This document shows positions 1 through 64,000 of a DNA stretch of 64,000 nucleotides, piece after piece. Origin of the DNA: a virus; IMG/VR virus record IMGVR_UViG_3300032322_002570, positions 1 through 64,000 of that record. One strand, 5' to 3'. How positions within the stretch are numbered: the first letter of the stretch is position 1; the number at the start of each line of letters is the position of its first letter. A program made the position numbers and the translations under genes. Below the pieces are notes generated by a model. It was not told the origin of the DNA and did not search any database. It worked only from the letters and a program-made list of their open reading frames with translations.

Positions 1-467
1 CGCTGAACCGTGACATGAGACACGCCATACCGGGCGGCCACAGCCCTGCTGCCATTTCCTGACCCCGGCCGCTCGCGTCCCTCCACTAAACCAAGCTTCC
101 TGATCTCGCGCACCTGCTCTTCGGTGAGTTTCGCGTTCCAGTGACCTTCTCCCGGTGCTATACGGGGCTGCGGGCGATCTCCCCACTCCAAATTCTCCAG
201 TGTGTTGTCCGCTCGGTCACCATTAAGGTGAATAGCAAACTCCCTGCCCATCGGCTTGCGCACGAAGGTACTGAGTGCAAGTCTTGCCAGCGACAGGGGA
301 GACCCTTTGCCGCGCACGGGGTCCACCATGTAGATAACAAGATGACCTCGCCCCGTTTTGTACGGCTTGAGGACCCTACCGCTGGAGACCTGTTTCACGC
401 GACCATGGTCACTAACGAGGTACAGACCTTCATAGCCAGGAATCGGAAGCCACCGCTCTTCAGCCAT
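1..467 (-). CDS. NUMOD4/HNH homing endonuclease, 3' end cut by window edge
   Basis: An open frame with no stop before the left edge. It starts with ATG inside the last codons of the upstream gene (8-nt overlap). The N-terminus reads EERWLPIPGYEGLYLVSDHG, the NUMOD4 DNA-binding signature. An HNH-like core follows (LNGDRADNTLENLEWG), then a region resembling a helix-turn-helix (LTEEQVREIRKLG, AARYGVS). The family makes site-specific DNA cuts that spread its own gene in phage genomes. A second member lies about 220 nt further right, so two homing genes flank one small gene here. Confidence 0.8.
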   Translation of the reverse strand, partial: MAEERWLPIPGYEGLYLVSDHGRVKQVSSGRVLKPYKTGRGHLVIYMVDPVRGKGSPLSLARLALSTFVRKPMGREFAIHLNGDRADNTLENLEWGDRPQPRIAPGEGHWNAKLTEEQVREIRKLGLVEGRERPGSGNGSRAVAARYGVSHVTVQ

Positions 468-666
468 GCTCACGGTCCGCTCCGTCGTCCGCTAGCGCCG
501 CCTTGATACGACCCTCAAGATCCATCCAGGCATCAAACGCCGCGTTGTCGCGGTCATAGGGCGACAGCCCGGAGAAGTTGTACTTCCCTTCACCGCGCCG
601 GTAGGCGAGCACCTCCTTGCAGAGCTCCTTGAACGTGTGCATTGCGTCGTCGACCAAAGCTCTCAA
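460..666 (-). CDS. Hypothetical protein, 68 aa
   Basis: No family recognised. A charged soluble protein containing KYNFSGLSPYDRDNAAFDAW. The first possible start is TTG, with a GGAGG three bases upstream; an ATG eight codons in (position 642) is an alternative. Its stop overlaps the following homing-endonuclease gene by 8 nt, an arrangement seen many times in this arm. Confidence 0.55.
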   Translation of the reverse strand: MRALVDDAMHTFKELCKEVLAYRRGEGKYNFSGLSPYDRDNAAFDAWMDLEGRIKAALADDGADREHG

Positions 667-683
667 GATCCTCCACTATAGCA

Positions 684-1226
684 TCAATCCCGAACATGGA
701 TCCACGACCTGCGAGACCTGATCGCCAGGAACGTCGTCTTGCTGATGCCGTAGTCGACACAGGCCTTACTGCCTGGCCGTGTATCCCTCCGGATACGACG
801 CACATCAGCCTCCGTCATGACCGCCATCGGGTTGTCCTCTCCTAGCGCGATGCTGCCACGCTTCTTTCTGAGCTCCCACTGCTGATTCTTATCTAGCCAC
901 CTCAGGTTGCTGACGCAGACGTTCTCCTTGCGGCCATCGATGTAGTGCACGGTGTACCCCTTCTTGTGCCGAGGCGCAGGCAGAAACGCTTCTGTCACGA
1001 GCCTGGCAACAGAGCGCCAGTACCCACGCCCGCCCTTGCAGAGGCGCACGACAAGGTACGTCCCGTCCTCGCTGAGCCTGGGCTGCAGGAGCCGCCCTTC
1101 TATCGTCTGATGGGTTCGATCGCGCTTATGGACAACGCGCCCAACCGACCGCACGCGCCCTCTGTCGCTGACCTGATGGCTGTCCTCAAAGCCAACAACC
1201 GGCCTCCACTGCTCTGCCTGCTTCAT
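684..1226 (-). CDS. NUMOD4/HNH homing endonuclease, 180 aa
   Basis: Starts MKQAEQWRPVVGFEDSHQVS, the NUMOD4 module, and continues with an HNH core (VHYIDGRKENVCVSNLRW) and a C-terminal recognition segment with a possible helix-turn-helix (DYGISKTTFLAIRSRRSW). The open frame extends 46 codons further upstream, but the chosen ATG sits in an ATGA overlap with the preceding gene and begins exactly at the conserved domain. Probably a selfish endonuclease that cuts phage DNA lacking it. It is the same family as the partial gene at the window edge. Confidence 0.85.
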   Translation of the reverse strand: MKQAEQWRPVVGFEDSHQVSDRGRVRSVGRVVHKRDRTHQTIEGRLLQPRLSEDGTYLVVRLCKGGRGYWRSVARLVTEAFLPAPRHKKGYTVHYIDGRKENVCVSNLRWLDKNQQWELRKKRGSIALGEDNPMAVMTEADVRRIRRDTRPGSKACVDYGISKTTFLAIRSRRSWIHVRD

Positions 1227-1969
1227 TGGAGCCTCCCGATGGTCTTCTCTAGTACCGTGTCTGCAATCCCAACACGGTGCTCTTGTTGCTCTGCAGTGAA
1301 CGGCACCGTCTTCGCCGGCCGATCCATCAGGGCTGCCTTGATCCACCCGAGCGCGTGGGACCAATCCTCGGCATGGGGCTCTAGCCCCGCCCTGAAGGCC
1401 TCCAGGATCGCCTCACCCGGGTCACCGCGACCAAACACATCAGACGCCACGAACCGCGTCGGTACCTCATTGCGATCCCGGCAGTACAGTGCCCGCTCCG
1501 CGTACAGTAACGCCTTCAGCCGCTTACTGATCACCAGCGACTTGCTGATCGCCTTGTTGTAGTGCCCCACGGCAATCCCATGGTAGTGCCACGCCGCCAT
1601 GCTGGGCTCCCACAGTTTCAGAAGTGCCTCCCTGAGCGCATTGCAGAAGTAGTTATCATAGAAGTACACTGGACAGGTCATCATCCATTCCAGTGGCTGC
1701 ACGTTGCCCTTGAGCAGCGCAAGCCGCAGCACCTTTCTGATGTCCCAGCCGACCATATCGATCGGATGCTCCATCCGCTCAATCGTCTCCGGCCATCCCT
1801 TGAGCGACAGGTAGTCACGCGGCTCACCACAGTAGATGAACCGCACATCGTAGTCACTGTCTTCACGACTCATGCCCCACGCCCTGGAGCCCGACTCCCA
1901 GGCCCCGATCAACACGATGTTCTTTTCGCGCGTCAGGTCGCGCAGCTTTTGCCCGATCAGATCTTCCAT
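1223..1969 (-). CDS. RlaP-like nucleotidyltransferase (COG3541/YcgL type), 248 aa
   Basis: Polymerase-beta-type nucleotidyltransferase. Residues about 20-50 carry the pattern ESGSRAWGMSREDSDYDVRF, that is GSR followed by SDxDxR, which binds metal and nucleotide. The length fits the RlaP/YcgL family (PF10127), which is named for its association with RNA ligases. Its reaction here is not shown. This phage also encodes an RNA ligase, a polynucleotide kinase and a phosphatase near 19-21 kb, so a role in RNA end repair is a reasonable inference. The start overlaps the previous stop by one base (TAATG). Its first ten codons closely resemble those of the preceding gene, a trace of duplication. Confidence 0.75.
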   Translation of the reverse strand: MEDLIGQKLRDLTREKNIVLIGAWESGSRAWGMSREDSDYDVRFIYCGEPRDYLSLKGWPETIERMEHPIDMVGWDIRKVLRLALLKGNVQPLEWMMTCPVYFYDNYFCNALREALLKLWEPSMAAWHYHGIAVGHYNKAISKSLVISKRLKALLYAERALYCRDRNEVPTRFVASDVFGRGDPGEAILEAFRAGLEPHAEDWSHALGWIKAALMDRPAKTVPFTAEQQEHRVGIADTVLEKTIGRLQ

Positions 1970-2388
1970 TAAACCGTCTCCAAGATTGGACTGAAGTAGG
2001 GCCCCTTGACCCTTGCGCTCGCCTGGAAACAGGCATCAGCCTCCGCAAGTGTCAGGTCCTGCTCGATTGTAAGCGACGTGTCAATCCAGATCCTGATCAG
2101 ACTCCCAGGCGGCAGTGAACACACCCTCGGCCTGTAGTACCGCGTCAATAGAATGTCCATATCCGCAGGCAAGTCAAGCTTGTAACCAAGGCGGCCATCC
2201 CTGATCTTGCCATCCATCAAGTCCTGGAAGAGGTACTCACGACCCTCTTTTGAGAGTGAGAGCTCAAGCGCAATGTCACCCGCGTACACGTAACTCACGC
2301 GGCGCAGTCGTAGCGCATCAGCTAATCGCCTTCGTGTGCCAGGGTTAGGCATCGGATCACGTGGCTTCTGTCCGATCAGGCTTTCCAT
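1969..2388 (-). CDS. Hypothetical protein, tandem paralogue of the next gene, 139 aa
   Basis: No known family. It aligns over its last ~100 residues with the gene just upstream: both have a D-x-D/L-LL-x2-YY block, a PG-x-L-x-R block and a final GPY-x-SP-x-L-x-TV. Its first ten residues (MESLIGQKPR) instead match the start of the nucleotidyltransferase that follows (MEDLIGQKLR). This points to a tandem duplication that copied a gene junction. It is coupled to both neighbours by one-base stop/start overlaps. Confidence 0.7.
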   Translation of the reverse strand: MESLIGQKPRDPMPNPGTRRRLADALRLRRVSYVYAGDIALELSLSKEGREYLFQDLMDGKIRDGRLGYKLDLPADMDILLTRYYRPRVCSLPPGSLIRIWIDTSLTIEQDLTLAEADACFQASARVKGPYFSPILETV

Positions 2389-2792
2389 CAGACAGTCCTC
2401 AGAAGTGGACTCTTGTAGGGCCCCTCGACAGTCAGATCGAGATGCACAGGAACCTCGTCGATGTAAAAGGCCTGGGCTACGGTAAAAGTCTCGCCCTCCT
2501 GGACGACTAGCCTGACGAGCCGTCCAGGGGCAACCACATTGACATGCACATCGTAGTAGTCCAGCAGCAGGTCATCCATGCTGACCACCTCCTGAAACTT
2601 CACAGTACGCTTCAGCATCTCCACGATTGCCTCGGCCAGTAGCGATCTGGCCCGCTTGTTCGGCTTGAGCTCGATCGATCGAGGACTGACTTCGAGCACA
2701 TCCCGATCAGGACACGCACCCTTCGGCCAACTGCCTCGCAGAAACTCATTGAATCCGTCACTGGTCTGCCTCCAGGATGATACTTCACTCAT
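2388..2792 (-). CDS. Hypothetical protein, tandem paralogue, 134 aa
   Basis: Paralogue of the following gene with the same C-terminal pattern (GPYKSPLLRTV). The start is placed at the ATG in an ATGA overlap with the upstream gene (MSEVSSWRQTSDGF); a GTG five codons earlier is possible. Function unknown. It is mostly soluble and beta-rich in appearance, with no signal peptide or membrane segment. Confidence 0.7.
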   Translation of the reverse strand: MSEVSSWRQTSDGFNEFLRGSWPKGACPDRDVLEVSPRSIELKPNKRARSLLAEAIVEMLKRTVKFQEVVSMDDLLLDYYDVHVNVVAPGRLVRLVVQEGETFTVAQAFYIDEVPVHLDLTVEGPYKSPLLRTV

Positions 2793-3022
2793 TGGCATGA
2801 CTGACACCTGGTAGTAAGATCCGTGAGACCGACCACCAGTGCCAGGTAGCCCGTGGCCGCGAGTGAGAGTTGAAGCAGCACAACACTGGAATCGGGGGAC
2901 ACCCGTTTACGGTCAACGCAGTGCTGCAGGATAAAGTCGACGTACAGTGGGATGGGCAGTATCAGCAGGATGGCAAGGAACCCACCCGCAGCCTCCTGAA
3001 CCGCCGAAGGTTCACAGCCCAT
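2789..3022 (-). CDS. Small membrane protein, 77 aa
   Basis: Two hydrophobic stretches (GFLAILLILPIPLYVDFIL and VVLLQLSLAATGYLALVVGL) suggest two transmembrane helices. The ATG overlaps the preceding stop by one base (TGATG), which overrides a longer upstream extension in the same frame. It is the last of three adjacent small membrane proteins. A holin or superinfection role is possible but nothing in the sequence proves it. Confidence 0.6.
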   Translation of the reverse strand: MGCEPSAVQEAAGGFLAILLILPIPLYVDFILQHCVDRKRVSPDSSVVLLQLSLAATGYLALVVGLTDLTTRCQSCQ

Positions 3023-3207
3023 CACCACCTCCCACCCCGAGAGATGTCTGCGGCGGAGAACCTCATAGCGCAGCCGCAGGTCAGGCCGATCGCAAGCGAG
3101 AACGGAACCCGCCAGAGAGAATCGCCGGCCGGGATGGCGCTGGTGATCCAGGCAAGAAAGACCCAGGCTGCAGAAGAAAAGACGAGCAAGGACATAATGC
3201 GGATCAC
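3022..3207 (-). CDS. Small membrane protein, 61 aa
   Basis: Two predicted transmembrane segments (LLVFSSAAWVFLAWIT and WRVPFSLAIGLTCGCAM). Coupled by an ATGA overlap to the upstream gene and by TGATG to the downstream one. No family recognised. Confidence 0.6.
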   Translation of the reverse strand: MIRIMSLLVFSSAAWVFLAWITSAIPAGDSLWRVPFSLAIGLTCGCAMRFSAADISRGGRW

Positions 3208-3470
3208 AGAAGTTCATCGCGAATGGACTCGACGGCGCTGTACAGGACATAGCCCGCAGCGCATCCGACCGACAGATACCATAGCACGTCCTGGGCGCTG
3301 AGAGGCCCGCATGTGGTCGGCGTGTAGATCACGAGGTAAAACGGCAGTCCGAGCATGGCCACCAGGCGGGCGGCAGTGAAGACGGGAGTCATGGATCTAT
3401 TGCATGTTGTGCGGTTCAACAATACACCTGGGACCTCCCATGAAGGGGTATTGTCCGCTACCGCAGACAC
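3204..3470 (-). CDS. Small membrane protein, 88 aa, GTG start
   Basis: Hydrophobic segments VAMLGLPFYLVIYT and VLWYLSVGCAAGYVLY suggest two membrane helices. The GTG follows directly on the stop of the tiny upstream gene and has GAGGAGG eight bases ahead. The internal ATG at 3392 has no comparable ribosome-binding site. First of the three-gene membrane cluster. Confidence 0.6.
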   Translation of the reverse strand: MSAVADNTPSWEVPGVLLNRTTCNRSMTPVFTAARLVAMLGLPFYLVIYTPTTCGPLSAQDVLWYLSVGCAAGYVLYSAVESIRDELL

Positions 3471-3581
3471 TCAGAACACCTCCTCGATCACTTGCGCGAT
3501 CACGTCAAACGGCACACCATTGTCGTTCAACTGCGCCAGCGTGTATTGTCCAAACCAGGCCTCCTTGATTTCCTGATTCAC
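3471..3581 (-). CDS. Tiny hypothetical protein, 36 aa, GTG start
   Basis: Reads NQEIKEAWFGQYTLAQLNDN and then an amphipathic helix ending QVIEEVF. An in-frame stop two codons upstream leaves GTG as the only start. An extended -10 box lies 25 nt ahead. The 3' end carries the ribosome-binding site of the next gene. Acidic and soluble; function unknown. Confidence 0.5.
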   Translation of the reverse strand: MNQEIKEAWFGQYTLAQLNDNGVPFDVIAQVIEEVF

Positions 3582-3605
3582 GGGTTACACCACGGATACC
3601 CGGGA

Positions 3606-3614
3606 ATCCTAGCA
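3606..3614 (-). promoter_or_regulatory. Extended -10 promoter box TGCTAGGAT
   Basis: Matches the recurring TGnTAtnaT box of this phage. It lies 25 nt upstream of the GTG of the 36-aa gene. Confidence 0.45.
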
Positions 3615-3642
3615 CGGCAGCGGGTCCCCCGCCCTGCGCGTT

Positions 3643-4035
3643 TCAGCCGCCAGCCCTCTTCCTCGCCTTTGGGTTGGCCGACACGCCCTCAGGGAACTGG
3701 TGCCCGATCAGTCGCTGCTTCGCGCCCTCCTGGAGCTCCTCCCGCCTGATGCGCTCGGACTCATTCATGTTGCGGCGCATCGCCTGCTCCGCATCTTCGG
3801 GTGACATCTTGGCCGCGCGATTGATCACCGCCATCTTAGCAGACACCCTTCCCTCCTCGATCGGCCATTCCACCGTATAGGAGTTAACCTCTGGGAACGC
3901 CTCAATCCTGCTGTAGTTCGGGTTCTGGCCTACGGCGCGCAGGAAGACGCTGCGCCTGGTTGTCCATAGTTCCAGAATCCCCTGCGACTCGTCCCACGTC
4001 CACGATGTCTCATAGTAACGCTTCTCCGCCGGCAT
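3643..4035 (-). CDS. Hypothetical protein, 130 aa
   Basis: Starts MPAEKRYYETSWTWDESQG. Contains an aromatic N-terminal half (ILELWTTRRSVFLRAVGQNP) and a charged helical C-terminal half rich in Glu and Arg. No family recognised. The start is the ATG 32 nt downstream of a TGCTATCGT box; the frame is open further upstream, but across the promoter. Confidence 0.6.
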   Translation of the reverse strand: MPAEKRYYETSWTWDESQGILELWTTRRSVFLRAVGQNPNYSRIEAFPEVNSYTVEWPIEEGRVSAKMAVINRAAKMSPEDAEQAMRRNMNESERIRREELQEGAKQRLIGHQFPEGVSANPKARKRAGG

Positions 4036-4066
4036 AAGATCACTGCATCTACCCCATACTACGCTG

Positions 4067-4075
4067 ACGATAGCA
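4067..4075 (-). promoter_or_regulatory. Extended -10 promoter box TGCTATCGT
   Basis: Lies 32 nt ahead of the 130-aa gene, in a gap of about 110 bases that otherwise shows nothing. Confidence 0.35.
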
Positions 4076-4145
4076 GAAAACTTACACCAGGCCACTACTA
4101 CACCGCTAGACGCATCACCACATCCCCGACTCGCCCTAGAATGCG

Positions 4146-4319
4146 TTACTGGCCGCTCGGCCGTTGTTCCCTGAATCTTTCGATGAATGGCTCGTTTGGC
4201 ATATACCCTAGTCCCTTGCGCACCTCGTTCAAGTAGGACTCAATCGACTCCACATAGCCCAGCATGTAGGCCGGGTTTTCGCGGATCCAGTCGATCGCCT
4301 TCTGCGTGGCCTCATCCAT
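4146..4319 (-). CDS. Hypothetical protein, 57 aa
   Basis: MDEATQKAIDWIRENPAYML onward is helical and acidic. The ATG sits in an 8-nt overlap with the upstream gene. Last gene of a seven-gene overlapping run that ends in an intergenic gap. Function unknown. Confidence 0.6.
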   Translation of the reverse strand: MDEATQKAIDWIRENPAYMLGYVESIESYLNEVRKGLGYMPNEPFIERFREQRPSGQ

Positions 4320-4563
4320 GGCTACTGCACGGCAAGAGGCCGGGGTACTCGTGCTCATGCCCTGGGACATTCACCAGGACATGGTAGCGCCCGCCACCGC
4401 CAGACACCAGGCCCGGCAGCCTGCGCTCCCTGTCCATGAGTTTGACCATCTCGAAGATGCGCCAGATCGGCGTATGCGCCGGCACATGAAACTCGGCGCT
4501 GTCATAGTACTTGCCGCTGGGCTTGAAGTACTGGAGTTCAACCTTCTGCTCGCCATCAGTCAT
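4312..4563 (-). CDS. Hypothetical protein, 83 aa
   Basis: Beta-rich protein (KVELQYFKPSGKYYDSAEF, then RYHVLVNVPGHEHEYPGLL). The ATG has GGAGG at good spacing and overlaps the upstream stop by 8 nt. The fold suggests a small globular beta protein; no family was recognised. Confidence 0.6.
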   Translation of the reverse strand: MTDGEQKVELQYFKPSGKYYDSAEFHVPAHTPIWRIFEMVKLMDRERRLPGLVSGGGGRYHVLVNVPGHEHEYPGLLPCSSHG

Positions 4564-4816
4564 CACCACCCTCCAGGGCCTTGTCGGACTTCAGCCAGGA
4601 AAGGAACTTGGCGAGCTCCGGGTTGCGGCGAGCAAAGGTATTCCAGTAGCGATAGACATCTTGAGGCTCCGCCTTCCGGAAAGACGTTCCCTGCTCCGCC
4701 CAGTGCCGATCGAACTGATCAATCAGGGCCTGGTCAAACCGCGCCTTGATCCTGTCGAGCAGGGCCTCCTCGCGGTTGCGGTTGATGATGTCTCGAACGG
4801 TGGTGAACTCATCCAT
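4556..4816 (-). CDS. Hypothetical protein, 86 aa
   Basis: Helical and strongly charged (DIINRNREEALLDRIKARFD, then a Trp-containing segment and KFLSWLKSDKALEGGDD). Overlaps both neighbours by 8 nt. Function unknown. Confidence 0.6.
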   Translation of the reverse strand: MDEFTTVRDIINRNREEALLDRIKARFDQALIDQFDRHWAEQGTSFRKAEPQDVYRYWNTFARRNPELAKFLSWLKSDKALEGGDD

Positions 4817-4934
4817 CGCGGGCCTCCCTCGGCGCCTGGCAGTCTTCATAGTACAGCCTCCCCAGCCAGTATGCAAGCAGCCTGGGATCCTCTTCGTTGG
4901 CACGGAAACGGTAGCGGTTTATTGCTTCACTCAT
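4809..4934 (-). CDS. Hypothetical protein, 41 aa
   Basis: Short protein (NRYRFRANEEDPRLLAYWLG). The start is chosen at the ATG in an 8-nt overlap with the preceding stop. The frame is open much further upstream but runs antisense-like over the next gene. Confidence 0.5.
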   Translation of the reverse strand: MSEAINRYRFRANEEDPRLLAYWLGRLYYEDCQAPREARDG

Positions 4935-5151
4935 CGGAAACACCGTCAATCGCTTCATGCAGGGCCCACGCCTTGTCAGCGAGCTTGATTGCCTCCTTGG
5001 CGCTGCTAGTAAGCTCCCCATGAAAGGCCAGGCCGCCAACCAGGAGGTAAACATGATCGCCCAGAGCCTTGAGCAGAGCCGAAGCCTCGGCGAGCCTTAG
5101 ATCCACCCCGGACTCCTCGAGAATCTCTTCCGGTTTCGTTGGTTTTGTCAC
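4927..5151 (-). CDS. Hypothetical protein, 74 aa
   Basis: Helical protein (KPEEILEESGVDLRLAEASA, LLKALGDHVYLLV, AIKLADKAWALHEAI). ATGA overlap with the upstream gene. No family recognised. Confidence 0.6.
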   Translation of the reverse strand: MTKPTKPEEILEESGVDLRLAEASALLKALGDHVYLLVGGLAFHGELTSSAKEAIKLADKAWALHEAIDGVSDE

Positions 5152-5477
5152 GGAATCTCGTTGGCCATGCCGCTGACTGACCCCAATCCTATCACAACAC
5201 CAGCCTGGTAGCGAAACTGGCAGGAGCCCCTGGGGTTGTCGCAGTGACGCCGCAGCCAGGCCTTCGCCGCATCCGGCGGGAACTCCGCCCGGGTGTGCAG
5301 CATGCAGTTCCGCGACTTACCACAGGCCTCGCAGATCACAGTGGGGTTACTCCTCATGACAGATCCTCGGGGTGGCGGTGCGTCGCTCTGCGCCATGTTA
5401 GGAACGCCCGGGTAATCGGGGTTCTCGGCGCAGGCCTCCCCTAGGAGTTCCCATAGTGGTTTGCGTTGTTCATTCAT
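5148..5477 (-). CDS. Putative zinc-binding protein, 109 aa
   Basis: Two cysteine pairs, ICEACGKSRNC and RRHCDNPRGSC, could bind a metal ion. The ATG overlaps the preceding stop by 8 nt. Several ATGs lie further in, but this one keeps the coupling. Function unknown. Confidence 0.55.
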   Translation of the reverse strand: MNEQRKPLWELLGEACAENPDYPGVPNMAQSDAPPPRGSVMRSNPTVICEACGKSRNCMLHTRAEFPPDAAKAWLRRHCDNPRGSCQFRYQAGVVIGLGSVSGMANEIP

Positions 5478-5655
5478 TAGCTTCAGTCTCATCGTTGATT
5501 GGCGCCGCCCACTCAGGCCATACATCTGTCTCGCGTCCATCATCCAGCCGAACACGGATGCTGCCGTTCTGATGCAAGGCAATAACCGTAGATGCAAACT
5601 GCCCTGCAATTAACAGCCTGTCTCCTAGCTTGACTTTCGCTGATTGTTCAGTCAT
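5470..5655 (-). CDS. Hypothetical small beta-barrel-like protein, 61 aa
   Basis: KLGDRLLIAGQFASTVIALH followed by SIRVRLDDGRETDVWPEW has the strand pattern of KOW/SH3-like small barrels. This is inferred from pattern only. First gene of the overlapping run that continues to 4146. Confidence 0.55.
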   Translation of the reverse strand: MTEQSAKVKLGDRLLIAGQFASTVIALHQNGSIRVRLDDGRETDVWPEWAAPINDETEANE

Positions 5656-5666
5656 CGATGCCCCCT

Positions 5667-5921
5667 TCAGCCGCTCAGCGGCGGCACGGGACGTGGGGCG
5701 CCACTGCCCGCCCCTGCCAGTGGTGGCGATCCAGCAACTTTACGGGCTTGCATCTTCAGGGTAGCCACTCCACGAGTACAGCCATAGGCTCCACCCCCGC
5801 CGGCACCAGACATCTCACATGGCAGGCACCTGAGTATGGACTCAACCACGTCCTCACGGCCATCGGGGCTATGGTAACGGATCTCGTACTCGACCTCGAC
5901 AGTGATCTTCTCTTTAGTCAT
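5667..5921 (-). CDS. Hypothetical protein, 84 aa
   Basis: N-terminal beta segment (ITVEVEYEIRYHSPDGRED) typical of small phage beta proteins, then a Gly/Pro-rich tail. Starts in an ATGA overlap with the upstream gene. Confidence 0.55.
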   Translation of the reverse strand: MTKEKITVEVEYEIRYHSPDGREDVVESILRCLPCEMSGAGGGGAYGCTRGVATLKMQARKVAGSPPLAGAGSGAPRPVPPLSG

Positions 5922-6529
5922 GTCGCCACCCCGGAATCACTTTTCTCCATATCATCAGCAGCGAGGTTCAGGGCTTTTGCCAGCGTCCTCAGCCCAAGTG
6001 GTGTCCCAAACGTCACTGCAAACTTGCCGAACCATCCCTCGCTATCTCCTCCTGGCTCCGTCCCGAGCTCGACCAAGGATGGATCATCCGGCAATGGACG
6101 CACGACGACATAACCCTCATTGATCCAGACCTTGTAGCTCGTCTCTAGCAGTGATTCGGACATCAGGAATCTTCCCCGTGGTTCAGCCACAATGGTAGCA
6201 GCCTCAGCCGGATACGGCAAGAGCTCCAGCCCATCGCCGTAGTACGTGCCACTGGCGGCAGCGCTGAGCGCGTCCAGCACCCGGGTGTCCGCATCCAGAG
6301 CCCCGCAGACCTGATACAGAGCCCCGCATAGACCACGAAGCCGCTCAAGTTCCTCCAAGGCTGACTGACACTCGCCGAGAGCGGTGATCTCCTGCAGCGT
6401 CTGCTCCCGCTCCTTCCATTTGGCGCCCTCGTGGAACGCGTACTCAAACTGCTCCACCGATGGGACCTCGCCATCAGGGTACCGCTCCATGGCGTCGCGT
6501 ATTACCCTCCAGTTTGCTTGCTGGCTCAT
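5918..6529 (-). CDS. Hypothetical protein with a segment shared with a second gene, 203 aa
   Basis: Starts MSQQANWRVIRDAMERYPDG. Residues about 55-100 hold a helix and loop (LERLRGLCGALYQVCGA, then ASGTYYGDG) that recurs in the 179-aa gene at 11.3-11.8 kb (VARLRALCGVLKPICVA, ASRGLYDGD). The two genes are diverged paralogues sharing this block. Overlaps both neighbours by 4 nt. Function unknown. Confidence 0.65.
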   Translation of the reverse strand: MSQQANWRVIRDAMERYPDGEVPSVEQFEYAFHEGAKWKEREQTLQEITALGECQSALEELERLRGLCGALYQVCGALDADTRVLDALSAAASGTYYGDGLELLPYPAEAATIVAEPRGRFLMSESLLETSYKVWINEGYVVVRPLPDDPSLVELGTEPGGDSEGWFGKFAVTFGTPLGLRTLAKALNLAADDMEKSDSGVAT

Positions 6530-6738
6530 GGCCTACCCTTCTCCTCGGCTAGTAGTACCTGGTGCATGTTAGGCAGCCACTTCCGGTCAGTACCACCTCC
6601 ATCATCGATCAGCACATTCTTACCCTGCACATCCAGCAGGGCAGCCCGCCTGACTGCATAGTTGCCACGGTGCGTGTCGTAGTCGTCGAGCCACTCGATC
6701 TCGCGACCGACGAGTTTCCTGAGTTCAGAGGCTTTCAT
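6526..6738 (-). CDS. Hypothetical protein, 70 aa
   Basis: MKASELRKLVGREIEWLDDY then strands (AALLDVQGKNVLIDDGG). Looks like a small beta-barrel nucleic-acid or regulator type protein, but no family can be named. 4-nt overlaps on both sides. Confidence 0.6.
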   Translation of the reverse strand: MKASELRKLVGREIEWLDDYDTHRGNYAVRRAALLDVQGKNVLIDDGGGTDRKWLPNMHQVLLAEEKGRP

Positions 6739-7148
6739 GCGTCGTCCGGCAGGGCCTCGAGGGCGCGACGGATCTTTTCGATCGCTTCCTTGGTGAAACC
6801 CCAGACGATTGGCTGCCCGGCGTGCTTTAGCGCATTAGGGGTTTCCATCGCCTCCAGAGCCTGCTGCTTGAGGCTGGGCGATCTGGGGCGCATGGCCTCC
6901 TGCATGGCAATCGCCATCTCCTGACGTTGGCGAAGTGACACCTCTGGGTAGCAGGCCGAGTCAATCGACGTAACTCGATCAGAATTATCGAGCCACTCAA
7001 GGCAACGTAATAGTTGCTGATCAGCACCCCACGCCGCAGCGGCGCGAAAGCCATCGAAGTAAGAGCCATTAGACGAAGCAAGGAGTTTTTCAATGTCCTC
7101 GTCCGATGGAACAGGCACGCCCGAGGCGGGAACAGATAGTTCAGTCAT
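6735..7148 (-). CDS. Hypothetical protein of a SLKQ-AL repeat family, 137 aa
   Basis: The C-terminal half has PRSPSLKQQALEAMETP and then IEKIRRALEALPDDA. The adjacent gene carries the same two blocks (PRPPSLKQRALDELD and ILQALETLPND), so they are paralogues. Similar short blocks are known to me from hypothetical proteins of phages and cyanobacteria; this is memory, not a search. Start chosen at the ATG in an 8-nt overlap. Confidence 0.6.
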   Translation of the reverse strand: MTELSVPASGVPVPSDEDIEKLLASSNGSYFDGFRAAAAWGADQQLLRCLEWLDNSDRVTSIDSACYPEVSLRQRQEMAIAMQEAMRPRSPSLKQQALEAMETPNALKHAGQPIVWGFTKEAIEKIRRALEALPDDA

Positions 7149-7455
7149 TTGGAAGTGTCTCCAGGGCTTGAAGGATGGCTGACGCAGTGAAGCCTGAACC
7201 GGTCTCTGCATGCAACTCATCCATGATCATATCGAGTTCATCCAGCGCACGCTGCTTGAGGCTCGGCGGCCTGGGACACGCGGCAGTCTTGAGGTTGTCC
7301 GCGATCAGGGCGCCATCCGGGTGGGTAAACGTCAAATAGTCCACGGACCACTGCAATTGTGCGTCGGCTCCCGCCGCATAGGCAGATCTCATGGCATTAC
7401 CAACTCCACCGCTGGCGGCCCAATGTTTCAGTTCCTGGACGGTGGGCTCGAGCAC
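7141..7455 (-). CDS. Hypothetical protein of a SLKQ-AL repeat family, 104 aa
   Basis: Starts MLEPTVQELKHWAASGG. The middle and C-terminus match the neighbouring paralogue (PRPPSLKQRALDELD, ILQALETLPND). Both also share an AYAAGADAQL/AAAWGADQQL segment. Function unknown. Confidence 0.6.
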   Translation of the reverse strand: MLEPTVQELKHWAASGGVGNAMRSAYAAGADAQLQWSVDYLTFTHPDGALIADNLKTAACPRPPSLKQRALDELDMIMDELHAETGSGFTASAILQALETLPND

Positions 7456-7458
7456 CGA

Positions 7459-7641
7459 CTAGCCGGGCCCGCGATCAACCGAGCGAGCAACTAGCTCATC
7501 GCGCTCATCGATCCACGCCTGCGGCGCAGTCCTCCCGGCGCTGGTGTAGCGATCGATGGCCTCGTGGATCTCTTCAAGACGCTGCCTATCATGGACCGCG
7601 CGCGGCTTCAGGCCGAGGGGTGGTTTCTTCAGGTCAGTCAT
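7459..7641 (-). CDS. Small conserved phage protein, 60 aa
   Basis: MTDLKKPPLGLKPRAVHDRQ, then RLEEIHEAIDRYTSAG and WIDERDELV. The PPLGLKPR opening resembles short phage proteins of unknown role that I recall from several hosts. The ATG overlaps the upstream stop by 8 nt. Confidence 0.65.
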   Translation of the reverse strand: MTDLKKPPLGLKPRAVHDRQRLEEIHEAIDRYTSAGRTAPQAWIDERDELVARSVDRGPG

Positions 7642-7861
7642 GCCAGTACCCCTGCGGATCAGCGATGGGAAGGTGGCCGTACCTCTTGAGGCAGTGAGCC
7701 CCATAGGCTTCGTAGATCATGGTCTTGTCGCCCAGAGCAAGGTAGTTGATCATATCATACATCTCCTCGATAGCCTCCAGGGCGTCCCAGAGATCGTCAA
7801 GGAGCGGTTCTTCGAGAAGGTTGTTGTCGGCGTCTACGCAGTGACGGTAGCTTCCTGCCAT
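7634..7861 (-). CDS. Hypothetical protein, 75 aa
   Basis: Acidic helical protein (LLDDLWDALEAIEEMYDMIN) ending GHLPIADPQGYWHD. Starts two bases before the next-upstream stop, so there is no overlap on that side. Function unknown. Confidence 0.6.
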   Translation of the reverse strand: MAGSYRHCVDADNNLLEEPLLDDLWDALEAIEEMYDMINYLALGDKTMIYEAYGAHCLKRYGHLPIADPQGYWHD

Positions 7862-7862
7862 G

Positions 7863-8111
7863 TCAGGTTTTCGGTTGAACAGCCAACCTTAGCATCTCCC
7901 TGGCCGTCTGCGCAATCAGTTCGAGCTCTTCGGGGTCAACGCGGATCCGCTGCTCGCCATCGTTGCCGATCTCCCGGCACTGCTCGAGCACGATGAAAAA
8001 GCCGCCGGCCTCGTCGTCCAGACGAACCCTGGTGGCCGACTCTCCGTAGACCGGGTTTTCACCCACCCGGTGCACGGTGACTTCAGTCGTTGTTGTCGTG
8101 TAGTTCGCCAT
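7863..8111 (-). CDS. Hypothetical protein, 82 aa
   Basis: N-terminal strands (TTTTTEVTVHRVGENPVYGE; ATRVRLDDEAGGFFIVLEQC) then a helix (ELELIAQTAREMLRLAV). A TGGTAGCAT box lies 24 nt ahead. Overlaps the upstream DUF551-like gene by 29 nt. Confidence 0.6.
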   Translation of the reverse strand: MANYTTTTTEVTVHRVGENPVYGESATRVRLDDEAGGFFIVLEQCREIGNDGEQRIRVDPEELELIAQTAREMLRLAVQPKT

Positions 8112-8355
8112 GAGGAAGCAGAGGCAGCGGCTTCCATGCTACCACATTTTCCATCGTATGGCCACCGCTATCGCTGATCACCCACAGTTCCTCGAACGGG
8201 TCGTCGTCAAAAGAATCCCACACGCGATAGACGCCAACACGGATACGCTTGCCATCACTGATCAGCACCTCTTCCGAGTCGGAGAACAGATACGGGTTTT
8301 CCTCGACCAGGCGAGGAGGGCGCGTTGCGGGGATCCATTCGCTGGCTGTCGTCAC
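8083..8355 (-). CDS. DUF551-like protein, 90 aa, GTG start
   Basis: Starts VTTASEWIPATRPPRLVEEN; the SEWIP...VLISDGKRIRVGVYRV pattern and the closing AWKPLPLLP match the DUF551 type of small phage protein. The frame is continuous with the phosphoribosyltransferase gene upstream. However, a GTGA junction with the other frame's stop and an extended -10 box 25 nt upstream argue that this is a separate gene. The alternative is a genuine fusion protein from 8775 to 8083. Confidence 0.6.
   Translation of the reverse strand: MTTASEWIPATRPPRLVEENPYLFSDSEEVLISDGKRIRVGVYRVWDSFDDDPFEELWVISDSGGHTMENVVAWKPLPLLPHGELHDNND
8136..8144 (-). promoter_or_regulatory. Extended -10 promoter box TGGTAGCAT
   Basis: 24 nt ahead of the 82-aa gene and inside the preceding coding region, as is usual for the boxes in this arm. 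Confidence 0.4.
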
Positions 8356-8775
8356 GGGTCGTACCGATGAAGTTCCTCGAGCATAGCACCAAACCGCTTC
8401 TCGATGTGGCACGGGATGGCAGCCTGGGCCATTGACGCAGCCTTCGTACCAGAAGTGGATCCTGCAACCGGTTCCAGCCTCACCCTCCCGGTAGAAAGCA
8501 ACCTGCCGAGAACCCGGGTACCTCTTAGCAGCCTTCCTCAGGGTTTTGCCGGTGTTCTGAGCAGTGTCAACCACCAGGATGTCCCCTGGCGGGCAGTCAG
8601 CGATCTCGCCAAACGGCAGGAACGCCGCACCCCAGAGATGCGAAGCATAGACGCTGGCAATGGCGCCACTGCGCCCGGGGCCGGTGACAAAGAGCGGCCC
8701 GTCTTCAGAGGATGGCCTGAAGGTCCCCCTGAGGCTCCGGACGTACTTACGAAATTCGGGTTCGGTGATAATCAT
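8352..8775 (-). CDS. Phosphoribosyltransferase-like protein, probably frame-interrupted
   Basis: Type I phosphoribosyltransferase pattern: an N-terminal LFVTGPGRSGAIAS loop and the PRPP-binding signature ILVVDTAQNTGKTLRKA. Phage members probably act in base salvage, but the substrate is not readable. In the annotated frame the protein runs on as WYEGCVNGPGCHPVPHREAV into the DUF551-like gene. If one base is dropped at the CCC near 8414, the frame becomes CHIEKRFGAMLEELHRYDP and stops in a GTGA overlap with the next gene, which fits local gene architecture better. The length (424 nt) is one base over a multiple of three, as that model requires. Confidence 0.6.
8380..8388 (-). promoter_or_regulatory. 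Extended -10 promoter box TGCTATGCT
   Basis: 25 nt ahead of the GTG of the DUF551-like gene. It supports an independent start inside the longer open frame. Confidence 0.4.
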
Positions 8776-8918
8776 GGGTGACGATAATGATCTTGTGTGA
8801 TGCCATGGTCGAAACTGTTTCGTTCAGCCTGAATCCTATCATAAGCCGCTGCGGCTTGCAACCGCGTCGTCTCGATTCCCTCCCGCGCCTGGATCGCGAT
8901 AATGGTTCTCACACTCAA
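8772..8918 (-). CDS. Helical protein or -1 frame extension of the preceding gene
   Basis: This frame reads SVRTIIAIQAREGIETTRLQ, then AAAAYDRIQAERNS, and stops in an ATGA overlap with the phosphoribosyltransferase start. It can begin at a TTG that overlaps the previous stop (TTGA). It is also open upstream to the heptamer G GGA AAA at 9011-9017, and the intervening codons (SLTSRRVDIRAILADLVQRR) look equally protein-like. So it is either a separate 48-aa gene or the true C-terminus of the preceding gene, reached by frameshifting or separated by an assembly deletion. Confidence 0.5.
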   Translation of the reverse strand: MSVRTIIAIQAREGIETTRLQAAAAYDRIQAERNSFDHGITQDHYRHP

Positions 8919-9313
8919 TTCGCGCCGCTGCACGAGATCCGCCAGGATGGCGCGAATGTCGACCCTGCGACTGGTGAGACTCGCGAGACCAGATTTGCGA
9001 TAATGACCTCTTTTCCCTTGAGCGGGCTTGGCAGTTTCGAGTATCGGGCGAACATCTCTTGCCTTTCCAGATCAGTCGGATCGGGCAGTATCGTGAGGCC
9101 AAGATGACCTGGATCGTGCTCGTCATCCCAGAAGCGCTGATCCAGCACCTTTTCCCTAAGCCAAGGCTCAACAGCGCGCATCACATTGGGCAGCATGTGC
9201 GTCATCAGCCCGGATTCACCGATAATGGTTTCCAAGTCTTCGTAGACGCACTCGATGCCTGTATAAAGGCGACCGGTGGTCAGATTTCTCAGTCTTTGGT
9301 TTTCGATCTGCAT
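8915..9313 (-). CDS. Conserved phage hypothetical protein, 132 aa, C-terminus doubtful
   Basis: The N-terminal ~100 residues (NLTTGRLYTGIECVYEDLET, GLMTHMLPNVMRAVEPWLRE, RFWDDEHDP) look like a conserved small phage protein known to me only as hypothetical. After KGKEVIIAN the sequence turns low-quality (SPVAGSTFAPSWRISCSGAN), while the -1 frame is strongly coding-like. See the frameshift finding. Confidence 0.6.
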   Translation of the reverse strand: MQIENQRLRNLTTGRLYTGIECVYEDLETIIGESGLMTHMLPNVMRAVEPWLREKVLDQRFWDDEHDPGHLGLTILPDPTDLERQEMFARYSKLPSPLKGKEVIIANLVSRVSPVAGSTFAPSWRISCSGAN

Positions 9314-9335
9314 GTAGGCTTGAGTGGGAACAGGT

Positions 9336-9617
9336 TCACCCTATCACAGGAATCGACCAGTGCGGCAGCCAGTGGGTGCACTGCCTCCACCATGGGGCTC
9401 TCAGGGCAACGACCGGATGGAGTCGACGCCAGACATCCTCGTCCCCGAACCGGAACCAGCAACGCCCCTCTTCGTCAAGGGCGTAGTCATAAGGCCTCAT
9501 CTCGTCCAGCGGTACTGGAATCCACTCCCGCCCATGGGCCGGCGTGATCCTGCGCAACAGATCGATCTCGGCCTTGAGCCGCCTGTTCTCCTCCAGGACC
9601 TCGTCGATATCAGTCAT
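9336..9617 (-). CDS. Hypothetical protein with N-terminal coiled coil, 93 aa
   Basis: Opens with a short leucine heptad (VLEENRRLKAEIDLLRRI), followed by an REWIPVPLDEMRPYDYALDE segment and a Trp-rich end (APWWRQCTHWLPHW). Function unknown. Confidence 0.55.
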   Translation of the reverse strand: MTDIDEVLEENRRLKAEIDLLRRITPAHGREWIPVPLDEMRPYDYALDEEGRCWFRFGDEDVWRRLHPVVALRAPWWRQCTHWLPHWSIPVIG

Positions 9618-9638
9618 GTCGGCAGAACCTCGCTGATG

Positions 9639-9848
9639 TCAGCGATGCCGGGTGTCTCCAACCTGGGGGACCGTGGCGCCACAGACAGGGCACTTGGTAG
9701 CCGGCACGAAGTCGAGTTCAGGGTACGCAAGCCAGACAGCCTTACCGGTGTCAACCGAGCCGTCTGCCTTGCGGATGTCATCATCGGTCGGGAAGTCCAT
9801 CACCGATCGATTCAGGACGACGCCGCAACGGCAGGAATACAGGTCCAT
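9639..9848 (-). CDS. Zinc-ribbon-like protein, 69 aa
   Basis: Cysteines arranged as YSCRCG near the start and KCPVCGA near the end are typical of a small zinc ribbon. Coupled by TGATG to the tiny membrane protein upstream. Function unknown. Confidence 0.6.
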   Translation of the reverse strand: MDLYSCRCGVVLNRSVMDFPTDDDIRKADGSVDTGKAVWLAYPELDFVPATKCPVCGATVPQVGDTRHR

Positions 9849-9985
9849 CAGAATTTGCCTCCAAGAAGATGAAACAGGCCAATGCAGGTCACGGTAGCAC
9901 CAATGTACTCAATGGTGGTCGGCGCGTCGCCCTTGATCGCGAGGAGTGTCCCGTAGACGACCATAGCGCAGTAGAGATACTTCAT
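9848..9985 (-). CDS. Tiny membrane protein, 45 aa
   Basis: MKYLYCAMVVYGTLLAIKGD then TIEYIGATVTCIGLFHLLGG: two short hydrophobic segments around a polar turn. The start/stop overlap (TGATG) with the following gene supports it as real despite its size. Confidence 0.6.
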   Translation of the reverse strand: MKYLYCAMVVYGTLLAIKGDAPTTIEYIGATVTCIGLFHLLGGKF

Positions 9986-9990
9986 GGCGG

Positions 9991-10230
9991 TCAGTCTACG
10001 CTACTGGGGCCAGGGAGGTCAACCCGCCTGCAGCGAGCCTCGCGGCGCTGCTTCTTCGCCCTTGCGATTAGCTCCTTGGCTTGCTCCAGCAGGGCGTTCA
10101 CCTTCCCTGGATCCCCAGCCGCTATAATGAGTCCGAGCCGCAACGTGTTCGCGGTCTTGCGGTAACCAAGTCGGTCAAGTTTTGCCGCCTTGTTGCAGAC
10201 GCGCTTTTCGAGTCTGGTCAACTTGACCAT
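9991..10230 (-). CDS. Basic helical protein, 79 aa
   Basis: MVKLTRLEKRVCNKAAKLDR then a long Lys/Arg-rich helix (EQAKELIARAKKQRREARC). Might bind nucleic acid. One-base overlap with the membrane protein upstream. Confidence 0.55.
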   Translation of the reverse strand: MVKLTRLEKRVCNKAAKLDRLGYRKTANTLRLGLIIAAGDPGKVNALLEQAKELIARAKKQRREARCRRVDLPGPSSVD

Positions 10231-10484
10231 CAGAACCCCCTACGATCGCGCTCGATCTGCTCCTTACACTCAAGACAGGCGCCAAGAACGGCCATGCTCA
10301 CAAAGATTAAGAAAAGCAGAAGAAGCAGCCCCAGCAAAGGGCTGACCGCAACAGTTTCCAGCACCGCAACGGCACACAGCGCCAGCCCGAACATCGCGCC
10401 CACATAAACAACGGCCCAGGCGATTCCGGTCCTGACACCCCGAAGTGCTACGCGCACCAGGCGCCGTCTGCGCTCACTCGTCAT
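10230..10484 (-). CDS. Small membrane protein, 84 aa
   Basis: Basic N-terminus (TSERRRRLVRVALRGVRTG), then hydrophobic stretches AWAVVYVGAMFGLALCAVAV and LLGLLLLLFLIFVSMAVLGA, and a charged tail. Two or three transmembrane helices. The start is taken at the ATG overlapping the previous stop by 11 nt. Confidence 0.6.
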   Translation of the reverse strand: MTSERRRRLVRVALRGVRTGIAWAVVYVGAMFGLALCAVAVLETVAVSPLLGLLLLLFLIFVSMAVLGACLECKEQIERDRRGF

Positions 10485-10761
10485 CGGCCTCTGCCTCCTT
10501 CCGCTCGTGGAGCTCAGCCAGCACGGTGGACTCCATGCACAGGTCGAAGGCCGCCAGGACCAGCCCACCGATCATCCTGGCGTAGGTCTCGTTACCGGCG
10601 CCACGTACCTCGTCGATCAGCGCACCGAGTCGATCCGGGAAGTCGGAGTCGGGCGTGCTGTTCAGGATCGCCACGACCTGTTCGACCGGGACCGGGGTGC
10701 CGTCACACAGGATGACGGTCCCGTCGTCCATGATGCCTTCGCTCCATCGTCCTTCATTCGC
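10474..10761 (-). CDS. Hypothetical protein, 95 aa
   Basis: MANEGRWSEGIMDDGTVILC, then VEQVVAILNSTPDSDFPDRL and a C-terminal charged helix. The start is placed 28 nt after a TGCTATGAT box; ATGs at 10800 and 10806 in the same frame lie on or before the box. Function unknown. Confidence 0.55.
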   Translation of the reverse strand, partial: ANEGRWSEGIMDDGTVILCDGTPVPVEQVVAILNSTPDSDFPDRLGALIDEVRGAGNETYARMIGGLVLAAFDLCMESTVLAELHERKEAEADDE

Positions 10762-10788
10762 CATTGTGCTCAGTGCTGCAACGAAAGG

Positions 10789-10797
10789 ATCATAGCA
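10789..10797 (-). promoter_or_regulatory. Extended -10 promoter box TGCTATGAT
   Basis: Perfect copy of the commonest form of the motif. 28 nt ahead of the 95-aa gene and at the 3' end of the preceding gene. Confidence 0.5.
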
Positions 10798-11083
10798 CAT
10801 CAGCATCGCGCATCGCCTTGATCTCTTCCCGGGTGGCGAGCCTGCGACGTCCCATCGCCTCACGGACCAGGACGGGCTCCTTTCCTCGCCACTTCTTCGC
10901 GGTCGATTCCGGGTAGACCCGTGGGGTGTTGCCATTCCACGAGGCAGTCACGCGTCGGCGCTCCAAGTCCACATCAATGATCTTCACCGGCCATACGGCG
11001 ACCGAAGTCATCGTCGTGTTGCCCATCTTGGTTTTCCCGACGTCATAGACGATCATACCAGGCTTCAGTTTTTCGAGCTTCAT
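10790..11083 (-). CDS. Conserved phage hypothetical protein, 97 aa
   Basis: KLKPGMIVYDVGKTKMGNTT, SVAVWPVKIIDVDLERRRVT and SWNGNTPRVYPESTAKKWRG: a beta-barrel-like small protein with a pattern I recall from hypothetical phage proteins. Starts in an ATGA overlap with the upstream reading frame. Confidence 0.65.
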   Translation of the reverse strand: MKLEKLKPGMIVYDVGKTKMGNTTMTSVAVWPVKIIDVDLERRRVTASWNGNTPRVYPESTAKKWRGKEPVLVREAMGRRRLATREEIKAMRDADVL

Positions 11084-11264
11084 GGTAGCAATCTTTTGAC
11101 GTGATGAGCGAGTTCTTCAAACATGCCTAGAAGTGTTAGGAATTGCCTGCAGTGCTCAATAGCAACCAAACGCAGTTCTTTGATGTCGTCAATTTTTCAA
11201 GATCTCGCGTCCACCGTTCAAGGGTTAACTTCTTTTCTAGTGTCAGCTCGCGGACGTCCGGCAT
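11080..11264 (-). CDS. Small helical protein interrupted by a one-base frameshift
   Basis: Begins MPDVRELTLEKKLTLERWTR, three bases after the previous stop. After a run of five A's (11193-11197, minus strand) the -1 frame continues as IDDIKELRLVAIEHCRQFLT and GMFEELAHHVKRLLP and stops in an ATGA overlap with the next gene. The frame-0 continuation ends in a poor sequence. One more A would give a 61-aa protein. Either a deletion in a homopolymer or a real inactivation. Confidence 0.5.
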
Positions 11265-11267
11265 GCT

Positions 11268-11807
11268 TCAGTCCTGCAAAGACGACATCCTACCACGGAC
11301 CCTGGTCAACAGGTCCTCCAGGCGCGTGATCCTGGGGATTGTCCTGGCGCTACCCGGCAGCCCGTCGCGGCTCAGTGAGGCCCGGGTGACAGCAAGCTCT
11401 TCCTCGAGCTCGTCCTGCAGATCGCTCAGCAGAGTCAGTAATTGCTCGTCTGCGCACTGCATCACGAGGCTGTAATTGAGAAACGCATCTTTTGGATCGC
11501 CATCGTACAGACCTCGACTGGCTGCCTCAAGGACCCACTCAATGTCTGGACCAAGGCCCGATGCCACGCAGATCGGTTTCAGGACGCCACACAGGGCACG
11601 CAGGCGGGCGACCTCGGCCTGCTCGTGCCTCAGCGCATCCTCCGCCTGGGCCAGTGAGAAGCGAGCGCGATTCTGAGCCCACCGGGCAAAGTCTCCATCA
11701 CTGGAGAAGTACTCGGCGTCATACCGTCGCGCCTGGGCGATGTTTTTGAGCTCCTGGATTGCGATCCGGGCCGCTTCGTTGTCGGTGTTCATGGCGTCAG
11801 TGTTCAT
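11268..11807 (-). CDS. Hypothetical helical protein, 179 aa, paralogue of the 203-aa gene
   Basis: Long helical sequence with the shared VARLRALCGVLKPICVA ... ASRGLYDGD block found also at 6.3 kb, and a C-terminal coiled-coil-like stretch (LLSDLQDELEEELAVTRASL). Its start carries an in-frame duplication, MNTDAMNTD, from a 15-bp tandem repeat, so either ATG could be used. Confidence 0.65.
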   Translation of the reverse strand: MNTDAMNTDNEAARIAIQELKNIAQARRYDAEYFSSDGDFARWAQNRARFSLAQAEDALRHEQAEVARLRALCGVLKPICVASGLGPDIEWVLEAASRGLYDGDPKDAFLNYSLVMQCADEQLLTLLSDLQDELEEELAVTRASLSRDGLPGSARTIPRITRLEDLLTRVRGRMSSLQD

Positions 11808-12034
11808 GGCGTCAGCCAGGGGCAGTCTAGGAATTCGTTGACACTGGCTTCCTGCGGCTCGCTGATGGTCTTGTTGCCGCGTAGCACAGGCAGCGCGGCG
11901 CGGACCCCCTCCAGCGCGCGATGGGCGTCAGCGGCTTCTGGCGCATTGGCCGGCACCCACTCCAGGGTCCCGTTCAGCGCGATGGCGCACTGGTTCAACA
12001 GCTTGATCACATCAGCATTTTCCATGATAGCCAT
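11804..12034 (-). CDS. Hypothetical protein, 76 aa
   Basis: ENADVIKLLNQCAIALNGTL then AHRALEGVRAALPVLRGNK: two helices. The second ATG (12025) is an alternative start. Ends in an ATGA overlap with the next gene. Confidence 0.6.
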   Translation of the reverse strand: MAIMENADVIKLLNQCAIALNGTLEWVPANAPEAADAHRALEGVRAALPVLRGNKTISEPQEASVNEFLDCPWLTP

Positions 12035-12052
12035 TGCGAAGGGTGGGGGTGA

Positions 12053-12385
12053 TCAAGAGTCAAGGCTTTCGAAATCATGTCTCGGGTCGAACCAGTCATC
12101 CCGAAGGAAATGGCCAATCGCTTTGACGCTGGCGTCATCTCCGAGAGCTCGAACCGGTTTCCCTGGTAACTGGTCCCAGTGGCTGGCACCCGACACTTCT
12201 AGCACCCGCCAAATGAAGTGCCCAGCGCGAATACCAGCCACGTCACTTCCGGGCCGGTAAAGAGAAAACCCGCCAAAGGACTGGACACAGGAACCGTAAT
12301 CGAGATCAATCCAGGCGGTTAGAACACCATGGTCCCCCATGGTCAACCTCGCCGAGCGGATGATTGTGTTTTTGATGTCGGCCAC
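12053..12385 (-). CDS. Conserved phage hypothetical protein, 110 aa
   Basis: DIKNTIIRSARLTMGDHGVL, AWIDLDYGSCVQSFGGFSLY, then FIWRVLEVSGASHWDQLPGK and an AIGHFLRDDWFDP end. This ordered set of blocks is typical of a widespread small phage protein of unknown function that I know only by pattern. Confidence 0.7.
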   Translation of the reverse strand: MADIKNTIIRSARLTMGDHGVLTAWIDLDYGSCVQSFGGFSLYRPGSDVAGIRAGHFIWRVLEVSGASHWDQLPGKPVRALGDDASVKAIGHFLRDDWFDPRHDFESLDS

Positions 12386-12386
12386 T

Positions 12387-12836
12387 CTAGGTCTCGGGCA
12401 CGTCGGACAGGTAGATCATAACATTGTCCGGCAGACAGCGCAAGAGGGGCTCGACATCGGCCCACTTCAGGCGCCCATTGCCGACTCCGGGCGCGTTCAG
12501 GTGGAACCGCGTCTCCGGATGGGTCTTGGCGATCTCGGCAAGGCACTCTGCAGAGGCCTTGATCAGGGCACGGTCCGCCGGCTCCCGCCAGTGGTGCTTG
12601 ACCTGGAACCAGCCGATGTACTGCAGGCGATTGTCGTCGATCCGCAGGAGCGTGACCGGCTGATCGGTGGTGATCTGCTTGGCGACAGTGGGATAGCAGT
12701 CGCGGACCTGCTTGGCGGCACCACGACCCATCACGACCTCTCCACGGGAGTTGCGGATGGGGTTGCCCGTGAAAAGAAACACGTCTGGCAGTGCCCAGGG
12801 GGTGGAGTAGTCCAGTAGAGCGTGGATGACTTTCAT
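12387..12836 (-). CDS. Macro-domain-like protein, 149 aa
   Basis: Has macro-domain hallmarks: an N-terminal strand and glycine loop (FTGNPIRNSRGEVVMGRGAA) that would hold ADP-ribose, and a later NAPGVGNGRLKW loop and helix. Family members bind or hydrolyse ADP-ribose derivatives such as ADP-ribose 1''-phosphate, a by-product of tRNA end processing, or remove ADP-ribose from macromolecules. In this phage it could serve the RNA-repair set or counter host ADP-ribosylation; neither is shown. ATGA overlap with the gene upstream. Confidence 0.7.
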   Translation of the reverse strand: MKVIHALLDYSTPWALPDVFLFTGNPIRNSRGEVVMGRGAAKQVRDCYPTVAKQITTDQPVTLLRIDDNRLQYIGWFQVKHHWREPADRALIKASAECLAEIAKTHPETRFHLNAPGVGNGRLKWADVEPLLRCLPDNVMIYLSDVPET

Positions 12837-13264
12837 AGCTCGACGACTGTTGTCACCTCGTAGGAGCGGCCCCCGCCAAATGACGGGAAGTCATCCATGT
12901 CAATGGATACCACCCTGAGCCCGGTTCGAGCAGCGAAGTCGGTGACCAGTTCGGAGATCGCGTGATCCAGTTCTTGCTTAGTGGCACGGGCGGCAGGGAT
13001 TGTCGGTGGCGTGGGTGCCATCTCCTGGGTGGTCGGCTCGGTTTTCAGGTGGGTGATTGCCGGCAATGGCGACCAGTGGGTCGGCCCGAAGGAATGAGGC
13101 CAGCGCGCGAGGTGGCCGTCGGGCTCGCGCCAGACGCAATAAGGATCTGACGTGTAAGGCGCGCTCGACGGGGACGGCCTGACGTTGATCGCGATGGCGA
13201 TAAACATCCGCCTGTCGTCCGCTGGGAGCGTCTCGATGGGCAGCCAGCCCTGCTGCTCGGTCAT
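12833..13264 (-). CDS. DUF551-like protein with C-terminal extension, 143 aa
   Basis: TEQQGWLPIETLPADDRRMF ... HSFGPTHWSPLPAI is the DUF551-type pattern, second in this arm after 8.1-8.4 kb. A Thr/Pro linker and a helix-strand C-terminal domain follow. First gene of the leftward operon. The ATG chosen lies 26 nt after a TGCTATGAT box and about 85 nt after the conserved leader element. The ATG at 13294 falls on the box. Confidence 0.6.
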   Translation of the reverse strand: MTEQQGWLPIETLPADDRRMFIAIAINVRPSPSSAPYTSDPYCVWREPDGHLARWPHSFGPTHWSPLPAITHLKTEPTTQEMAPTPPTIPAARATKQELDHAISELVTDFAARTGLRVVSIDMDDFPSFGGGRSYEVTTVVEL

Positions 13265-13289
13265 GGCCTTGGGTGTTTGGATCGCGTAC

Positions 13290-13298
13290 ATCATAGCA
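13290..13298 (-). promoter_or_regulatory. Extended -10 promoter box TGCTATGAT
   Basis: 26 nt ahead of the first gene of the leftward operon, downstream of the duplicated leader. Confidence 0.5.
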
Positions 13299-13348
13299 CA
13301 AGCGCGACTCCTAGTGAACTCCTAATCTGCGCCAAATTGGGAGTTGGC

Positions 13349-13532
13349 CCAAACTGTATAGCGGCGAACATGAAACCGCTCTAACGCCAGTTTCCACGTT
13401 CCAACCTGCACAAAATATGTGCTCCAGCACATTTGCTACCCCCTTTTAGGATGCTACCAAACCCCTTGCGCCGCAAGGGTTCTCATGCGCCAAAAGGGGG
13501 GTTTCAATGTGCAGCCGTTCTTAGTAGTATTC
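13349..13532 (-). promoter_or_regulatory. Conserved ~184-nt leader element, copy A
   Basis: Read on the minus strand it aligns almost without gaps to the plus-strand sequence 61361-61543. Shared parts in order: GAATACTACTAAGAAC, CTGCAC, a hairpin CCCTTGC-GGC-GCAAGGG (13463-13479), an identical 32-nt block (13406-13437) holding the dyad ATGTGCT-GG-AGCACAT, and after an equal 61-nt spacing CGCTATAC and GTTTGG. It sits upstream of the leftward gene block as copy B sits upstream of the rightward one. Probable roles are a shared promoter/operator or a structured 5' leader RNA. Confidence 0.75.
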
Positions 13533-13999
13533 GGGATTGAAAGAATTGAGAAGAAGAAAGAAGTAACAGCCATAGATTGACTTAGATCTAAGAGTGTGTA
13601 GAAAGTGATCATTAGACCTACGTCTAATGATCACGTAAATACCCTTTCTCAATAACTAAAGAGTCATACTAGGGTAGATAGATAAGTCAACCTAATCAAT
13701 AATACCCTTAGGGTAGTACAGAGAATAATAGGTCTTCTTAAGAGTACCCTGAAGGTATTATATATATATCTACTATAGAGGGGCTGTTCCCTGGCTGTTG
13801 GGGCTGTTCCTTCCTTCTCTTTCAATTCCTACTACATAATCGACCCGCCGCCGAGCGGCGACGAGGCGCGTCTGATCGGTTGCTGCTGTGATGGACGCAG
13901 AAAACGAACCGGGAAGGTGCCTCGAGGGGGCGCGCTGTGGGATTCGATGTCCAAGGGCCTCCAGGGGCCTTCCAGGGGCTCCTGACAGCGTGCTTCCGA
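13533..13999. other. AT-rich control region, no gene seen
   Basis: About 470 bases without a convincing gene. Strongly AT-rich compared with the rest, with several TACCCT or AGGGTA half-sites (AATACCC TTAGGGTA is one mirrored pair), palindromes, a TATATATATA tract near 13760, and two GGGGCTGTTCC copies near 13790-13811. Candidate replication origin and/or regulator-binding array; the same AATAATACCCT string occurs in the region near 61.3 kb. Confidence 0.5.
13605..13634. repeat. Perfect 13-bp inverted repeat
   Basis: GTGATCATTAGAC, four bases, then its exact reverse complement. No T-run follows, so an operator or replication-protein site is likelier than a terminator. A second palindrome, CTTAGATCTAAG, lies at 13581-13592. 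Confidence 0.7.
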
Positions 14000-14008
14000 T
14001 GGTATGCT
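14000..14008 (+). promoter_or_regulatory. Extended -10 promoter box TGGTATGCT
   Basis: Plus-strand box 25 nt ahead of the SLOG-fold gene, the same spacing as on the minus strand. Confidence 0.4.
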
Positions 14009-14032
14009 AAAAATGCCCCCTCGAGCGCCGCC

Positions 14033-14572
14033 ATGAAGGCCTACGCCGGGATTGGATCAAGGAAGACGCCGCCGGAGATCCTGGAGGTCATGACGCGGCT
14101 TGCGGCCAGGCTTGAGGCCGATGGTTGGGTGCTGCGCAGTGGTGGCGCCGAGGGCGCTGATGAGGCGTTTGAGCGAGGCGTGACGAACCCAAGCGCGAAG
14201 CAGATCTACTTGCCCTGGGATGGCTTCAGGGGCAGGAGGCTCGGCGGCTCATTCATGGCTGCACCACGGTGGGCTGATGCGACCGTAGATGTCTTCCACC
14301 CGGCGCCCGGCCGCCTGAGCCAGGTCGCTCGGCGGCTCATGGCCAGGAATGCGTGCCAGGTCCTTGGGCCGGACAGCCCACTGCTACCTGCAGGCAAAAG
14401 AGAGCCGTCTTCAAGCCTGGTTGTCTGCTGGACGACCCTTGACGGCAATGGTGCGCCAAATGGCGGCACTGGCCAAGCCATAAGAATAGCTAATCATTAC
14501 GACATCCCTGTCAGGAACCTCTTTTCCAAGGAGCACCTGGATGCCGCCCTTGACTTTATAGGCGACCGCTAA
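14033..14572 (+). CDS. SLOG/DprA-like Rossmann-fold protein, 179 aa
   Basis: The N-terminus AYAGIGSRKTPPEILEVMTR and the loop LRSGGAEGADEAFERG match the nucleotide-binding Rossmann fold of the SLOG superfamily (DprA, LOG, TIR-associated sensors). Phage members of this size are common and usually unassigned; they may bind nucleotide ligands or DNA. A later LVVCWTTLDGNG strand and GGTGQAIRIA loop complete the pocket. Solitary plus-strand gene next to the AT-rich control region; the start is the ATG after the box, not the longer upstream extension. Confidence 0.75.
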   Translation: MKAYAGIGSRKTPPEILEVMTRLAARLEADGWVLRSGGAEGADEAFERGVTNPSAKQIYLPWDGFRGRRLGGSFMAAPRWADATVDVFHPAPGRLSQVARRLMARNACQVLGPDSPLLPAGKREPSSSLVVCWTTLDGNGAPNGGTGQAIRIANHYDIPVRNLFSKEHLDAALDFIGDR

Positions 14573-14575
14573 TTT

Positions 14576-14797
14576 TCAGTAAAACTTGCGTCCAGCGGAA
14601 ACCGCCAACATTGGTGCGCAGCGCTGCTCGTCATAATAGAGCTTGCCCCCAACGACAAGCCGGCCAACCCTGAAACCGAAGCCAAAACCGCCCCAGAACT
14701 CCTGGTCGGTGTTATCCCACCCAAGTGAAAATCCCAGGCGGTCGCTGGCTTCAGCCCTGAGATAGCCGCCACACTCATCGATCAGGCACAGGAACAT
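14576..14797 (-). CDS. Beta-rich hypothetical protein, 73 aa
   Basis: Alternating strands (RLGFSLGWDNTDQEFWGGFG, FRVGRLVVGGKLYYD) ending in Phe-Tyr, as in outer-membrane barrels, but short and without a clear signal peptide. TGATG overlap with the tiny upstream gene. It may accompany the beta-rich exported protein nearby. Confidence 0.5.
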   Translation of the reverse strand: MFLCLIDECGGYLRAEASDRLGFSLGWDNTDQEFWGGFGFGFRVGRLVVGGKLYYDEQRCAPMLAVSAGRKFY

Positions 14798-14913
14798 CAG
14801 TCTTTCCGAATGAAAAACGCTTCAACTATAGCCTGCCCAGCGAAGTAGCCGGCGAACGTAAAGCAGACGATCGCTGGCGTCAGTCTGAACATCTCATCAA
14901 TGAGCCGTTCCAC
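14797..14913 (-). CDS. Tiny single-span membrane protein, 38 aa
   Basis: ERLIDEMFRLTPAIVCFTFA then GYFAGQAIVEAFFIRKD: one membrane helix with a basic tail. GTG start with GGAG six bases ahead; an internal ATG at 14892 is an alternative. One-base overlap with the following gene. Confidence 0.55.
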   Translation of the reverse strand: MERLIDEMFRLTPAIVCFTFAGYFAGQAIVEAFFIRKD

Positions 14914-15250
14914 TCTTGCTCCGTTGATAGGTTTTTAGCGGCAGCCTGACTTGAGAGAAGCCCCGCTGCAGCCTCCCGGGGATTCCTTGGGCATGGCCAA
15001 CGATCACCTTGCCTTCGAACTCCTCCAGCACGATCCAGCCCGGAAGCCAGCCATAGCCCTCAAGGCTTGACAGGACCTCAACGATCGACCCAATCGGGAA
15101 TCGAGTCTCCCGCTCCAGGTCTCGATCCAGCGCCTCCAGTCGGTCGCCGCTGTACTCCTTGGTCTCCTTCCACGCCAGTGGATGTTCCGTTACCGTACGG
15201 TAGTAATCGAGCAGGCGCTGTCTTCTGTCCATGATTTCATCTGGGTTCAT
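14897..15250 (-). CDS. Hypothetical protein, 117 aa
   Basis: N-terminal charged helix (DRRQRLLDYYRTVTEHPLAW), then a beta domain (GSIVEVLSSLEGYGWLPGWI, EGKVIVGHAQGIPGRLQRGF). Function unknown. ATGA overlap with the upstream beta-rich protein gene. Confidence 0.6.
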   Translation of the reverse strand: MNPDEIMDRRQRLLDYYRTVTEHPLAWKETKEYSGDRLEALDRDLERETRFPIGSIVEVLSSLEGYGWLPGWIVLEEFEGKVIVGHAQGIPGRLQRGFSQVRLPLKTYQRSKSGTAH

Positions 15251-15978
15251 TGTTTTGCGGGTATCGCAGTAGGAGCGAAAGAGCGGAAAGATCCGCCCCA
15301 GGCTACTGTTGCGGCAATCGAGCGGCCTCTGCCGCCCTCGTCACCAAGGTTGCCCGCGTTGATACCAAAGGCCCACGAACTGCCTTTTGGGGAATAGCTT
15401 AAACCGGCGGTTACACCACGAGAATAGCCAATACTAACGCCAACCTCAGGCGTAATGCCTAGCCCGACGCCGCCGACCAATCCGCGCCCTCGGTCGCCAC
15501 CGTTCGCGTAACCAGCACTGATCTGTAGTGGCATGTTGCCCACTGCGCCAGCACCGGTGATGACACCATAGGCCGAGGCGTTATGATCTGCGGTGCCCCA
15601 TGCGACAGCGTTCAAGACGCCGCCCCCGGCTGCTAAGCGGAAGTCTGGCCGGCTGACCAGGTCACGTCCAAGCCTTACGTCAAGGCCACCGGACCCTTCG
15701 ACATCCACGCCAGCGCCGATCTCAAGTGCGACAAGGCGGCCCGCGTCGCCAAGACCGAAGCCACCGCCGACCGCTCCACCACTGTCAACGCCAGCGCGAT
15801 ACTTGCCACGCTCGAGGGACCAGTCGATCTCGTCGTAGCCCCACGCAGCGCTCCACGCGTAGAGGTCTCCATGCTGAGCAACGAAGGCGGAGGGGACCCT
15901 GGGTGCATTCAGATTTGGACCGCCGATCGCTGGCGTAGCAGCTAGAGCGACAATCGGCAATAAGAGTGAGCGTTTCAT
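15247..15978 (-). CDS. Exported beta-rich, outer-membrane-like protein, 243 aa
   Basis: MKRSLLLPIVALAATPAIGG is a good signal peptide. The rest alternates glycine- and aromatic-containing strands (AGVDSGGAVGGGFGLG, LGITPEVGVSIGYSRG, WAFGINAGN), as in outer-membrane barrels or autotransporter-like proteins. The open frame extends 119 codons upstream, but that part lies inside the glycosyltransferase gene and is discarded; the ATG gives a one-base overlap with that gene's stop. Co-transcribed with a cellulose-synthase-like enzyme, so a shared cell-surface role is plausible. A phage-encoded exported barrel would change the infected cell's envelope. Confidence 0.65.
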   Translation of the reverse strand: MKRSLLLPIVALAATPAIGGPNLNAPRVPSAFVAQHGDLYAWSAAWGYDEIDWSLERGKYRAGVDSGGAVGGGFGLGDAGRLVALEIGAGVDVEGSGGLDVRLGRDLVSRPDFRLAAGGGVLNAVAWGTADHNASAYGVITGAGAVGNMPLQISAGYANGGDRGRGLVGGVGLGITPEVGVSIGYSRGVTAGLSYSPKGSSWAFGINAGNLGDEGGRGRSIAATVAWGGSFRSFAPTAIPAKQ

Positions 15979-17684
15979 CACTTTTGGTACCTTGGAACGA
16001 TCGGCGGATTGCGCTGCTGGAAGCTCTGCTGCAAGGCCTCGAAGCCAGCGGGGGCTCGCAGACCGCCAGTGACCGCCAGTAACAGACTGGCTGCAACATA
16101 GGTCAACAATTGCACCGGCGAACGACGTGGGTGCAGTAGTGCCACGAGCAGACCAGTCAGGATGGCCCAGCCTGCGGCGACCAGTGCCAGCAGCCAGTAA
16201 GGCTGAGTCGCGACGGCACCCGGCGTCAGCAGTACCACCAGCGTCGTCAGCACACCAGCGACCCAGTAGGGAGCCAGCAGGCGAGATGGTAGGGCCTGTT
16301 GACGCGGATCGACGCCCTTTGGCGTGACGCGCCACATCGGTTCGCGACCACTAACCACTTGCAAGATCCCGGCAAGCAGACCGAGCACCACCCATGGCAG
16401 TCGAACCAGTTCGAACAGTGGTGCCTCCCAACTGACCAACGGGGCCCTGGGGCGAAGTACATCCCATCGACGCAAGAGCATCATGGGCAGCACTGCGGCT
16501 ACGGCATAGGCAGCAGCGAAAGCGAGGAACACGAGATAGTTGACGCGCATCATTGGCACATCAAGCAGCAGCGTGGCAGCAAGCAGCAGGTAACCGACCA
16601 CGGCGGTGCCGCCGAACAATGGGTACCACAACTCGCTGTAGATGAACTCAGGCCAGAGGCGCAGCGGCAGGTCTCGACGGCGAAGTTTTCCTGGCAGCAG
16701 GGTGAGAAAGATCACCATGATCGAGCGAGACCACTGGAACTCCTGCGTCAGACCATCGACTACTGTCGCTGGTCCTTCGCCATGGGCGATCGCGTTGATG
16801 GAGAACGAGCCACGCCAGCCCGCAGCATTCATCAAAAGACTGGTGCTGTGGTCCTCTGCTAGTTCGGGCCCGAGCCCTCCGATCTCCTTCAGGGCGGCGG
16901 TGCGGACAGCGTAATGGGAGCCTATCGCCAGCGGTGCAGCGCCATTGCTGTAGCCAGCCTGTTGGATGCCATGCAGGGGCGCTTCGGCGTAGAGGCGACC
17001 GCGAGCAAACCAGCTCCGTTCAGCACCCCGATCACAGATCGATGGCGCGGCCACGTAACCAACGCGTGGATCATTGAACGGCAGCAGCATTTGCTGAGCA
17101 TAGTTCAACGCAGGGACGTGGTCGGAATCTAACTGCAGCACGAAGTCGTAGCGACTGTATCCAACCCGATCATAAAAGAATGCAAGGTTTCCTTCCTTGC
17201 AGCGCGTGCGTCGTGGCCATGTTGGTCGATGGTAGTCATCTCTGCCACGGCGCGAGCAGACCTTAATACCAAGACTGCGACACCAGGCCAGGGCCTCAGC
17301 AGTAGGATCCTCGTCCGCGAGCCAGACGTCAACCGACACCCCTTCCCGCTGCACGCAGCCAAGCAGGGTTGGGACGACGTCTTCGAACCGCTCGGCCGGC
17401 GCCCTGGTCACCACCATGGCCACGCGCCAGTGATCCGGAACCGTCAGGCTGCTGGCCGGACGGACAGCCCGTGCCGCCCAAAAATAAAGCCAGAATGGTG
17501 CGAGTAGCTCGTAGACTACAATGTAAGTTGCGCCAATCGAGAACGGCAGCCAGACGTGGTGAGGCGGATACAACCACCAGATTAAATAAAGAGCCGCGAC
17601 AATCGCGGCGGGCATAACAGAAAGAAGTAGAGCAAATCGCTGGCGGGTATTTAGCAGTGGCCGCTGAAAGTGCGGGCTACTCAC
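15978..17684 (-). CDS. Cellulose-synthase-like family 2 glycosyltransferase, 568 aa
   Basis: Integral-membrane processive glycosyltransferase. Two N-terminal membrane helices, a GT-A domain (AMVVTRAPAERFEDVV, a DxD in LQLDSDHVP near residue 186, EDHS near 277, and a QFQWSRS acceptor motif near 316 corresponding to Q/RxxRW), then about six C-terminal membrane segments. Such enzymes polymerise a sugar nucleotide and extrude the chain. No PilZ domain is seen, so cyclic-di-GMP control is not indicated. GTG start with a GGAGG site, 8-nt overlap with the gene before. Likely modifies the host surface polysaccharide; the product is unknown. Confidence 0.8.
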   Translation of the reverse strand: MSSPHFQRPLLNTRQRFALLLSVMPAAIVAALYLIWWLYPPHHVWLPFSIGATYIVVYELLAPFWLYFWAARAVRPASSLTVPDHWRVAMVVTRAPAERFEDVVPTLLGCVQREGVSVDVWLADEDPTAEALAWCRSLGIKVCSRRGRDDYHRPTWPRRTRCKEGNLAFFYDRVGYSRYDFVLQLDSDHVPALNYAQQMLLPFNDPRVGYVAAPSICDRGAERSWFARGRLYAEAPLHGIQQAGYSNGAAPLAIGSHYAVRTAALKEIGGLGPELAEDHSTSLLMNAAGWRGSFSINAIAHGEGPATVVDGLTQEFQWSRSIMVIFLTLLPGKLRRRDLPLRLWPEFIYSELWYPLFGGTAVVGYLLLAATLLLDVPMMRVNYLVFLAFAAAYAVAAVLPMMLLRRWDVLRPRAPLVSWEAPLFELVRLPWVVLGLLAGILQVVSGREPMWRVTPKGVDPRQQALPSRLLAPYWVAGVLTTLVVLLTPGAVATQPYWLLALVAAGWAILTGLLVALLHPRRSPVQLLTYVAASLLLAVTGGLRAPAGFEALQQSFQQRNPPIVPRYQK

Positions 17685-17865
17685 AACTCTCCTCCAGTGG
17701 ACTCCAGGCGCCACACCAATGAATCGGAAACACTTTGGGCCAAAACAAGGAGTCTTTTGGCGGCTTGGCTCGGCACTCGCCGACTGCTTGGCTAACGGGA
17801 ACGTAGTAGTAGCAGTTTTCGCACCGCTGTTTGGATCTCGGCGGATACGGTGAATGGTTAGCCAT
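17677..17865 (-). CDS. Small cysteine-rich protein, 62 aa
   Basis: RCENCYYYVPVSQAVGECRA, then WPKVFPIHWCGAWSP: four cysteines in the C-x2-C...C...C pattern of small phage metal-binding proteins. Role unknown. Overlaps both the dUTPase and the glycosyltransferase by 8 nt. Confidence 0.65.
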   Translation of the reverse strand: MANHSPYPPRSKQRCENCYYYVPVSQAVGECRAKPPKDSLFWPKVFPIHWCGAWSPLEESCE

Positions 17866-18364
17866 GATTCTTTGTCTCGTCGGTATGTCCAAAACCACCA
17901 GCCCCGCGCTCGGTCTGCTCGAGGTTGTCGGTTTCCACTAGATTTACCTCTTCGGATCGCTCGAAGGCGAGTTGCGCGATTGCGCGATCATGACCGAAAG
18001 TAATTGTTAGCGGAGAAAAAATACCACTGTAGGACATCTCAAGAAGCAGTTCAACTTCTCCTATGTAGTCGCCATCGATGATGCCCGTGCAGTTGCCGAG
18101 GCGAACGCGGTACTTGTCCGCATTGCCGGACCTTGGGAAAGCCTTCCCGACCCAGCCCTCGGCGATACCGAAAGCGAGGCCGGTCTTGACCCGCACTTGT
18201 CTGCCGGGCCAGAGCACGACTGGAGGCTGAGCCGGGCTCAGGAAGAGGTCGTAACAGTGAGACCTTTTGGTGGCCTTCTTGGGGCGCGCCACGTCTGGGT
18301 GCAGCCTTTTGTAGAAGATGTCTGGAATGGAGTCAGAGGGCGGTGCGTCGTGCTTGTCGTACAT
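17858..18364 (-). CDS. dut: dUTPase (deoxyuridine triphosphatase), 168 aa
   Basis: All trimeric dUTPase motifs can be found in order: I (SHCYDLFL), II (FPRSGNADKY), III (CTGIIDGDYIGEVELLL), IV (GHDRAIAQLAF) and V (RGAGGFGHTDE). The enzyme splits dUTP to dUMP and pyrophosphate, keeping uracil out of DNA and supplying dUMP to thymidylate synthase (ThyX is at 39.1-39.9 kb). The start is the ATG after an upstream stop overlap (TGATG). Confidence 0.9.
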   Translation of the reverse strand: MYDKHDAPPSDSIPDIFYKRLHPDVARPKKATKRSHCYDLFLSPAQPPVVLWPGRQVRVKTGLAFGIAEGWVGKAFPRSGNADKYRVRLGNCTGIIDGDYIGEVELLLEMSYSGIFSPLTITFGHDRAIAQLAFERSEEVNLVETDNLEQTERGAGGFGHTDETKNHG

Positions 18365-18606
18365 CAGTAGCAGGAGGTGATGGAGCCGTAGCGGAGCTTG
18401 GTCGTGTTGCACACGTAGGCCTTGGCCGGCGTGTTGATCACGGTATTGGTCGTGGAGCCGAACGAGTACCTGGAGTAAGTTACTCGCTCCCCAGAGGGGG
18501 TGTAGACGGTTCCGGTGCCGGTGTCGCTACCGTCCGGTACCCCTTTGGCAAAGGCGGCAGAGGCAAGCATTCCAGCGATTGCCAGAGCTGCGCAGATTCG
18601 GGACAT
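18364..18606 (-). CDS. Exported small protein, 80 aa
   Basis: SRICAALAIAGMLASAAFAK is a signal peptide with a likely cut after AFA. The mature ~60 residues are Thr/Ser/Tyr-rich with two cysteines that could pair. Preceded by a TGCTATGAT box 24 nt ahead. Coupled to dUTPase by TGATG. Periplasmic or surface role unknown. Confidence 0.65.
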   Translation of the reverse strand: MSRICAALAIAGMLASAAFAKGVPDGSDTGTGTVYTPSGERVTYSRYSFGSTTNTVINTPAKAYVCNTTKLRYGSITSCY

Positions 18607-18962
18607 GACTCCTCTTGTTGACTGCCCTGATCATAGCACGTTGCACCCATGGAGTGCAATACCAGTTCGTGGACGCGGCGCAATCCGGCGACCATGAACT
18701 CGTACTCGCACGAGTCTGGAGTCAGGAAATACGGAAGCTCGCTGCAGCGATCGTTGACCTCGTCGACTCCTGCACGGAAAGCAGCGATAAGCTCCTCGTC
18801 GGTCGGCTCGGTATGCTGATGGCCGCAGTAGCAGCCGTTCGACCAGGCTAATCGCGTCTGACGATAGACGAACCGCTCGAGCTCCTCGTCTGGCTCCGGC
18901 GATGTGCTGCCTTCGTTGTACCACCAGCGTTCGAAGCGCTCCATTGCTTGATCCTGATTCAT
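18480..18962 (-). CDS. Hypothetical protein, 160 aa as read; 3' end doubtful
   Basis: ERFERWWYNEGSTSPEPDEE and ERFVYRQTRLAWSNGCYCGH with CEYEFMVAGLRRVHELVL are coding-like; the family is unknown. As written it overlaps the exported-protein gene by 127 nt and its tail there looks poor. If one more G were present in the GGG near 18649, it would end CNVL-stop at 18631, beside the promoter box, with no overlap. That is the same kind of one-base problem seen elsewhere in the window. Confidence 0.5.
   Translation of the reverse strand: MNQDQAMERFERWWYNEGSTSPEPDEELERFVYRQTRLAWSNGCYCGHQHTEPTDEELIAAFRAGVDEVNDRCSELPYFLTPDSCEYEFMVAGLRRVHELVLHSMGATCYDQGSQQEESCPESAQLWQSLECLPLPPLPKGYRTVATPAPEPSTPPLGSE
18630..18638 (-). 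promoter_or_regulatory. Extended -10 promoter box TGCTATGAT
   Basis: 24 nt ahead of the exported 80-aa protein. Confidence 0.5.
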
Positions 18963-18965
18963 GGC

Positions 18966-19418
18966 TTAGAAATCTCCGTGGTCCTGTCCAACATCAAAGA
19001 CGAAAATACCTCGTTCGACCCACATCTCAACCACTCGCTTGCGGTCGTCGAAGGCCGCAACAATCTCGTACTCCCGTTCGATCTCGTCGGCGATCTCGCC
19101 CTTGACGATCCGATCGTCGCGGTGGTCCCCGGCCTGGCGCATCAGCAGTCCATCCGGGTGGATGCCGTGACGAGCCAGCCACTCCTCGGATTCACCCCGG
19201 TACTCTTCACTGCGGCCGGAGACGCAGAGCAGGGCGTAGTCCCGGTCCATGCGGTCCAGTGCCCTGAACATCGCCACCACGGGCTCATGCGGCTTGTCCA
19301 GCGGCAGGCCGGCATGCCAGGCATCCCAGTTCTTGGGCCTACGGGAGACGAAGTGACGCCGATGGGCGACGTCACACAGCGTCCCGTCCAGGTCGAAGAT
19401 GTAGCATTTAGTCTTCAT
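18966..19418 (-). CDS. HAD-family phosphatase, polynucleotide 3'-phosphatase type, 150 aa
   Basis: HAD motifs: IFDLDGTLCDVAHRRHFV (motif I), CVSGRSEEYRGES (motif II), and FDDRKRVVEMW (motif IV). The RRHFV and WDAWH features are those of the phosphatase half of T4 polynucleotide kinase, which removes 3' or 2',3'-cyclic phosphate from cleaved RNA. It is the neighbour of a 5'-kinase and an RNA ligase, so it probably completes an RNA-repair set split into separate genes. ATGA overlap with the kinase. Confidence 0.8.
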   Translation of the reverse strand: MKTKCYIFDLDGTLCDVAHRRHFVSRRPKNWDAWHAGLPLDKPHEPVVAMFRALDRMDRDYALLCVSGRSEEYRGESEEWLARHGIHPDGLLMRQAGDHRDDRIVKGEIADEIEREYEIVAAFDDRKRVVEMWVERGIFVFDVGQDHGDF

Positions 19419-19885
19419 CGAACCGGTGCGACGTGATCAAAGCCCTCAGTGAGGGAGGGGTGCTGCCACTTTGAAACCATGTCCTCGAGGACGCCTTCGG
19501 GGACCGCTCGATCACCCCTGGCCGCATTGCGCCCCCTCAGGGTGTCGATGTCAGCCTCGAAATAGAGGCAGATCTTGGTGTAATCGTCCGGGAAGCGGTT
19601 GGCCTTCTTGATACGCGTCTCCGGCGTGAGGTTGGTCTGGTCCCAGACCACGCTGCGGCGAGAGCGCAGCATGAGCTCGATGTCGCGCTTCAGGAACTGA
19701 GTGGCGCTCTTGATCTGGCCTGCGAAGATCTCATTGTACGGCCTGTCGGAGATCCTGGCCGCGAGTTCGATGTAGTGGTCTGTCGATAGCAGTCCTGCGT
19801 TTTTGAACGTAGGGTCAGCCAGGATTGCGGCGGCGTGGGTCGATTTTCCGGACCCCGGCGGCCCGGCCAGCATGATCAGGAACAT
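19415..19885 (-). CDS. Polynucleotide 5'-kinase-type P-loop kinase, 156 aa
   Basis: Walker A AGPPGSGKST, a STDHYIE switch segment, VVWDQTNLTPETR (Walker B-like) and a lid RGDRAVPEGVL match the kinase half of T4 Pnk. It would phosphorylate 5'-OH ends of broken RNA for ligation. Encoded between the ligase and the phosphatase with 4- to 10-nt overlaps. Split kinase and phosphatase genes contrast with the single T4 protein. Confidence 0.85.
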   Translation of the reverse strand: MFLIMLAGPPGSGKSTHAAAILADPTFKNAGLLSTDHYIELAARISDRPYNEIFAGQIKSATQFLKRDIELMLRSRRSVVWDQTNLTPETRIKKANRFPDDYTKICLYFEADIDTLRGRNAARGDRAVPEGVLEDMVSKWQHPSLTEGFDHVAPVR

Positions 19886-21078
19886 CCTTCTATGATCCAG
19901 TCGTACTTCCGCAGTGTAGCAGATCTGCCGCAGGCCTGCAGGAGCCGCTCACGCAGGTAGTCGCCGGCCTCGGCCCCGTCCAGCATCGCAAAGAGCAGCG
20001 GCTGGATGAGAGGGGCCTTCTTCTTGATGGCTTGAGCCAAGCTCTTGCGCCGCCGCGCCGGATCCCCCGACTGGTCGGTCTCGCACAGGATCTCGTTCAG
20101 GGCACGCAGCGCGTGCATCCGCCAGGAGGCCACACCGCGATCAAGCTTCGCCTGGTACTGCAGCAGATCGTCGCGGCGGACCTTCGGCAGAAGGGGTAGG
20201 ATGTCGTCGAGTTGATCCTCCAGGATCGCCTTCGTGTGGGCCCTGCGCGTATGAAAGCCCGCCAGCACGCTGTGCTTGAACACGTAGTCGTCGGCCTTAA
20301 CCTTAAGCATCTCACCATTGTCAAACCGAACAACGATGCCCTCTTCGCCTAGACGTGATCGCACCTCGTTCACGAGTGCGTCTTTACGCGACGGATCAGA
20401 AGAGCCGGTCGACCAGACGACAGGGATGCCCCAGCGGTCCGCGACAGACCGCAGTGTCTGAATCCCGACGTAGTGGCCCGTGGTCTTTTCGCGGATCGCG
20501 GTCAACACCATTCGATCAACTGGGTAGTCAATCACGATCGGATCCTGGCGAGAGCACCACTCGAAGATCGCCGTCCTGCCCTCGCGGTCGAGCTCGAGCA
20601 TGAACTCGACGTAGGTGGGCCGACGTGCCAGGAAGACCTCGGCCCGCAGCGCGGTCTCGCTGATCCCGGACTTTGTGTGCAGCCTGAGGGCCCCGTTGAT
20701 CACGACCGGGAAGACCATCGATCCGTCCAGTTTCTCCAGGATCGAGTGCCCCAGCCCCAGGTCCACCACGGAAAGGTCGGTCTCTTCGCGCTCGTTGACG
20801 TTGAAGAACTTGTGGTACGGACGGGCGATGAGGCGCCCGGAGTCATCGAAGACCAGCCCTCGACACTCGCGGCGGATCAGCATGTTGTGCAGCCCGAGAC
20901 CCTCGTCGTACCCGAAGGTCTCAGGGTGTGCCACCATGTAGCGGATGACCTTGCAGCCGTCTCGCTCGAAGACGCGGAACTCCTCGCGTCCCTCAATATG
21001 AGGCAGTACATCATTGATGTGTTCGATGACCGGGAACGCCTGTTCCGGCGCTGCGGCGCCAACAACGGGGACTGACAT
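19876..21078 (-). CDS. RNA ligase, T4 Rnl1-like, 400 aa
   Basis: Nucleotidyltransferase ligase motifs are clear: RECRGLVFDDSGRL upstream, motif I EKLDGSM (catalytic Lys near residue 115), motif III IFEWCSRQD, motif IV EEGIVVRFDNG and motif V MLKVKADDYV. The C-terminal helical domain gives a length near that of T4 Rnl1. The reaction joins 3'-OH and 5'-phosphate RNA ends using ATP. Together with the kinase and phosphatase it would repair tRNA cut by host defence nucleases. TGATG overlap with the gene upstream. Confidence 0.88.
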   Translation of the reverse strand: MSVPVVGAAAPEQAFPVIEHINDVLPHIEGREEFRVFERDGCKVIRYMVAHPETFGYDEGLGLHNMLIRRECRGLVFDDSGRLIARPYHKFFNVNEREETDLSVVDLGLGHSILEKLDGSMVFPVVINGALRLHTKSGISETALRAEVFLARRPTYVEFMLELDREGRTAIFEWCSRQDPIVIDYPVDRMVLTAIREKTTGHYVGIQTLRSVADRWGIPVVWSTGSSDPSRKDALVNEVRSRLGEEGIVVRFDNGEMLKVKADDYVFKHSVLAGFHTRRAHTKAILEDQLDDILPLLPKVRRDDLLQYQAKLDRGVASWRMHALRALNEILCETDQSGDPARRRKSLAQAIKKKAPLIQPLLFAMLDGAEAGDYLRERLLQACGRSATLRKYDWIIEGCS

Positions 21079-21461
21079 CAGGCTCCCTCCTCTTGCTCGA
21101 AGCGCTGGGAGGCCCAGTCTAAGGCTTTCTGGAGCAGTTCGTCTGTCGTTTCGGCGTACAGCCAGACGATCTGGCAGAACCCACAGTAACCCCTGCCATC
21201 TCGCTTGGTGGCGTACATAAACTGGCCCAGGAATCCGAATTTTTCGTAACTATTGATCACGTCGATCGCCTCGTCCGCGTCGTCGAACACGAACTCTTCA
21301 AGCCCTAGCGCATCGGGGATGCGGTCGCCGAAGTCCTCGAGATCCTCCTGGAGGTCGTCAGCGATGATACCATCAGGGGCGCATGTGCCAAGGTGGTAGA
21401 TCTTCTCCGTCCTCAGCCAGTGGTCTTCGAAGGACTGGCGAAGTTGCTGCTGCTCGGTCAC
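21078..21461 (-). CDS. Hypothetical acidic protein, 127 aa
   Basis: Very acidic (ADDLQEDLEDFGDRIPDALG, FDDADEAIDVINSYEKFG) with a YCGFCQIVWL segment and a C-terminal helix. First gene of the RNA-repair operon, preceded by a long leader and a TGGTATGAT box. Function unknown; possibly DNA-mimic-like by charge, which is a guess only. Confidence 0.6.
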   Translation of the reverse strand: MTEQQQLRQSFEDHWLRTEKIYHLGTCAPDGIIADDLQEDLEDFGDRIPDALGLEEFVFDDADEAIDVINSYEKFGFLGQFMYATKRDGRGYCGFCQIVWLYAETTDELLQKALDWASQRFEQEEGA

Positions 21462-21669
21462 GGGTGCTAAATAGGTGTCGGACTTCGGAACCTTAGCACG
21501 GGCCTAACGGGATGCCATTCACCACCCTGGAACTACCCGTGCTCCACGACGGGAACCCAGACACAGACCAGAGCAAGCGGTTTGCGCCATATCAGTGGCG
21601 CACCGTCTCCACCACCTAGCCCGGGTAGTGACATGCTCTGGTCAGGGCAGGAACCTGTCCGACCCCTGA
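21462..21669 (-). ncRNA. Structured leader ahead of the RNA-repair operon
   Basis: About 208 bases without a gene. On the minus strand GACCAGAGC pairs with GCTCTGGTC about 55 nt away, enclosing a hairpin GTGCGCCA-CTGATA-TGGCGCA. Further GC-rich segments follow towards the start codon. It could be a 5' regulatory RNA for the operon or an independent small RNA. No tRNA-like fold was found in it. Confidence 0.4.
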
Positions 21670-21678
21670 ATCATACCA
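21670..21678 (-). promoter_or_regulatory. Extended -10 promoter box TGGTATGAT
   Basis: Precedes the structured leader. Unlike the other boxes it is about 200 nt from the next start codon, which fits a transcribed leader. Confidence 0.45.
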
Positions 21679-21907
21679 CGCGCGAGCGGTCAGCGAGCTT
21701 GCCGTAGAGCGCCTCCAGGAGGTCGTCGACGCTCACCTGGTCCAGGGTGTTGGCCTGGATGTGCTCCCTGGTGGTCTCCTGGCGCAGGAACTCGAATGAG
21801 CCACAGGAGCGCACCGTGAACTCGACCGTGGTGTGCAACGGGATCTGTCGAAAATTCCCTCGACCGTAGTCCTCGATGAGGCAGACGTCTTGCGTTACGG
21901 TCTGCAT
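21671..21907 (-). CDS. Hypothetical protein, 78 aa
   Basis: QTVTQDVCLIEDYGRGNFRQ, IPLHTTVEFTVRSCGSFEFL: a small beta protein followed by a helix (VSVDDLLEALYGKLAD). Its 3' end overlaps the next promoter box. Function unknown. Confidence 0.55.
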   Translation of the reverse strand: MQTVTQDVCLIEDYGRGNFRQIPLHTTVEFTVRSCGSFEFLRQETTREHIQANTLDQVSVDDLLEALYGKLADRSRVV

Positions 21908-22128
21908 CGAGAGGCTGTCGATGAAGTAGTTAGAACGAGTTGGCGCTCAGCCTCTGCGAGCAGGACCCTCAGGCGACGAACCTCGCGGATCCGGCCCACC
22001 AGGAGCTCCCGGGCGGCCTCCTGCTCTTCGGACTCGACGATCGCCTCGGCAATTTCCCGCGTCGACGGCGGGGTGCCTGCCTGCACGCTTTCGGCGTCGG
22101 GCGCGTCGAAATCAACCTGGCATTCCAT
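21895..22128 (-). CDS. Hypothetical helical protein, 77 aa
   Basis: REIAEAIVESEEQEAARELL then GRIREVRRLRVLLAEAERQL form a likely coiled coil. A TGGTAGACT box lies 23 nt upstream. Confidence 0.55.
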   Translation of the reverse strand: MECQVDFDAPDAESVQAGTPPSTREIAEAIVESEEQEAARELLVGRIREVRRLRVLLAEAERQLVLTTSSTASRCRP

Positions 22129-22150
22129 TCGGGGGACTGGTATCTGCTCC

Positions 22151-22159
22151 AGTCTACCA
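22151..22159 (-). promoter_or_regulatory. Extended -10 promoter box TGGTAGACT
   Basis: 23 nt ahead of the 77-aa helical protein gene. Confidence 0.35.
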
Positions 22160-22164
22160 GGTGC

Positions 22165-22287
22165 TCAGCGAGCGCGGAACTTCGCCTTCATCGCCTTGGC
22201 GCGCCGACGGGAGTCCCGCATCGCCTGTGGCCTACGGGTCGGCTTCTGCGGCTTCTTCGAGTGCTTCTGCCAGTTCGGAACATTCAT
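22165..22287 (-). CDS. Very basic small protein, 40 aa
   Basis: NVPNWQKHSKKPQKPTRRPQ then SRRRAKAMKAKFRAR: nearly half Lys/Arg, suggesting nucleic-acid binding. No competing frame is better here. Start from the only ATG; an AGAGGG lies about 12 nt upstream. Confidence 0.5.
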   Translation of the reverse strand: MNVPNWQKHSKKPQKPTRRPQAMRDSRRRAKAMKAKFRAR

Positions 22288-22319
22288 GGGTAGGGACCCT
22301 CTCGCTTCAGTCTTCCATT

Positions 22320-22578
22320 GTGGCACAGAAGACCGGCTACAAGGCGACCAGAAAGACGATCGCCGAGAAGCGTCTGGAACACCGGCGCAAGATCTGGAGA
22401 GAGTCGGACCCGCCGTACTACTGGGGCAAAGGCCAGGTCGCGGACCAGGCAGACCTAAAGGCTGCCCTGGAGCGGCACGCCGGCCTGATCAACCCGTTGG
22501 ATCGAGGAGACCTGGAAGTTCACGAACGAGTTCAGGACCATCTCGAAGACGATCCGCCAGGAAGCAGCCTTGATGTAG
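22320..22578 (+). CDS. Plus-strand hypothetical protein, probably frame-interrupted
   Basis: From a GTG it reads AQKTGYKATRKTIAEKRLEH, RRKIWRESDPPYYWGKGQVA and ALERHAGLIN, clearly coding-like. Frame 0 then degrades and ends at 22610. Dropping one C in AACCCG (22493-22497) gives RWIEETWKFTNEFRTISKTI and RQEAALM-stop at 22578, a coherent 85-aa helical protein. A minus-strand frame (22455-22664) competes for the second half. Odd position: a short plus-strand pair inside a long minus-strand region. Confidence 0.45.
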
Positions 22579-22664
22579 AACGAGGTCCGGGCGCCAGCGG
22601 AATGCCCTGAGACCTTATAGATGAACTCCGGAGTGGCCCCGGTCCCTGTCATGGCGTCGTTCAA
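22455..22664 (-). CDS. Alternative minus-strand hypothetical protein, 69 aa
   Basis: ATPEFIYKVSGHSAGARTSF then YIKAASWRIVFEMVLNSFVN is intact and has high third-position GC. It overlaps the plus-strand candidate across its whole 3' half, so only one is likely real. No promoter box or gene overlap was found to favour it. Confidence 0.35.
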   Translation of the reverse strand: MNDAMTGTGATPEFIYKVSGHSAGARTSFYIKAASWRIVFEMVLNSFVNFQVSSIQRVDQAGVPLQGSL

Positions 22665-22715
22665 TGTTCGGTCCTGGTGACGTGAGCCGGTATCCTAAGG
22701 CCACCAGGCGCAAAA

Positions 22716-22961
22716 ATGCGATACTCGTTTGCCGGAGTTGAAGATCCAACCCCCGTCCTCGAGATCTCGAGGCGTCTCGAGCACTGCGGCAGTGTCAGGA
22801 AGATCGCCCAGGAGGCCTCTCGCAAGGGGTTGCGGGTGATGTTCGCCAACGGCGCCTTCACCCAAGACGCGCGCATCGTGACCGCCGACGGGTCGTCAAA
22901 GAACTTCACCATCCGGGCCCTGGAAAGGGCCTTGCGGGCGGTCGAGCCCGGCGACCTGTAG
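22716..22961 (+). CDS. Plus-strand hypothetical protein, 81 aa
   Basis: MRYSFAGVEDPTPVLEISRR, CGSVRKIAQEASRKGLRVMF and a SKNFTIRALERALRAV end: helix-rich and coherent. It converges on the nuclease-like gene, sharing 66 nt at the 3' ends. Function unknown. Confidence 0.5.
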   Translation: MRYSFAGVEDPTPVLEISRRLEHCGSVRKIAQEASRKGLRVMFANGAFTQDARIVTADGSSKNFTIRALERALRAVEPGDL

Positions 22962-23438
22962 GAGCTCTTCGATCGGCCTGAGAGCCGATTGCGGCACCGC
23001 ATAGCAGGGGCGGCCCCTCTGGTACGCCTTGATGTACTGCTCCTTCATCGCCTCGTGACCCGGCAGCCACCCGGGGATGACTGCCCTGCTGTGTTCAACG
23101 GTGGCGAGCACATATCGTTTCTCCGGCAGGTCGCGGCGCTGGATCAGCATGTCGTAGCCATGCTTTGGCCTGGTCTTGACATCGATCAGGCCGGGCAGGT
23201 CAGCGGAGCCAGCGACAGGCGACTCATCGATGAACAGCCACTCCTCAAGGCCCAATAGCTTTGCCACAGCCACCTCGCCGATGCAGCCGGTGATGTGCAT
23301 CGCGAGCGCCTTGTTGCCATGGGCAGGCGCGCCGTTGACACCCTTTAATCCCTTGTCGGTGTTGTAGCCCTGCCGCCTGAGCGCTTCCCTAGTGGCCACC
23401 TCCAGGTCCTCGGCGGACAGGAGCACCTCAACTGCCAA
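22896..23438 (-). CDS. PD-(D/E)XK-superfamily nuclease-like protein, 180 aa
   Basis: The order of elements fits this nuclease fold: a helix with Glu (GCIGEVAVAKLLGLEEW), then Asp and strand D/E-x-K (LPGLIDVKTRPKHGYDMLI) and a following strand (KRYVLATVEHSRAVIPGW). Such proteins cut DNA or are restriction-like. The exact role and target cannot be read. Weak family resemblance, so recognition rests on the motif pattern. Confidence 0.6.
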   Translation of the reverse strand: MAVEVLLSAEDLEVATREALRRQGYNTDKGLKGVNGAPAHGNKALAMHITGCIGEVAVAKLLGLEEWLFIDESPVAGSADLPGLIDVKTRPKHGYDMLIQRRDLPEKRYVLATVEHSRAVIPGWLPGHEAMKEQYIKAYQRGRPCYAVPQSALRPIEELLQVAGLDRPQGPFQGPDGEVL

Positions 23439-23503
23439 GACACAAGAAAGCGGCTATCCGATTGTACCGAGCAACCGGACGCCGCTGTTCGCCGCGAATG
23501 AAA

Positions 23504-23947
23504 TCAGCGCAGCACTTCGATCTTGACGGGAGCGACTCCGGTGGAAATCATCCCAATCCGCCCTGCGGCCCCCTTCGATAGATCAATAGCCCGACCCCCG
23601 ACGAAGGGGCCTCGGTCATTGACGCGGACGATGACGCTACGACCATTATTGCGATTGGTAACCCGCAGCCTGGTTCCGAATGGCAGGTACGGGTGCGCGG
23701 CAGTCATGGCGCTGGGGTTGAATCGCTCGCCATTTGCGGTCAGGTTGCCGGCAAAACCGGGTCCGTACCATGAGGCGATCGAGGCGATCCTGGGATGGCC
23801 TTTGCCGACTTCGGAGGGCAGCCTATCCAGCCAGCGGCCGGCATGAGGGGTGATGCCGTGGTCGACAAAAGACGACCCGCCCACGGTGGCAGCAACAGCA
23901 GGAGAAGATGTTGCGGCCAGTAAGGCGAGTGTAACTAGAGAAAGCAT
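23504..23947 (-). CDS. RlpA-like double-psi beta-barrel protein, exported, 147 aa
   Basis: Signal peptide LSLVTLALLAATSSPAVAA, then the RlpA/expansin barrel: ASIASWYGPGFAGNLTANGE, FGTRLRVTNRNNGRSVIVRV and NDRGPFVGGRAIDLSKGAA with the catalytic-type Asp in VNDRGPF. Bacterial RlpA is a lytic transglycosylase acting on denuded septal peptidoglycan. A secreted phage version could loosen the host wall at lysis or during surface remodelling. No SPOR domain is present. Confidence 0.85.
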   Translation of the reverse strand: MLSLVTLALLAATSSPAVAATVGGSSFVDHGITPHAGRWLDRLPSEVGKGHPRIASIASWYGPGFAGNLTANGERFNPSAMTAAHPYLPFGTRLRVTNRNNGRSVIVRVNDRGPFVGGRAIDLSKGAAGRIGMISTGVAPVKIEVLR

Positions 23948-23967
23948 GAGCTCGTTTCAGGGGACTT

Positions 23968-24222
23968 TCACGAGGGCGGATGATGGGGATCGGGCTTTGC
24001 AGACCGAACCAGCAACAGGCTCTTGATTGGCGAACCAGGGTGCTTCCGCATGGCGAGGTCCCACACGCGACTGAGCCTAGAGATCGGCACAATCAGGTGC
24101 GAAATTACGCCATCCTCGTGGGTGATCTGGTAGTGGTAGCAAGACTCTTGGAGGCTTGACGCGGCCTCAATTGAGCAAACTGAACCTGCTGCAGTAGACA
24201 CCGCGTTACCAAAATCGATCAC
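23968..24222 (-). CDS. Hypothetical protein, 84 aa, GTG start
   Basis: IDFGNAVSTAAGSVCSIEAA, YHYQITHEDGVISHLIVPIS and KSLLLVRSAKPDP: a small beta-rich protein. GTG taken just after the upstream stop. Function unknown. Confidence 0.5.
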   Translation of the reverse strand: MIDFGNAVSTAAGSVCSIEAASSLQESCYHYQITHEDGVISHLIVPISRLSRVWDLAMRKHPGSPIKSLLLVRSAKPDPHHPPS

Positions 24223-24226
24223 CTGT

Positions 24227-24742
24227 CTAGAGTACCACCTCAAGCCCACCCAGATCAACCTCGAGCGCAGATCCAGTGATCTGAAGCTCGTCCGGGTTCG
24301 GAGTGATGTAGACACACGAGGCGACACCTTCGCCCACCGGCACAGAGTTTTCGCCCAGGCCGATGCGGAACGATGGCGCATCCGGATCCGAGTCGCCGTC
24401 CTTGAATACACGCACACCGGGTGGGATTACGCGGTGCATCGCCAGCCTGTCGAGCAGGCCGTTCAGACGTTCACGGGTGGTGCGACTGGGGCCGCCATTG
24501 CCATCGTAGAACGAGGTGAACCCGACCCAGACTGCGCAGGGCTTCCAGTCATCACAGACCACTCGCAGGATCGGCTCGTCGAAGATGTCCACACGAAAGA
24601 TCTGAACGTCACGTGTGATCCGGTAGGTCACCAGGGTCGTTCCACTGGACCGCGAGCCGGAACCACGGAAGCGACGCAGCAAAAAGAAGTCAAGCAGTTC
24701 GCAGGCGAACTCGGTCAGGCGTCGGTTGGAGCGGGTGTTCAT
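24227..24742 (-). CDS. Hypothetical protein, 171 aa
   Basis: TEFACELLDFFLLRRFRGSG at the N-terminus, then mixed strands (YRITRDVQIFRVDIFDEPIL) and RTTRERLNGLLDRLAMHRVI. No motif allows a function. A TGCTACCAT box lies 25 nt ahead. Confidence 0.6.
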   Translation of the reverse strand: MNTRSNRRLTEFACELLDFFLLRRFRGSGSRSSGTTLVTYRITRDVQIFRVDIFDEPILRVVCDDWKPCAVWVGFTSFYDGNGGPSRTTRERLNGLLDRLAMHRVIPPGVRVFKDGDSDPDAPSFRIGLGENSVPVGEGVASCVYITPNPDELQITGSALEVDLGGLEVVL

Positions 24743-24764
24743 GGGGGATTGCCCTCTGAAAGGA

Positions 24765-25124
24765 TCATGGTAGCACGGAATCCGGCAGTTCAGGCCATTT
24801 ACCGCTCGGCTTGCGCGCCGAGACCCACCACCGCTTGACCGCCGGCTCGAGCCTGACGTGGTAGATCGTCATGACCTGAAACCACCGGACGCCCCACTGG
24901 TCCATCCCCTCCACTGAGTACGACGGCGACCGACTGGCCGCCAGGTCTGGCACAAAGCGGCGGCCTACGCGGTTCCAACTCGGCTCTTTGCCGCGCCACG
25001 AGAGCCGGCAACAGGGCCACGGCAGCTCTTCGCGGTCATAGAGTCGGCAGCAGGGACCTAGGACTCTGTAGGCAAAGCCGCCGCCTGGAGATCGGAGCCA
25101 CTGACCGTCATTGACTGGATGCAC
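24765..25124 (-). CDS. Hypothetical Trp/Cys-rich protein, 119 aa
   Basis: GQWLRSPGGGFAYRVLGPCC, ELPWPCCRLSWRG, then MDQWGVRWFQVMTIYHVRLE. Several Cys could bind metal. GTG start chosen just inside the end of the preceding gene; an upstream ATG in the same frame would overlap it by over 70 nt. Confidence 0.5.
   Translation of the reverse strand: MHPVNDGQWLRSPGGGFAYRVLGPCCRLYDREELPWPCCRLSWRGKEPSWNRVGRRFVPDLAASRSPSYSVEGMDQWGVRWFQVMTIYHVRLEPAVKRWWVSARKPSGKWPELPDSVLP
24767..24775 (-). promoter_or_regulatory. Extended -10 promoter box TGCTACCAT
   Basis: 25 nt ahead of the 171-aa gene and at the 3' end of the preceding gene. Confidence 0.4.
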
Positions 25125-25341
25125 CGTTTTTTGGCTTGGGCTTTTTCTTGCCCGGAGACCGGAGATGCACCATCTTACCATTCACGAACGCGAGGCAGTC
25201 GTAGATCGCCTCCTCGAACTCGTACAGGGTGTCCATCAGCGCCTCGGCGCTCTCGAACCGCATCTCCACGATGTCCTGTCCACAGGACTCGCAGAAGTCG
25301 ACGCCGCGACCCGGCTTGAACTCGATCCGCGCGATGATCAC
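25108..25341 (-). CDS. Hypothetical protein with CESC motif, 77 aa
   Basis: IIARIEFKPGRGVDFCESCG, ESAEALMDTLYEFEEAIYDC and a Lys/Pro tail. Coupled by ATGA to the portal gene upstream. Possibly metal-binding through CESC. Confidence 0.6.
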   Translation of the reverse strand: MIIARIEFKPGRGVDFCESCGQDIVEMRFESAEALMDTLYEFEEAIYDCLAFVNGKMVHLRSPGKKKPKPKNGASSQ

Positions 25342-26813
25342 GCCTGTTCCTCCTCGTCGCCGGCCTGAGGGTCGGCTTCAGCGCCGGGTGTAGCAGTTTC
25401 CGGCGGGGCCTGGACCTCCTCGTCTGCACGTTCCATCTCTTCGTCGACCTTCAGGTCGGGATCGAGCACACCGCCACGGATGAGTTCGTCGATCACGGTC
25501 CTGCGGCTCAAGACGCCAGACTTATGCAGATTCAGGAGTTGAGCCATGCCTGATGGGTCGAGCGGCCGGTTGATCAGTGACTCGTTGATGGCAATCCCTG
25601 ATTCCTGGACGATGGAGTTCATCTCACCGGCGTATTTAGCCCAAAGTACCATCACCCTTCGGAATGCAGCGGCCTTGTTCCGCGTCAGGCTCGAGACCTG
25701 ACTCGAGACCTGGCTTGAGCGGAGTGATGCTTCTGTGGCGGTCTTCGAGTTCGTGCCGTACAGGAAGTTCAGGCTGGAGCGATCCATCAGGTCCTCCAGG
25801 TGAGAGATCTCCTGCTGGTGGCGCTGCAGGCTGCTGCCGGTCGGCTCGGCAAACTTGAAATCCCCCGTCTCCGGCAGATCAACGCCAGTATTTGAGCCCA
25901 GCATCAGGCGGCTTGGCTTGCCAGTCGTCGCGTTGACAGGAGCGCCCTTGCGGACCGGCACAGGCATAGCGCACTTGTGCAGGAGCTCTACCAGGTCGGA
26001 GCGCATTTGGAAGTGCTGGATCGAGAGCTCCGCCAGGCCACCCATCGGGACACCGCCCTGCCCGAACCGCGACGTCGCGCTGCCATACCAGACGATCGGC
26101 ACCTCATCGATCGAGGTCTTGACGGACTGCCCCTTCTTGTTCCGCCAGGTGCCGTCAACGAACTCAAGACGGTACTCGGTCGTGATACCTGGTTTCATCA
26201 GGTAGTAGACCGGTTCGAGGTCCACGCCAAACTGGCCGGCCTTCGGGGGCTTGGCCTTGATCTGCCGGATCACAGCAAAATCAAGAATCTCTCGACCATC
26301 CTTGTACGTGGTCGACCAATTGATCAGGTCCCGGCGCTGGACCTGAATAAGGTAAGGCGAGCGTCCGTCACGCGACTCATCGCGGTAGTTGTTCGCGCCA
26401 CTACTGGGGAGCATGTCCACCACAGTGTAAACACCACCGTCGCGAAGGGCAAGTTCGTCGCCGTGGTTCCAGAAACTGTAGATGCTGGACCCTTGGCGAT
26501 CAACGTCGAATTCTGCCTGTACCAGACTGGGAGGTGGAAACGCTAACTGGAATCGCCCCAGAAGCCCCGCGTAACCCCTGATGGCATCTCTGAAGATGGG
26601 GGTGTAGGTTGCACGCTCAAGCCTCGGCAGGTACTCGTCCTGGTACTCGCCGGGGTCTTTCGGCAGGTACTTAGACTTCTCTTTTCCACGGCCGGAGGTG
26701 CTCAGTAGGTTCCAGCAGTCGAGGGTGAGCTCAAGCTCCGGCAGGATCTGCCTGAGTTCGGGTCTATGGTACGAGACTAACCCAGGGTCGTCCTGCGGGT
26801 GCTCGATTTTCAT
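25338..26813 (-). CDS. Portal protein, DUF4055-like, 491 aa
   Basis: Resembles the DUF4055 portal family: FRDAIRGYAGLLGRFQLAFP near residue 75, ALRDGGVYTVVDMLP, IDEVPIVWYGSATSRFGQGG, PMGGLAELSIQHFQMRSDLV and a long C-terminal helical wing (SSQVSSQVSSLTRNKAAAFR). The portal forms the dodecameric DNA gate at one capsid vertex and meets the terminase. It lies 8 kb from the terminase, with nucleotide-metabolism and primase genes between, an unusual order. Acidic low-complexity C-terminus. Confidence 0.75.
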   Translation of the reverse strand: MKIEHPQDDPGLVSYHRPELRQILPELELTLDCWNLLSTSGRGKEKSKYLPKDPGEYQDEYLPRLERATYTPIFRDAIRGYAGLLGRFQLAFPPPSLVQAEFDVDRQGSSIYSFWNHGDELALRDGGVYTVVDMLPSSGANNYRDESRDGRSPYLIQVQRRDLINWSTTYKDGREILDFAVIRQIKAKPPKAGQFGVDLEPVYYLMKPGITTEYRLEFVDGTWRNKKGQSVKTSIDEVPIVWYGSATSRFGQGGVPMGGLAELSIQHFQMRSDLVELLHKCAMPVPVRKGAPVNATTGKPSRLMLGSNTGVDLPETGDFKFAEPTGSSLQRHQQEISHLEDLMDRSSLNFLYGTNSKTATEASLRSSQVSSQVSSLTRNKAAAFRRVMVLWAKYAGEMNSIVQESGIAINESLINRPLDPSGMAQLLNLHKSGVLSRRTVIDELIRGGVLDPDLKVDEEMERADEEVQAPPETATPGAEADPQAGDEEEQA

Positions 26814-26853
26814 CGACTGGCTCTGCGGTCACCTAGTGTTCCGCCGCGCGTCA

Positions 26854-27084
26854 TCACTGCGGCGTGCCGCCCTCGACCACCTCCCGATATTGATCTGGCG
26901 TCAAATACGCGCCAATGCCCGTCTCTAGTCGCCGAAGCCGAAGTATGTCGTACCATAGTTCGTGCTTCAAATCCAGTGCGCCATATCGCGGCAACGCGTT
27001 GAACCGCTCGATCGCGTCACGGACCTCCTGGCTGTAGTGATCATGCTTCCCGGGGCGCGGGGTATGCTTGATGTACTTTTTCAT
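26854..27084 (-). CDS. Hypothetical basic protein, 76 aa
   Basis: MKKYIKHTPRPGKHDHYSQE, VRDAIERFNALPRYGALDLK, DILRLRRLETGIGAYLTPDQ. Overlaps the upstream gene by 44 nt, more than usual here. Function unknown. Confidence 0.5.
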   Translation of the reverse strand: MKKYIKHTPRPGKHDHYSQEVRDAIERFNALPRYGALDLKHELWYDILRLRRLETGIGAYLTPDQYREVVEGGTPQ

Positions 27085-27256
27085 CGATCAGTACTCTCCA
27101 GGTTGTCTCCGTAATCGCATCATCCAGGACGTGAAAACGCCCGCCAGCAACGTAGACGTACTGGCCGACGACCTTTTCGACTGGCGCAAGAAAAGCGGGG
27201 ACCCCTTTTGAGGCCACCCGCATCATGGTTCCAGGTTGTGGACGCCTGTCTTCCAA
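27041..27256 (-). CDS. Hypothetical small beta protein, 71 aa
   Basis: MMRVASKGVPAFLAPVEKVV, GQYVYVAGGRFHVLDDAITE and TWRVLIDEKV: small barrel-like. Start at TTG, about 24 nt after a GGTATCCTA box, or at the ATG ten codons in (27226). It follows the ribonucleotide reductase gene. Confidence 0.5.
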   Translation of the reverse strand: MEDRRPQPGTMMRVASKGVPAFLAPVEKVVGQYVYVAGGRFHVLDDAITETTWRVLIDEKVHQAYPAPREA

Positions 27257-27275
27257 CTAGGCAGTGCAGCTACCT

Positions 27276-30200
27276 CTAGGATACCCCCCGCGCCTCGTCA
27301 AGATCAGCCTTGAAGACGCAGGCGCCGTTTGTGCACGCGCCATCTTGCTGGGTCACGTTGTAGGCTGGATCGTCGTGGATCGACAGCGCTAGGCCGATGT
27401 CGTCCGTGATCCGCCGATCCAGCACCTCCTGATGCAGGCGCTCGTAGGTCTCGAGGTCGATCGGCTCGAACGGCATCCGTGGGAATGTCTGGGAGTCGTC
27501 GAAGCGGGCCAGCAGTGCTGCGGACATGTAGCCGCCGTCCTGTTGAATGTCCTGGTGGATCAGTTTCGCCAGGGTCTCGATCTCCGACTCGCGGATCTCC
27601 AGCGTTGCACTGGTGGTGTGGGTCGAGTAGTGGCGCTGGACCTGCATGTATAGCCCCCACTGGGCCTCGATGGGCAGCCGGCTCAGATCGTGCCTATCGC
27701 AGCCCTCCAGACGGGCCCAGGGCACCTCCACGGGGATCTCGACCAGCACCTCATGGACCCTGGGGTCGTTCACGTCGTCCAGCAGGCGCCCCTCGTCGTC
27801 ACGAGCCGACTGGGCAGGGATCACGCTGTAGCCGTAGTCCTTCAGGGCACCAACGATTGGGTCGGTCTTACTGAAGGTGATGCGGCGGATGAAGCGCTGC
27901 GCCTTGGGCGGATGCCAGCCCGGGCTGGCGCCGGTGAGCAGGCTCTTGGAATTGTGACTCACAATGGCCCCCTGGAAGTACCAGGAGTCGTCATCGTCAA
28001 CACCGCTCACGCTGAAGTCGTAGGTATAATCCGGCTCAGGATCCCGCTCCACTGACGAAACAGTAAACGGCGCGTAGCTAGAGTGCGTCATCTTGGCTGA
28101 ACGAAGAGGTCTTGCGCGACATTTTTCGCTGAACTTATTCAGGAAGTCCCTTGACTCCGGCAAGGTTGCGGCCCTCGACATGACAAGTGACCACATATCC
28201 TTCTCTTCCTGAAGACTTTGCCCCTGTGTATTATGAGACACGGTACAGCCAATCCCAACCGCTTCGGCGATTTGTTGAAGGTTTCGGATAAACGCTTCAG
28301 AGGCCATGTCAATCGAGAAGTGCCCTTTGGTTCTCACGCACCCATCGGTGTCGATAAGGCCGGCGATGAAGCCAAGTACGGACTCCCGAGAGGACACGCG
28401 GATCGCGAGCGGGACTCTTTCCAGCTCTTTACTCTTTCCCTTTTCAAAGCCGTTCAAGTGCATCCAGTCCCATAGCTGTCGAGAGGCAAGGCAGAACTCG
28501 GTCGTCCTCTCCTCGTCTCGAATGGTGCCAGCAAGCCCGAAAAGCTTTGAAGCCACTTCCCTGAGCCGTATGGTCACAGCGCTTCCCGCCGGCATTGAGA
28601 ACCGGATTCGATGACATCTCTCACTCATGCTGCCGTTACCGAACAGCGCTCCCAGGAAATACGCGAGGTCGGGCGACATGGTGGCTGGTGTGCTAATCCC
28701 AACCGACAGCAGTCCAAGCGAGTGCCCGGCAGATTCCCTACGAGCTTCCCTCGTGTACGCAAAAGCCTCCACCGGGATCAAGGCAGCCTCTGACGTATTG
28801 CGGTACTCTCCGAGTGAGTGCTGGATCCTTGACCCAGGCGCCAGGTCCTCGGCTCGACACCATTCGCCGCTCTCCAGCAGCAACCTGTGATCCGGCGTCA
28901 GACGAAGCACTCTCTTGTTTTTGAGTGTGACCCTGATGAGTTCCATCGGCTGGTTGGCGATCCCGGTCTCGGCACTAATGCCGCCTCTGACGCTAAGCCC
29001 AGAGACCTCTGTTTCACCGCTCCCGGGCTCGAGCAGATCGTCGGCGTACAGCAAGCCTTGGTCGAAGACTCTAAGCGCTGTCCTGTCGAGACAGCCTGCC
29101 GGCTGCACCGTGGTATAGCGGTTCGGGATGCGAATGCCCTGGGATAGGCAGTACGACCTGACCTCATCGCCGACGATGTTTCGCCAGTGGGTCAGGTACT
29201 GGCGCTCCGCTTCGACGAAGGCTCTGCCCTGCTTTGCGGGGCGACCATCCATCATCCACTGCAGCCAGGATTCGCCAAAGGCTGTCACAAAGAAGTCGAA
29301 CAGGCCTGTGAAGCTGACGCCGACGATGGGGTCGTTCTCGCGGCTGTACTGGAGGCGTTCACTCGGGAAGTGGTGATGAAGCAGACCAGCGACCTGAAGC
29401 GCGGCGGCGCGGAATGCGCGATCTTGCGCCGGCTGGTCGGAGGGTTCGATGCGGTTCAGGTGCACGTCCCCGAGGTTGCAAACATTGTCGCAAAGAAGAA
29501 TTTCCGCGCATTGGCCACTAACAATTCCACCCGTAAGTGTAAACGAATTATTAGTTGGGACAGTGCAGCAGTAAACGGCAGGAGCGATTCCGGCGTCCGT
29601 GACTGCAGACACTTTTAAGCCTTTGTACCTCATGTTATAGGCACAACGTCTATCAGAAAGGTCCTTCAGTCTAGTAAACTCTACCAGCCCAGCAAGCTTG
29701 ATGGCACCAGCCTGGCCGATGCTAAGCCGATGAGACTCTTTGTTCAGGCAGACGCCGCCCCTGTGCCCCAAGTCGTGATACCGAGCTGGGCGAGGGGGTG
29801 AGATTCTGAAGCGAATCCCAATATCGTGGAGCAGCAAGCCCAGTCCCTCCAGGAACTCCCTCGAGATCGAGACGATCTGATAGCCGTAGCCATTCTTTGA
29901 ATCCAGGGTCGTGCCATCAGCGTCGAACAGTCCCGCGATGAAGTCAAGCTGACACTGTCGAGTCCAGTTGTAGACCTCCTTGGGAAATTCCTTCTTGTAG
30001 ACTGAAACCCAGGGTGACAGGTCTTCTTCTAGCGATTTGCCTAGGTTCAGCAGGTAGCCAGCATCGGATAAGCCAAACCGCTCTCCGGTCACTCGGCCGC
30101 TCCGCGCGACGTACTTTTTAACTCCGATCTCTCGCTGTGACTCGACCAGCCTATCTACGCAAACATGCTTGGGCTCGTACACCTTGCAGACCGGTGTGAA

Positions 30201-31778
30201 CTGACTCTTGTTATAGGTCCCGTCCCCAACAAGAAAACCTTTGAGGTAAGCGCCATTAGCATGGACCTTACCGTTGACACGCTTTTCCGTGGACTTGAGC
30301 TGCATGCCAGGCTGGAGGTCTCGCGCCTCGATCCGCGTCCCGTCTTCTAAGATGAACGCGTGATACGGAGTGACGGTGTAACTAATTCCGCAATGGAGTT
30401 CAACGCGGACAACTGGCTGATCGGTTCCGGTTACCCTGAAGTTGTCAATTTTTACCCACCGGACACCGTCGAACACTTCAACCTCCCTGCCAACTAATGA
30501 CTCGATCGGGAAATGCCCCTGCCTTGTCATAACCATGGTCCCCGGGATAAGGCAGGGGTTCAATCCGTACCGGTGCATCCTGTGGTGGATGATCCGGTCA
30601 TTCGTGGGTTCGCCGACCTCTTTCGCGAGCGTCCTGATGTAGTTCGTCGCCGCAGTCTTGTCAGATCTATTGTACAACTTCAGGAAATGCTTCTTCTTGC
30701 CTGGGTCATCGAGCAGGTCGGCGTTTGCGCGCGCAATCGCCTCCGGCACATACTGGATCGCGCCTTCGCCACTGCCATGCTGCAGCGTCACTGCATCCAG
30801 GATCTCCTGGTACGTCGGCTTGTGATGCCAAGTCCGCGTGTGGTTCGCCATGCGAAGCGCCTCACGCTCCGGGTCCACGCTCCAATTACCATCCTCGTCT
30901 TGCTTGTATAGACCAAGCTTCGCGATTGCGGCCTCTTCGTCGTGCTCGCTGAACTGCCTCATACCCGCTGCGCGTCTAATGCTGCCGGCAACGACGGCGC
31001 TCGCAGCCTCGTCAATCAGCAGGCACGCCTCGATCGGCGTCAGCTTCCGCCCGTGGGCCTTCCCGAGCAGCGTCGTGACCCGCTCCAGGGTGGACCGAAG
31101 CTTAATCGGGTTCGACACCCCGCCAAACCCCTTCAGGCGATTTCCAGCCCCCCGCACGTGCGTCAGATCAATGTTCACGAAGACGGGCTCATCCTCTTCG
31201 CCGCCGACCTCGAGCAGCCCCATCGCTATATTGATCAGTCCCTGATAGGCGTCGACCCACCCCTGCCGGGAGTCGCCAACCGTGATGTCGACCGAGGTCG
31301 GATGAGTAAACTCGATCCCGGTACTCTCCTGCCCGCCATCGCTGTCGGGATCCTCCTTGACGGTCCCCAGCACGAGCTTGTGCTTGATCGGCGGAAGCTT
31401 GCCCACTACGTCCTGCTGGAGCACGGCGCCGGTGCCGGTACCGCACATGGCGAGCTCCATCAGTAGGCCGAACTGGGCCGGCTCATCGATGAAGCTCGAC
31501 TGGCAGTTGTAGAAGCCGTAGAAGTTCTCGGGCTGCCGGCTCCAGTCGGTGCCGCTGACCCAAAGGGCCCGGCCACTGGGGAAGGCCTGCTGCTGTAGGG
31601 CAGCCTCCAGGCAGAGTTCGCGCTGCTCTTCGGTGAAGGAGCCGACCTCCGCGATGCCATTCACGGCACGCGTCACGGCCTCAGTGAAGCTCTCCCGGGT
31701 GCCATCGTCTTTGCGACGGCTGTAGCTCCGATAGAAGACAGCAGGAGCACAGGGAGCGGACTCCAGGAAATCTGACAT
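27276..31778 (-). CDS. nrdJ: Class II (cobalamin-dependent) ribonucleotide reductase with two inteins, 1500 aa
   Basis: Without its inteins about 770 residues match the monomeric RTPR type: FPSGRALWVSG and NFYGFYNCQSSF at the N-terminus, a GTGTGAVLQQDV loop, the active-site CAEILLCDN, a PAG-SKSLLTG loop and a C-terminal cysteine pair CTNGAC. It reduces ribonucleoside triphosphates using a B12 radical, without oxygen. One intein sits just before the catalytic CAEI, the other within the PAG-S loop, so both must splice out for activity. The start is taken at MSDFLES; a TAGAAT box lies about 45 nt upstream. Feeds dNTPs to phage replication with dUTPase, ThyX and the dNMP kinase. Confidence 0.9.
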   Translation of the reverse strand: MSDFLESAPCAPAVFYRSYSRRKDDGTRESFTEAVTRAVNGIAEVGSFTEEQRELCLEAALQQQAFPSGRALWVSGTDWSRQPENFYGFYNCQSSFIDEPAQFGLLMELAMCGTGTGAVLQQDVVGKLPPIKHKLVLGTVKEDPDSDGGQESTGIEFTHPTSVDITVGDSRQGWVDAYQGLINIAMGLLEVGGEEDEPVFVNIDLTHVRGAGNRLKGFGGVSNPIKLRSTLERVTTLLGKAHGRKLTPIEACLLIDEAASAVVAGSIRRAAGMRQFSEHDEEAAIAKLGLYKQDEDGNWSVDPEREALRMANHTRTWHHKPTYQEILDAVTLQHGSGEGAIQYVPEAIARANADLLDDPGKKKHFLKLYNRSDKTAATNYIRTLAKEVGEPTNDRIIHHRMHRYGLNPCLIPGTMVMTRQGHFPIESLVGREVEVFDGVRWVKIDNFRVTGTDQPVVRVELHCGISYTVTPYHAFILEDGTRIEARDLQPGMQLKSTEKRVNGKVHANGAYLKGFLVGDGTYNKSQFTPVCKVYEPKHVCVDRLVESQREIGVKKYVARSGRVTGERFGLSDAGYLLNLGKSLEEDLSPWVSVYKKEFPKEVYNWTRQCQLDFIAGLFDADGTTLDSKNGYGYQIVSISREFLEGLGLLLHDIGIRFRISPPRPARYHDLGHRGGVCLNKESHRLSIGQAGAIKLAGLVEFTRLKDLSDRRCAYNMRYKGLKVSAVTDAGIAPAVYCCTVPTNNSFTLTGGIVSGQCAEILLCDNVCNLGDVHLNRIEPSDQPAQDRAFRAAALQVAGLLHHHFPSERLQYSRENDPIVGVSFTGLFDFFVTAFGESWLQWMMDGRPAKQGRAFVEAERQYLTHWRNIVGDEVRSYCLSQGIRIPNRYTTVQPAGCLDRTALRVFDQGLLYADDLLEPGSGETEVSGLSVRGGISAETGIANQPMELIRVTLKNKRVLRLTPDHRLLLESGEWCRAEDLAPGSRIQHSLGEYRNTSEAALIPVEAFAYTREARRESAGHSLGLLSVGISTPATMSPDLAYFLGALFGNGSMSERCHRIRFSMPAGSAVTIRLREVASKLFGLAGTIRDEERTTEFCLASRQLWDWMHLNGFEKGKSKELERVPLAIRVSSRESVLGFIAGLIDTDGCVRTKGHFSIDMASEAFIRNLQQIAEAVGIGCTVSHNTQGQSLQEEKDMWSLVMSRAATLPESRDFLNKFSEKCRARPLRSAKMTHSSYAPFTVSSVERDPEPDYTYDFSVSGVDDDDSWYFQGAIVSHNSKSLLTGASPGWHPPKAQRFIRRITFSKTDPIVGALKDYGYSVIPAQSARDDEGRLLDDVNDPRVHEVLVEIPVEVPWARLEGCDRHDLSRLPIEAQWGLYMQVQRHYSTHTTSATLEIRESEIETLAKLIHQDIQQDGGYMSAALLARFDDSQTFPRMPFEPIDLETYERLHQEVLDRRITDDIGLALSIHDDPAYNVTQQDGACTNGACVFKADLDEARGVS
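27951..29093 (-). other. Intein 2 in ribonucleotide reductase, 381 aa
   Basis: Inserted in the VQPAG^SKSLL loop. Begins CLDRTALRVFDQG, block B LTPDHRLLLESG, two LAGLIDADG motifs (FLGALFGNGS, FIAGLIDTDGC), and ends GAIVSHN followed by Ser, the canonical splice junction. Carries its own endonuclease, so it can home into intein-free reductase genes. Confidence 0.9.
29511..30554 (-). other. Intein 1 in ribonucleotide reductase, 348 aa
   Basis: Inserted between NP and CAEI of the active site. Begins CLIPGTMVMTRQGHFPIESL and has the VTPYHAFIL block B. Two LAGLIDADG-type motifs (LKGFLVGDGT, FIAGLFDADGT) indicate a homing endonuclease domain. Ends TGGIVSGQ followed by Cys: a terminal Gln with Gly before it, instead of the usual His-Asn. 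Gln-ending inteins are known, for example in an iridovirus ribonucleotide reductase, but are rare. Splicing is therefore plausible but not assured. Confidence 0.88.
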
Positions 31779-31825
31779 TGATAGGCAAAGCAAGAGTTAG
31801 TCTTCCGCTTTCGCGGGCGTCGATT

Positions 31826-32080
31826 CTACCCCAGATCGCGGGATTCTGCGACTTTCTGCCAGGGCTCGGGCAGGTTCTGGAACATGGTGCCGCGAAGTGC
31901 GGCGCGCGCTGTCACCCAGGCTCGCAACAGGTCAATCGCGTGGTTGCGAAGCGCGTCTGGATCGCGGCACTCCTGCAAAGCGCGAACCATGCTTTCCTGC
32001 TGAAAGCGCTCGGCCATGGTGAGCTCAAAGGCGGGATTCGGTTCCAATCTAAAATGTGCAAGGCCAGCGAACTCTAGCAT
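31826..32080 (-). CDS. Hypothetical protein, 84 aa
   Basis: MAERFQQESMVRALQECRDP, NHAIDLLRAWVTARAALRGT and a WQKVAESRD end. It may start at the internal ATG (32017), because GGTATGCTA at the first ATG resembles a promoter box. Helical; function unknown. Confidence 0.5.
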   Translation of the reverse strand: MLEFAGLAHFRLEPNPAFELTMAERFQQESMVRALQECRDPDALRNHAIDLLRAWVTARAALRGTMFQNLPEPWQKVAESRDLG

Positions 32081-32082
32081 AC

Positions 32083-32259
32083 CTAGGTCCCGGGCTCCCG
32101 CAGCGGAACCCCCTTCAACCTGTCAACATGGGCCACGATTCCCTCGTAGACACGTTTCCACTCCGGATGCCTGTGGCTGTACAGGCGAAGCGTATCCAGC
32201 GCATCCAGGAACGCGTCTTCGGTCGGGTCCTCAACGAGGACGTCGCGGATGATAGCCAT
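32083..32259 (-). CDS. Hypothetical protein, 58 aa
   Basis: MAIIRDVLVEDPTEDAFLDA, LDTLRLYSHRHPEWKRVYEG and VDRLKGV. Follows the primase by about 28 nt. The longer upstream frame is low-complexity Arg/Ser and antisense-like, so the ATG is preferred. Confidence 0.55.
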   Translation of the reverse strand: MAIIRDVLVEDPTEDAFLDALDTLRLYSHRHPEWKRVYEGIVAHVDRLKGVPLREPGT

Positions 32260-32287
32260 GGCCGACAGGCGTGTCCGTAGGATGCCG

Positions 32288-33865
32288 CTACAGTAGCGCA
32301 CCACCCAGGTCAGCAAGCTTCGTCGTGACGTACTCCACAGCGGCCGGCTCGGCACTAAGCGAGATCGTCGGCCTGACCAGTGGCCTGACGACCCTGCTGT
32401 AGCGCTGTTCGGAGACCGCCAGGATCGCCATCGCTTCACGGGGGCCGAACTCCGGCGAGAACTGCTCAAGATCCGACAGGCGGCGCCAGAACCAGACGTG
32501 CGCCGCACCAGCCAGAAAGCCCATCAGCGGGCGCAGCGTCTGCCTGAGGTGCGGGTAGTGGACGTACAGCCGCAGTGCTCGGCGTTCCACCTGGAACCTG
32601 ACCCACTGCGGATCGGGCCTGGACCAGGCCGCATAGTGCGAGATCGTCGGCAGCCCAGAGATCCACCCCTTGGCCAGGGACGAGGCCGCCTCAGGCGTGG
32701 CCGCCAGCACCGCCGAGGCCTTGTCGACGTAGTGCTGCCTGAGGGCGGGCGACCTGATGGACTCTACCAGGTTGCGAATTGCCGTCTCTGCTGCAGAGAA
32801 CTTCTTGGTGTCGGTCCTGTCAAGTCCGGCCAGCCAGGAGTCGATCTGCCAGTCGAGCCACGGCACCGCCGCCTCGATGATGCCGCCGAAGTCCATGCCA
32901 GCGTCGACGCAGTCAGCCGGATCCATCCCATCCGGGAGTTTGGCGATGCTGATGTTCGCTTCGCCCTTGCACGCGAACGGGCCGATCGCTGACACCGCCC
33001 GAGCAGTGGCGCTGGCGCCACCCTTATCGGCGTCCATGCAGAGCACGAAGTTCGAACACTTCAGCATGAGCCTCTTGACGGCGGCCTCGCTTGGTATCGC
33101 CGTGCCCTGCAGTGCAACGACATTGCAGTGCCCAGCGCACCACAGCCGAATCACGTCAAGCTGCCCTTCGACTATCACCATGAAGCCAGCGTCCCTGGCA
33201 GCCTCCCAGGCCCTATGCTCATTGAAGAAAAGGCTTGACTTCTTGAAGATCTCACTGTCTTTCGAGTTGATGTACTTCTCCTTGCCGGAGTAAAGCGGAT
33301 CGATGACACGCTTCGAAAACCCAACAATCCTGCCGGCGTGATCGTGGATCGGAATCGTGATTCTGCCACCGTCTGGGGCCCCGGCGTCCCATCCAAGCTC
33401 GAAGAATCGGCTGGCCTCTGCTGTCAGGCCGCGACCGAGTATCCAATCACGGGCCGATTCTCCAGTCCTGGAGCGAATTGCCTTCCGGTAGCGCTCATGC
33501 GCCCTGGTCAGCGACGAACGCTCTGACTCGATCCTGGCGCGACGTTGCCTCTGCGCCTCCTGGTCCTCGTCGTCCCTCAGGATCTCGACCGAGTGCTTCT
33601 CGGCGATGCGCTCGACAGCCTCTGCAAACGACAGTGAGAACTTCTGCTTCACGAAGTCGATCCCGTCCTTGCCACCGCCGCAGGCAAAGCAGAAGCAGAT
33701 TCCCTTGGCGTCGTTGATCGTCAGCGACGGGTTGGTGTCGTTGTGCCACGGGCACAAGGCGACCGCTTCACGGCCAACCTTCTTGAACGCGATCCCCTCC
33801 GACTCCAGGATCGCCGTGATCGGGACTGCCCTTACGGCCTCGATGGTGCCCTGTGAGATGCTCAA
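32288..33865 (-). CDS. DnaG-type DNA primase, 525 aa
   Basis: N-terminal CHC2 zinc finger (LCPWHNDTNPSLTIND ... FCFACGGGKDGIDFVKQ, from residue ~38) and a TOPRIM domain (GFMVIVEGQLDVIRLWCAGH near 230, then VLCMDADKGG). It makes RNA primers for phage DNA synthesis, working with the DnaB-like helicase at 58-60 kb. The C-terminal region is helical and differs from bacterial DnaG. Overlaps the sigma-factor stop by ATGA. Confidence 0.88.
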   Translation of the reverse strand: MSISQGTIEAVRAVPITAILESEGIAFKKVGREAVALCPWHNDTNPSLTINDAKGICFCFACGGGKDGIDFVKQKFSLSFAEAVERIAEKHSVEILRDDEDQEAQRQRRARIESERSSLTRAHERYRKAIRSRTGESARDWILGRGLTAEASRFFELGWDAGAPDGGRITIPIHDHAGRIVGFSKRVIDPLYSGKEKYINSKDSEIFKKSSLFFNEHRAWEAARDAGFMVIVEGQLDVIRLWCAGHCNVVALQGTAIPSEAAVKRLMLKCSNFVLCMDADKGGASATARAVSAIGPFACKGEANISIAKLPDGMDPADCVDAGMDFGGIIEAAVPWLDWQIDSWLAGLDRTDTKKFSAAETAIRNLVESIRSPALRQHYVDKASAVLAATPEAASSLAKGWISGLPTISHYAAWSRPDPQWVRFQVERRALRLYVHYPHLRQTLRPLMGFLAGAAHVWFWRRLSDLEQFSPEFGPREAMAILAVSEQRYSRVVRPLVRPTISLSAEPAAVEYVTTKLADLGGALL

Positions 33866-34506
33866 CGATTTTCGACGAACTTGCGGAAACGAACAGCGAG
33901 CGCCGACGGCGGGCGGCGCAGGCGACCCCGACTGTACTCCTCCAATTGCCGTCTGAGGACCGGTGGCATCGCCTCGATCAGCGCCTCAGCCTCTCGCTCG
34001 TAGGAGGATAGGTCAAAGGCCTCTTCGGCTTCTAGCGCCTTTCCTGGCAGCGAGTGGTCTTTCAGTTCCAGCGGTGGGCCAGAGCACGCAAGCATCACGT
34101 CCTGCCATTCTTCGGCGTCGATCTCGAGCTTAGCACAGATCTGCTCGTCCGTGGCACCCTCCAGGATCATTCTGCGCCCTTTGACCCAGAGCTCTCGCAT
34201 CCGGTGGGACAGGCGCATGGAGTAGGTGCGGTCCCTGATGTAGTGCAGGATCGCGCCGCGAATGTATGGAACAGCGAGCGACGAGAACCGCATCGTTCGG
34301 CCGGTGCGCACGCTGACCAGGCCGGCATCGTACTTGGCCGCCGCCTGGCATAGGCCCTCGAATGCAGCGCTCTGCAGGATCGAGAACTCGATGCCGGTCG
34401 ATCGCTGGTAGCGCCAGGCGATCTCCCGTGCCAGGTTGATGTTATCGGCAGCAAGCTTCTGCTGCTCGCGTGTCAGCCTGAAGTCTGGCTCTCTCTTTGC
34501 TGCCAA
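33862..34506 (-). CDS. RNA polymerase sigma factor (sigma-70 family), 214 aa
   Basis: Region 2 is visible: QKLAADNINLAREIAWRYQR, then GLCQAAAKYDAGLVSVRTGR and TMRFSSLAVPYIRGAILHYI, followed by RLSHRMREL and a degenerate region 3/4 with DEQICAKLEIDAEEWQ. Short, without region 1.1, like alternative or phage sigma factors. It would direct host RNA polymerase to phage promoters, most likely late ones, since it sits between the terminase and primase genes. The GGWAYACTA motif before plus-strand virion genes is a candidate target. Confidence 0.75.
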   Translation of the reverse strand: MAAKREPDFRLTREQQKLAADNINLAREIAWRYQRSTGIEFSILQSAAFEGLCQAAAKYDAGLVSVRTGRTMRFSSLAVPYIRGAILHYIRDRTYSMRLSHRMRELWVKGRRMILEGATDEQICAKLEIDAEEWQDVMLACSGPPLELKDHSLPGKALEAEEAFDLSSYEREAEALIEAMPPVLRRQLEEYSRGRLRRPPSALAVRFRKFVENR

Positions 34507-34507
34507 T

Positions 34508-36049
34508 TCACCAAAGCGATAGTTCCGGAGCGTCCTGGATAAGCCTGGAACCCCTCCCCCATCTTACCCCCATAATCTGCGCTGGGGTTCTTTGGTTCAT
34601 GTAGTTGATTGCCTGGGCCACGCTGTCGCAAATGTCGTCGTTCTTGACGGCCGGAAACAGGTTGAATTCATTCAAGAACTCATCAAGCCATGGCGCGTGC
34701 TTTGGCAGGTAGACGTTGCCGGCCTCGACGGTCGGCACGATACCCATCAGCCTGAACTCTTTCTTGACGTCTTTGGGCTTGTAGCCGATCAGGCCTGGGA
34801 TCCGAGACTGCAACGTCTGGAAGGCGGCGTGACCGTTAGCAGCCAATTCGATGATGGTACCGCTGACCTGGTACTCGCGTTCAGCGGCATTCCGTTGCGC
34901 TGTCAGGATCATGCCAAGCGTGTCCTGGAAGTCCGCACGCCTGCGCAGCATATCCAGGACGTAGTACTTCACGCCAGACTGGCCGATTGTCGTGACAACA
35001 ACAAAGTCAGAATCGTCGTTGTCGACGAAGGTGCAGTCGACGCTGATCATGATCCTATCCATCACCGGCAGCTCCTGGCGGTCTTTGTAGTACTGCCACC
35101 ACGAGGACTGGAACATGTTGCCCTCTTCCGGTGCCGGGCGCTGCTGGTACTGGGATGACCATTCCCTTGGGCCAATCGTCTGGCGGATCATCTCGAGGTC
35201 TTTCTCGTCGTAGCGCTGGGGGCACAGAGAAATGCCAGCCTTTTCGCGCCAGTCAGGCACGACCTCGCAGTTCGACGGCAGTGGTGGGCGTGACCCAGGC
35301 TCCTCCGACAGGGCGGGCCAGTCGATGATCGTCCAGTTTTGTCTCAGGTGCGCCGGCGCATTCCTCTCGGCTTCCAAGAGGCGGCCGGTCAGGTCGTTCT
35401 CGCTCCACCTGGTGGCAACGACAACGATGGTGCCGTACTCAGGCTCCAGTCGTTGATAGAGCGAGCCGGTGTAGAAGCCCCATAGCTTGCTCATCGATAG
35501 CTTGCTGTCGGCATCAAGCCTGCTTGCCACCGTGTCATCACAGATCAGCAGACCACCCGAGCGGCCCACGACGGTACCTCCGACACCTGTGGCCCAGCAG
35601 CCACCGCCAGACATGGTGTCCCACCTGGTGGCGGCCTTACTGTCGGGCTTCAGGATGCCGCCGGCCTGCGTGTAGTAGTCTCTGGCGTTCCTGCTGAAGC
35701 CCTCTGCGAGCTCTTTTGAGTAGCTCAGGATGCCAACATAGCGCTCAGGGTGAGCTAGTAGATAGGCAGCAGGCAGCAGTCTGGAAGACAGTTCGCTCTT
35801 GCCGAATCGTGGCGGTGCGCTGACAATCAGCCTCTTGCAGTCGCCATCGATCACACGCTGCAATTGCATGATCAACTCAGCGTGAAACCTATAGAACCTG
35901 TACCTCGGATTTACGTCCTTGATGACCTTGTGGAAGATGACATTCTTCCCGTCAGATATGGTCTTCGCCTTGGCCTGCTTGAGCTCGCGCGCGAGGCCAA
36001 TCGTTCCACCGGCCCGCTCAAGAAAGCGCGCGCCAACCTGATTAGGCAT
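34508..36049 (-). CDS. Terminase large subunit, 513 aa
   Basis: ATPase with Walker A SAPPRFGKSELSSRLL near residue 80, Walker B GGLLICDDTVAS, coupling motif VVVATRWSENDLTGRLL; RNase H-like nuclease with the first Asp in ISVDCTFVDNDDSDFVVV and a final ICDSVAQAIN. It pumps DNA into the procapsid and cuts it. The length and the ATR/VATRWS pattern resemble the T4/P22-like branch. One-base overlap with the small subunit. Confidence 0.9.
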   Translation of the reverse strand: MPNQVGARFLERAGGTIGLARELKQAKAKTISDGKNVIFHKVIKDVNPRYRFYRFHAELIMQLQRVIDGDCKRLIVSAPPRFGKSELSSRLLPAAYLLAHPERYVGILSYSKELAEGFSRNARDYYTQAGGILKPDSKAATRWDTMSGGGCWATGVGGTVVGRSGGLLICDDTVASRLDADSKLSMSKLWGFYTGSLYQRLEPEYGTIVVVATRWSENDLTGRLLEAERNAPAHLRQNWTIIDWPALSEEPGSRPPLPSNCEVVPDWREKAGISLCPQRYDEKDLEMIRQTIGPREWSSQYQQRPAPEEGNMFQSSWWQYYKDRQELPVMDRIMISVDCTFVDNDDSDFVVVTTIGQSGVKYYVLDMLRRRADFQDTLGMILTAQRNAAEREYQVSGTIIELAANGHAAFQTLQSRIPGLIGYKPKDVKKEFRLMGIVPTVEAGNVYLPKHAPWLDEFLNEFNLFPAVKNDDICDSVAQAINYMNQRTPAQIMGVRWGRGSRLIQDAPELSLW

Positions 36050-36669
36050 TACTCTTCAATTTCGAACTCGTATGGGTCTTCACTCTCGTTGAGCTCTTCG
36101 ATTCGGACCTTCTCAACCTCCTCTTCGACAACGCTCAGGAGCTCGTTGACTCCCAGGGCCGCGCCCCATGATTCCCTGGACTGTTCATTCAGGCCAGCAG
36201 CAGCCCGCAGCAGGCCGCCCACCAGGCTGATCGGGATCTCTTCGTCATTCTCCTCTGCCTTTGCAATCCGTTTCCCCAAGACGCGCACCAGGTCTTCGGA
36301 GACCCGGGACATCATCCTGGCCTGGCGTTCAGCGGCGTTTCTGAACTCGACAATCGATTGCTTGTGCTGATTGCGCTTGTCGTTCTCCGTCTCGCGCATG
36401 GCGAGGGCCATTTGTTGTTTATCCCAGGCAGCAGCCCGCCGCTCCCATTGGAACTTGTGAGCCCACTTGACAACAGTGGCCGGCGAGTGCCCACGTTCCT
36501 CCGCCACGCGCTGCAGGCTACGCTTGCCAGCAAGCTGCACATATAACTGAAAAGCCGCGTACTGATCAGCGGACTCATGCTGACCAGCACGCGCCACCTT
36601 GTAGCCGCGTCTGAAGTTGTAGATCGGACCGGGCGTTCGCGGCGGTGGCTTAGCCTCTCTGAACTCCAA
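36049..36669 (-). CDS. Terminase small subunit-like protein, 206 aa
   Basis: N-terminal helix-turn-helix (LQRVAEERGHSPATVVKWAH, KFQWERRAAAWD) followed by a long helical domain (ENDEEIPISLVGGLLRAAAG) and an acidic C-terminus. Immediately upstream of the large subunit, with TGATG-like coupling. It would recognise the packaging site. Confidence 0.7.
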   Translation of the reverse strand: MEFREAKPPPRTPGPIYNFRRGYKVARAGQHESADQYAAFQLYVQLAGKRSLQRVAEERGHSPATVVKWAHKFQWERRAAAWDKQQMALAMRETENDKRNQHKQSIVEFRNAAERQARMMSRVSEDLVRVLGKRIAKAEENDEEIPISLVGGLLRAAAGLNEQSRESWGAALGVNELLSVVEEEVEKVRIEELNESEDPYEFEIEE

Positions 36670-36713
36670 ACCTGACCATTGCCGGGGTCAGGCTATGGTT
36701 CCAAAACGCAGTT

Positions 36714-37316
36714 CTAGGCGAACCACTCGGATCCTTCCAGCCAGTTTACCGCTAACTGATGGATGTGCGCGTGGTACTCTTCGATGGTACCATTGTTTTC
36801 AACGTCAACCGAGATAATACGAGGTAGCGAGATGTAGCCACGACTGTCGCCAGCATACGTCTTGCCATCCCTGTGTACGCGCACCAGGAGGACATTGTCT
36901 GCGCCGAACTGGTCGATGATCGGCAGCGCTTCGGACGCGAAGCCACTGTCGCTGCAGACAACCAGACGCGACAGGAAGGAGCGCCTGCGCAGGCGTCGTG
37001 CCGAGAGTTTGCCGAAGATCGCCTCGTCTGCATGGAACCACTTGGCCCAGTCCTCGCTGAGCGAGATCTGCGCCTCGACGTAGCTCTTGCCGAACAGCAG
37101 GTCGCTCGGCTGCGTCTTGATCGACTCGAGGTGCGCGACCTCCTCATCGGTTAGGTCGTAGAAGACCTGCACGGCGGCCTTGAGTGGCTTGCTTTGCTTA
37201 AAATGCGATGCCCCCAGGGCTTTCTCGCAATAGAGAGCAGCGGTGTCCTTGCCGCTGTGACGCGGACCGTTGAAGAAGATGACGCGGTGGTCGGACAGTG
37301 ACTCAAGTGCGGTCAT
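36714..37316 (-). CDS. Deoxynucleoside monophosphate kinase-like, 200 aa
   Basis: P-loop FFNGPRHSGKDTAALYCEKA at the start, then SFLSRLVVCSDSGFASEALP and NVLLVRVHRDGKTYAGDSRG; matches phage dNMP kinases of the T4 gene 1 type. Converts dNMPs to dNDPs. The open frame extends far upstream, but the ATG with ATGA overlap begins the domain. Completes the nucleotide set with the reductase, ThyX and dUTPase. Confidence 0.75.
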   Translation of the reverse strand: MTALESLSDHRVIFFNGPRHSGKDTAALYCEKALGASHFKQSKPLKAAVQVFYDLTDEEVAHLESIKTQPSDLLFGKSYVEAQISLSEDWAKWFHADEAIFGKLSARRLRRRSFLSRLVVCSDSGFASEALPIIDQFGADNVLLVRVHRDGKTYAGDSRGYISLPRIISVDVENNGTIEEYHAHIHQLAVNWLEGSEWFA

Positions 37317-37528
37317 AGTATGGGCGCATTCGGGTAAATGATAGCAGAAACGCCCCGGATGCGGGGCGAATTGCGCCGCTCGCGGAAGATAGGGTCGGTG
37401 CCCTCGGGGAAGGATGACAGGTAGACCTGGAACAGGTCTCCGGCGTCGGCCTTGAAGAAATACTGGTGCTGGGCGGTGAGCGTCGCCAGTTGCTGGTGGA
37501 CGGCGTCGGCGAATACCTTGAAGGTCAT
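37313..37528 (-). CDS. N-terminal fragment-like conserved phage protein, 71 aa
   Basis: MTFKVFADAVHQQLATLTAQ, FFKADAGDLFQVYLSSFPEG and TDPIFRERR recall the opening of larger phage proteins I remember, which continue with HDC-type cysteine motifs. Here the sequence ends shortly after RERR with NSPRIRGVSAII. The ATG is in an ATGA overlap; an upstream ATG at 37570 lies 7 nt from a TGGTACGAT box. Either a short version or a truncated remnant. Confidence 0.5.
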   Translation of the reverse strand: MTFKVFADAVHQQLATLTAQHQYFFKADAGDLFQVYLSSFPEGTDPIFRERRNSPRIRGVSAIIYPNAPIL

Positions 37529-37728
37529 GGGCGTGATACTCGATGGGATGGGCCCCTCTGGGGTTGCCATTTGAGAATCGTACCACAGACACAACAAAGC
37601 CGCCGGGTGGAACCGACGGCCTTGCGTCCCTGTTTGCGCGGCCCACCGATCTGGTTCGGCGGGTTGTGCAGCAAGACGAGGTCGACTTCTCCCCTTACCG
37701 ATTTCGGCTTGCGCCCAGGGGAGGCCAT
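37525..37728 (-). CDS. Doubtful small protein, 67 aa
   Basis: ASPGRKPKSVRGEVDLVLLH, NPPNQIGGPRKQGRKAVGST and two Cys. Plausible composition and an ATGA junction at its end, but a promoter-like box lies inside it and no ribosome-binding site is at usual spacing. Confidence 0.3.
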   Translation of the reverse strand: MASPGRKPKSVRGEVDLVLLHNPPNQIGGPRKQGRKAVGSTRRLCCVCGTILKWQPQRGPSHRVSRP

Positions 37729-37974
37729 CCCCCTGACCGGTCCCCCGACAAGGAGGCTCCGGATTTAGCCCCGCCCCTGCGGTAGGTGACGGGTACAGTG
37801 CACAGGCTGGCCGAATGCCTGGCTAGGGCTCTTCCGGGGCAGAGGTCAGAGGTACGGACTGGGGCTGATCCCCGCGTGTCTGACGTGAACTCCCCATCCG
37901 TGCTCTCCTATTGTACCGATGGGTGGCCGATGCCGCTCGCCGGTGGACGGCTTCGGGACTGGCACGCCCTGGCA
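37729..37974. other. Intergenic region between tRNA and small genes
   Basis: About 245 GC-rich bases. The only clear signal is CGGTACAATAGGAG on the minus strand near 37908-37921, a good -10-like TACAAT that could start the leftward kinase operon. No gene seen. Confidence 0.35.
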
Positions 37975-38047
37975 TGGGGGTCGCGGGGATCGAACCCGCC
38001 TTCGCGGCGTTATAAGCACCGAGCATTCTCCAGATTGCTAGACCCCC
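37975..38047 (-). tRNA. tRNA-Ile (UAU)
   Basis: Complete cloverleaf: 7-bp acceptor stem GGGGGTC/GACCCCC with discriminator A, D arm with GG loop, 5-bp anticodon stem CGGTG/CGCCG around CTTATAA (anticodon UAU, reading AUA), and T arm GCGGG-TTCGATC-CCCGC. The 3' CCA is not encoded. It would help translate AUA, a codon that is rare in GC-rich hosts. Confidence 0.88.
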
Positions 38048-38053
38048 TGGCTC

Positions 38054-39031
38054 CTAGTTGTCAACGCTATCCTCATTGCGACAACGGAAATAGTGCCGCA
38101 GCAGGTCGCGCAGTCTGACGCTTTTCTCGAAATCTTTGTCCTGTTTTCCGCGCATACTTAGTTCATAGACGCCTTGATAGTTTCGCACAAGGTCTACGCC
38201 GGGATCAAAGTCTGTGTCGTTCAGGATCTGCCAGCGATCCCAGTACTTGCGATCGGCTTTCTTTCCATGCCAGTAATGAATAATATGCCCTTTCATGTAG
38301 CCTACATCCATCCTGATTGCCGGCAACTGCCGCCGCTCCCACTCAAGTACTGCGCGACGGTAAGCCTTTGGCGCTTTTGGGTGATAGCTTCGCGATGCTT
38401 GTCCGATAAAGGCCAGCGCCATGTGGCGATCACCAGCTCCGGCGACGCCAACGTCGAAGAGTCCGCCCATGGCATCCCAGGCCTCTCGCGTACAGGCCCA
38501 GGCGTAGCCCGGGTGCCACTCGTGGTATGTTGTCTCTGGATGAATGGCGCCGCTCTCGATGTAGCGGCTCATGAAACTGTGATGCGTCTGAAGCGCTTCA
38601 CCATTCGGCCCGAGGTCGGTTGCCGTCTGCCAGAGTTGAATGACTTGATACACCTGCAGCATGTGCATGGCTTCCGTCACCCAGTCGCTCGGCTCTTTCC
38701 ACCCGACGAAGTCAACGTCGGCGTCGATCCAAGCGACATACTCCCAGTCTGACGGGAGACGACTGACAAGGATATTCAGGCAGTTTTCTTTTGCCCAAAG
38801 TTCGTCTCGACCACGAAGCCGAAGGTGGCGCGGGTTCTTTGGATCGGTGATTTCAAACGGGCGAGAACCGAGCTGAAGCTCTGCAGTCCAAAGGCTGACA
38901 CCCGCTCGGCGCATCCTTTCATTGAACTCATGCCACAGACGATAGCGGCTGCCGAAGCGCACCGGGTTGCTGATCATTGTGACAACATGCAGCCGGCTGT
39001 TGTCAAACGAGCCGTAGCGTGGGCAGGTCAC
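38054..39031 (-). CDS. GT-A-fold glycosyltransferase-like protein, 325 aa
   Basis: Nucleotide-sugar transferase pattern: LHVVTMISNPVRFGSRYRLW at the start, the metal-binding WEYVAWIDADVDFVGW (DxD), then YIESGAIHPETTYHEWHPGY and a C-terminal domain with RKYWDRWQILNDTDFDPG. No membrane segments, so it acts in the cytoplasm, perhaps on DNA, a virion protein or a lipid-linked sugar. Proteins with this layout occur in other large phages. Preceded by a TGCTAGAAT box. Confidence 0.65.
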   Translation of the reverse strand: MTCPRYGSFDNSRLHVVTMISNPVRFGSRYRLWHEFNERMRRAGVSLWTAELQLGSRPFEITDPKNPRHLRLRGRDELWAKENCLNILVSRLPSDWEYVAWIDADVDFVGWKEPSDWVTEAMHMLQVYQVIQLWQTATDLGPNGEALQTHHSFMSRYIESGAIHPETTYHEWHPGYAWACTREAWDAMGGLFDVGVAGAGDRHMALAFIGQASRSYHPKAPKAYRRAVLEWERRQLPAIRMDVGYMKGHIIHYWHGKKADRKYWDRWQILNDTDFDPGVDLVRNYQGVYELSMRGKQDKDFEKSVRLRDLLRHYFRCRNEDSVDN

Positions 39032-39062
39032 TGGAGTGGGGCGGCAAATGGCGGACCCTCGG

Positions 39063-39071
39063 ATTCTAGCA
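39063..39071 (-). promoter_or_regulatory. Extended -10 promoter box TGCTAGAAT
   Basis: 32 nt ahead of the glycosyltransferase gene, in the gap after thyX. Confidence 0.45.
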
Positions 39072-39091
39072 CGCGCGGCCGCGTTTTGCGA

Positions 39092-39871
39092 CTACGGCGC
39101 CAGCCTGGCGCGGTGGAGACGGCTCTCCTTGTACCAAGCGGCTATCTCGGGCGCCCAAGCCTCGAGATGAGGCCACATTAGATCGCACAGGGCACGGATC
39201 TCGAGCTGCGCGTCGAGCTTGGCCCGCAGATCGAGGAAGTGCAGCAGCGCCCGCAGGCTGAAGCTCACCACGAAGTGCTGGCGGTAGTCGAACGCCAACA
39301 CACCACGAGCGTCTTCCTCAGTCACTCCGAGATTGATCTCGCGGGTGTACCGAATGGCGGTGTCGTAGCAATGAATCAGGCGCTCTTTGCGGCGCTCATT
39401 GGTGTAGTAGTACCTCTTGCCCTGTCGATCCACGTAGGAGCCGACGGGGCGGACGTAGAACAGGCGCTCGAGCGCTGTGAACCAAGGATGATCAAGGCTC
39501 AGGTCCTGGGGGCAGACTGCCTTGCTTTCCTGGATGAACCGATAGACCCTGTCGCCCGTATAGCGCATCGACTGCACATCGAAGCTCACCCCGACCCGGT
39601 GGGTGCGGGCCTGCTGCATCACCGAGTGGGGAAAGAACCCAGTGGCAAACGTGATCTGCGGGTGCTCAAGGGGGCCGTAGTGCCCCCGTTCCCCGGCCAG
39701 CAGGCGCTTCACGCAGATCTCGCCGGCCTTTGACTCCTCAGGACAGGGCTCGTCAGCGACGAAGTTCTCGCTGTAGTCCTGGTGCATCGCCTGCCAGCAG
39801 GCCTGCTGCGGGTTCGGGGTCGCCGCCAGGCGCTCGACCCGAAACAGGGGGTCGTAGATGGACTCGGGCAT
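39092..39871 (-). CDS. thyX: Flavin-dependent thymidylate synthase ThyX, 259 aa
   Basis: The ThyX signature appears as RTHRVGVSFDVQSMRY (R-x-HR-x2-S-x4-S-x-R), with upstream HPQITFATGFFPHSV and the substrate-binding FDYRQHFVVSFSLRALLHFL. It methylates dUMP to dTMP using FAD, NADPH and methylene-tetrahydrofolate. Typical length. It pairs with dUTPase, which provides dUMP. Confidence 0.93.
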   Translation of the reverse strand: MPESIYDPLFRVERLAATPNPQQACWQAMHQDYSENFVADEPCPEESKAGEICVKRLLAGERGHYGPLEHPQITFATGFFPHSVMQQARTHRVGVSFDVQSMRYTGDRVYRFIQESKAVCPQDLSLDHPWFTALERLFYVRPVGSYVDRQGKRYYYTNERRKERLIHCYDTAIRYTREINLGVTEEDARGVLAFDYRQHFVVSFSLRALLHFLDLRAKLDAQLEIRALCDLMWPHLEAWAPEIAAWYKESRLHRARLAP

Positions 39872-39883
39872 TGGTGTCGCGGC

Positions 39884-40099
39884 TTACTTGCTGTCGACGA
39901 TAGCAGCAATCACCAGCAGGAGCAAGGCCACCGCTCCGACCGCCCCCAGGATGGCGAAGGGGATCCAGAAGGGCGCCAGCACCCAGACCCAGGGCAGGGA
40001 GATGTAGCCGAGCGCCTTCGGGACCACCAGGGTGGCGCCAAGCAGGCCCAGCACTGGGAAGGAGTTGTTGACCTGCACGGTCGGTTCGTTGGAGGACAT
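39884..40099 (-). CDS. Small two-span membrane protein, 71 aa
   Basis: SNEPTVQVNNSFPVLGLLGA, LGYISLPWVWVLAPFWIPFA and AVGAVALLLLVIAAIVDSK. The W-W-LAPFW pattern is that of phage proteins often called transmembrane Fragile-X-F-like. Role unknown; holin or superinfection functions have been suggested for similar proteins. Confidence 0.65.
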   Translation of the reverse strand: MSSNEPTVQVNNSFPVLGLLGATLVVPKALGYISLPWVWVLAPFWIPFAILGAVGAVALLLLVIAAIVDSK

Positions 40100-40148
40100 C
40101 GCGGAACAAGGCGGCCGGGCGTCCCCAATGTGCCATACAATGGCCGCG

Positions 40149-41078
40149 CTACAGACCGAAGTCGATCGGAGCCGCCACGCCAGTGATGAAGTCGCGGTCC
40201 GCCTGGAGAGAGGTGACATTCCGGAGCACACTCCCCTCCAGGCCATCCATCAGCCATACCGGCTGCCCATTGCGGAACGCGCCGGTGATGCCGTCCACGT
40301 TGCTTCGCAGCGGCGAGGCGTGGTCCGTATCGGCCACGACCGGGCCATCCAGTCCACTGATGTTTGCACCCAGGCTGGCAGGAGCAAACCAGTCGGCGCC
40401 GGAGCGCTTCATCCATTCATCACTGGTGCGAGTCACGTAACTGACTCCAACCGGCTTGTCGGTCAACTTCTGAACGAATGAAACAAATTTACGCTGCCAG
40501 CCGGTAGTCACGCTACTGCGGTCCGGCTCGTTTGCGATCTCATAGATCACGTTGTCAAACGGCTCCAGTCGTCGCACCAACTCACGCACCACCCGCTTCT
40601 GGTATCGGTTCCACGGCCCCCTGGAGTGCACCAGATTCACGGCAGAGGGACCAACGCCTTGTGCATTGTTGCTGGGGTTCAGTGGGTGTCTGGCCCACTC
40701 GTCAGCCCCGAAAAATCGATTAAACGCTCCATCGAAAAGGACGACGCCAGCGACCTTCCCCTGCCGCCTTGTGGACTTGACGACCTGTTCCCAGCGGTCG
40801 AAGTATGCTGGGTTCAGCTTCTCCAGGTCAAACTTGCCATCGACCCTGCGCCAGGGCATGGGCGAAACGATGGCGTCCCTCCCGGTGCTCCATGGCTGGG
40901 GGCCGTCCAGGGTCACTCTTGGTACCTCGACGCTCCACAGACGGGTGAAGTTGCCGACAAGCTGACGCAGGGGGCGCAGCCTGCCGCCGAAGGACTGCAC
41001 GGTGTCCCACGTGTGGGACCCCGCCAGGCGAAGATTTTCGCCGCGATAGCGAAACTGATCGTTACGAATCTTGATCAT
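40149..41078 (-). CDS. Glycoside hydrolase-like TIM-barrel protein, 309 aa
   Basis: N-terminal GENLRLAGSHTWDTVQSFGG and the catalytic-type ending of strand 4, NVIYEIANEPD (Asn-Glu-Pro near residue 184), match clan GH-A enzymes such as GH5 cellulases and DUF4038-type hydrolases. A later Glu in WLMDGLEGS is a candidate nucleophile. No signal peptide, so it may act from the virion or be released at lysis. It could cut host surface polysaccharide; a link with the cellulose-synthase-like gene is attractive but unproven. Confidence 0.65.
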   Translation of the reverse strand: MIKIRNDQFRYRGENLRLAGSHTWDTVQSFGGRLRPLRQLVGNFTRLWSVEVPRVTLDGPQPWSTGRDAIVSPMPWRRVDGKFDLEKLNPAYFDRWEQVVKSTRRQGKVAGVVLFDGAFNRFFGADEWARHPLNPSNNAQGVGPSAVNLVHSRGPWNRYQKRVVRELVRRLEPFDNVIYEIANEPDRSSVTTGWQRKFVSFVQKLTDKPVGVSYVTRTSDEWMKRSGADWFAPASLGANISGLDGPVVADTDHASPLRSNVDGITGAFRNGQPVWLMDGLEGSVLRNVTSLQADRDFITGVAAPIDFGL

Positions 41079-41115
41079 TGCGCGGACGTTCGCGAAAGAC
41101 TTTGTAACCGGCTAG

Positions 41116-41124
41116 ACAGTAGCA
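41116..41124 (-). promoter_or_regulatory. Extended -10 promoter box TGCTACTGT
   Basis: 38 nt ahead of the glycoside hydrolase gene. Confidence 0.35.
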
Positions 41125-41127
41125 CGC

Positions 41128-42012
41128 CTAGGAGGCTTCTGGGGTAGCGAAGATCGACTCCATGTCTTCGTCGTAATCGTCGCCAATGTACTCTTCAACG
41201 GGAGAGCGGTAGTAGCTTGGCAGTCCCAGCATGGTGGACTGGACCCCTGGTCCGTCCCAGCGATTCTCTTCCAGGCAGCGGCGCAGGCGCATCCTGGCTT
41301 CGCCCGTCTGCCGGTAGGACTCCTCGACGGCGGCGGCGTCTAATGATATAACGCTGCAGTTATACGGCGCCTCGCGCTCGATCGCAACGAAGACGAATTC
41401 GGTCGGCAGGTCATAGCAGGCAGCAACGCCCTCGCTGTACCAGCCCGATTGAAACAGGTAGTTAAGCCCACCAAAGATTTTTTTCTGGAAGACGTCAGGA
41501 TCGGCGCAGTCCGTCGTCTTCAGATCCAGCACCACGGCGCGATCGGGCAACAGCAGCAGGCGATCGACCCGCGCCTTGCACTCGATGTCCTGCTGCCGCC
41601 AGTAGATCGAGACCTCGTTGTACTTGTGGTAATCCGGCTGCGCGGGGTCGAACCACTCCAGCCGCCGAAGCGACTCCGTCATCCCGTGCACGGCATCCCA
41701 CGAGCGCAGCGCATCCGTCCGCGAGAGCGGCGTTCTGCCTTCCTGCTGCGCGCGCCACGCCTTGCCCTCTTTCGTCGTCAACGACAGCCCTTCGGGCTTC
41801 ATCACGTAGCGCTTCTCGAACTCCTCATCGCCCTCCAGGGCCTTGCAGTGGACGGCAGTACCAAGCTCCATCACGGGTGTGGGCGAGAACCTCCGCGTCT
41901 TGGCGCACTGGTAGTGCGCTGGTGACTGCAGGATGTGCTTCAGGACGCTCTGCGACTCACCGGTCGCCTTGCGATACTCGGGCTCAGGCTGGAAGTAGAC
42001 ATGCCTGCCCAT
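41128..42012 (-). CDS. PD-(D/E)XK exonuclease (RecE/DUF3799-like), 294 aa
   Basis: KHILQSPAHYQCAKTRRFSP, the ELGTAVHCKALEGDEEFEKR helix, then KARVDRLLLLPDRAVVLDLK with the catalytic D...DLK and a QSGWYSEGV helix. It belongs to the exonuclease VIII-like group that resects double-stranded ends in phage recombination. The start is the ATG with GAGGA, about 35 nt after a TATATT box; two earlier ATGs lie nearer the box. Confidence 0.8.
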   Translation of the reverse strand: MGRHVYFQPEPEYRKATGESQSVLKHILQSPAHYQCAKTRRFSPTPVMELGTAVHCKALEGDEEFEKRYVMKPEGLSLTTKEGKAWRAQQEGRTPLSRTDALRSWDAVHGMTESLRRLEWFDPAQPDYHKYNEVSIYWRQQDIECKARVDRLLLLPDRAVVLDLKTTDCADPDVFQKKIFGGLNYLFQSGWYSEGVAACYDLPTEFVFVAIEREAPYNCSVISLDAAAVEESYRQTGEARMRLRRCLEENRWDGPGVQSTMLGLPSYYRSPVEEYIGDDYDEDMESIFATPEAS

Positions 42013-42068
42013 CAGGTCCTCGGTGCTTGGTGCTGCCATAGGCACAATATATGCAGAGCCAGCCCGCC

Positions 42069-42197
42069 ATGTTCCGGTACCGCTACCGCCATCCAGGGTC
42101 CAGCATGTGGCGCTACGACGTGGCCACCTCGCTGGAGTCGCTTGAGTACGCCAGGCGGGTCTTCAAGGCCTGGTCATTCCCGTTTGAAGCCATTTAG
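42069..42197 (+). CDS. Tiny plus-strand protein, 42 aa
   Basis: MFRYRYRHPGSSMWRYDVAT, SLESLEYARRVFKAWSFPF. Coherent basic/aromatic sequence between two minus-strand genes; an ATG six codons upstream (42051) is also possible. It overlaps the 3' end of the resolvase gene by 24 nt. Confidence 0.45.
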   Translation: MFRYRYRHPGSSMWRYDVATSLESLEYARRVFKAWSFPFEAI

Positions 42198-42611
42198 CTC
42201 CAGGATCCTGGCCTCCCATGCCGACTCCGCAAGAGAGGTTGGGACCCAGTCGACAACGAGAAGCGGAATGATGCCCAGGCGGTCGTCACCCCAAAGGATA
42301 CCCTCCTCTTTCTGCTTCTTCAGCGGAGCGGCGGCGTCCATAAAGAAACCGGCCAGGTTGTCCGCGTCGCCCCTTGCTTCTCCCTGGACCCTCAAGTAGA
42401 GCCCAACCGGGCCCTCGAGCATCGGCCTCGGCCATTGTGCCTTGAGGTGATCCCTGAACTCCTTGCGCGCATTCTTATACGCAGTGTCCATGTAGGCGTG
42501 GCCAGACTTGGTCAGCCTGGGTCTTTGCTTGAAAGCCATTGGAAGGGGGATCTGCAGCACGTAGTCCGGCTCGAGAATCAGCCGGCTGATCCGGCTCAGT
42601 TCAGCGCTCAC
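42174..42611 (-). CDS. rusA: RusA-like Holliday-junction resolvase, 145 aa
   Basis: RusA fold: FKQRPRLTKSGHAYMDTAYK at the N-terminus, LYLRVQGEARGDADNLAGFF with the conserved D-x-DN pair, then KQKEEGILWGDDRLGII with the metal-binding DD. It cuts four-way DNA junctions during recombination and before packaging. The GTG with GAGGA is taken as start; an ATG six codons earlier is possible. Neighbour of the exonuclease gene, forming a recombination pair. Confidence 0.82.
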   Translation of the reverse strand: MSAELSRISRLILEPDYVLQIPLPMAFKQRPRLTKSGHAYMDTAYKNARKEFRDHLKAQWPRPMLEGPVGLYLRVQGEARGDADNLAGFFMDAAAPLKKQKEEGILWGDDRLGIIPLLVVDWVPTSLAESAWEARILELNGFKRE

Positions 42612-42783
42612 GGATGTTCCTCGCGTCATAGCAGACGACCGTCCGGCGTTCGTTCACAAGTTCGATGATGCAGCGGTCTGGGTAGCAGGCGACGACGGCG
42701 CCAGGCTTCCAGCCGGTGCCCGTATAGACCGAGACGGAATGATGCTTAGTATAGGCACGAAATCGGCCTGGACTGTCTGACAT
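42601..42783 (-). CDS. Hypothetical small beta protein, 60 aa
   Basis: SDSPGRFRAYTKHHSVSVYT, GTGWKPGAVVACYPDRCIIE: small barrel-like. Start at the ATG at 42783; the frame is open up to 42852 but into the divergent promoter region. Confidence 0.5.
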   Translation of the reverse strand: MSDSPGRFRAYTKHHSVSVYTGTGWKPGAVVACYPDRCIIELVNERRTVVCYDARNIRER

Positions 42784-42855
42784 GCGCTCGGATCCCTTTT
42801 GTTTCGGCACCTGCTCGACTGGCTCCTTAACACAGTATATCGTCCCTCCCATGCC

Positions 42856-42864
42856 GGTATACTA
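42856..42864 (+). promoter_or_regulatory. Candidate late promoter GGTATACTA (1 of 6)
   Basis: 22 nt before the first gene of the plus-strand virion block, in the short divergent gap. Confidence 0.5.
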
Positions 42865-42885
42865 GAGTGTAGATCGACCCGTGCA

Positions 42886-43116
42886 ATGTCCGAAACCCTT
42901 GGTCAGATCGTTCGCGACATTCGCGATCAAATCAGTGGAACCGTCAGCAGCGGCGGAAACTCGATTCCCCCATGGGACTACCGCCAGTTCTCGTACTCCG
43001 GCGGCAACCTGACCACCGTGACCTACAAGAGCGGTGGCGCTGCGGGTGAGGTGGTTGCGGTGCAAACGCTTGCCTATGACGGAAGCGATAAGCTAATCAG
43101 CGAGACCTGGAGCTGA
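42886..43116 (+). CDS. Virion-associated small protein, 76 aa
   Basis: SETLGQIVRDIRDQISGTVS then SIPPWDYRQFSYSGGNLTTV and AVQTLAYDGSDKLISETWS. This beta C-terminus with a repeated-strand look is common in small tail-fibre-region proteins. First gene of the late block, start fixed by the promoter motif. Confidence 0.6.
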   Translation: MSETLGQIVRDIRDQISGTVSSGGNSIPPWDYRQFSYSGGNLTTVTYKSGGAAGEVVAVQTLAYDGSDKLISETWS

Positions 43117-43120
43117 TCTG

Positions 43121-43681
43121 ATGGCCTATCGATTTAACCCTTTTTCCGGCACGCTGGATCTCGTTGGCGAGGGAACGATTGAGTCGGGACTGCAGCCCGG
43201 AGACGAGCTTACGGAACTTGGCAGTGGTGATGCGGCACAGGGACAGGTGCCGGCAGCAGATGGAGAAGGCGGAATCACATGGGAAGATCCGCAGTCGGGC
43301 GGCGTCGTGCAGCGCAGCACCGCCTCCGTGACCCTGACGGCTTTGGCTGGCGGCGCCACTGGCACCGGCACAATCACGCTGCCGAGGGCCTGCACGATCC
43401 TGAGCATCGAGACAAACCGCGCCGGATGGGTGAGGCTCTATGACAGCGCAGCCGCAAGTGCCGCCGACGCGTCACGACTACGAACGGCCGATCCCGGTCC
43501 TGATGATGGCGTGATCGCTGAGGTCATCACTACTGGAGCGGCAACAGCGGTGCCGTCTAACAAGCCTATTGCTGCAAACGCTGAGACGACACCGACTACC
43601 TCCTACCCTGTCAGGGTCACGAATGACGGGGCCACTGGGGATTTCACCGTGACCATTACCCACATCCAAATCCAACCCTGA
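43121..43681 (+). CDS. Tail-fibre-like virion protein, 186 aa
   Basis: Starts YRFNPFSGTLDLVG, an opening seen in many phage fibre or baseplate-associated proteins. Then a Gly/Thr-rich linker and a beta domain (TLTALAGGATGTGTITLPRA, RVTNDGATGDFTVTITHIQI). Probably an adhesin or fibre adaptor; the host receptor is unknown. Confidence 0.65.
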   Translation: MAYRFNPFSGTLDLVGEGTIESGLQPGDELTELGSGDAAQGQVPAADGEGGITWEDPQSGGVVQRSTASVTLTALAGGATGTGTITLPRACTILSIETNRAGWVRLYDSAAASAADASRLRTADPGPDDGVIAEVITTGAATAVPSNKPIAANAETTPTTSYPVRVTNDGATGDFTVTITHIQIQP

Positions 43682-43683
43682 TC

Positions 43684-44673
43684 ATGGCCGTCACCAAGCA
43701 GACCTACACCGCTACCGCCACCTGGACCGCATCAGGGCTGGCAGACATATTCCGCTCGGCATTTATTGATGCTGGCCTGATGACCGAATGGCACGACGCC
43801 TTCCTGTCGGGCTCCATTGAGAACCGTGTCCTTGCCGTTGCATACAACGCAGCCAAGACGTATGGCACAACCTATTACTGGTTCCAGTTCACTACTGGCG
43901 GTGTGTTCTACAGCAACGCAAGCGGGTGGAACGCTGCCAGCGACATCCCCAGCGGGACGCAGTATCTGGACTTCTATGCCACTACGACCAACGCCACGAC
44001 AAACCACGTGCAGCTTCTTGCACTGGCCACAAACACGACCGTAACGCTGACCCGTTACACGTCGAGCAACATGACCTTTTTCCTGTTGCGGAGCGGTTCC
44101 AATAGCTTGCCGTTTTGCATTGACAGTCCTGGCGTCACTTTTCAGTCGTGGGCTGACCTTGACAGGGGCTATCACAACGGTCTTCTAAGAGTGTCCACAG
44201 AGCTAGCAACCACGACAGCGGGCGTTCGATTTTCAACGCTTTTCAGATGCAGAAGGGCCTTCCTGGATGGATGCGTGAACTATGGTAGCACTCTTGTAAA
44301 CAACAACTACAACGACGAAATTCCAATCAGCAAATTTGCTTTCTTTGGCGCAGTTTCAAACAGCCCTAACAACGTTTTTGGCGCATCTTCTCCAGAATCG
44401 GGATTGGCGCTCCCATACGCGACAACCGCTGGGAACCCGGCATTTGCTGCCGGGTTCTCTCCTGTTTATACGGGACTCCAGCTTCAATCGGTTCTTTCTA
44501 GCACGATGCCAGACGACTTTGGGATCTTCGCTTCCAGGGCTGTCAACACCTGGTCGGTTCAGGACACACTGACCGTTACCGCTGGCGTCGAAGAGTATGA
44601 GGTTCTTTCCCGAGCCAACGGCGCTGGCGTTGCCGGGCAACCTTCTGCACTCGTGCTTGCGAGGACCGTCTGA
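43684..44673 (+). CDS. Virion structural protein, 329 aa
   Basis: Beta-rich, Thr/Ser/Asn-rich protein (KQTYTATATWTASGLADIFR, YGTTYYWFQFTTGGVFYSNA) without a signal peptide, placed among fibre genes. Ends in an ATG overlap with the next gene. Likely a tail or surface protein; the exact role cannot be read. Confidence 0.6.
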   Translation: MAVTKQTYTATATWTASGLADIFRSAFIDAGLMTEWHDAFLSGSIENRVLAVAYNAAKTYGTTYYWFQFTTGGVFYSNASGWNAASDIPSGTQYLDFYATTTNATTNHVQLLALATNTTVTLTRYTSSNMTFFLLRSGSNSLPFCIDSPGVTFQSWADLDRGYHNGLLRVSTELATTTAGVRFSTLFRCRRAFLDGCVNYGSTLVNNNYNDEIPISKFAFFGAVSNSPNNVFGASSPESGLALPYATTAGNPAFAAGFSPVYTGLQLQSVLSSTMPDDFGIFASRAVNTWSVQDTLTVTAGVEEYEVLSRANGAGVAGQPSALVLARTV

Positions 44674-44867
44674 TGCCTGAATCCATTACACCAGCAGCAG
44701 GAATCAGCACCAGACCCGCTGCGACTGAAACCCTGTCAAGTTTTGCTCCCGACCTTGGTGGCACTGAGCAGCTTGACCGAGTTGCGTTCGATGCCCCATC
44801 CGGGCCCGGCCCCGAGCCGACTCGCCCTGCTGCAGGTTGGATATTCCCGAGAGGCTTATCTCTCTAG
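44673..44867 (+). CDS. Small virion-region protein, 64 aa
   Basis: SITPAAGISTRPAATETLSS then Pro/Gly-rich sequence (SGPGPEPTRPAAGW). Probably disordered. Coupled to the gene before it. Confidence 0.5.
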   Translation: MPESITPAAGISTRPAATETLSSFAPDLGGTEQLDRVAFDAPSGPGPEPTRPAAGWIFPRGLSL

Positions 44868-44901
44868 TTGCCGCACTCGTTCTGTTTCCTGACTCATTCC
44901 A

Positions 44902-47900
44902 ATGGCTTCCGATCTGATCCAGTTCATTCAGTCAAGCCTCTCTGAGGCGCAGGCAACAGAGGCTACGCTCGCCGCCCGCATTGCTGATCTCGACGCAGCA
45001 AACACCGAAATCGCGGAACTCGAGGCCGAGCTTGCGGCGGCCCAAGAACGCATCAGGGAGCTTGAAGCCCTCCAGAACAAAGTCCCCGTAGGCGGTGCTG
45101 ACACGCTGGCCGCTACTCAGGATACCCGGGTCACTTACTCAGCGGCTCAGCTACTCGCAAACGACAGTGACGCTGATCCCGGCGATGTGCTCAGGATCGC
45201 CAGCGTTGCCAGCGGCACTGGTGGAGCAGTGGTGCTCAATGCGGACGGTACCGTTACGTTTACGCCCGCTGCTGGCTTTAGTGGCGCCGCAAGTTTCGTC
45301 TACACCGTCACCGATGGGAAAGCGGCTTCCGCCTCTGTCAGCGTGACCGTGAACGTTGCCCCTGCTACCCCGCCAACTGCCAGACAGACCATTCTCACCA
45401 CCCAAGTTCCGGTTGACCTGAATCGCAGTGATAACCAACCGTGGGAGGTTGGTGTTCGATTCACAACTGCTGTTGATGGTCTGATTACCGCAATTCGTTT
45501 CTTCAAGAGCGCTGGTGAAACCGGCACTCGCACCGGCAAGTTGTGGACTGACAGTGCGCAGCTTGGATCTGTTGCATTTGCCAACGAAACTGCATCTGGC
45601 TGGCAGGAGCAGGCGTTTTCGACTCCAATCCAGGTTCGTGCAGGGACTGTCTACACGGCAAGCGTAAACATCAACCGTTTCTACACGGCGACCAACAACG
45701 GATTTGCTTCCGCAATCACAAACGGAAGCTTGACGGCTCCTGTCCAGGCCGGTCGTTACGGCGGCACTGTAAACGCTCGTCCGAACGCCATCTTTGCCAA
45801 TCAGAACTACTTTGTCGATGTGGTGTTCGTTGCGCAAGAGCAGCCAACAACAGCACTGGATTTTTCAATTCAGGGCGAAGCCGATGCGGCGCAGTTTCTG
45901 CGCACCGCCACCATGGGGCCAACGCTAAGCGAAATCACTACGCTGGCAGCGTCCAACAACGCAGAAAGCTGGTTCGATGCTCAGGTTGCAGCCAGTTATG
46001 ACGGCAGCCAATTTGCCGAATGGACACCGGGCGCCAGTGGCAAGTTCACCAGGAAACCGGGCTGGATCGCTCAGGTCAACTCATGGATGACGCTTCCCCG
46101 TGGCGAAGCGTTCTCAAACGAGGGCATCGACTCTGGCGAGGGTCACGCCGACAGACCGCAGCGGCAATGGTATAACTATCGAATGATTGACACGGGCTTA
46201 CTTTACAACAACCCGCCTGTTGGTGGATTGTGCAACCCAACAAGTGCTGCTGCTCCCAGGGCGCCGCAGAAATCGCTGATGCTGCGGCTGTCGTGGATTA
46301 TGTCGAAGTTCATTGTGACTTCAATTCCTGGCGGAGGTGTAGAGCGGACTAGGTATGACGGTCCAGCCTGGTACGAACTGATCTCCCGCCACGTATTCGG
46401 CAACTACGCCGACTTCCTGGAAGAAGTAACGTACTCTTTCCCAATGGCCAAAATGTTGACCCATTACGCAAATGCGCGTGGGCCGCAGGCCGATCAAAAC
46501 TTCGCGCGAGAAATCGTGCAACTAATGACCATGGGCATTTGGTCGCTCAACGACGGCGGTGTGCCGTTGCTCGATCAGAGCGGTCAGCGAGTGCCCAATT
46601 ATGTCAACCAGGATATTGTTGAGCTTTCCAAGGTCTACACCGGACTGGTGCATCCGTGGTTGCTGAATGAGCAGGTTTACTACCAGGATCCAGCTCCTGA
46701 GATTTTCCGTGCCGGCTTCTCGCTGACCACGGATCAAAGATGGATTAGGGATCATTTCGGTGCACACTTTAGAGGTGTTTCTGGCAACGACCGCGTTAGC
46801 CGCTCAAACGAGATTGACGTTCGATTCACTAACTACGGCTATCGCAAGCCCCTCAGCCGTGTTGAAGCGGGCAAACGGTATCGGATTGCCAGCGTCAGCA
46901 ATGGCGCTGCGTTCGCGTCCATAGGTGCCGACAGCACTCCGGCTGTCGGAGAGGTGTTTCTGGCAACGGCTGATGGCACGTCCGCCATGGTCAGCGCGGG
47001 GCTTGTCGAAGAGCAGCACATCAGCTTCGCCGGCTCCTATCCGCGCCTTAAAATCTCTGCAGGACTGCATGATTTTGGTGCGGTTTCAATCCCGCGATTC
47101 AACATCAACATCCCTGCTGGCACTGATCCAGAGACTGAAATCCGCCTGGTCACGAAAGCGCTGGTCAACCATCCCAGCACTGCACCCTATGTCTGCACAC
47201 GGCTGATTCGTTTCGCTACTACAGCCAATCCATCACCGGGCTACGTGTCTCGGGTTGTTCGGGTGTTCCGCGACAACGTAGACAACCCGCAGCAAATGGC
47301 CGCTGTGTGGAAAGCAATTCTGTTTGATCCAGAAGTGAGAACAGGCACCCGCACCAATGCTGCCAATTTTGGCAGGCTGCGTGATCCGTATGAACTGTTT
47401 ACCGGCCTGATTCGCCCGCTCGGATTTACGTCTCATCATACCAGCGACCGAAACGAAGTTGCCTGCTTCTACCGTGGGCCCGGAAATCAAAATGGGATGG
47501 CCCCTGCTGTTGCTCCTAGTAACAAGCAGGCTGGATTCCTATTTGTTACGGAGCGGGATGATGATGACTGGGACGCTCAGGTGTTGCTCGGTGTTTATCC
47601 CACCAGGGCGCCATCAATTTTTGGACACTACCCGCCTGACGGGACAATGCCAGGGGACACTGAAATCCTGTCTCCAGAATCAATCCTTTATACGCCTGGC
47701 CGCCTAAGTAGCGTCAGCAGAGTGCTGGAGCGGCTGATCAGCTTCGGGCCAAACGCATACCGCACGATTAACCGATCTGCGGTTGACCAGCCGATTTTGG
47801 TTGGCAGCTTGGCTCCAATCACGTATGACTGGTTGCCGACCAGTACACCGGCGGCTCTGGTAAACAGGCTTGATCTGCTGCTGACCGGCGGGCGTACACC

Positions 47901-48012
47901 CGCTAATCGGCAACAGGAAATTATCACGGCAATCACGCCTTTAAGCGGTGAAAACCGTGTCGGCTTGGTCGCACAGACCCTGATCAATTCCCCAGACTTC
48001 TATCGCCAGTGA
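44902..48012 (+). CDS. DUF1800-family multidomain virion protein, 1036 aa
   Basis: Domain order: coiled coil (residues 1-60, heptads in IAELEAELAAAQERIRELEA), a cadherin/VCBS-like beta domain (60-152, ANDSDADPGDVLRIASV, FTPAAGFSGAASF), a DUF4082-like domain (~165-312), then DUF1800 (from ~320) with its hallmark NFAREIVQLMTMGIWSL near 534. A fibre-type module (GKRYRIASVSNGAAFASIGA) is inserted near residues 650-700. No signal peptide. DUF1800 proteins are normally exported bacterial proteins encoded beside DUF1501, as here. In this setting it looks like a host gene recruited as a tail or surface protein. Confidence 0.75.
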   Translation: MASDLIQFIQSSLSEAQATEATLAARIADLDAANTEIAELEAELAAAQERIRELEALQNKVPVGGADTLAATQDTRVTYSAAQLLANDSDADPGDVLRIASVASGTGGAVVLNADGTVTFTPAAGFSGAASFVYTVTDGKAASASVSVTVNVAPATPPTARQTILTTQVPVDLNRSDNQPWEVGVRFTTAVDGLITAIRFFKSAGETGTRTGKLWTDSAQLGSVAFANETASGWQEQAFSTPIQVRAGTVYTASVNINRFYTATNNGFASAITNGSLTAPVQAGRYGGTVNARPNAIFANQNYFVDVVFVAQEQPTTALDFSIQGEADAAQFLRTATMGPTLSEITTLAASNNAESWFDAQVAASYDGSQFAEWTPGASGKFTRKPGWIAQVNSWMTLPRGEAFSNEGIDSGEGHADRPQRQWYNYRMIDTGLLYNNPPVGGLCNPTSAAAPRAPQKSLMLRLSWIMSKFIVTSIPGGGVERTRYDGPAWYELISRHVFGNYADFLEEVTYSFPMAKMLTHYANARGPQADQNFAREIVQLMTMGIWSLNDGGVPLLDQSGQRVPNYVNQDIVELSKVYTGLVHPWLLNEQVYYQDPAPEIFRAGFSLTTDQRWIRDHFGAHFRGVSGNDRVSRSNEIDVRFTNYGYRKPLSRVEAGKRYRIASVSNGAAFASIGADSTPAVGEVFLATADGTSAMVSAGLVEEQHISFAGSYPRLKISAGLHDFGAVSIPRFNINIPAGTDPETEIRLVTKALVNHPSTAPYVCTRLIRFATTANPSPGYVSRVVRVFRDNVDNPQQMAAVWKAILFDPEVRTGTRTNAANFGRLRDPYELFTGLIRPLGFTSHHTSDRNEVACFYRGPGNQNGMAPAVAPSNKQAGFLFVTERDDDDWDAQVLLGVYPTRAPSIFGHYPPDGTMPGDTEILSPESILYTPGRLSSVSRVLERLISFGPNAYRTINRSAVDQPILVGSLAPITYDWLPTSTPAALVNRLDLLLTGGRTPANRQQEIITAITPLSGENRVGLVAQTLINSPDFYRQ

Positions 48013-49349
48013 TTGCCATGACTTTCTCACCTGAACTCAAGGCGTCTCTGGCGCCACTCCGCCCAAGTGACTTTAAGGTTATCATCTGCTTCTTTGCCTT
48101 TGGTGGCCGCGATTCGCACAATGAGTTAGTCCCACGTAGCGGGAACAATCTGAGCCGGTACAATGAAGCCCGCCCCGGTGGCTTGCGCATTGAGCAATCG
48201 GAACTGCTTTCTCTGAATGGAAATAGCGCATGGGGATTGCACCCAAATATGGGCTATTTCCGAGATCAGTGGAACGCAAACAGATTGGCTGTGCTGCGTC
48301 ATGTAGGCATCCTGAACGAACCCGCCACCAGGACGCAACTACGTGAACAGCCGAGCCGGTACGAACCGCAGTTTCTTGGAGCGCATGACGCGCAGTGGGA
48401 GCAGTGGCAGGACGGCCTGGAGTTTCGCTCAGTAGCTCGGACTACTGGCTGGATGGGGCGACTCGCTTCGCTCCTTGAGGGAGTCTGGAACGTGCCAACT
48501 GCAGCAGCAGACAACGATCTGATGCTGAGCTGTGTATCCATCGGTGGCCTCAGTCGGCAACAAAGGGCATTTCCGCCTGACGGCTCTGTAGCGCTGCCAG
48601 TGGAAGCCAGGCCCGGAGCATTTGGGTATGGCTCCAGCCAGGCAACTCGCCTGCGAGAGCTTTTCACCGAGGCCGAAGGTGCTGGGCTGCCTGCTGCTGT
48701 TGACGCCAACCGCATTAGGCAGGGCTGGAAGCGTCAGGCACAAAAAAACCTAGCGGCTCCTGGGTTTATTCAAGGCCAGCTTCGCGCATTGCCCCAAGCT
48801 GTATCTGATGCTCTGGCCCCTGCGCCGCAGCTCCGCCCGATAGCCCAGGCGATCTACACAGCCCAACAGAATCAGGCACTTGGCATCAGGCGACTAGTCG
48901 CTTTTGTGCCAATCGGCGGCTGGGATCACCATGCAAACCTGCGGCCTCAGCATGATCCGCTGATTCTCGGCCTCAACAATTCTATGGCAGCGATGGCAGC
49001 GGCCATCAACGCCATGGGGCTTACGAACAGCGCGGTGCTTTGCACACAGAGCGAATTTGGCCGCACATTCCGTGGCAACAGCAACGCAGGTACAGACCAC
49101 GCATGGGCGGGCCATCAGTTTGTGATGGGCGGGCCAGTCATTGGAGGCATGTATGGCCCTGAGCCGAATTACGCCCCTACCGGCGAACACGTTGCTGACG
49201 ACAGCGGCAACATTTTTATTCCGCAGATCAGCACGGATCAGTATTACGCTACGCTGCTGCGGTGGTTCGGCTTACCAGTGGATGCCATCAACGCTGTGCT
49301 GCCAGGGGCTTCGCGGTTTACACCCCAAACCCTGAACTTTGTGCCTTAG
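48009..49349 (+). CDS. DUF1501-family protein, 446 aa
   Basis: Alkaline-phosphatase/sulfatase-like superfamily: FKVIICFFAFGGRDSHNELV at the N-terminus, FVPIGGWDHHANLRPQHDPL near 300, CTQSEFGRTFRGNSNAGTDH and HAWAGHQFVMGGPVIGG near 345-380, all metal-site type motifs. Bacterial members carry a Tat signal; this one does not. Its GTG start overlaps the DUF1800 stop by 4 nt. Activity of the family is unproven; hydrolysis of a sulfate or phosphate ester on the host surface is a guess. Confidence 0.8.
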   Translation: MIAMTFSPELKASLAPLRPSDFKVIICFFAFGGRDSHNELVPRSGNNLSRYNEARPGGLRIEQSELLSLNGNSAWGLHPNMGYFRDQWNANRLAVLRHVGILNEPATRTQLREQPSRYEPQFLGAHDAQWEQWQDGLEFRSVARTTGWMGRLASLLEGVWNVPTAAADNDLMLSCVSIGGLSRQQRAFPPDGSVALPVEARPGAFGYGSSQATRLRELFTEAEGAGLPAAVDANRIRQGWKRQAQKNLAAPGFIQGQLRALPQAVSDALAPAPQLRPIAQAIYTAQQNQALGIRRLVAFVPIGGWDHHANLRPQHDPLILGLNNSMAAMAAAINAMGLTNSAVLCTQSEFGRTFRGNSNAGTDHAWAGHQFVMGGPVIGGMYGPEPNYAPTGEHVADDSGNIFIPQISTDQYYATLLRWFGLPVDAINAVLPGASRFTPQTLNFVP

Positions 49350-49439
49350 CGAACCGACGACCTGACCTGTCATGGTACGGCTGCGTCCGAGCCGCCTGCC
49401 AGCGGCTCCCAATAAAAGACCGGCACGCGCCCGTGACTC

Positions 49440-49448
49440 GGAATAATA
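49440..49448 (+). promoter_or_regulatory. Candidate late promoter GGAATAATA (2 of 6)
   Basis: 56 nt before the next virion gene, just after the DUF1501 gene. The weakest match of the set. A hairpin GAGCCGC-CTGCCA-GCGGCTC at 49389-49408 precedes it. Confidence 0.4.
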
Positions 49449-49503
49449 TAGTGATGGGGCCTAACCTCTACGAGGCACATCGTCGTTCTCCGCTACTACT
49501 CCA

Positions 49504-49896
49504 ATGACTGCTCGCTCTACTTATCCGATTCGCGAGGGCTTTCATCTCGACGCGAACTCCCAGATCACCACTCAAGCCAAGGACCTGGGCTACGACCTGG
49601 GCACCGTTGGCACCATCCGCCTGATCGTGCTCGACGCCACTGTGGTGGCCCCTACCGGCAATGGCACCGGAGCCAGTATCCAACTGCAGGATGCCGATGA
49701 TTCCAACGCGGTGTTCTTCACCATCACGCAGGCCGACCTGGCCAATGCTGATGCCAACGGCGTCTACATCGACCACCTCCGTGGCGCCAAATTTGATGGC
49801 ATCCGGAATGTGAGGATGGCCTATGTCGCTGGGTCCGCCGGTACCGGCACTGCTGGCGCCATCACCGGCTTCAGCGTCTACCTTGATCGCGTCTGA
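49504..49896 (+). CDS. Virion protein, 130 aa
   Basis: STYPIREGFHLDANSQITTQ, IRLIVLDATVVAPTGNGTGA and a beta-rich rest. The layout resembles small capsid-decoration or fibre-associated proteins, but no family is certain. Followed by a hairpin terminator. Confidence 0.55.
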   Translation: MTARSTYPIREGFHLDANSQITTQAKDLGYDLGTVGTIRLIVLDATVVAPTGNGTGASIQLQDADDSNAVFFTITQADLANADANGVYIDHLRGAKFDGIRNVRMAYVAGSAGTGTAGAITGFSVYLDRV

Positions 49897-49915
49897 TCGC
49901 TAAAGGCGCACACTG

Positions 49916-49940
49916 GCCCGCCTAAACAGCGGGCTTCTGT
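49916..49940 (+). terminator. Hairpin terminator
   Basis: GCCCGC-CTAAACA-GCGGGC followed by TTCTGT. The stem is strong but the U-run short, so it may be partial. It separates two virion genes and directly precedes a late promoter. Confidence 0.5.
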
Positions 49941-49943
49941 GTA

Positions 49944-49952
49944 GGTATACTA
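49944..49952 (+). promoter_or_regulatory. Candidate late promoter GGTATACTA (3 of 6)
   Basis: Identical to copy 1, 23 nt before the next start. Confidence 0.5.
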
Positions 49953-49974
49953 CCCCAGAACATATCCAGTCGAC

Positions 49975-50583
49975 ATGCACATCTACGGCGCACCGGTCTA
50001 CTACCGTAAAGAACTCGAAGACGGCAGAGTCCTTCGCCGTCGGGTGTTCTACCTGCAGGAAGCATCAGAGCTGGAAGGCCTCGGTTGGGAGCGTGGGAAC
50101 AAGCCCAAAGAGGAAGAGAGCGATACCCAGACCGAGCCCCAAGAGCAGGAAGAGCCCGATCCCGCGCCCAGCCCCGAACCAGCCGCCGAAGAGGTACTGG
50201 TGCCAGGGGTTGAAGACGACACCTTTGAAGCCGACGAGCAGATCGAAGAAAAGCAGCCGACCGAACTCGAGTTCATGAGCAAGGCTGAGCTGATTGAATA
50301 CGGCCGGAAGATCGGTGCTCCGGTCAGCGCATCGATGAACAAGCAGGCAATCGTGGATACGCTGAAGAAAGCCGAACCGCGCTTCCTGTATCCCGATAAA
50401 TGGGCGCCGCCCAAGAAGGCAAAGCGCTTTGACCGCATCACCGCCCCAGACGGCTCCGAATGGATCTTCGATCAGCCGCGCCTCGAGGATGGTCGCTACG
50501 AGCACGACGATCCGACGACCCCTGAGTTCGAGTCTGCGCTGACCTGGATGCCGTTCGAGGAAGTCGATGGAAGTGACGTATAG
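49975..50583 (+). CDS. Acidic virion-region protein with SAP-like segment, 202 aa
   Basis: N-terminal HIYGAPVYYRKELEDGRVLR, an acidic Glu/Pro/Gln linker (about residues 40-95), then a helix pair FMSKAELIEYGRKIGAPVSA, MNKQAIVDTLKKAEP like SAP or HeH domains, and a charged end. Possibly a capsid- or DNA-associated protein. Confidence 0.6.
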   Translation: MHIYGAPVYYRKELEDGRVLRRRVFYLQEASELEGLGWERGNKPKEEESDTQTEPQEQEEPDPAPSPEPAAEEVLVPGVEDDTFEADEQIEEKQPTELEFMSKAELIEYGRKIGAPVSASMNKQAIVDTLKKAEPRFLYPDKWAPPKKAKRFDRITAPDGSEWIFDQPRLEDGRYEHDDPTTPEFESALTWMPFEEVDGSDV

Positions 50584-50749
50584 CCAAGGGCCCCGGATCC
50601 TGGATGACGGAACAAACCTGGACCGGGACATTCTGGCAAGCCACCCAAGGACCAGCAGACGTCAGATCTCTGATCCTGTCTCCGACGGGTCGCTTGGAGA
50701 GCCCGGCTACGAACCTGGGCAGAAGAATCTCGATGGTTCCCTTCTCTAG
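50567..50749 (+). CDS. Small virion-region protein, 60 aa
   Basis: EVTYSQGPRILDDGTNLDRD, ILASHPRTSRRQISDPVSDG: polar and probably disordered. The ATG overlaps the preceding stop by 17 nt. It ends inside the next hairpin and promoter. Confidence 0.4.
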   Translation: MEVTYSQGPRILDDGTNLDRDILASHPRTSRRQISDPVSDGSLGEPGYEPGQKNLDGSLL

Positions 50750-50758
50750 GGAACACTA
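50750..50758 (+). promoter_or_regulatory. Candidate late promoter GGAACACTA (4 of 6)
   Basis: 21 nt before the next gene; overlaps a hairpin GTTCCC-TTCTCTA-GGGAAC. Confidence 0.45.
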
Positions 50759-50778
50759 AACGGTAAAGAGGACGCGCA

Positions 50779-51117
50779 GTGGCTGCCACCATTTCACACA
50801 AACGAGGTGATACGTTCGAGTGGTATCTTGAGCTACCAGCCGACGAGTACGAGGATGGGTACTTTGTGGGCTGGACAGTCGCATCGCAGATCCGCAACAC
50901 GAAAGGAAGGCTTGTAGCGGAACTTAGCACGTCCTGGGGTACCCCAGCGGAGAATACTCGAGTGCTTAGGCTGTTCGCCGCCGATACGGCCGGATGGCCG
51001 CTTGGTGACCACGAGGCAGATGTCCAGTTCACACGTGAATCCGACGGATTTATTAAGTCGACTGAAACGTTCATAGTCTCCGTCGGGAAGGACGTAACCA
51101 TTACCGAAAATGGCTGA
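50779..51117 (+). CDS. Virion protein, 112 aa, GTG start
   Basis: AATISHKRGDTFEWYLELPA, TVASQIRNTKGRLVAELSTS, then a beta end. AGAGGA lies at good spacing before the GTG. It has the look of a small tail or fibre adaptor beta domain. Confidence 0.6.
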   Translation: MAATISHKRGDTFEWYLELPADEYEDGYFVGWTVASQIRNTKGRLVAELSTSWGTPAENTRVLRLFAADTAGWPLGDHEADVQFTRESDGFIKSTETFIVSVGKDVTITENG

Positions 51118-51313
51118 CAATCCAATACCGATTCGATTTGTCTCGTCAGGGCAGCCGATTCCGATCGAGATAAGCCCGTCAAGTGGAACCATCGAGCCAA
51201 CTGCGGCGATGACAAGCGCGGTTAAAGGGGAGAGAGGGGACCCTGGCATACATATCGGGCCAGAGCCACCCGAGAACACCTCCATCCTGTGGCTTGATAC
51301 TGGATCAACATAG
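51110..51313 (+). CDS. Collagen-like fibre tail protein, 67 aa
   Basis: PIEISPSSGTIEPTAAMTSA followed by one short collagen-like GERGDPG segment and PEPPENTSILWLDTGS, the end pattern of many phage fibre tails. 8-nt overlap with the gene before. Confidence 0.6.
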   Translation: MADNPIPIRFVSSGQPIPIEISPSSGTIEPTAAMTSAVKGERGDPGIHIGPEPPENTSILWLDTGST

Positions 51314-51341
51314 ACAAGTTGCCTCTGTAGCCAGGGTGAGC

Positions 51342-51350
51342 GGAATACTA
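51342..51350 (+). promoter_or_regulatory. Candidate late promoter GGAATACTA (5 of 6)
   Basis: 33 nt before the next virion gene. Confidence 0.5.
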
Positions 51351-51382
51351 AGAAGGCACCCGGCTTTGCTGCATCCTGACAC

Positions 51383-51802
51383 ATGGCTTCCCATCTACAG
51401 AACAACTTCATCGCTGACCTGGCGGCCGGCAACCTGATTCCCGGAACTCACGAGTTCAGGATGACACTGCACACGTCGGCATACACGCCAAACAAGGACC
51501 ATAATCGGTTCGACGATGTGACCAACCAGGTAGCCAATGGCAACGGTTACACCACTGGCGGTGAAATTGTCACAATGACAATCACCACTGATAACGCCAA
51601 CGACCGAACCAGTATCAGCTTCTCTGAGCCTAGCTGGGCTTCGGCAAGCTTTACTGCTCGCTACGGCGTGGTGCGCAGGGCCAGGGGTGGCGCCGCGTCT
51701 GCCGACGAATTGATTGCGACGCTGGACTTCGGTCAAGATGTTACCGCAACCAATGGAACTTTTGCTACGGATGAGACTGCGCCATTCTACATCAATAACT
51801 GA
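51383..51802 (+). CDS. Virion structural protein, 139 aa
   Basis: ASHLQNNFIADLAAGNLIPG, EFRMTLHTSAYTPNKDHNRF, then a beta-rich Thr/Asn sequence. Type seen among small phage structural proteins of unknown location. Confidence 0.6.
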   Translation: MASHLQNNFIADLAAGNLIPGTHEFRMTLHTSAYTPNKDHNRFDDVTNQVANGNGYTTGGEIVTMTITTDNANDRTSISFSEPSWASASFTARYGVVRRARGGAASADELIATLDFGQDVTATNGTFATDETAPFYINN

Positions 51803-51804
51803 TA

Positions 51805-52632
51805 ATGGCGATCACAACCTTTGATCAGTACATCGGGGCCTACAAACAGCACATCCAGCTCGCCAAAACCAACACCGTGACGACGGTTGCGGGCCGGGAG
51901 TCTACACTGATTGACCGTGCCGGCTTTCCGGCTGCCGGGTCGTTGTCGCCGTCGCAGACAACCAACGGCGTTGTGCCAACTGATGCAACGACCGGGTTCC
52001 CCGCGATCCAGACGTTCCAGGGCAGCAACAAAGGTTATCTGAGCCGGGTGGAGGCTTACAGCAATGTGGCCTGCACACTGTTCCTGTTTGATCTGCTGTT
52101 CTGGGCTGGCGGCACGGTGATTCCCACGACGGGAACCACGACTGTCACCCTGTCGTCGCAGCCAGACTTTTCGGGCAGGCTGCCGCTTGATGGCGGTGGT
52201 GTCAACCCAGCATGGAATGAAACGGAGCTGTGGCTGCAGTCCAACGTTGCCTGGTCCAACCATGCTCACACGGCATCAGTTGACTACACCGATCAGGACA
52301 ACAATGCTGGAGCCAATACGGGCAACATCAGCACGCAGAACCGCGTTATCAACTCCATGATGCGGATGCCGTGGGCTTCTGGTGACTACGGCACCCGCAT
52401 GCTGGAAGGCTACAAGCTGAACGGCATTTCTTCTGCAGCGGGTCAAGTCACGGCAATGGTGCTGCGCCGGATTTGGGCAGGAAGGCTGCAGGCGAACCAG
52501 TACATGGTATTTGGCCCTGATCTGACCGGGATGCCGCAGGTATTCGATACCTCTGCATTGTTTGTCGCCTGCAACACTGATTCAACCACGTCACCTACAC
52601 CGACCCTGATCCTGGAGATCGCGGAGGGGTAA
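51805..52632 (+). CDS. Virion structural protein, 275 aa
   Basis: ITTFDQYIGAYKQHIQLAKT, FQGSNKGYLSRVEAYSNVAC, LFDLLFWAGGTVIPTTGTTT and a beta-rich C-terminus. A structural protein, perhaps of the tail or capsid surface, by position. Confidence 0.55.
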   Translation: MAITTFDQYIGAYKQHIQLAKTNTVTTVAGRESTLIDRAGFPAAGSLSPSQTTNGVVPTDATTGFPAIQTFQGSNKGYLSRVEAYSNVACTLFLFDLLFWAGGTVIPTTGTTTVTLSSQPDFSGRLPLDGGGVNPAWNETELWLQSNVAWSNHAHTASVDYTDQDNNAGANTGNISTQNRVINSMMRMPWASGDYGTRMLEGYKLNGISSAAGQVTAMVLRRIWAGRLQANQYMVFGPDLTGMPQVFDTSALFVACNTDSTTSPTPTLILEIAEG

Positions 52633-52635
52633 GCC

Positions 52636-54732
52636 ATGGCCCTACGGGCGCGGCGTGGCATCCTCACCCGATCCAATCGGCGCAACTTTGCTGCGACCAC
52701 TGCGCCGGTTCGCCCTGGCGCCTGGAGTGATGTAGCTGAATCGCTGTTTGGGCGCATTGATGCGCTTGACGGCAGCGTAGTTGCGCAGTATTCCGGTGCT
52801 ACGGCCTCCACGACCGTCGGAAGCGTGAGTGCGGCCGGGGCCGGTACGGCGGGGTATTCAGTCGCATCCTCATCGACAACGCAAGGCCAATGGACAGCCA
52901 GTAGTGCTGTCAATGCCACTGGAGATTATGTCGGTGGCACCGCAGCAACGACGGCGTCCTCTTGGGCGGCCTTGGCCAGCGCAACAGCAGCCCACGCCGG
53001 GCCAGGCACTAGCGTTGCTGCGGCCATCAACGCGGCGACTGGCACCGCATCCGCGAGCTGGACTAGCGCGGCGACGGCAACAACGGCGGCAGGATGGACC
53101 GGATCGGCATCGGCCTCCGGCGACTATCTGGGCCCTGGTACAACGACGGCGCATGGTACTCACGCCGCTACGGGCGCGGCGACGGCAGGCCACATAGGTT
53201 CCGTCAACACCACGACGGCCGGCTCTTACTTGGGAGACGGAGCGGCCACTGCTCGGTACGACGGCTCCCAGGGCGAAGCGGTCGGCGGAACGTGGTCCGT
53301 CATCTTAAGCGGTACTGGCGGATACGAGGGCGCGAGCAATGCGGCAACCGCTGCATCTAACACAGCTACTGGCACTGCGGGTTCGCAACATACTGGCTCG
53401 ACATGCGAAACCGCACCAGGGACTAACACAGCAAGCGGCGGCGCTATCGCTGACTACACTGGCGCGGTTGTCGAAACGACGACAGGAACATACGCAGCCG
53501 CTGGTGGAACAGGGAACACTGGCGTCTATTCAGGCGGGGACACGGCGGCTCAGGATGCAGTATGGGAAGCCAGCGCTACTGCCGTCGGAAGCCACGGGGG
53601 TACATCAAGCAATACATCGAGCTGCGAATACGAGGCCAACGGCTCTGCGCTGGCAGTCTGCACAGGAGTAGCAGGTGGAACAGAGCAGGCCGAGTGGGTC
53701 ACGCGTGGCGATTGCCTGTCGGCGTGGGGCGGGGAGTCGGGTGCAATCACCGTCGGCGAATGGGTCGCCAATGGTGGTACTGGCTCCACGGGTGAATACG
53801 GAGGCACTGCTGGCACGGTAGTCGCCGGCTCCACGCAGGCATCCGGATCCGCATTGGCGCCGAGCCCTGGCAGCGAAGCCGACACTGGCAGTGGCGCATG
53901 GCAGGCCTCTGTATCGGTCTCAGCGGCATACCTGCCAATCGATTTGAACGTCAATGCCGCAGAGTGGAATAGCGCAGGGGCTGGGATAGCTGAGTACAGC
54001 GCTACTGGAGATGCCAGTGTCGCCCAAGCGAGTTGGACTGCTGGCGTGTCCTCCAACGCTGGATACGCGGGCGGGAGTACCACAACTTCGAGCGGCACGT
54101 GGAGCGTTGCCGGCGGCGCGTCGTCGTCCTTCAGTGGCACAGAGGCAGATACCACTCAGGCTAATTGGACGGCCGTGTCCACGAGTAACGGTCTTGGCGA
54201 ATACGTCGGCCCAGGAACTGCTGCATCAGCAGGGCAATGGTCGGCCATAGGAGGGGCGACGTCTAGTTCTGCCGGCTCGGAGACGACACCGATCGCGGCG
54301 GTATGGGGAGGGGCCGGAAGCGCTGCGCCGTCGTGGGCAGGGGATCAGGCTGCAATAGTCGGCGGCCAATACGCGGGACGGGTGCATCAACTAGCGATAT
54401 GGACTGGCTACCAGTCTTCGCCGGGAAGCGCCGCGTGGGCGGCTCACGGCAGTGCAGTCGCTACTCACAGTGGTGCAAACAGGTCGACCGAGTATGCCGT
54501 ATGGATTGCGGAATGCGATGCCATCGCAGCATTCGGTGGTGATACAGCCCTCGTGTGGCCGGCAGAATGGGTCTCGACGGCGACAGGTAGCACAATACTG
54601 TACTGGTACGACAGTAATCTGGACGAATGGAGGCCGGGATCTCTGATGAGATGGAGTACGGCGAGGGGCGCGTGGGAGAACGCCGAATGTCGCGCATTCT
54701 CTGGTGGTGAGTGGCGTTCTGTTAGCGGCTGA
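52636..54732 (+). CDS. Fibre-like protein built of ~26 repeats of 22 residues, 698 aa
   Basis: After an N-terminal arm (TRSNRRNFAATTAPVRPGAW, ~70 residues) the chain is an array of about 26 units of ~22 residues with consensus T-x2-G-x-W-x-A-x-G-x-A-x-A-x-Y-x-G. Gly, Ala, Thr and Ser dominate; Trp/Tyr recur each unit (for example GEWVANGGTGSTGEYGG). The DNA period is 66 bp. The alternating pattern suggests a beta-solenoid fibre. The C-terminus (ILYWYDSNLDEWRPGSLMRW) is different and may be the capping or receptor-binding end. Confidence 0.7.
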   Translation: MALRARRGILTRSNRRNFAATTAPVRPGAWSDVAESLFGRIDALDGSVVAQYSGATASTTVGSVSAAGAGTAGYSVASSSTTQGQWTASSAVNATGDYVGGTAATTASSWAALASATAAHAGPGTSVAAAINAATGTASASWTSAATATTAAGWTGSASASGDYLGPGTTTAHGTHAATGAATAGHIGSVNTTTAGSYLGDGAATARYDGSQGEAVGGTWSVILSGTGGYEGASNAATAASNTATGTAGSQHTGSTCETAPGTNTASGGAIADYTGAVVETTTGTYAAAGGTGNTGVYSGGDTAAQDAVWEASATAVGSHGGTSSNTSSCEYEANGSALAVCTGVAGGTEQAEWVTRGDCLSAWGGESGAITVGEWVANGGTGSTGEYGGTAGTVVAGSTQASGSALAPSPGSEADTGSGAWQASVSVSAAYLPIDLNVNAAEWNSAGAGIAEYSATGDASVAQASWTAGVSSNAGYAGGSTTTSSGTWSVAGGASSSFSGTEADTTQANWTAVSTSNGLGEYVGPGTAASAGQWSAIGGATSSSAGSETTPIAAVWGGAGSAAPSWAGDQAAIVGGQYAGRVHQLAIWTGYQSSPGSAAWAAHGSAVATHSGANRSTEYAVWIAECDAIAAFGGDTALVWPAEWVSTATGSTILYWYDSNLDEWRPGSLMRWSTARGAWENAECRAFSGGEWRSVSG

Positions 54733-54743
54733 ACTCGGTAAAA

Positions 54744-54752
54744 GGAATACTA
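54744..54752 (+). promoter_or_regulatory. Candidate late promoter GGAATACTA (6 of 6)
   Basis: 18 nt before the next start, after the repeat gene. Confidence 0.5.
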
Positions 54753-54769
54753 TGTAAAACACTCCGTCA

Positions 54770-55075
54770 ATGCCACAGAAAAAGAAGCGCTCCACCGCAA
54801 GCTTCTACGCCAACAACCCTGAGGCGTACAAGAAGAAGCTCGCCTACGACAAGAAGCGCAACGCCAGGCCGGATCGCAAGGAGTATCGGGCGGAACTTGC
54901 TGCTGAAAGGCGGGCGCGTGGGTTGATGGGCAAGTCGGGCCCCGATGTCAGCCACACCAAAGGCGGTGGCTTCAAACTCGAGGATCCATCAAAGAACAGG
55001 GCTCGAAACGGGCATGGCGACAACGGCCGGCTGGCGTCAGGTAAAGGCACCCGCAAGTCCAAGCCCAGGAAGTAA
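54770..55075 (+). CDS. Basic virion-region protein, 101 aa
   Basis: PQKKKRSTASFYANNPEAYK, LAYDKKRNARPDRKEYRAEL, DVSHTKGGGFKLEDPSKNRA, ending in a basic tail. Matches a small, Lys-rich protein I recall from other marine-type phages, encoded near tail genes; the function is unknown. Confidence 0.65.
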   Translation: MPQKKKRSTASFYANNPEAYKKKLAYDKKRNARPDRKEYRAELAAERRARGLMGKSGPDVSHTKGGGFKLEDPSKNRARNGHGDNGRLASGKGTRKSKPRK

Positions 55076-55597
55076 TCAGCACTCCCTGACTGGCGCGAAC
55101 TCGCCGAAGAAGCGTAGCTCCGCGCAGCGCCTCGCGGCGATGGCTTCGTCGACGGAGGAGAAACTGCCAATATATTCCTCCCTGCCATTCTTCTTGATTC
55201 TCACCCGCCACTTTCCGTGGTACAGCCTGATACCAGTGAAGCCGGAGGAGTTATTGCTCTGCAAGTTTACCCTGTTCCTATTGTTCTCCGCGTGACTAGC
55301 CAGTCTAAGGTTCTCCGGCCTATTGTCCCATGGCTTGCCATTGACGTGATCGATCTCTAGACTGCCAGGGTTCCCGCCGTTGTATAGCGCCCAGACGATA
55401 CGATGGTTTTGATATAGCCTGAATTGAAAGCGGACCTGCCAATAGCCATCCTTTCGAAGGGTCCCGGCAGGGTCGCCCGGCCTCATCTTACCCCTCGCTA
55501 CCGCATAGACCAGGCCGCTCGGGCCCTCGCTGTCCACGCGAAAGGTCTCGCCGAGGATTCTTAGTAGCTCTCCCTCCAGTGGCATCGCGTCTCTCAT
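55076..55597 (-). CDS. HNH endonuclease with AP2 domain, 173 aa
   Basis: HNH core HRIVWALYNGGNPGSLEIDH, NRPENLRLASHAENNRNRVN, followed by an AP2/ERF-like DNA-binding domain (GFTGIRLYHGKWRVRIKKNG). It lies on the minus strand between two plus-strand late genes and is a selfish homing gene, like those at the left edge but of another type. Confidence 0.85.
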   Translation of the reverse strand: MRDAMPLEGELLRILGETFRVDSEGPSGLVYAVARGKMRPGDPAGTLRKDGYWQVRFQFRLYQNHRIVWALYNGGNPGSLEIDHVNGKPWDNRPENLRLASHAENNRNRVNLQSNNSSGFTGIRLYHGKWRVRIKKNGREEYIGSFSSVDEAIAARRCAELRFFGEFAPVREC

Positions 55598-55673
55598 CCT
55601 GTTCGCGCCAAGGGGTACAAGCCTATCTTACCACACTGATGCGGAAGACTAAGGAGTCCCCGCCAGGCCAGGC

Positions 55674-55973
55674 ATGGAGCATCCGTTCGCCGGGATGGTC
55701 ATCAGGTTTGTCTTGGTGGTCTATACCGTGACTATCGCAACCTCGGTGTACGACGTAGTGCGTTGTAGCGCAACTGCATCTAACGCATGTATTGCAGAAC
55801 GTGCTGCGCTGATTGAGGTGTCGAACCAGGTGCCGATGGTGCTATTCGCCTGGCTGGCTGATTCGCCGCTGAGCGGTAGAGGATCAGAAAAGAAACCGAC
55901 CGAGAGGAAGGTGCCGGTACCCAGAAAAAAGCAGGACGACGACCCCCGAAACAATCCGGAGCCGATGGGATGA
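55674..55973 (+). CDS. Membrane protein, possible holin, 99 aa
   Basis: Two hydrophobic segments (MVIRFVLVVYTVTIATSVYD, VPMVLFAWLADSPL) and a basic tail. Position just before the lysis genes suggests a holin or spanin-type role. Ends in an overlap with the next gene. Confidence 0.5.
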   Translation: MEHPFAGMVIRFVLVVYTVTIATSVYDVVRCSATASNACIAERAALIEVSNQVPMVLFAWLADSPLSGRGSEKKPTERKVPVPRKKQDDDPRNNPEPMG

Positions 55974-56281
55974 TGATCATGCCTTCCAAGTTTTTCAGGC
56001 TTACGACTTTTTCGCGTCCGGCGAAAAAGCTTGTGCGGAAAATCAGCGGACTGCTTCAGTCGGAGGAAGCAGCACTTAGACCATACCTGCCTGGCATCTT
56101 TCAGTACATCGATCGCTCGATGCCAGGCATGCTGACTAATGCCGACGGCTATGAAGTCTACGAGCTCATTGCTCGCGGCATTCAGCGCGAAACCGGTCGC
56201 CGCGCAAAAGCGTCAGAGGTGCGAATCGTCACAAGACTGTACGACCCAATCGTCGCCGCCGCAAAGGTGTTCATCCAATGA
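55970..56281 (+). CDS. Hypothetical protein, 103 aa
   Basis: FFRLTTFSRPAKKLVRKISG, FQYIDRSMPGMLTNADGYEV, YELIARGIQRETGRRAKASE and RLYDPIVAAAKVFI: basic and helical. 4-nt overlaps on both sides. Role unknown. Confidence 0.55.
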   Translation: MMIMPSKFFRLTTFSRPAKKLVRKISGLLQSEEAALRPYLPGIFQYIDRSMPGMLTNADGYEVYELIARGIQRETGRRAKASEVRIVTRLYDPIVAAAKVFIQ

Positions 56282-56694
56282 GCGAGGGACTGACCAGGGA
56301 AGAGGTATCCAGGATTGACGCGGCCGACCTGTACCACAGATTGGGCAAGCTCGAGGGCCTGATTGAGCTCAACAGCAAGACTCACCTGGCAACGCAGGAG
56401 CAGCTCCAGGTGCTCGCGAGCGCACTGTCGACCCTGCAGGCAAAGCAATCAAGCCTAGAGGCAGCAATGGACTCCAACCGCGCGGTATCGAGCGCCGGCT
56501 ACGAAGGCCTGAAATCGATAGTCATTCCAATCGCGGCGATCATCGTCACATACATCGTCGCTCGCGGCACAACGCCGCCATGCCAAAACCACAGCAATCC
56601 AAGGATTGCTCCCACACTACCCAGGGTGACTCCAATTGTTGACTGGAGACCAAGTAGCGGAACTTGCCCTGAAGTACGGCGCAAGATGGCCTGA
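56278..56694 (+). CDS. XhlA-like lysis accessory protein, 138 aa
   Basis: Coiled-coil N-terminal part (YHRLGKLEGLIELNSKTHLA, LQVLASALSTLQAKQSSLEA) and one membrane span (KSIVIPIAAIIVTYIVARG), the XhlA/haemolysin-like layout found next to endolysins. The last ~30 residues overlap the endolysin gene and look less conserved. Confidence 0.6.
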   Translation: MSEGLTREEVSRIDAADLYHRLGKLEGLIELNSKTHLATQEQLQVLASALSTLQAKQSSLEAAMDSNRAVSSAGYEGLKSIVIPIAAIIVTYIVARGTTPPCQNHSNPRIAPTLPRVTPIVDWRPSSGTCPEVRRKMA

Positions 56695-57709
56695 GCTCGT
56701 AAGGGCCCAGTGGCAGGTCGAGTCCGGTGGGGGCAAGTATCTTGCTGCGCGAAACAATCTGTTTGGGCTCAAGAGTTCAACAGGAACTCCTGCGGAAACA
56801 ACCGAGTACGAGAACGGCGTTCCGATTACAATCACAGACAATTTCAAGGAATTCGAGTCGCAGGAAGAGTGCATACGCTACCTGGTTGAAAAGTGGTATA
56901 AGGACTACAAGGGGTATAAGGGCGTTAATAATGCGGCAAGTGCAGAAGATGCAGCGAGGATGCTCCAGTCGGAAGGATATGCTACGGACCCAGACTATGC
57001 CAGCAAGCTGATCAAGGCAATGCCCGCTGCACAAACTCGCGCAAGCCTATACAATGCCGTCCTGCACTTTGAAGGACTGCCGCATCAGATTGACGCGCTC
57101 AAAAAGCTTGACGCTTCGCTGACACCGCAACAAGCCGAGGAATTCACCAGGAATTGGCGCAAGCAGGTCAGACCAAAGTTTCCGCTGGCGGTGCCTTACT
57201 TCTACCAGTCAGACAGCAAGACGGGACAGGGCCAGCGGATGTGTCAGGCCAGCGCTATTGCATCCAGGGTGAAACGCATTGCTCCGGATATAATCAAGGA
57301 CGACGACGACTATCTCAAGGTTGTCAATCGCTTCGGCGACACCGTGTCTCAGCAGGCGCACCAGGCGGCGCTTGCACATCTTGGGCTGAAGGCTGAATTC
57401 AGGACCAATGGCAGTGAAAAGCTTCTACTGAGCCTGCTGGACGATCTTGTAGACGTGCCCATCGGCGTACTGCACAAGGGGCATGTTTCCAATCCTGTCG
57501 GCGGCGGGCATTGGATCGACGTGATTGGCTACGACTCTAAGTACTTCCACGTGCATGATCCATTCGGCGAGATGGACGTCGTGAATGGCGGTTATGTGAA
57601 GACAGGGCCAACTGACGGGAAGAACCAGCGCTACACGCGCAAGAACCTGTTGAAGCGCTGGTTGATCAGTTCAAATTCGGATGGCTGGTTGTGGATCATT
57701 CGCAAGTAA
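56636..57709 (+). CDS. Endolysin: glucosaminidase plus C39-like peptidase, 357 aa
   Basis: N-terminal glucosaminidase-type domain with the catalytic Glu in RAQWQVESGGGKYLAARNNL; C-terminal papain-like C39-type domain with Cys in GQRMCQASAIAS (~203), His in GGGHWIDVIGYD (~291) and Asp in VHDPFGEMD. The two activities would cut glycan strands and peptide cross-links. Starts at TTG (56636), 59 nt inside the previous gene; there is an upstream stop, so no earlier start exists. No signal peptide: holin-dependent. Confidence 0.85.
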   Translation: MLTGDQVAELALKYGARWPELVRAQWQVESGGGKYLAARNNLFGLKSSTGTPAETTEYENGVPITITDNFKEFESQEECIRYLVEKWYKDYKGYKGVNNAASAEDAARMLQSEGYATDPDYASKLIKAMPAAQTRASLYNAVLHFEGLPHQIDALKKLDASLTPQQAEEFTRNWRKQVRPKFPLAVPYFYQSDSKTGQGQRMCQASAIASRVKRIAPDIIKDDDDYLKVVNRFGDTVSQQAHQAALAHLGLKAEFRTNGSEKLLLSLLDDLVDVPIGVLHKGHVSNPVGGGHWIDVIGYDSKYFHVHDPFGEMDVVNGGYVKTGPTDGKNQRYTRKNLLKRWLISSNSDGWLWIIRK

Positions 57710-57951
57710 TCCTGTGGTTTCTGCCTGGGTACATGTTTGACGGCCATAGGATCGTCAGCACTGGCGTAGCGCTGCCCGCGACTCAGCATATCAATCCCAA
57801 GACTGGACGCCTCATGTACTACGTCCGCCCTTTGTTCGAAGGTGGCGCCGGAGTCGGACTCTACGTCAGCCACGACGGTCTGGTGAAGGCCCTGGGCGGC
57901 TATACGGACGCCTCTTCGCCGCCGGACTCCTCATCCTCACCAGCGTCATAG
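57691..57951 (+). CDS. Hypothetical protein after the endolysin, 86 aa
   Basis: HINPKTGRLMYYVRPLFEGG then GLYVSHDGLVKALGGY: small beta protein with a Ser/Pro tail. GTG start overlapping the endolysin by 19 nt, or ATG at 57733. Its end overlaps a minus-strand gene by 52 nt (convergent). Confidence 0.5.
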   Translation: MDHSQVILWFLPGYMFDGHRIVSTGVALPATQHINPKTGRLMYYVRPLFEGGAGVGLYVSHDGLVKALGGYTDASSPPDSSSSPAS

Positions 57952-58352
57952 GACAGACCTGGGATGCTCTCCACGACGCCGCGTAGGTAGGCGTGCACCC
58001 GGGCCGGCTCCCAGCCGTGCTGGTTTACCAGGACCATCCCGATCTGGTTCAGGGCCACCGTGTGGCCGACCGTCCAGAGGCGACGCTGGATGGCGTCGTC
58101 CCTGATAACGGAGGCCTGCTGGATCACGCCGAGTTCCGACAGGTCTTGGCTCTGCTCGGCAAGCAATCGCGAGTGTTCAGCCCTCTCTCGATCCAGGGCG
58201 AACATCAGCCACTTGGCAAACGCCTGGATGCCAGCAATTAGCGCACCGAAGAAGAGTGACGTGACTGCAGAGACCGCGCGATGCAGCATGATCAGCAGCA
58301 GGATCAACGACCCAAAGATCGATCCGACGGCCCTGAACAGAAAAGCTCTCAA
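57900..58352 (-). CDS. Membrane protein after the helicase, 150 aa, TTG start
   Basis: RAFLFRAVGSIFGSLILLLI, MLHRAVSAVTSLFFGALIAG: two membrane helices, then a soluble helical part. TTG has AGGAGG at nine bases and overlaps the helicase stop by TTGA. Role unknown; last gene of the replication operon. Confidence 0.65.
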   Translation of the reverse strand: MRAFLFRAVGSIFGSLILLLIMLHRAVSAVTSLFFGALIAGIQAFAKWLMFALDRERAEHSRLLAEQSQDLSELGVIQQASVIRDDAIQRRLWTVGHTVALNQIGMVLVNQHGWEPARVHAYLRGVVESIPGLSYDAGEDEESGGEEASV

Positions 58353-60133
58353 TTCAACAGCCTCCTGGCCTTCACAACGGCGGGATGATTGATGGTATCG
58401 TCGCCCTTGAGGGTGCACGTGTTGTAGTCGATCTGGATGATCGAACGGTCCACGCTTCCGCCTCTGACGGGTCTCATGGTAGGGTTCCCGCTGGCGTCGC
58501 TACCCCAGATTATCTGGCCCTCCCTGACCTTATCGTGCCAGATTTCTATCATGTTTTCGGACGGTTCTCCGCCCTGTACTGGGCGCTTCCTGCACAGCCA
58601 GACGCAGTGCGCATTATGCGCAAGCACGTCGGTGCCTCTGATCTGTGACTGCGTTGGTGGCGGTGGCTCTTGTCCTTTTGCCCAGTACGTGGCATCATCC
58701 AGCTTTTCCCTATTCATTTGGCAGGTCAGGATCAGGTCGACGGCTAATTCTTTGCAGACAGCGTCCAGGATCTCGGCGCGCTCTGACAGCATCGCCGTCT
58801 CGTCCCTCGGGGCGCCCTTGTGTCGCTTGATCGCATGGAAGTGGTCGATGACGACCACACGCAGCTCTGGACGACGTGCCTTGATCACCCTGATCGACTG
58901 TGCTATGGCATGTGCGCACGGCTTCTGAGGCGCCTCCGTCAGAAGCCGGCCACCGGACGCCTTCATCTCTTCAGCCATCGCCATGAGTACCCTCTCGAGG
59001 CCGGGCTTCGGCAGCAGCCTGTGGTAGATCAGTTCGGTTGCATCCACGTAGCCAATACCGTCAGAAGCGTTGGACCAGTGGACGCCGGAAACTCCAACCG
59101 TCTTCCTGACCAGCGATGCAAACAGGCGTGCCTCCGTCGCCTCTCTTTCGAGCTCGGCGGAGATGAAGGCGACCGTCGCGCCACCAAGGACGATCGATGT
59201 GGCAGCGTGCGAGGCCAGGGCCGTCTTGCCGACTGCGGGCCTAGCAGCCAGCAGCAGCATGCGATACTTGTGCTGCGCAGGGCCGTGCGGCATGACGCCT
59301 CCACCGCAGTCCAGGTCCATCGCGTAGACGCCAGTAGAGATGGGGCGCTGGGGTTTACGTTCTTTCATAATCGAATCGATCCAGTTATCGGCACCGTCGA
59401 CCGGTTGGCCGACGATGGAGTCGATCGCGTCAACGAAGCGACCTTGGGAGCCGATCGTGCCGCGAACAATCCCAAGGCACTCGGTTGAACGGTGCTGTAG
59501 AAACTCCAGCGCGTCCTCAAGTTTGGACTCGGCGCGAATGTTTTGCTTGGCGACGTGCAGCGTATCCAGGTACAGGGCCCTGACGCGAAAGCGCTTCAGC
59601 ACGTCGAGCGCGGTGTCCCACTCGGTGTCCGGGTCGCCATAGGACTCCATCAGGGATGGGTCTGCCAGTTCGTGGATGGCCTGGCTGAAGTCCGTGACAG
59701 GGACGATCCTGGAGGCCTCCTGGCGCATCGTGTACGCCACCGCCAGGGAGTCTCTGGAGATCACGCTGGTGTCCGACTGGCCGATGAAGACCATGTCTAT
59801 CTCGTGGGCGATGGCTCTAAATCTTGCGTCGCTCCACAGGACGGGCGGTACTGACTGGTCGAGCATCACGCCGAAGGCGGATCTAAGGGCAGCCCAGAGC
59901 TCACGGGCACGCGCCGAGGAGGACGCCAAGACGCGGGACAGGACGATCGCCTCCTGCGGCGTCGTGTCTTCGCGCTCCTGGACGCTGCTGGGTTGTAGCT
60001 TGTCGACAATCCTGGCAACCTCCATCGCCGACAGGTGGCCGCCGTCGGAGGTTGATCTCAGGCCGTGTTCCGTCTGCTCCAGCAGCCCAAGCTCGATAGC
60101 CTTCTGGATGTAGTACGGAAGTTCTTCACTCAT
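58349..60133 (-). CDS. Replicative DNA helicase, DnaB-like, 594 aa
   Basis: RecA-type core: Walker A LLAARPAVGKTALASHAATS near residue 300, FISAELEREATEARLFASLV, Walker B LRVVVIDHFHAIKRHKG, and TCQMNREKLDDATYWAKG with the arginine-finger region later. Long N-terminal domain. Unwinds DNA ahead of phage replication; works with the primase. Confidence 0.88.
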   Translation of the reverse strand: MSEELPYYIQKAIELGLLEQTEHGLRSTSDGGHLSAMEVARIVDKLQPSSVQEREDTTPQEAIVLSRVLASSSARARELWAALRSAFGVMLDQSVPPVLWSDARFRAIAHEIDMVFIGQSDTSVISRDSLAVAYTMRQEASRIVPVTDFSQAIHELADPSLMESYGDPDTEWDTALDVLKRFRVRALYLDTLHVAKQNIRAESKLEDALEFLQHRSTECLGIVRGTIGSQGRFVDAIDSIVGQPVDGADNWIDSIMKERKPQRPISTGVYAMDLDCGGGVMPHGPAQHKYRMLLLAARPAVGKTALASHAATSIVLGGATVAFISAELEREATEARLFASLVRKTVGVSGVHWSNASDGIGYVDATELIYHRLLPKPGLERVLMAMAEEMKASGGRLLTEAPQKPCAHAIAQSIRVIKARRPELRVVVIDHFHAIKRHKGAPRDETAMLSERAEILDAVCKELAVDLILTCQMNREKLDDATYWAKGQEPPPPTQSQIRGTDVLAHNAHCVWLCRKRPVQGGEPSENMIEIWHDKVREGQIIWGSDASGNPTMRPVRGGSVDRSIIQIDYNTCTLKGDDTINHPAVVKARRLLN

Positions 60134-61098
60134 CGCGCTCGTCCTCTTGCGTTGTCGTCGTCGTAGGCGGGAGCCGGAGGGTCAACTTCCGGGTTCAGCG
60201 TCGGGTCGGGCCAGGCACAGTTGGGGACCTGTGGGAAGCGGCGCCGGAGGCGTTGGGGGTCGAACCCGGCGTCCAGCACGGCCTGGCAAGCGTTGACGAC
60301 GCGAAGCTTGTGGCCCTGTCTCACGGCACCGAGGTCGAACGCCTGAGCATAGGCGAACTGGGCTGCGATGTACTCACTGATCACGGGGCGCAGGTGGCCA
60401 GGGTAGACCGTGTGCTTCAGCCTTGGGGCGGCACGCTCTGGCTTCGAGCCCGAGGCGGCGCCCTTCTCGTACAGGCTCAAGACGTTGGCCCGCTTGCGGT
60501 CGGTCGGACGGTTCAGGCCTGTGATCGACGCCAGGGTCTTGTTGCTGTTCTGCTCAAGCCAGAACTCGGACGACTCGACGCCAACCGCTATCCCCTGGAA
60601 GAAACGCTCGTAGTCGTAGGGCTCCAGCCCAAGGTCGCTCATGTGACTGTTCACCGCTTTCGCCAGGCTATCCGGCACGACCCGGAGGCTCGAGTAGCCC
60701 AGGGGCTTCAGGCGGTTCCAGGCATCAGCAAGCTCCGCCTTCGGGTCCCTTCCGGAGGTCAGCAGTGGCGCCGACACAGCCAGGCTGCTCTCGAGGTTGA
60801 ACCGCAGGAACTTAGCGGCCCTGGTGAGCGGCTGGAGCTCGATCCTGGTGGCGGAGATCATCCTGACCAGCCCCAGGTCTCTCAGGTCGCGCATGGCGGC
60901 CTGGCGTGAGTTCCGGTGCAGCCCAACCAGGGCGTCAAGCTCGGCGCCGCCATGAAGCTCGTCGGTCCCCAGCAGGATCAGCGAGATCAGTAGGAGCTTC
61001 GGGACAGGCCTGAGGTCCGGGCAGTAGGCGACCAGGCGCATGATCGCGTTGTCCGGTTCGTGGTGCCAGTCGACGGCGCGACAGACGCTGAAGGGCAT
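60130..61098 (-). CDS. Replication-initiator-like protein, 322 aa
   Basis: KLLLISLILLGTDELHGGAE, LDALVGLHRNSRQAAMRDLR, DLGLVRMISATRIELQPL read as a winged-helix domain; the C-terminus (VVNACQAVLDAGFDPQRLRR) is helical. Located just ahead of the helicase and beside the AT-rich island, so an initiator or helicase-loader role is likely but inferred. ATGA overlap with the helicase; a TGCTATGGT box lies 21 nt ahead. Confidence 0.55.
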   Translation of the reverse strand: MPFSVCRAVDWHHEPDNAIMRLVAYCPDLRPVPKLLLISLILLGTDELHGGAELDALVGLHRNSRQAAMRDLRDLGLVRMISATRIELQPLTRAAKFLRFNLESSLAVSAPLLTSGRDPKAELADAWNRLKPLGYSSLRVVPDSLAKAVNSHMSDLGLEPYDYERFFQGIAVGVESSEFWLEQNSNKTLASITGLNRPTDRKRANVLSLYEKGAASGSKPERAAPRLKHTVYPGHLRPVISEYIAAQFAYAQAFDLGAVRQGHKLRVVNACQAVLDAGFDPQRLRRRFPQVPNCAWPDPTLNPEVDPPAPAYDDDNARGRAR

Positions 61099-61118
61099 GG
61101 GGGCTCGGCGAGGACTGA

Positions 61119-61127
61119 ACCATAGCA
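61119..61127 (-). promoter_or_regulatory. Extended -10 promoter box TGCTATGGT
   Basis: 21 nt ahead of the replication-protein gene. Confidence 0.45.
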
Positions 61128-61151
61128 CCTAAACGCACCCTGGCGGTCGGC

Positions 61152-61196
61152 GGGTCGTCAGTGGGACGGTTTACAGGGTGTCTGCCGGGTCGTCAG
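61152..61196. repeat. Direct repeat GGGTCGTCAG x2
   Basis: Two exact copies (61152-61161, 61187-61196) beside the replication gene. Possible binding site for the initiator; too few copies to call a classic iteron array. Confidence 0.45.
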
Positions 61197-61360
61197 AAAG
61201 AGGGGTGTGTCTTGGGACATTAAGAATGTATTCGGGAGAACTACTACCTAGAAGAACTACTACCCTTAGATAACCTATAAGGGAACTATACACTTTTAGA
61301 CAATAATACCCTATAACGCAGTAATATACTCTTCTTATCTTCTAATGTTTCTTATATCCT
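61197..61360. other. AT-rich control region, no gene seen
   Basis: AT-rich sequence with TACCCT and CCTATAAGGG half-sites and the string AATAATACCCT shared with the 13.5-kb region. Flanked by divergent operons (replication leftward, exonuclease rightward). Candidate second origin or operator region. Confidence 0.5.
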
Positions 61361-61543
61361 GAATACTACTAAGAACAACTGCACTTATGAAACCCTCGAA
61401 AAACGCATCAGAACCATTGCGCCGCAATGGGTTTACCCAGGTCGAAAAAGGGTCAGCAAATGTGCTGGAGCACATATTTTGTGCAGTTTTCACCTGGCTG
61501 CAATGGCTTTCTGGTGGCCAGTGTTCATCGCTATACCGTTTGG
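61361..61543 (+). promoter_or_regulatory. Conserved ~183-nt leader element, copy B
   Basis: Plus-strand counterpart of copy A. Hairpin CCATTGC-GCC-GCAATGG at 61414-61430 (the third pair is A-T here, C-G in copy A, a compensating change), identical 32-nt block at 61455-61486 with dyad 61460-61475, and CGCTATAC/GTTTGG at equal spacing. It ends 12 bases before the first gene of the rightward operon. Confidence 0.75.
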
Positions 61544-61555
61544 AGCCCGAAGCCC

Positions 61556-61807
61556 ATGATTGGTGAAGAGCAGTTCCGCGAGGACTACGAGGAGATTGGC
61601 CGCAGCCTGTGCGGCGCTTTCGAGGACAAGGCCATGACCTGGACTCAGATCTGCGACATCACTGCCGCACTGGGACACCAGCCCGGGGACACTCAGCTCT
61701 GGCTGCGCTACTACCGCGCCGAGCAGAAGGGTGAGCCATTGCCATCGCTGAGCCGCAATCCGGAGAGGCGTCGGCGCCGCGCGCGCAAGAAAGCCGCCGG
61801 GTCGTGA
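61556..61807 (+). CDS. Hypothetical basic-tailed protein, 83 aa
   Basis: IGEEQFREDYEEIGRSLCGA, AMTWTQICDITAALGHQPGD, WLRYYRAEQKGEPL, then an Arg-rich end (RRRRRARKKAAG). Possibly DNA-binding. The longer upstream frame overlaps the leader element and is not used. First gene of the rightward operon. Confidence 0.6.
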   Translation: MIGEEQFREDYEEIGRSLCGAFEDKAMTWTQICDITAALGHQPGDTQLWLRYYRAEQKGEPLPSLSRNPERRRRRARKKAAGS

Positions 61808-61834
61808 TACATTGGGCGGGAGTGCGCTGCTGCC

Positions 61835-62560
61835 TTGGACCTGAAAACCGTCCTGATCCTGGACACGGAAACGACTGGCCTGTCGCCGGAGGACTCACAG
61901 GTCATCGAGGTCGGCGCCATCCTGTTCGAGGTGCAGGACCATCGCTCCACGTTGGCTCAGGTCTCGTTCCTGCTGCCGTGCCTGAGCAACCCGGTCGAGA
62001 GCATCAACAAGATTCCGCAGGGCCTGACCCAGAAGGGGCTCATGGTCCAGGACAAGGCCCAGGCGCTGTTCCTCGAGATGGCTGAGCGCTGCGACGCCTA
62101 CGTTGCGCACAACGCGGCCTTCGACCGGAAGTGGTTCGACATCGTCGGGGAGAACAAGCAGCCTGACATCTACGCGCAAGTGTCGCTGCCAGACAGGCCC
62201 TGGATCTGTTCGATGGAGGACATCCCATGGCCGAAAGAACTCGGCTTGAAGCCCAGGCCCGGGCTGAAGGATGTCGCCCTGGCACACGAGGTCCCGGTAT
62301 GGGCAGCACACCGGGCGCTGACCGACTGCATCTACCTGGCCCAGGTCTTCGAACGACGCGGCGACGTCCGGGAGCTCCTCACACGGGCACTCGAGCCGAG
62401 GTTCCTGTACAAGGCCCTGGTGTCCTATGACGACCGTCAACTCGCCAAGGATGCTGGCTTCCAGTGGAACGAACCGGTGCCCAAGGCGTGGACGCGACGC
62501 TTGACAGAAGCCGAAGCCGCTGTGCTACCATTCCGTGTGCAACAGGTGGGGCGCACCTGA
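61835..62560 (+). CDS. DnaQ-like 3'-5' exonuclease, 241 aa, TTG start
   Basis: Exo I DLKTVLILDTETTGLSPEDS (DxE), Exo II region AHNAAFDRKWFDIVG, Exo III HRALTDCIYLAQVF (H/Y and D). Proofreading-type or nucleotide-recycling exonuclease. The only in-frame start is TTG, with GGGAG upstream. Its 3' end bears a promoter box for the next gene. Confidence 0.8.
   Translation: MDLKTVLILDTETTGLSPEDSQVIEVGAILFEVQDHRSTLAQVSFLLPCLSNPVESINKIPQGLTQKGLMVQDKAQALFLEMAERCDAYVAHNAAFDRKWFDIVGENKQPDIYAQVSLPDRPWICSMEDIPWPKELGLKPRPGLKDVALAHEVPVWAAHRALTDCIYLAQVFERRGDVRELLTRALEPRFLYKALVSYDDRQLAKDAGFQWNEPVPKAWTRRLTEAEAAVLPFRVQQVGRT
62523..62531 (+). promoter_or_regulatory. Extended -10 promoter box TGCTACCAT
   Basis: 48 nt before the next plus-strand gene; the same motif as on the minus strand. 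Confidence 0.4.
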
Positions 62561-62579
62561 TCCAGCCGCGAAAAATTCA

Positions 62580-63395
62580 ATGACGCTTTTCTCCCACGAA
62601 CATGAAGACCCAGAGCCGCAGTACCTGGTAAAAGGCGTCGAGCGGCGACAGGGGGCTGACCCAGTCGCCACTAGTGCGCCCGTGCCGCCAGACGAACCTT
62701 ATGGACGAGAGGCTTCCATGATATTTATGCAAAAGATAAAAATCAATGCCGCCACCCCCAGCGCACCCGTGCCGCCGGATGAGTTGATTGACCAGTGGGA
62801 ACAAGAATACGCATGCCTGCCGTATTCACCAGATTTCCCATGCAGTACTTCCCATAAATACATCGCCAAGAAAACTGCCGACTGGGGCTATCAACAAGCC
62901 CTACCCGAGCGGCAGGAGTTGACGGAACTGCTGACAAACCTTGTGCAATCACTGGATGATCTGATCACCAGCTCGGACGGTGTAGCCGGACTGCACTTAA
63001 ACGGCAACATCGCTCACTGGGAAAGCCTGCTTGAAGGTGGCAGGTTTGAGGGCTGGTTACTCGCCTTGTACCAAGCCCGCGCTTGGGCCGAGCGACTCGT
63101 GGAAAGTCAAGAAACCCTGCCCACGCGGGAGAATTTGAATTGGGACAAGCTCAACGATCCTGATGCGTTTAATAAGCTGCCCGCAAAGCAACTTGGGCCA
63201 CATAACTCAGTTGTTAGAGATCCGCTTGAGATTGAAGTTTACTGCGGAAAGGCTCATGTGTTTTTCGAAGATCACACAATCGAGGACATTGTGAGATACG
63301 CAATTAAATGTGGTGGAATTGATGATGTTGAGTATATGGTTCGTGAAGCCCGCGCTTGGGTTGAGCGGCTCAGTGGAGGTGGTAGCGATGGCTGA
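62580..63395 (+). CDS. Early hypothetical protein with internal repeats, 271 aa
   Basis: Two copies of SAPVPPDE with related flanks, and two related ends (LYQARAWAERL, VREARAWVERL), so the protein grew by internal duplication. An EYACLPYSPDFPCSTSHKYI segment lies in the middle. Function unknown. Confidence 0.55.
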   Translation: MTLFSHEHEDPEPQYLVKGVERRQGADPVATSAPVPPDEPYGREASMIFMQKIKINAATPSAPVPPDELIDQWEQEYACLPYSPDFPCSTSHKYIAKKTADWGYQQALPERQELTELLTNLVQSLDDLITSSDGVAGLHLNGNIAHWESLLEGGRFEGWLLALYQARAWAERLVESQETLPTRENLNWDKLNDPDAFNKLPAKQLGPHNSVVRDPLEIEVYCGKAHVFFEDHTIEDIVRYAIKCGGIDDVEYMVREARAWVERLSGGGSDG

Positions 63396-63621
63396 CCGCA
63401 AACCTTTGTGGGAGGTGATGCACGACGCTTTTTTAAGCGTAGGCCTAACTGGCGAGAAGGGACGCAAGGGATTTGCCGCCGAACTCCGCGCCATTGCGGA
63501 CGAGGCGGTGCCGGAACATCTCTGTCAGGCAGACGACTCATGGGACGCGGCTGCCATTGCATACGGTGTAGTCCGTGATCGCCTGTTGGCTGCTGCTGAT
63601 GAAGCGGAGTGGCGACCTTGA
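63388..63621 (+). CDS. Hypothetical protein, 77 aa
   Basis: ADRKPLWEVMHDAFLSVGLT, GFAAELRAIADEAVP and SWDAAAIAYGVVRDRLL: helical. The ATG overlaps the preceding stop by 8 nt, as in the left arm. Confidence 0.6.
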   Translation: MADRKPLWEVMHDAFLSVGLTGEKGRKGFAAELRAIADEAVPEHLCQADDSWDAAAIAYGVVRDRLLAAADEAEWRP

Positions 63622-63636
63622 ACGCCTGCCGCAATC

Positions 63637-63645
63637 TGCTACAAT
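63637..63645 (+). promoter_or_regulatory. Extended -10 promoter box TGCTACAAT
   Basis: 30 nt before the next gene. Confidence 0.5.
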
Positions 63646-63674
63646 AAAGCCCATACCAAGGACAAACCCCACCA

Positions 63675-63935
63675 ATGGACGTTGCTAAAGGATGGATCGG
63701 GAAGAAGGTGCGGTCAAGCGATGGCCGCACTGGGAGCATCACGAAGGCGGTGCAGGTAATGTGGACGCTGGACCTGTACATCACAGCGGACGACGGATCC
63801 ACCGCTAAGACGACACTGAATGCCAGGGGCGGCGACTTTGGCGATCATTCTTGGCAGTGGTACTGCCCTGAGTTCTCTCATGGCCCTGCGTGGTTGCCAT
63901 TGACGGATCAGTCACCAGACGTGGAGTACGAGTGA
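63675..63935 (+). CDS. Hypothetical KOW-like beta protein, 86 aa
   Basis: KGWIGKKVRSSDGRTGSITK, TLDLYITADDGSTAKTTLNA, then an aromatic end. Strand pattern of a small beta barrel (KOW or SH3-like). Start follows a TGCTACAAT box. TGATG overlap with the next gene. Confidence 0.55.
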   Translation: MDVAKGWIGKKVRSSDGRTGSITKAVQVMWTLDLYITADDGSTAKTTLNARGGDFGDHSWQWYCPEFSHGPAWLPLTDQSPDVEYE

Positions 63936-64000
63936 TGCAGCACGCAATCGTTCGAGCCCACAAGGGCTCATCCGCCGGCAGGCTTGCCGCCCCGCCAGGA
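63935..64000 (+). CDS. Gene start cut by right window edge
   Basis: The ATG overlaps the previous stop by one base; 22 codons (QHAIVRAHKGSSAGRLAAPP) before the edge. Nothing more can be said. Confidence 0.4.
   Translation, partial: MQHAIVRAHKGSSAGRLAAPPG

Follow-up and report, generated by a model that had tools for sequence, protein, structure and literature searches.

Organization of the locus

The DNA analysed here (the window, 64,000 nucleotides) is part of a 73,855-base IMG/VR virus record, IMGVR_UViG_3300032322_002570. Its terminase is 54–55% identical to those of the Synechococcus phages S-CBS2 and S-CRES1–3, and the window is therefore assigned to a phage of the cyanosiphovirus type. 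Another contig (G001) shares 47 kb of identical sequence with the record and extends 5.4 kb past its right end without reaching the left end. The terminase–sigma–primase–RNR–portal block (window 1–42,600) appears to be inverted relative to the structural genes when compared with S-CBS2 and S-CRES. The phage also carries a 1505-residue ribonucleotide reductase ORF with extra helicase/endonuclease-like stretches and possibly at least one intein (27276–31793), a tRNA-Ile gene with anticodon TAT (37975–38047, minus strand), an RlaP-like member of an RNA-repair nucleotidyltransferase family (1223–1969), an RNA ligase-like ORF (19876–21078) and a dCTP deaminase-like ORF split by an intein with an HNH endonuclease (L013:4086–5807; genome 67586–69307).

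Two copies of an element, e1 and e2, are present in the window. The genome has two low-GC stretches that stand out above all others, and each copy abuts one of them. The copies and their surroundings are as follows.

13342–13532, minus strand: copy e1, putative promoter box and predicted structured leader (BLAST match to e2 within the genome with E = 1.2e-23, alignment; fold z = -3.6 for the surrounding 206 nt)
61361–61550, plus strand: copy e2 (BLAST match and alignment to e1; identical copy in contig IMGVR_UViG_3300033571_024885)
13533–13860: AT-rich island preceding e1, containing five TACCCT/AGGGTA sites, the 13-bp palindrome TACCCTAAGGGTA, TATATATATAATA and an inverted repeat with 13-bp arms at 13605–13634
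61195–61360: AT-rich island preceding e2, in which the TACCCT site and the ACTACTACC repeat each occur twice
12833–13294, minus strand: first ORF downstream of e1, 153 residues, no family match
12387–12836: next ORF of the e1 operon, phosphatase-like (PHROG 335)
61556–61807, plus strand: first ORF downstream of e2, 83 residues, resembling (by eye only) the first ORF of the kin contig L018
61835–62560, plus strand: exonuclease (RNase_T/DnaQ-like) in the e2 operon
60130–61128, minus strand: replication-initiator-like gene with a winged helix, divergent from and adjoining e2
58349–60133, minus strand: DnaB-like replicative helicase, following the initiator-like gene

Further along, the e2 operon encodes an annealing-protein-like ORF (a sub-threshold match), a sigma factor and an SSB, so that e2 is located between the first gene of this operon and the divergent winged-helix gene. 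The sigma factor is recognized by region 2 matches; another sigma-type protein, scoring below the curated cutoff, is encoded next to the terminase. No relatives of the first gene of the e1 operon were present in the collection searched. The preliminary description of this DNA had placed both copies ahead of divergent operons; e2 does lie at a divergent gene junction, but e1 does not, since its flanking genes both point left.

Sequence conservation and distribution

The two copies were first delimited as minus 13532–13349 and plus 61361–61543, with one base of difference in length. Both statements are correct, and the alignment can be extended to 13342 and 61550, giving 127 identical positions in 191 columns. 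Conservation is concentrated in blocks: the first 16 columns (16/16), a 32-nt block in the middle, AGCAAATGTGCTGGAGCACATATTTTGTGCAG (32/32, as originally reported), and the terminal TGTTCnnCGCTATACnGTTTGG (19/22). The invariant middle block contains a predicted hairpin, P4.

13406–13437, minus strand: invariant 32-nt block with hairpin P4 (AUGUGC-UGGA-GCACAU) in e1 (alignment)
61455–61486, plus strand: the same block and hairpin in e2 (alignment)

The 61-nt tail, which had been described as gap-free, can indeed be aligned without gaps, but only 30 of the 61 positions (49%) are then identical, the 19/22 end block included; this alignment is unlikely to match homologous positions, given that the hairpin there is shifted by ∼3 nt on its 5′ side. 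A leader peptide was rejected: no shared reading frame was found by inspection, and the differences between the copies have no 3-periodicity, i.e. no coding pattern. Self-BLAST revealed no other dispersed repeats in the genome.

Sequences homologous to the element were not found in Rfam, phage records, IMG/VR patterns or the kin DNA scanned. No part of the window matched Rfam at the gathering threshold, and a permissive threshold gave only chance-level matches (E of 8–10). Pattern scans of IMG/VR (32-nt block, box and tail) and of GTDB genomes (block) returned a single near-identical contig, a distant BLAST search of the element against phages gave chance matches only, and neither ∼0.8 Mb of DNA from the kin nor 12 additional records contained a match to a covariance model. 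The model was built on two sequences and the database scans were pattern-based, which limits the reach of this absence. Two loci found through the second gene of the e1 operon (L071 and L072) do not carry the element either. The preliminary description had counted a lack of the element in related phages against its proposal, and the kin do lack it; this distribution makes the element lineage-specific rather than spurious.

A simple sequence duplication or an assembly artefact without function would also account for an element found in no other virus, of which e1 is known from one contig only (e2 also occurs, 100% identical, in a second contig). We regard this as extremely improbable. The remainder of the element has diverged to about 50–60%, yet the 16- and 32-nt blocks have not changed at all, and both copies keep their context of AT-rich island, promoter-like box and downstream ORF; moreover, the copies produced by an artefact would be near-identical rather than 67% identical.

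The promoter-like box

Each copy starts with the same 16 nucleotides, identified as a putative promoter by motif comparison.

13517–13532, minus strand: the invariant e1 box, GAATACTACTAAGAAC, a putative phage promoter with GAATACTA as its −10-type motif
61361–61376, plus strand: invariant box GAATACTACTAAGAAC of e2, putative phage promoter

The GAATACTA within the box matches a promoter-like motif that is concentrated ahead of genes in the S-CBS2/S-CRES group. In S-CRES3, [AC]ATACTA lies 5–60 nt upstream of a same-strand CDS start in ten of 16 cases (4.8% expected), and the top upstream 7-mers include GGAATAC, GAATACT, CATACTA and AATACTA. The enrichment is weaker in S-CBS2 (6/15, 3.9% expected), where CATCCTA (7/9) is even more concentrated upstream of genes. 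Besides the two boxes, the window has the motif as GGAATACTA at 51343 and 54745, in each case a short way ahead of an ORF of the structural half. The suggestion that the box contains a late-promoter-like AATACTA is thus supported, as a promoter-like motif, by its enrichment upstream of kin genes; the designation of the two operons as early was not borne out, the motif being of the kind found ahead of late genes in the kin.

Since the motif falls within the 16-nt start, the rest of the element is probably transcribed as a leader. In S-CRES3 the homologous site has the motif ∼20–30 nt before the first gene, and here the element would therefore sit between promoter and gene. A leader in this position is the simplest reading of the element.

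Predicted fold

A consensus fold was calculated with RNAalifold and evaluated by counting pairs in both copies. It consists of a three-way junction, in which P1 closes a P2–P3 arm and hairpin P4, followed by a further hairpin, P5.

13406–13514, minus strand: predicted three-way junction of e1, with P1 (CUGCAC/GUGCAG) closing the P2–P3 arm and hairpin P4
61379–61486, plus strand: predicted three-way junction of e2, with the same pairs
13463–13479, minus strand: hairpin P3 of e1, also a 17-bp dyad, CCCTTGC-GGC-GCAAGGG
61414–61430, plus strand: hairpin P3 of e2, also a 17-bp dyad, CCATTGC-GCC-GCAATGG
13366–13401, minus strand: predicted hairpin P5 of e1, downstream of the junction (10/500 shuffles as stable; sequence unlike that of e2)
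61491–61523, plus strand: predicted hairpin P5 of e2 (19/500 shuffles as stable)

The consensus pairs occupy columns 19–24/122–127 (P1), 32–36/90–94 (P2), 52–60/64–73 (P3) and 101–106/111–116 (P4). All 26 are formed in both copies, and sliding one partner by 1–3 columns reduces the pairs formed to 27–52%; with the 3′ letters shuffled, 60 of 500 trials did as well as the real alignment. Three of the 26 show double changes, one of which, in P2, depends on the alignment register, leaving two to three compensating pairs. When only the variable columns were permuted, the fold had p = 0.004, or p = 0.021 with the palindromic P3 pair held fixed. This permutation is a fairer test than the comparison with shuffled alignments, against which the core has z = -7, much of it contributed by the conserved palindromes. 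P5 is formed in both copies from nearly unrelated sequences and includes G–U pairs. A hand-made structural alignment of the tail gave z = -8.7 and was discarded as circular. Taken alone, e2 folds no better than shuffled sequence (z = -0.5) and its minimum-energy fold differs from the consensus, and in e1 the consensus is ∼3 kcal/mol less favourable than an alternative in which the P1 arm pairs with that of P4. The reverse strand of the core folds about equally well. A structure in the single strand is moderately supported overall. The selection on the paired shape that had been proposed for the element agrees with the 26/26 pairs and the permutation result, but the covariation, drawn from two distinct sequences, is modest.

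Several other roles for the fold were considered. A bistable switch was rejected, the alternative pairing being favoured in e1 and not in e2; a terminator or attenuator is weak, with only AUUUU after P4; and RNase III processing is not argued, the RNase III annotation of S-CRES gp1 being unsupported by Pfam.

The difference between CCCTTGC/GCAAGGG and CCATTGC/GCAATGG is as originally described, and the compensating change is real. P3, however, is also a perfect 7-3-7 DNA palindrome, and therefore its pair alone does not prove an RNA. Repeats of the protein-binding type with the same 7-3-7 geometry occur at the equivalent site in several kin, for example GTGGACA-AGG-TGTCCAC and TACCCAA-CCG-TTGGGTA. 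The element could accordingly be read as a double-stranded DNA-binding region, a phage-specific repeat by which the initiator (60130–61128) marks two origins, as the iterons of the kin would. P3, P4 and an overlapping GCACA-TATTT-TGTGC would then be protein-binding dyads, and the compensating change would keep the dyad symmetric. The far-apart arms of P1 and P2 and the sequence-divergent P5 would be unexpected for protein-binding sites, and each copy has one 7-3-7 dyad rather than an array of 3–7. This reading is a possible but rather doubtful one, and the layout of the kin genomes bears on it further.

Islands and paired sites in the kin

TACCCT is the most repeated 6-mer across the two islands, with seven copies (0/1000 shuffles). 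The e1 island also contains a perfect inverted repeat, GTGATCATTAGAC-GTAG-GTCTAATGATCAC (13605–13634), which the e2 island lacks.

At least five kin genomes (S-CRES1/2, S-CRES3, G002, G004 and, weakly, G006) have a pair of sites with shared phage-specific repeats beside AT-rich DNA, one adjoining an initiator-like gene and the other ∼26–29 kb away; for G006 the spacing is counted the shorter way round, if the genome is circular. S-CBS2 and the fragment G003 each have only one repeat cluster. The clearer pairs are located at the following positions.

3232–3357 and 31505–31665: S-CRES1/2 (locus L007)
3260–3327 and 29694–29781: S-CRES3 (locus L009)
8571–8661 and 36653–36766: G004
29658–29771 and 335–691: G002

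The kin counterpart of the e2 site has phage-specific, mostly palindromic repeats that recur at the second AT-rich site. No gene directly follows the second site in S-CRES2 or S-CRES3, where it occupies a long gap, and the site therefore does not resemble a mere operator. Copy e1 resembles the second kin site in position, lying beyond the portal gene in the reading direction of the portal by ∼12 kb (8.5 kb in S-CRES2). The iteron clusters of S-CRES1–3, S-CBS2 and related contigs thus share with the e2 site the location between the divergent initiator gene and the first gene, the AT-rich stretch and the promoter-like motif, and in most genomes examined they are likewise doubled at a second site. 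They differ in being short, mostly palindromic DNA repeats on the rep side, with neither a structured leader nor the element sequence.

For the DNA-binding alternative, it is relevant that rep-adjacent and second sites share a phage-specific repeat in these kin, that the main sequence common to both sites here is the element, and that the neighbouring gene encodes a winged-helix protein. Against this, the element lies beyond the AT-rich stretch and promoter, whereas the repeats of the kin are located on their rep side; the element is not detected by the repeat profiles of four kin genomes; and the rep-side TACCCT repeats provide another iteron candidate.

In SPP1, the initiator G38P binds two distant repeat-plus-AT sites, oriL and oriR (PMC6316719, PMC3485210). 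The two strongest AT-rich islands, joined to e1 and e2, form a similar pair of distant AT-rich sites that share sequence; one is beside the gene for a putative origin-binding protein (the winged-helix gene adjoining e2), with the DnaB-like helicase next, and in SPP1 too one site is in or beside the initiator gene near the helicase gene and the other in a long noncoding gap. The same layout is found in the kin, with a spacing of 26–29 kb compared with 12–13 kb in SPP1. Unlike SPP1, the sites described here, which are known from sequence alone, have a foldable promoter-leader in common and no evident repeat array: arrays at both sites are clear in the kin, whereas the window has only the TACCCT sites (five and two) and single dyads. 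By analogy, the islands are probably paired origin/control sites. An earlier suggestion that the element is a replication element is consistent with its location and with the resemblance of the islands to the paired origin sites of the kin, but was not borne out for the 183-nt element itself.

Possible alternative functions of a leader transcript

An RNA from the box could also prime or regulate replication at each island, as a primer RNA or through an R-loop. The origin-like site, next to genes for initiator and helicase, does combine a promoter-like box, an AT-rich stretch and a predicted structured RNA. Such a transcript would, however, run away from the AT-rich island and not through it, and the origin-type sites of the kin have no such RNA; we consider this origin-linked role very unlikely.

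In the coliphage HK022, each of the two early promoters is followed by one of a pair of related putRNAs, putL lying immediately after the start (PMC9378689). Two leader RNAs acting in this way would let RNA polymerase read long operons by processive antitermination, and the two related, structured leaders predicted here, which head two oppositely oriented operons near their putative promoters, match that layout as far as sequence can tell. The size, architecture and host differ. A putRNA is ∼70 nt long with two stem-loops, whereas the leader would be ∼180 nt long with a closed three-way junction and a hairpin, and terminators to be read through are not in excess: each downstream operon has five terminator-like sites, compared with 8.0 and 7.0 in shuffles. 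Rho appears to be absent in cyanobacteria (PMC7843447), the presumed host group. Because of the few terminator-like sites and the lack of Rho in this group, antitermination is not supported and is quite improbable.

Proposed function

Computed directly from the DNA are the duplicated element and its promoter-like motif, its conserved potential for pairing, the AT-rich islands, and the arrangement of paired sites in the kin. The explanation that we consider to be the best, and which we hold tentatively at somewhat short of even confidence, is that each copy is a promoter and a ∼180-nt leader RNA leaving one of two origin-type control islands. The two AT-rich islands would be paired, probably as origin/initiator sites of the SPP1 type, and each copy would form the outgoing side of its island. 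The phage-type promoter (GAATACTA) would be followed within a few bases by a 5′ leader folding as the three-way junction and P5; this leader would stop ∼50 nt short of the first gene in e1 and directly ahead of it in e2. The promoters would be in use and the islands would be origins; the leader would act as RNA, in cis and after initiation, on translation, stability or elongation. Since both transcripts would carry the same leader, a single cis-acting control would be common to the two operons, and a protein or RNA polymerase may recognize the invariant 32-nt block in both.

The position after the box, arms paired over 50–100 nt and the sequence-divergent P5 favour an RNA leader; the geometry of the P3 dyad and the DNA repeats of the kin at these sites keep the DNA-binding reading alive. 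The preliminary description had offered a leader RNA or a dual promoter/operator among its readings. The duplicated promoter-plus-leader arrangement, the selection on pairing and the promoter-like motif agree with it, tempered by the modest covariation.

The searchable literature yielded little on replication start or operon control in cyanosiphoviruses of the S-CBS2/S-CRES group, and the comparison provides testable sites for both, in the form of paired islands of phage-specific repeats, an SPP1-like two-origin layout in cyanobacterial phages, and of a promoter-like motif. The duplicated structured leader at both islands is a candidate for joint control of two operons. It might conceivably represent a new class of phage RNA, a ∼180-nt three-way-junction leader at each of two paired origin islands that would tie the adjoining operons to each other and to replication, although we regard this as unlikely.

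Follow-up and report, generated by a model that had tools for sequence, protein, structure and literature searches.

The window analysed here, 64,000 nucleotides in length, covers the opening 64 kb of a virus record of 73,855 bp that is related to P-SS2 and to the Synechococcus siphoviruses S-CBS2 and S-CRES1-3. It holds a plus-strand late block, a portal gene and a ribonucleotide reductase gene on the minus strand, a gene for a SigF-type sigma factor, and a series of nine-base elements lying shortly before genes on both strands (Table 1). Several of the neighbouring genes have recognizable relatives. The gene at 43121-43681, next after 42886-43116, is kin of S-CBS2 structural protein gp031, while the gene at 49975-50583 is related to S-CBS2 32976-33323, which itself has GGAAAGCTA 25 nt upstream. 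The product of gene 54770-55075 shares 79% identity with an S-CRES1 protein. The element at 55643 also precedes the endolysin gene 56639-57709, and the reductase genes of S-CBS2 and S-CRES3 likewise have the motif 22 nt upstream.

Table 1 Motif elements and selected genes of the window and its record
Feature	Sequence	Position	Strand	Remarks
Late-promoter element (putative)	GGTATACTA	42856..42864	+	exact; 21 nt before gene 42886-43116, plus-strand late block
Doubtful element	GGAATAATA	49440..49448	+	one mismatch; 55 nt before gene 49504-49896
Late-promoter element (putative)	GGTATACTA	49944..49952	+	exact; 22 nt before gene 49975-50583; strong hairpin immediately upstream
Late-promoter element (putative)	GGAACACTA	50750..50758	+	exact; 20 nt before gene 50779-51117 (GTG start)
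Late-promoter element (putative)	GGAATACTA	51342..51350	+	exact; 32 nt before gene 51383-51802 (phrog_644)
Late-promoter element (putative)	GGAATACTA	54744..54752	+	exact; 17 nt before gene 54770-55075
Element	GGAAGACTA	55643..55651	+	fits GGnAnnCTA; 22 nt before gene 55674-55973
Late-promoter element (putative)	GGAACACTA	26834..26842	-	exact; 20 nt before portal gene 26813-25338
Element	GGAAGACTA	31798..31806	-	fits GGnAnnCTA; 19 nt before ribonucleotide reductase gene (31778-27276)
Element	GGCATCCTA	32278..32286	-	18 nt before small gene 32259-32083
Element, less certain	GGTATGCTA	14001..14009	+	23 nt before isolated plus-strand gene 14033-14572
Portal gene		25338..26813	-	PHROGs; 59% identity to S-CBS2; preceded by minus-strand motif copy
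SigF-type sigma gene, candidate motif reader		33862..34506	-	214 aa; adjoins large terminase gene; 56% identity to S-CBS2 gp077
RpoD-like sigma gene		record 65658-66467		outside the window

From a narrow consensus to a broader core

A sequence-only reading of the window had listed six copies of GGWAYACTA as starts of late transcription units. Five of these are exact, and the sixth, at 49440, has its single mismatch at the motif's fixed C. Exact matches to this consensus number six in the window against 0.35 expected, a count attained in none of 100 shuffles. The whole record contains eight, all of them intergenic, as the reading had claimed for its copies, and each at most 150 nt upstream of a gene. 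Exact copies on the minus strand precede the portal (26842-26834), major capsid (71419-71411) and scaffold (72283-72275) genes, the latter two beyond the 64-kb window; the proposed restriction to the plus-strand block was therefore wrong. The statement that copies often follow a hairpin applies clearly to one of the six listed sites, 49944, whose fold has -20.8 kcal/mol; among random 45-mers of the record the median is -10.3 and the 10% point -15.3. Across five phages, terminator-like hairpins lie ahead of 24 of 93 motif regions (26%) versus 40 of 203 regions without the motif (20%); terminators are therefore not specific to the motif, and their association was discarded as its hallmark.

GGWAYACTA was also rejected as a group-wide consensus, being too narrow. 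Few loci among 53 portal-gene relatives (L009-L061) have a match, and the examined part of P-SS2 has none, although P-SS2 and the capsid loci possess the wider motif. A blind search of all 6-of-9 patterns ranked GGnAnnCTA first in four of five phages and second in the window's record, with log10 p values of -14 to -36, and the corresponding logo is GG[ACT]An[AC]CTA. In the five phages, 80 of 165 occurrences of this core lie 15-26 nt before a start codon, where about 1.4 are expected, and most single changes at its fixed positions destroy the enrichment. GGnAnnATA variants are slightly enriched at the same distance (4/71 versus 0.6 expected). Conservation extends to a contig sample of capsid-gene loci of at least 9 kb, all 52 of which have an upstream GGnAnnCTA; in these loci 258 of 473 motif matches lie at most 100 nt upstream of a gene, compared with 4-10 for same-composition control patterns. 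The search across relatives suggested by the reading thus recovered the motif, mainly just ahead of genes, in five phages and in all 52 related contig stretches examined. Rather than being equally frequent inside genes, the motif is concentrated just upstream of them, and its copies on the other strand likewise stand just ahead of genes.

The motif also favours particular gene classes. Annotated late genes (virion, packaging, lysis) carry it in 35 of 69 cases and early genes (replication, regulation) in 5 of 60 (Fisher p 1.2e-7), which agrees with the proposed late transcription starts. The remaining 34 late genes have no copy of their own, some of them being in operons, and the major capsid genes of S-CBS2 and S-CRES1/3 have no strict match within 150 nt upstream.

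Promoter-like geometry and the candidate sigma factor

The invariant A and T of the motif are 4 bases apart, and a -10 element has its key bases at A-11 and T-7. A pyrimidine-purine step resembling a transcription start site lies 4-5 nt past the motif; the purine at motif position 13 is present in 84% of 161 non-redundant contig sites (p 1.6e-17) and 72% of 100 isolate sites. Together with a GG like that of the SigF element GGTAA, the A/T spacing fits the putative extended -10-type motif of the earlier reading. Its assertion that no common -35 box exists also held. A -35 or other upstream element was sought as single columns, flexible-spacing 5-mers, TAGGC and TTGAC, and none was found; no column from -50 to -5 rises above 0.12 bit, and TAGGC occurs in the -32 region at 1 of 100 and 1 of 161 sites. 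The highest-ranking upstream 5-mers, ATCGG and ATAGG at -4 to -2, run into the first bases of the motif and in many cases share bases with a stop codon; TTTTT at -13 is consistent with terminator tails. Matches to sigma-70-type promoters in 42001-57000 (6) equal those in shuffles (5.7). The late sites have GG and CTA, not the sigma-70 extended -10 pattern TGnTAnnnT, which precedes other, mostly early genes. The ACTA ending had suggested a promoter for a T7/SP6-like single-subunit polymerase, an idea abandoned because no such polymerase appeared among the proteins searched (part of the proteome), while sigma genes did.

The SigF-type protein is the candidate for the alternative sigma factor that the reading had postulated. 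Its best NCBIfam matches are SigF and SigBFG over residues 13-142; the SigF match (70.5 bits, cut-off 261) spans profile positions 30-156 of 258 and is thus partial, covering sigma regions 2-3 and not region 4. All 28 SigF-type proteins compared match the SigF/SigBFG models, and each also hits Pfam Sigma70_r2 at E<=0.1, the lowest E-value being 9e-10; the window protein, at 0.0021, scores below the curated cut-off. Pfam region 4 was matched by none of the 28 whole proteins at E<=0.1 and by none of 27 C-terminal parts at E<=5. In an AlphaFold2 model of the window protein (mcd9ef41ab6d8, mean pLDDT 81.5), residues 10-94 superimpose on solved region 2 structures with 1.3-1.9 A rmsd in the best rows, and the whole model aligns to full sigma factors at an rmsd near 16-17 A. 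This comparison is compatible both with the loss of region 4 and with a degenerate region-4 fold in the C-terminal part. Sigma regions 2 and 3 bind core polymerase and read the -10 and extended -10 elements.

The SigF-type gene is present in 5/5 motif-bearing phages and in 15/16 related records, and four cyanosiphoviruses with an RpoD-like sigma alone have 0-1 upstream motif copies; since the positives form one related group and differ from the negatives in many genes besides sigF, this co-occurrence is not proof.

Interpretation and competing explanations

We consider it probable that GGnAnnCTA is a single-element (-10-type) late promoter of the S-CBS2/P-SS2 cyanosiphoviruses and that the phage SigF-type sigma is its likeliest reader. 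What the sequences show is the motif's enrichment, placement and conservation, the missing -35, the start-like step and its joint occurrence with the sigma gene; promoter identity, late timing and this choice of reader are what we infer. In the proposed mechanism the SigF-type sigma, on host core RNA polymerase, would read the motif with GG at roughly -14/-13 and with the invariant A and T at -11 and -7, respectively. RNA would begin roughly 5-6 bases past the motif, giving in most cases a leader of roughly 10-20 nt, and many late genes on either strand would have their own copy wedged between the preceding stop codon and the start codon. A phage sigma with no recognizable region 4 would explain why a -35 element is absent. 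In this widespread cyanophage group, most of which is uncultured, the motif would also allow late genes to be called from the DNA by a simple rule.

The same promoter might instead be read by the RpoD-like phage sigma or by a sigma of the host, either alone or helped by a phage activator, which we regard as unlikely. All five motif-bearing phages do encode a second sigma, RpoD-like or group 2, and SigF, with its GGTAA element, can also be encoded by the cyanobacterial hosts themselves (PMC2758279). However, the four cyanosiphoviruses with the RpoD-like sigma and no SigF-type one nearly or entirely lack upstream copies, the rarity of TAGGC at the 100 phage sites speaks against host SigF, and TGnTAnnnT before early genes better suits the RpoD-like sigma. 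An action in RNA, as a translation-initiation or RNA-processing signal at a set distance from late start codons, is quite improbable. The distance is indeed narrow: 63 of 103 sites end 19-24 nt ahead of the start codon, and where genes are tightly packed the motif comes straight after the preceding stop codon. Such a signal would not readily account for the A-to-T spacing, which is that of a -10 element, for a pyrimidine-purine step resembling a start site, for the 27 of 103 sites more than 25 nt upstream (for example 119 nt before a capsid gene), for near-overlapping, oppositely facing copies between divergent genes (S-CRES3 38448-/38456+, S-CRES1 38366-/38373+), or for terminators immediately preceding some copies. 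Chance, codon usage or base composition, to which one could credit the modest excess of one-mismatch variants of GGWAYACTA as a class (26, exact copies included, versus 15.9 expected), is effectively refuted by the controls: composition-matched patterns, reversed or permuted, give 0-5 upstream matches per phage against 14-25 for the motif in five phages, and 4-10 against 258 in the 52 contig loci, and motif counts are strongly one-stranded in 16/16 records, the reversed control much less so.

Comparison with known phage and cyanobacterial systems

Returning to the late-promoter reading, the closest parallels are other single-element systems. The phiEco32 middle/late promoters read by the phage sigma phi32_gp36 have a single element, no -35 and a start site 6-8 bp downstream, and phi32_gp36 shows no homology to region 4 (PMC8948821). 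The cyanophage putative promoters resemble these in having one element and no -35, and the sigma in lacking a region-4 sequence match. They differ in consensus (tAATGTAtA in phiEco32 versus GG[ACT]An[AC]CTA), in a sigma that matches SigB/SigF/SigG and cyanobacterial SigF models, and in hosts and phages of other kinds. T4 late promoters are also simple and without a -35 element; their reader gp55 is a small, diverged member of the sigma-70 family, with gp33 standing in for sigma4 (PMC2988020). The T4 system relies on gp33, the gp45 clamp and a TATA box of 8 bp, whereas the cyanophage motif is GG...CTA, with no TATA box, and unlike gp55 the cyanophage sigma keeps a part of region 3. Cyanobacterial SigF promoters, such as that of pilA1 for the group 3 SigF of Synechocystis, combine TAGGC (-32) with GGTAA (-12) (PMC2758279). 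GGTAA agrees with positions 1-5 of the phage motif, and the phage protein's best match is the cyanobacterial SigF model, but the host system has the -32 TAGGC and region 4, neither of which was detected in the phages.

On balance we lean towards the view that this cyanosiphovirus group uses a SigF-derived sigma that has lost region 4 and reads GG[ACT]An[AC]CTA, a 9-base -10-type element, that a separate promoter serves each of very many late genes and leaves a leader of about 15 nt, and that this arrangement arose independently of T4 gp55 and phiEco32 gp36. If so, the sigma possibly needs a still unknown phage partner replacing region 4, and it would offer, beside those two proteins, a clean case of promoter opening by a region-4-less sigma with cyanobacterial RNA polymerase.

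No prior description of the motif was found in open-licence PMC literature outside the S-CBS2 and S-CRES genome papers. The P-SS2 authors noted in 2009 a group 3 sigma factor, ORF003, and proposed that it recognizes a specific regulon; the relevant passages list BPROM sigma-70 promoters only and do not describe GGnAnnCTA (PMC2784084). ORF003 is a homologue of the window's sigma and adjoins terL, and the motif would supply the regulon missing from those passages, which give the factor no target sites. In phage 7-11, too, late genes are directed by a phage sigma, SaPh711_gp47 (PMC8948821).

Distribution of the motif in the record and its relatives

The window makes up positions 1 to 64,000 of a viral record measuring 73,855 bp, and its portal protein shares 59% identity with that of Synechococcus phage S-CBS2, with S-CRES1-3 and Prochlorococcus phage P-SS2 as the next-closest relatives. 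Counterparts of the terminase, ribonucleotide reductase, primase, helicase, capsid, scaffold, endolysin and two sigma factors are found in S-CBS2 and S-CRES1/3. Genes of the record were called by a codon-usage script and those of the relatives were taken from their own records. The exact GGWAYACTA motif occurs six times in the window (0.35 expected) and eight times in the whole record, all eight copies being intergenic and no more than 150 nt upstream of a gene. The sequence-only reading had listed six sites and regarded the motif as confined to the plus strand; five of these sites are exact and the remaining one is a variant, but the portal, capsid and scaffold genes are each preceded by a further exact copy, and these three are minus-strand copies. 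Its placement thus tracks late genes whichever strand they occupy. The proposed association with hairpins is unambiguous at just one of the listed sites and is not general.

Scanning of the relatives demonstrated that the original consensus is one corner of a broader motif, GGnAnnCTA. Its totals (intergenic copies within 150 nt upstream of a gene in brackets) are 28 (14) in the window's record, 43 (25) in S-CBS2, 37 (25) in S-CRES3, 35 (23) in S-CRES1 and 22 (16) in P-SS2, while reversed or permuted control patterns gave 0-5 upstream matches per phage. A blind enumeration of 6-of-9 patterns put GGnAnnCTA at the top in four phages; in the window's record it came second. Across the five phages, 80 of the 165 occurrences fall 15-26 nt before a start codon (about 1.4 expected), and most single changes at the fixed positions left near-background counts, the exceptions being last A to G (14/237 against 2.0 expected) and some weaker ones. 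At least one match was present in each of 52 capsid loci (those with at least 9 kb, out of 79 from viral contigs), which gave 473 matches, 346 of them intergenic and 258 within 100 nt upstream of a gene (controls, 4-10). In 16 related contigs, counts over the whole record strongly favoured one strand, far more than those of the reversed control did. The motif is real and conserved.

Selected motif copies and other features located in the window
Feature	Position	Strand	Remark
TGnTAnnnT	683	-	
TGnTAnnnT	4075	-	
Glycosyltransferase gene	15978-17615	-	
TGnTAnnnT	18638	-	
T4 RNA ligase 1-type protein gene	19876-21078	-	
Ribonucleotide reductase gene	27276-31778	-	1500 aa
SigF-type sigma gene	33862-34506	-	214 aa; 56% identity to S-CBS2 gp077
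tRNA-Ile	37975-38047	-	anticodon TAT; the window's only tRNA
TGnTAnnnT	39071	-	
TGnTAnnnT	41124	-	
GGWAYACTA	42856	+	exact
GGWAYACTA	49440	+	one mismatch
GGWAYACTA	49944	+	exact
GGWAYACTA	50750	+	exact
GGWAYACTA	51342	+	exact
GGWAYACTA	54744	+	exact
TGnTAnnnT	61127	-	
AT-rich stretch	61220-61380		between divergent replication genes; repeated AACTACTACC-like words; may serve as an origin or early control region
TGnTAnnnT	63637	+	

Genes preceded by the motif

Among genes annotated in four phages with a virion, packaging or lysis function, 35 of 69 have a copy of the motif no farther than 150 nt away; for replication, regulation or metabolic functions the count is 5 of 60 (Fisher p 1.2e-7). Half of the late genes lack a copy of their own, and the early exceptions include two HNH genes adjacent to divergent copies that nearly overlap. 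These gene lists were compiled from terms in the annotation and do not include ribonucleotide reductase, whose gene is preceded by a copy in S-CBS2, S-CRES3 and the window's record; in S-CBS2 TGCTATACT is present as well. Early-type genes of the window's record and S-CBS2 display instead the extended -10 pattern TGnTAnnnT, mostly 20-60 nt before the gene, a putative second class of promoter-like element. The window's ribonucleotide reductase is far longer than its relatives (about 770 aa), and its extra length, fragmented matches and additional helicase- and endonuclease-like PHROGs matches suggest an intein or similar insert.

Promoter-like signature of the motif

Alignment of 100 non-redundant sites gave the consensus GG[ACT]An[AC]CTA[GA]. 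No position from -50 to -5 exceeded 0.12 bit in these sites, and host-type -35 words were nearly absent (TAGGC in 1, TTGAC in 3). The invariant A-to-T spacing equals that of A-11 and T-7 in -10 elements, a register that we take to place the GG at -14/-13. A second, independent collection of 161 contig sites has a pyrimidine at position 12 in 65% and a purine at position 13 in 84% (p 1.6e-17); isolate sites have purines in 72% at position 13 and 74% at position 14. This pyrimidine-purine step stands where the start site should be expected. A signal acting at the RNA level would account poorly for the copies located directly after terminators, and equally poorly for the near-overlapping divergent copies. 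The best explanation of the motif is that it marks late promoters built on a lone -10-type element and that a phage sigma derived from SigF recognizes it; we consider the promoter role highly probable and, given that role, its reading by this sigma somewhat less so.

The SigF-type sigma factor and known systems

The NCBIfam models for cyanobacterial SigF and for SigBFG were matched by all 28 homologues examined. In the window's protein the SigF match covers only residues 16-142, aligned with positions 30-156 of the 258-position profile at 70.5 bits (cut-off 261). Pfam detected region 4 in none of the 28 SigF-type proteins, searches of the C-terminal parts found it in 0 of 27 (E up to 5), and a PDB sequence search did not recover it either. 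An AlphaFold2 model of the window's sigma (mean pLDDT 81.5, pTM 0.49) superposed on sigma region 2 at 1.3-1.9 A in the best alignments, and its C-terminal helices may or may not represent region 4. Cyanobacterial SigF recognizes TAGGC at -32 and GGTAA at -12 (PMC2758279). The phage motif shares the GG-A part, and its lack of a -32 element is what would be expected of a sigma that has lost region 4. The SigF-type protein is present in all five motif-bearing phages and in all but one of 16 related records, the exception being 46 kb long, whereas four phages with an RpoD-like sigma and no SigF-type protein hold 1, 1, 0 and 0 upstream copies. This co-occurrence is a correlation only, because those four phages are smaller and distantly related.

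Similar working is described for phiEco32 gp36, which lacks region 4 homology and recognizes one promoter element, transcription starting 6-8 bp past it (PMC8948821), and for T4 gp55, whose late promoter has no -35 and for which gp33 stands in for sigma4 (PMC2988020); sigma lineage and motif differ from ours in both. The excerpted P-SS2 paper predicts a regulon of its own for the group 3 sigma and reports only BPROM sigma-70 promoters (PMC2784084). A search of open-licence papers found no earlier description of the motif. In S-CBS2 (near positions 57360-57580 of its record), the C-terminal part of gp077 seems to continue in another frame (second profile match, E 7e-12), so this gene may hold a frameshift or sequencing error.
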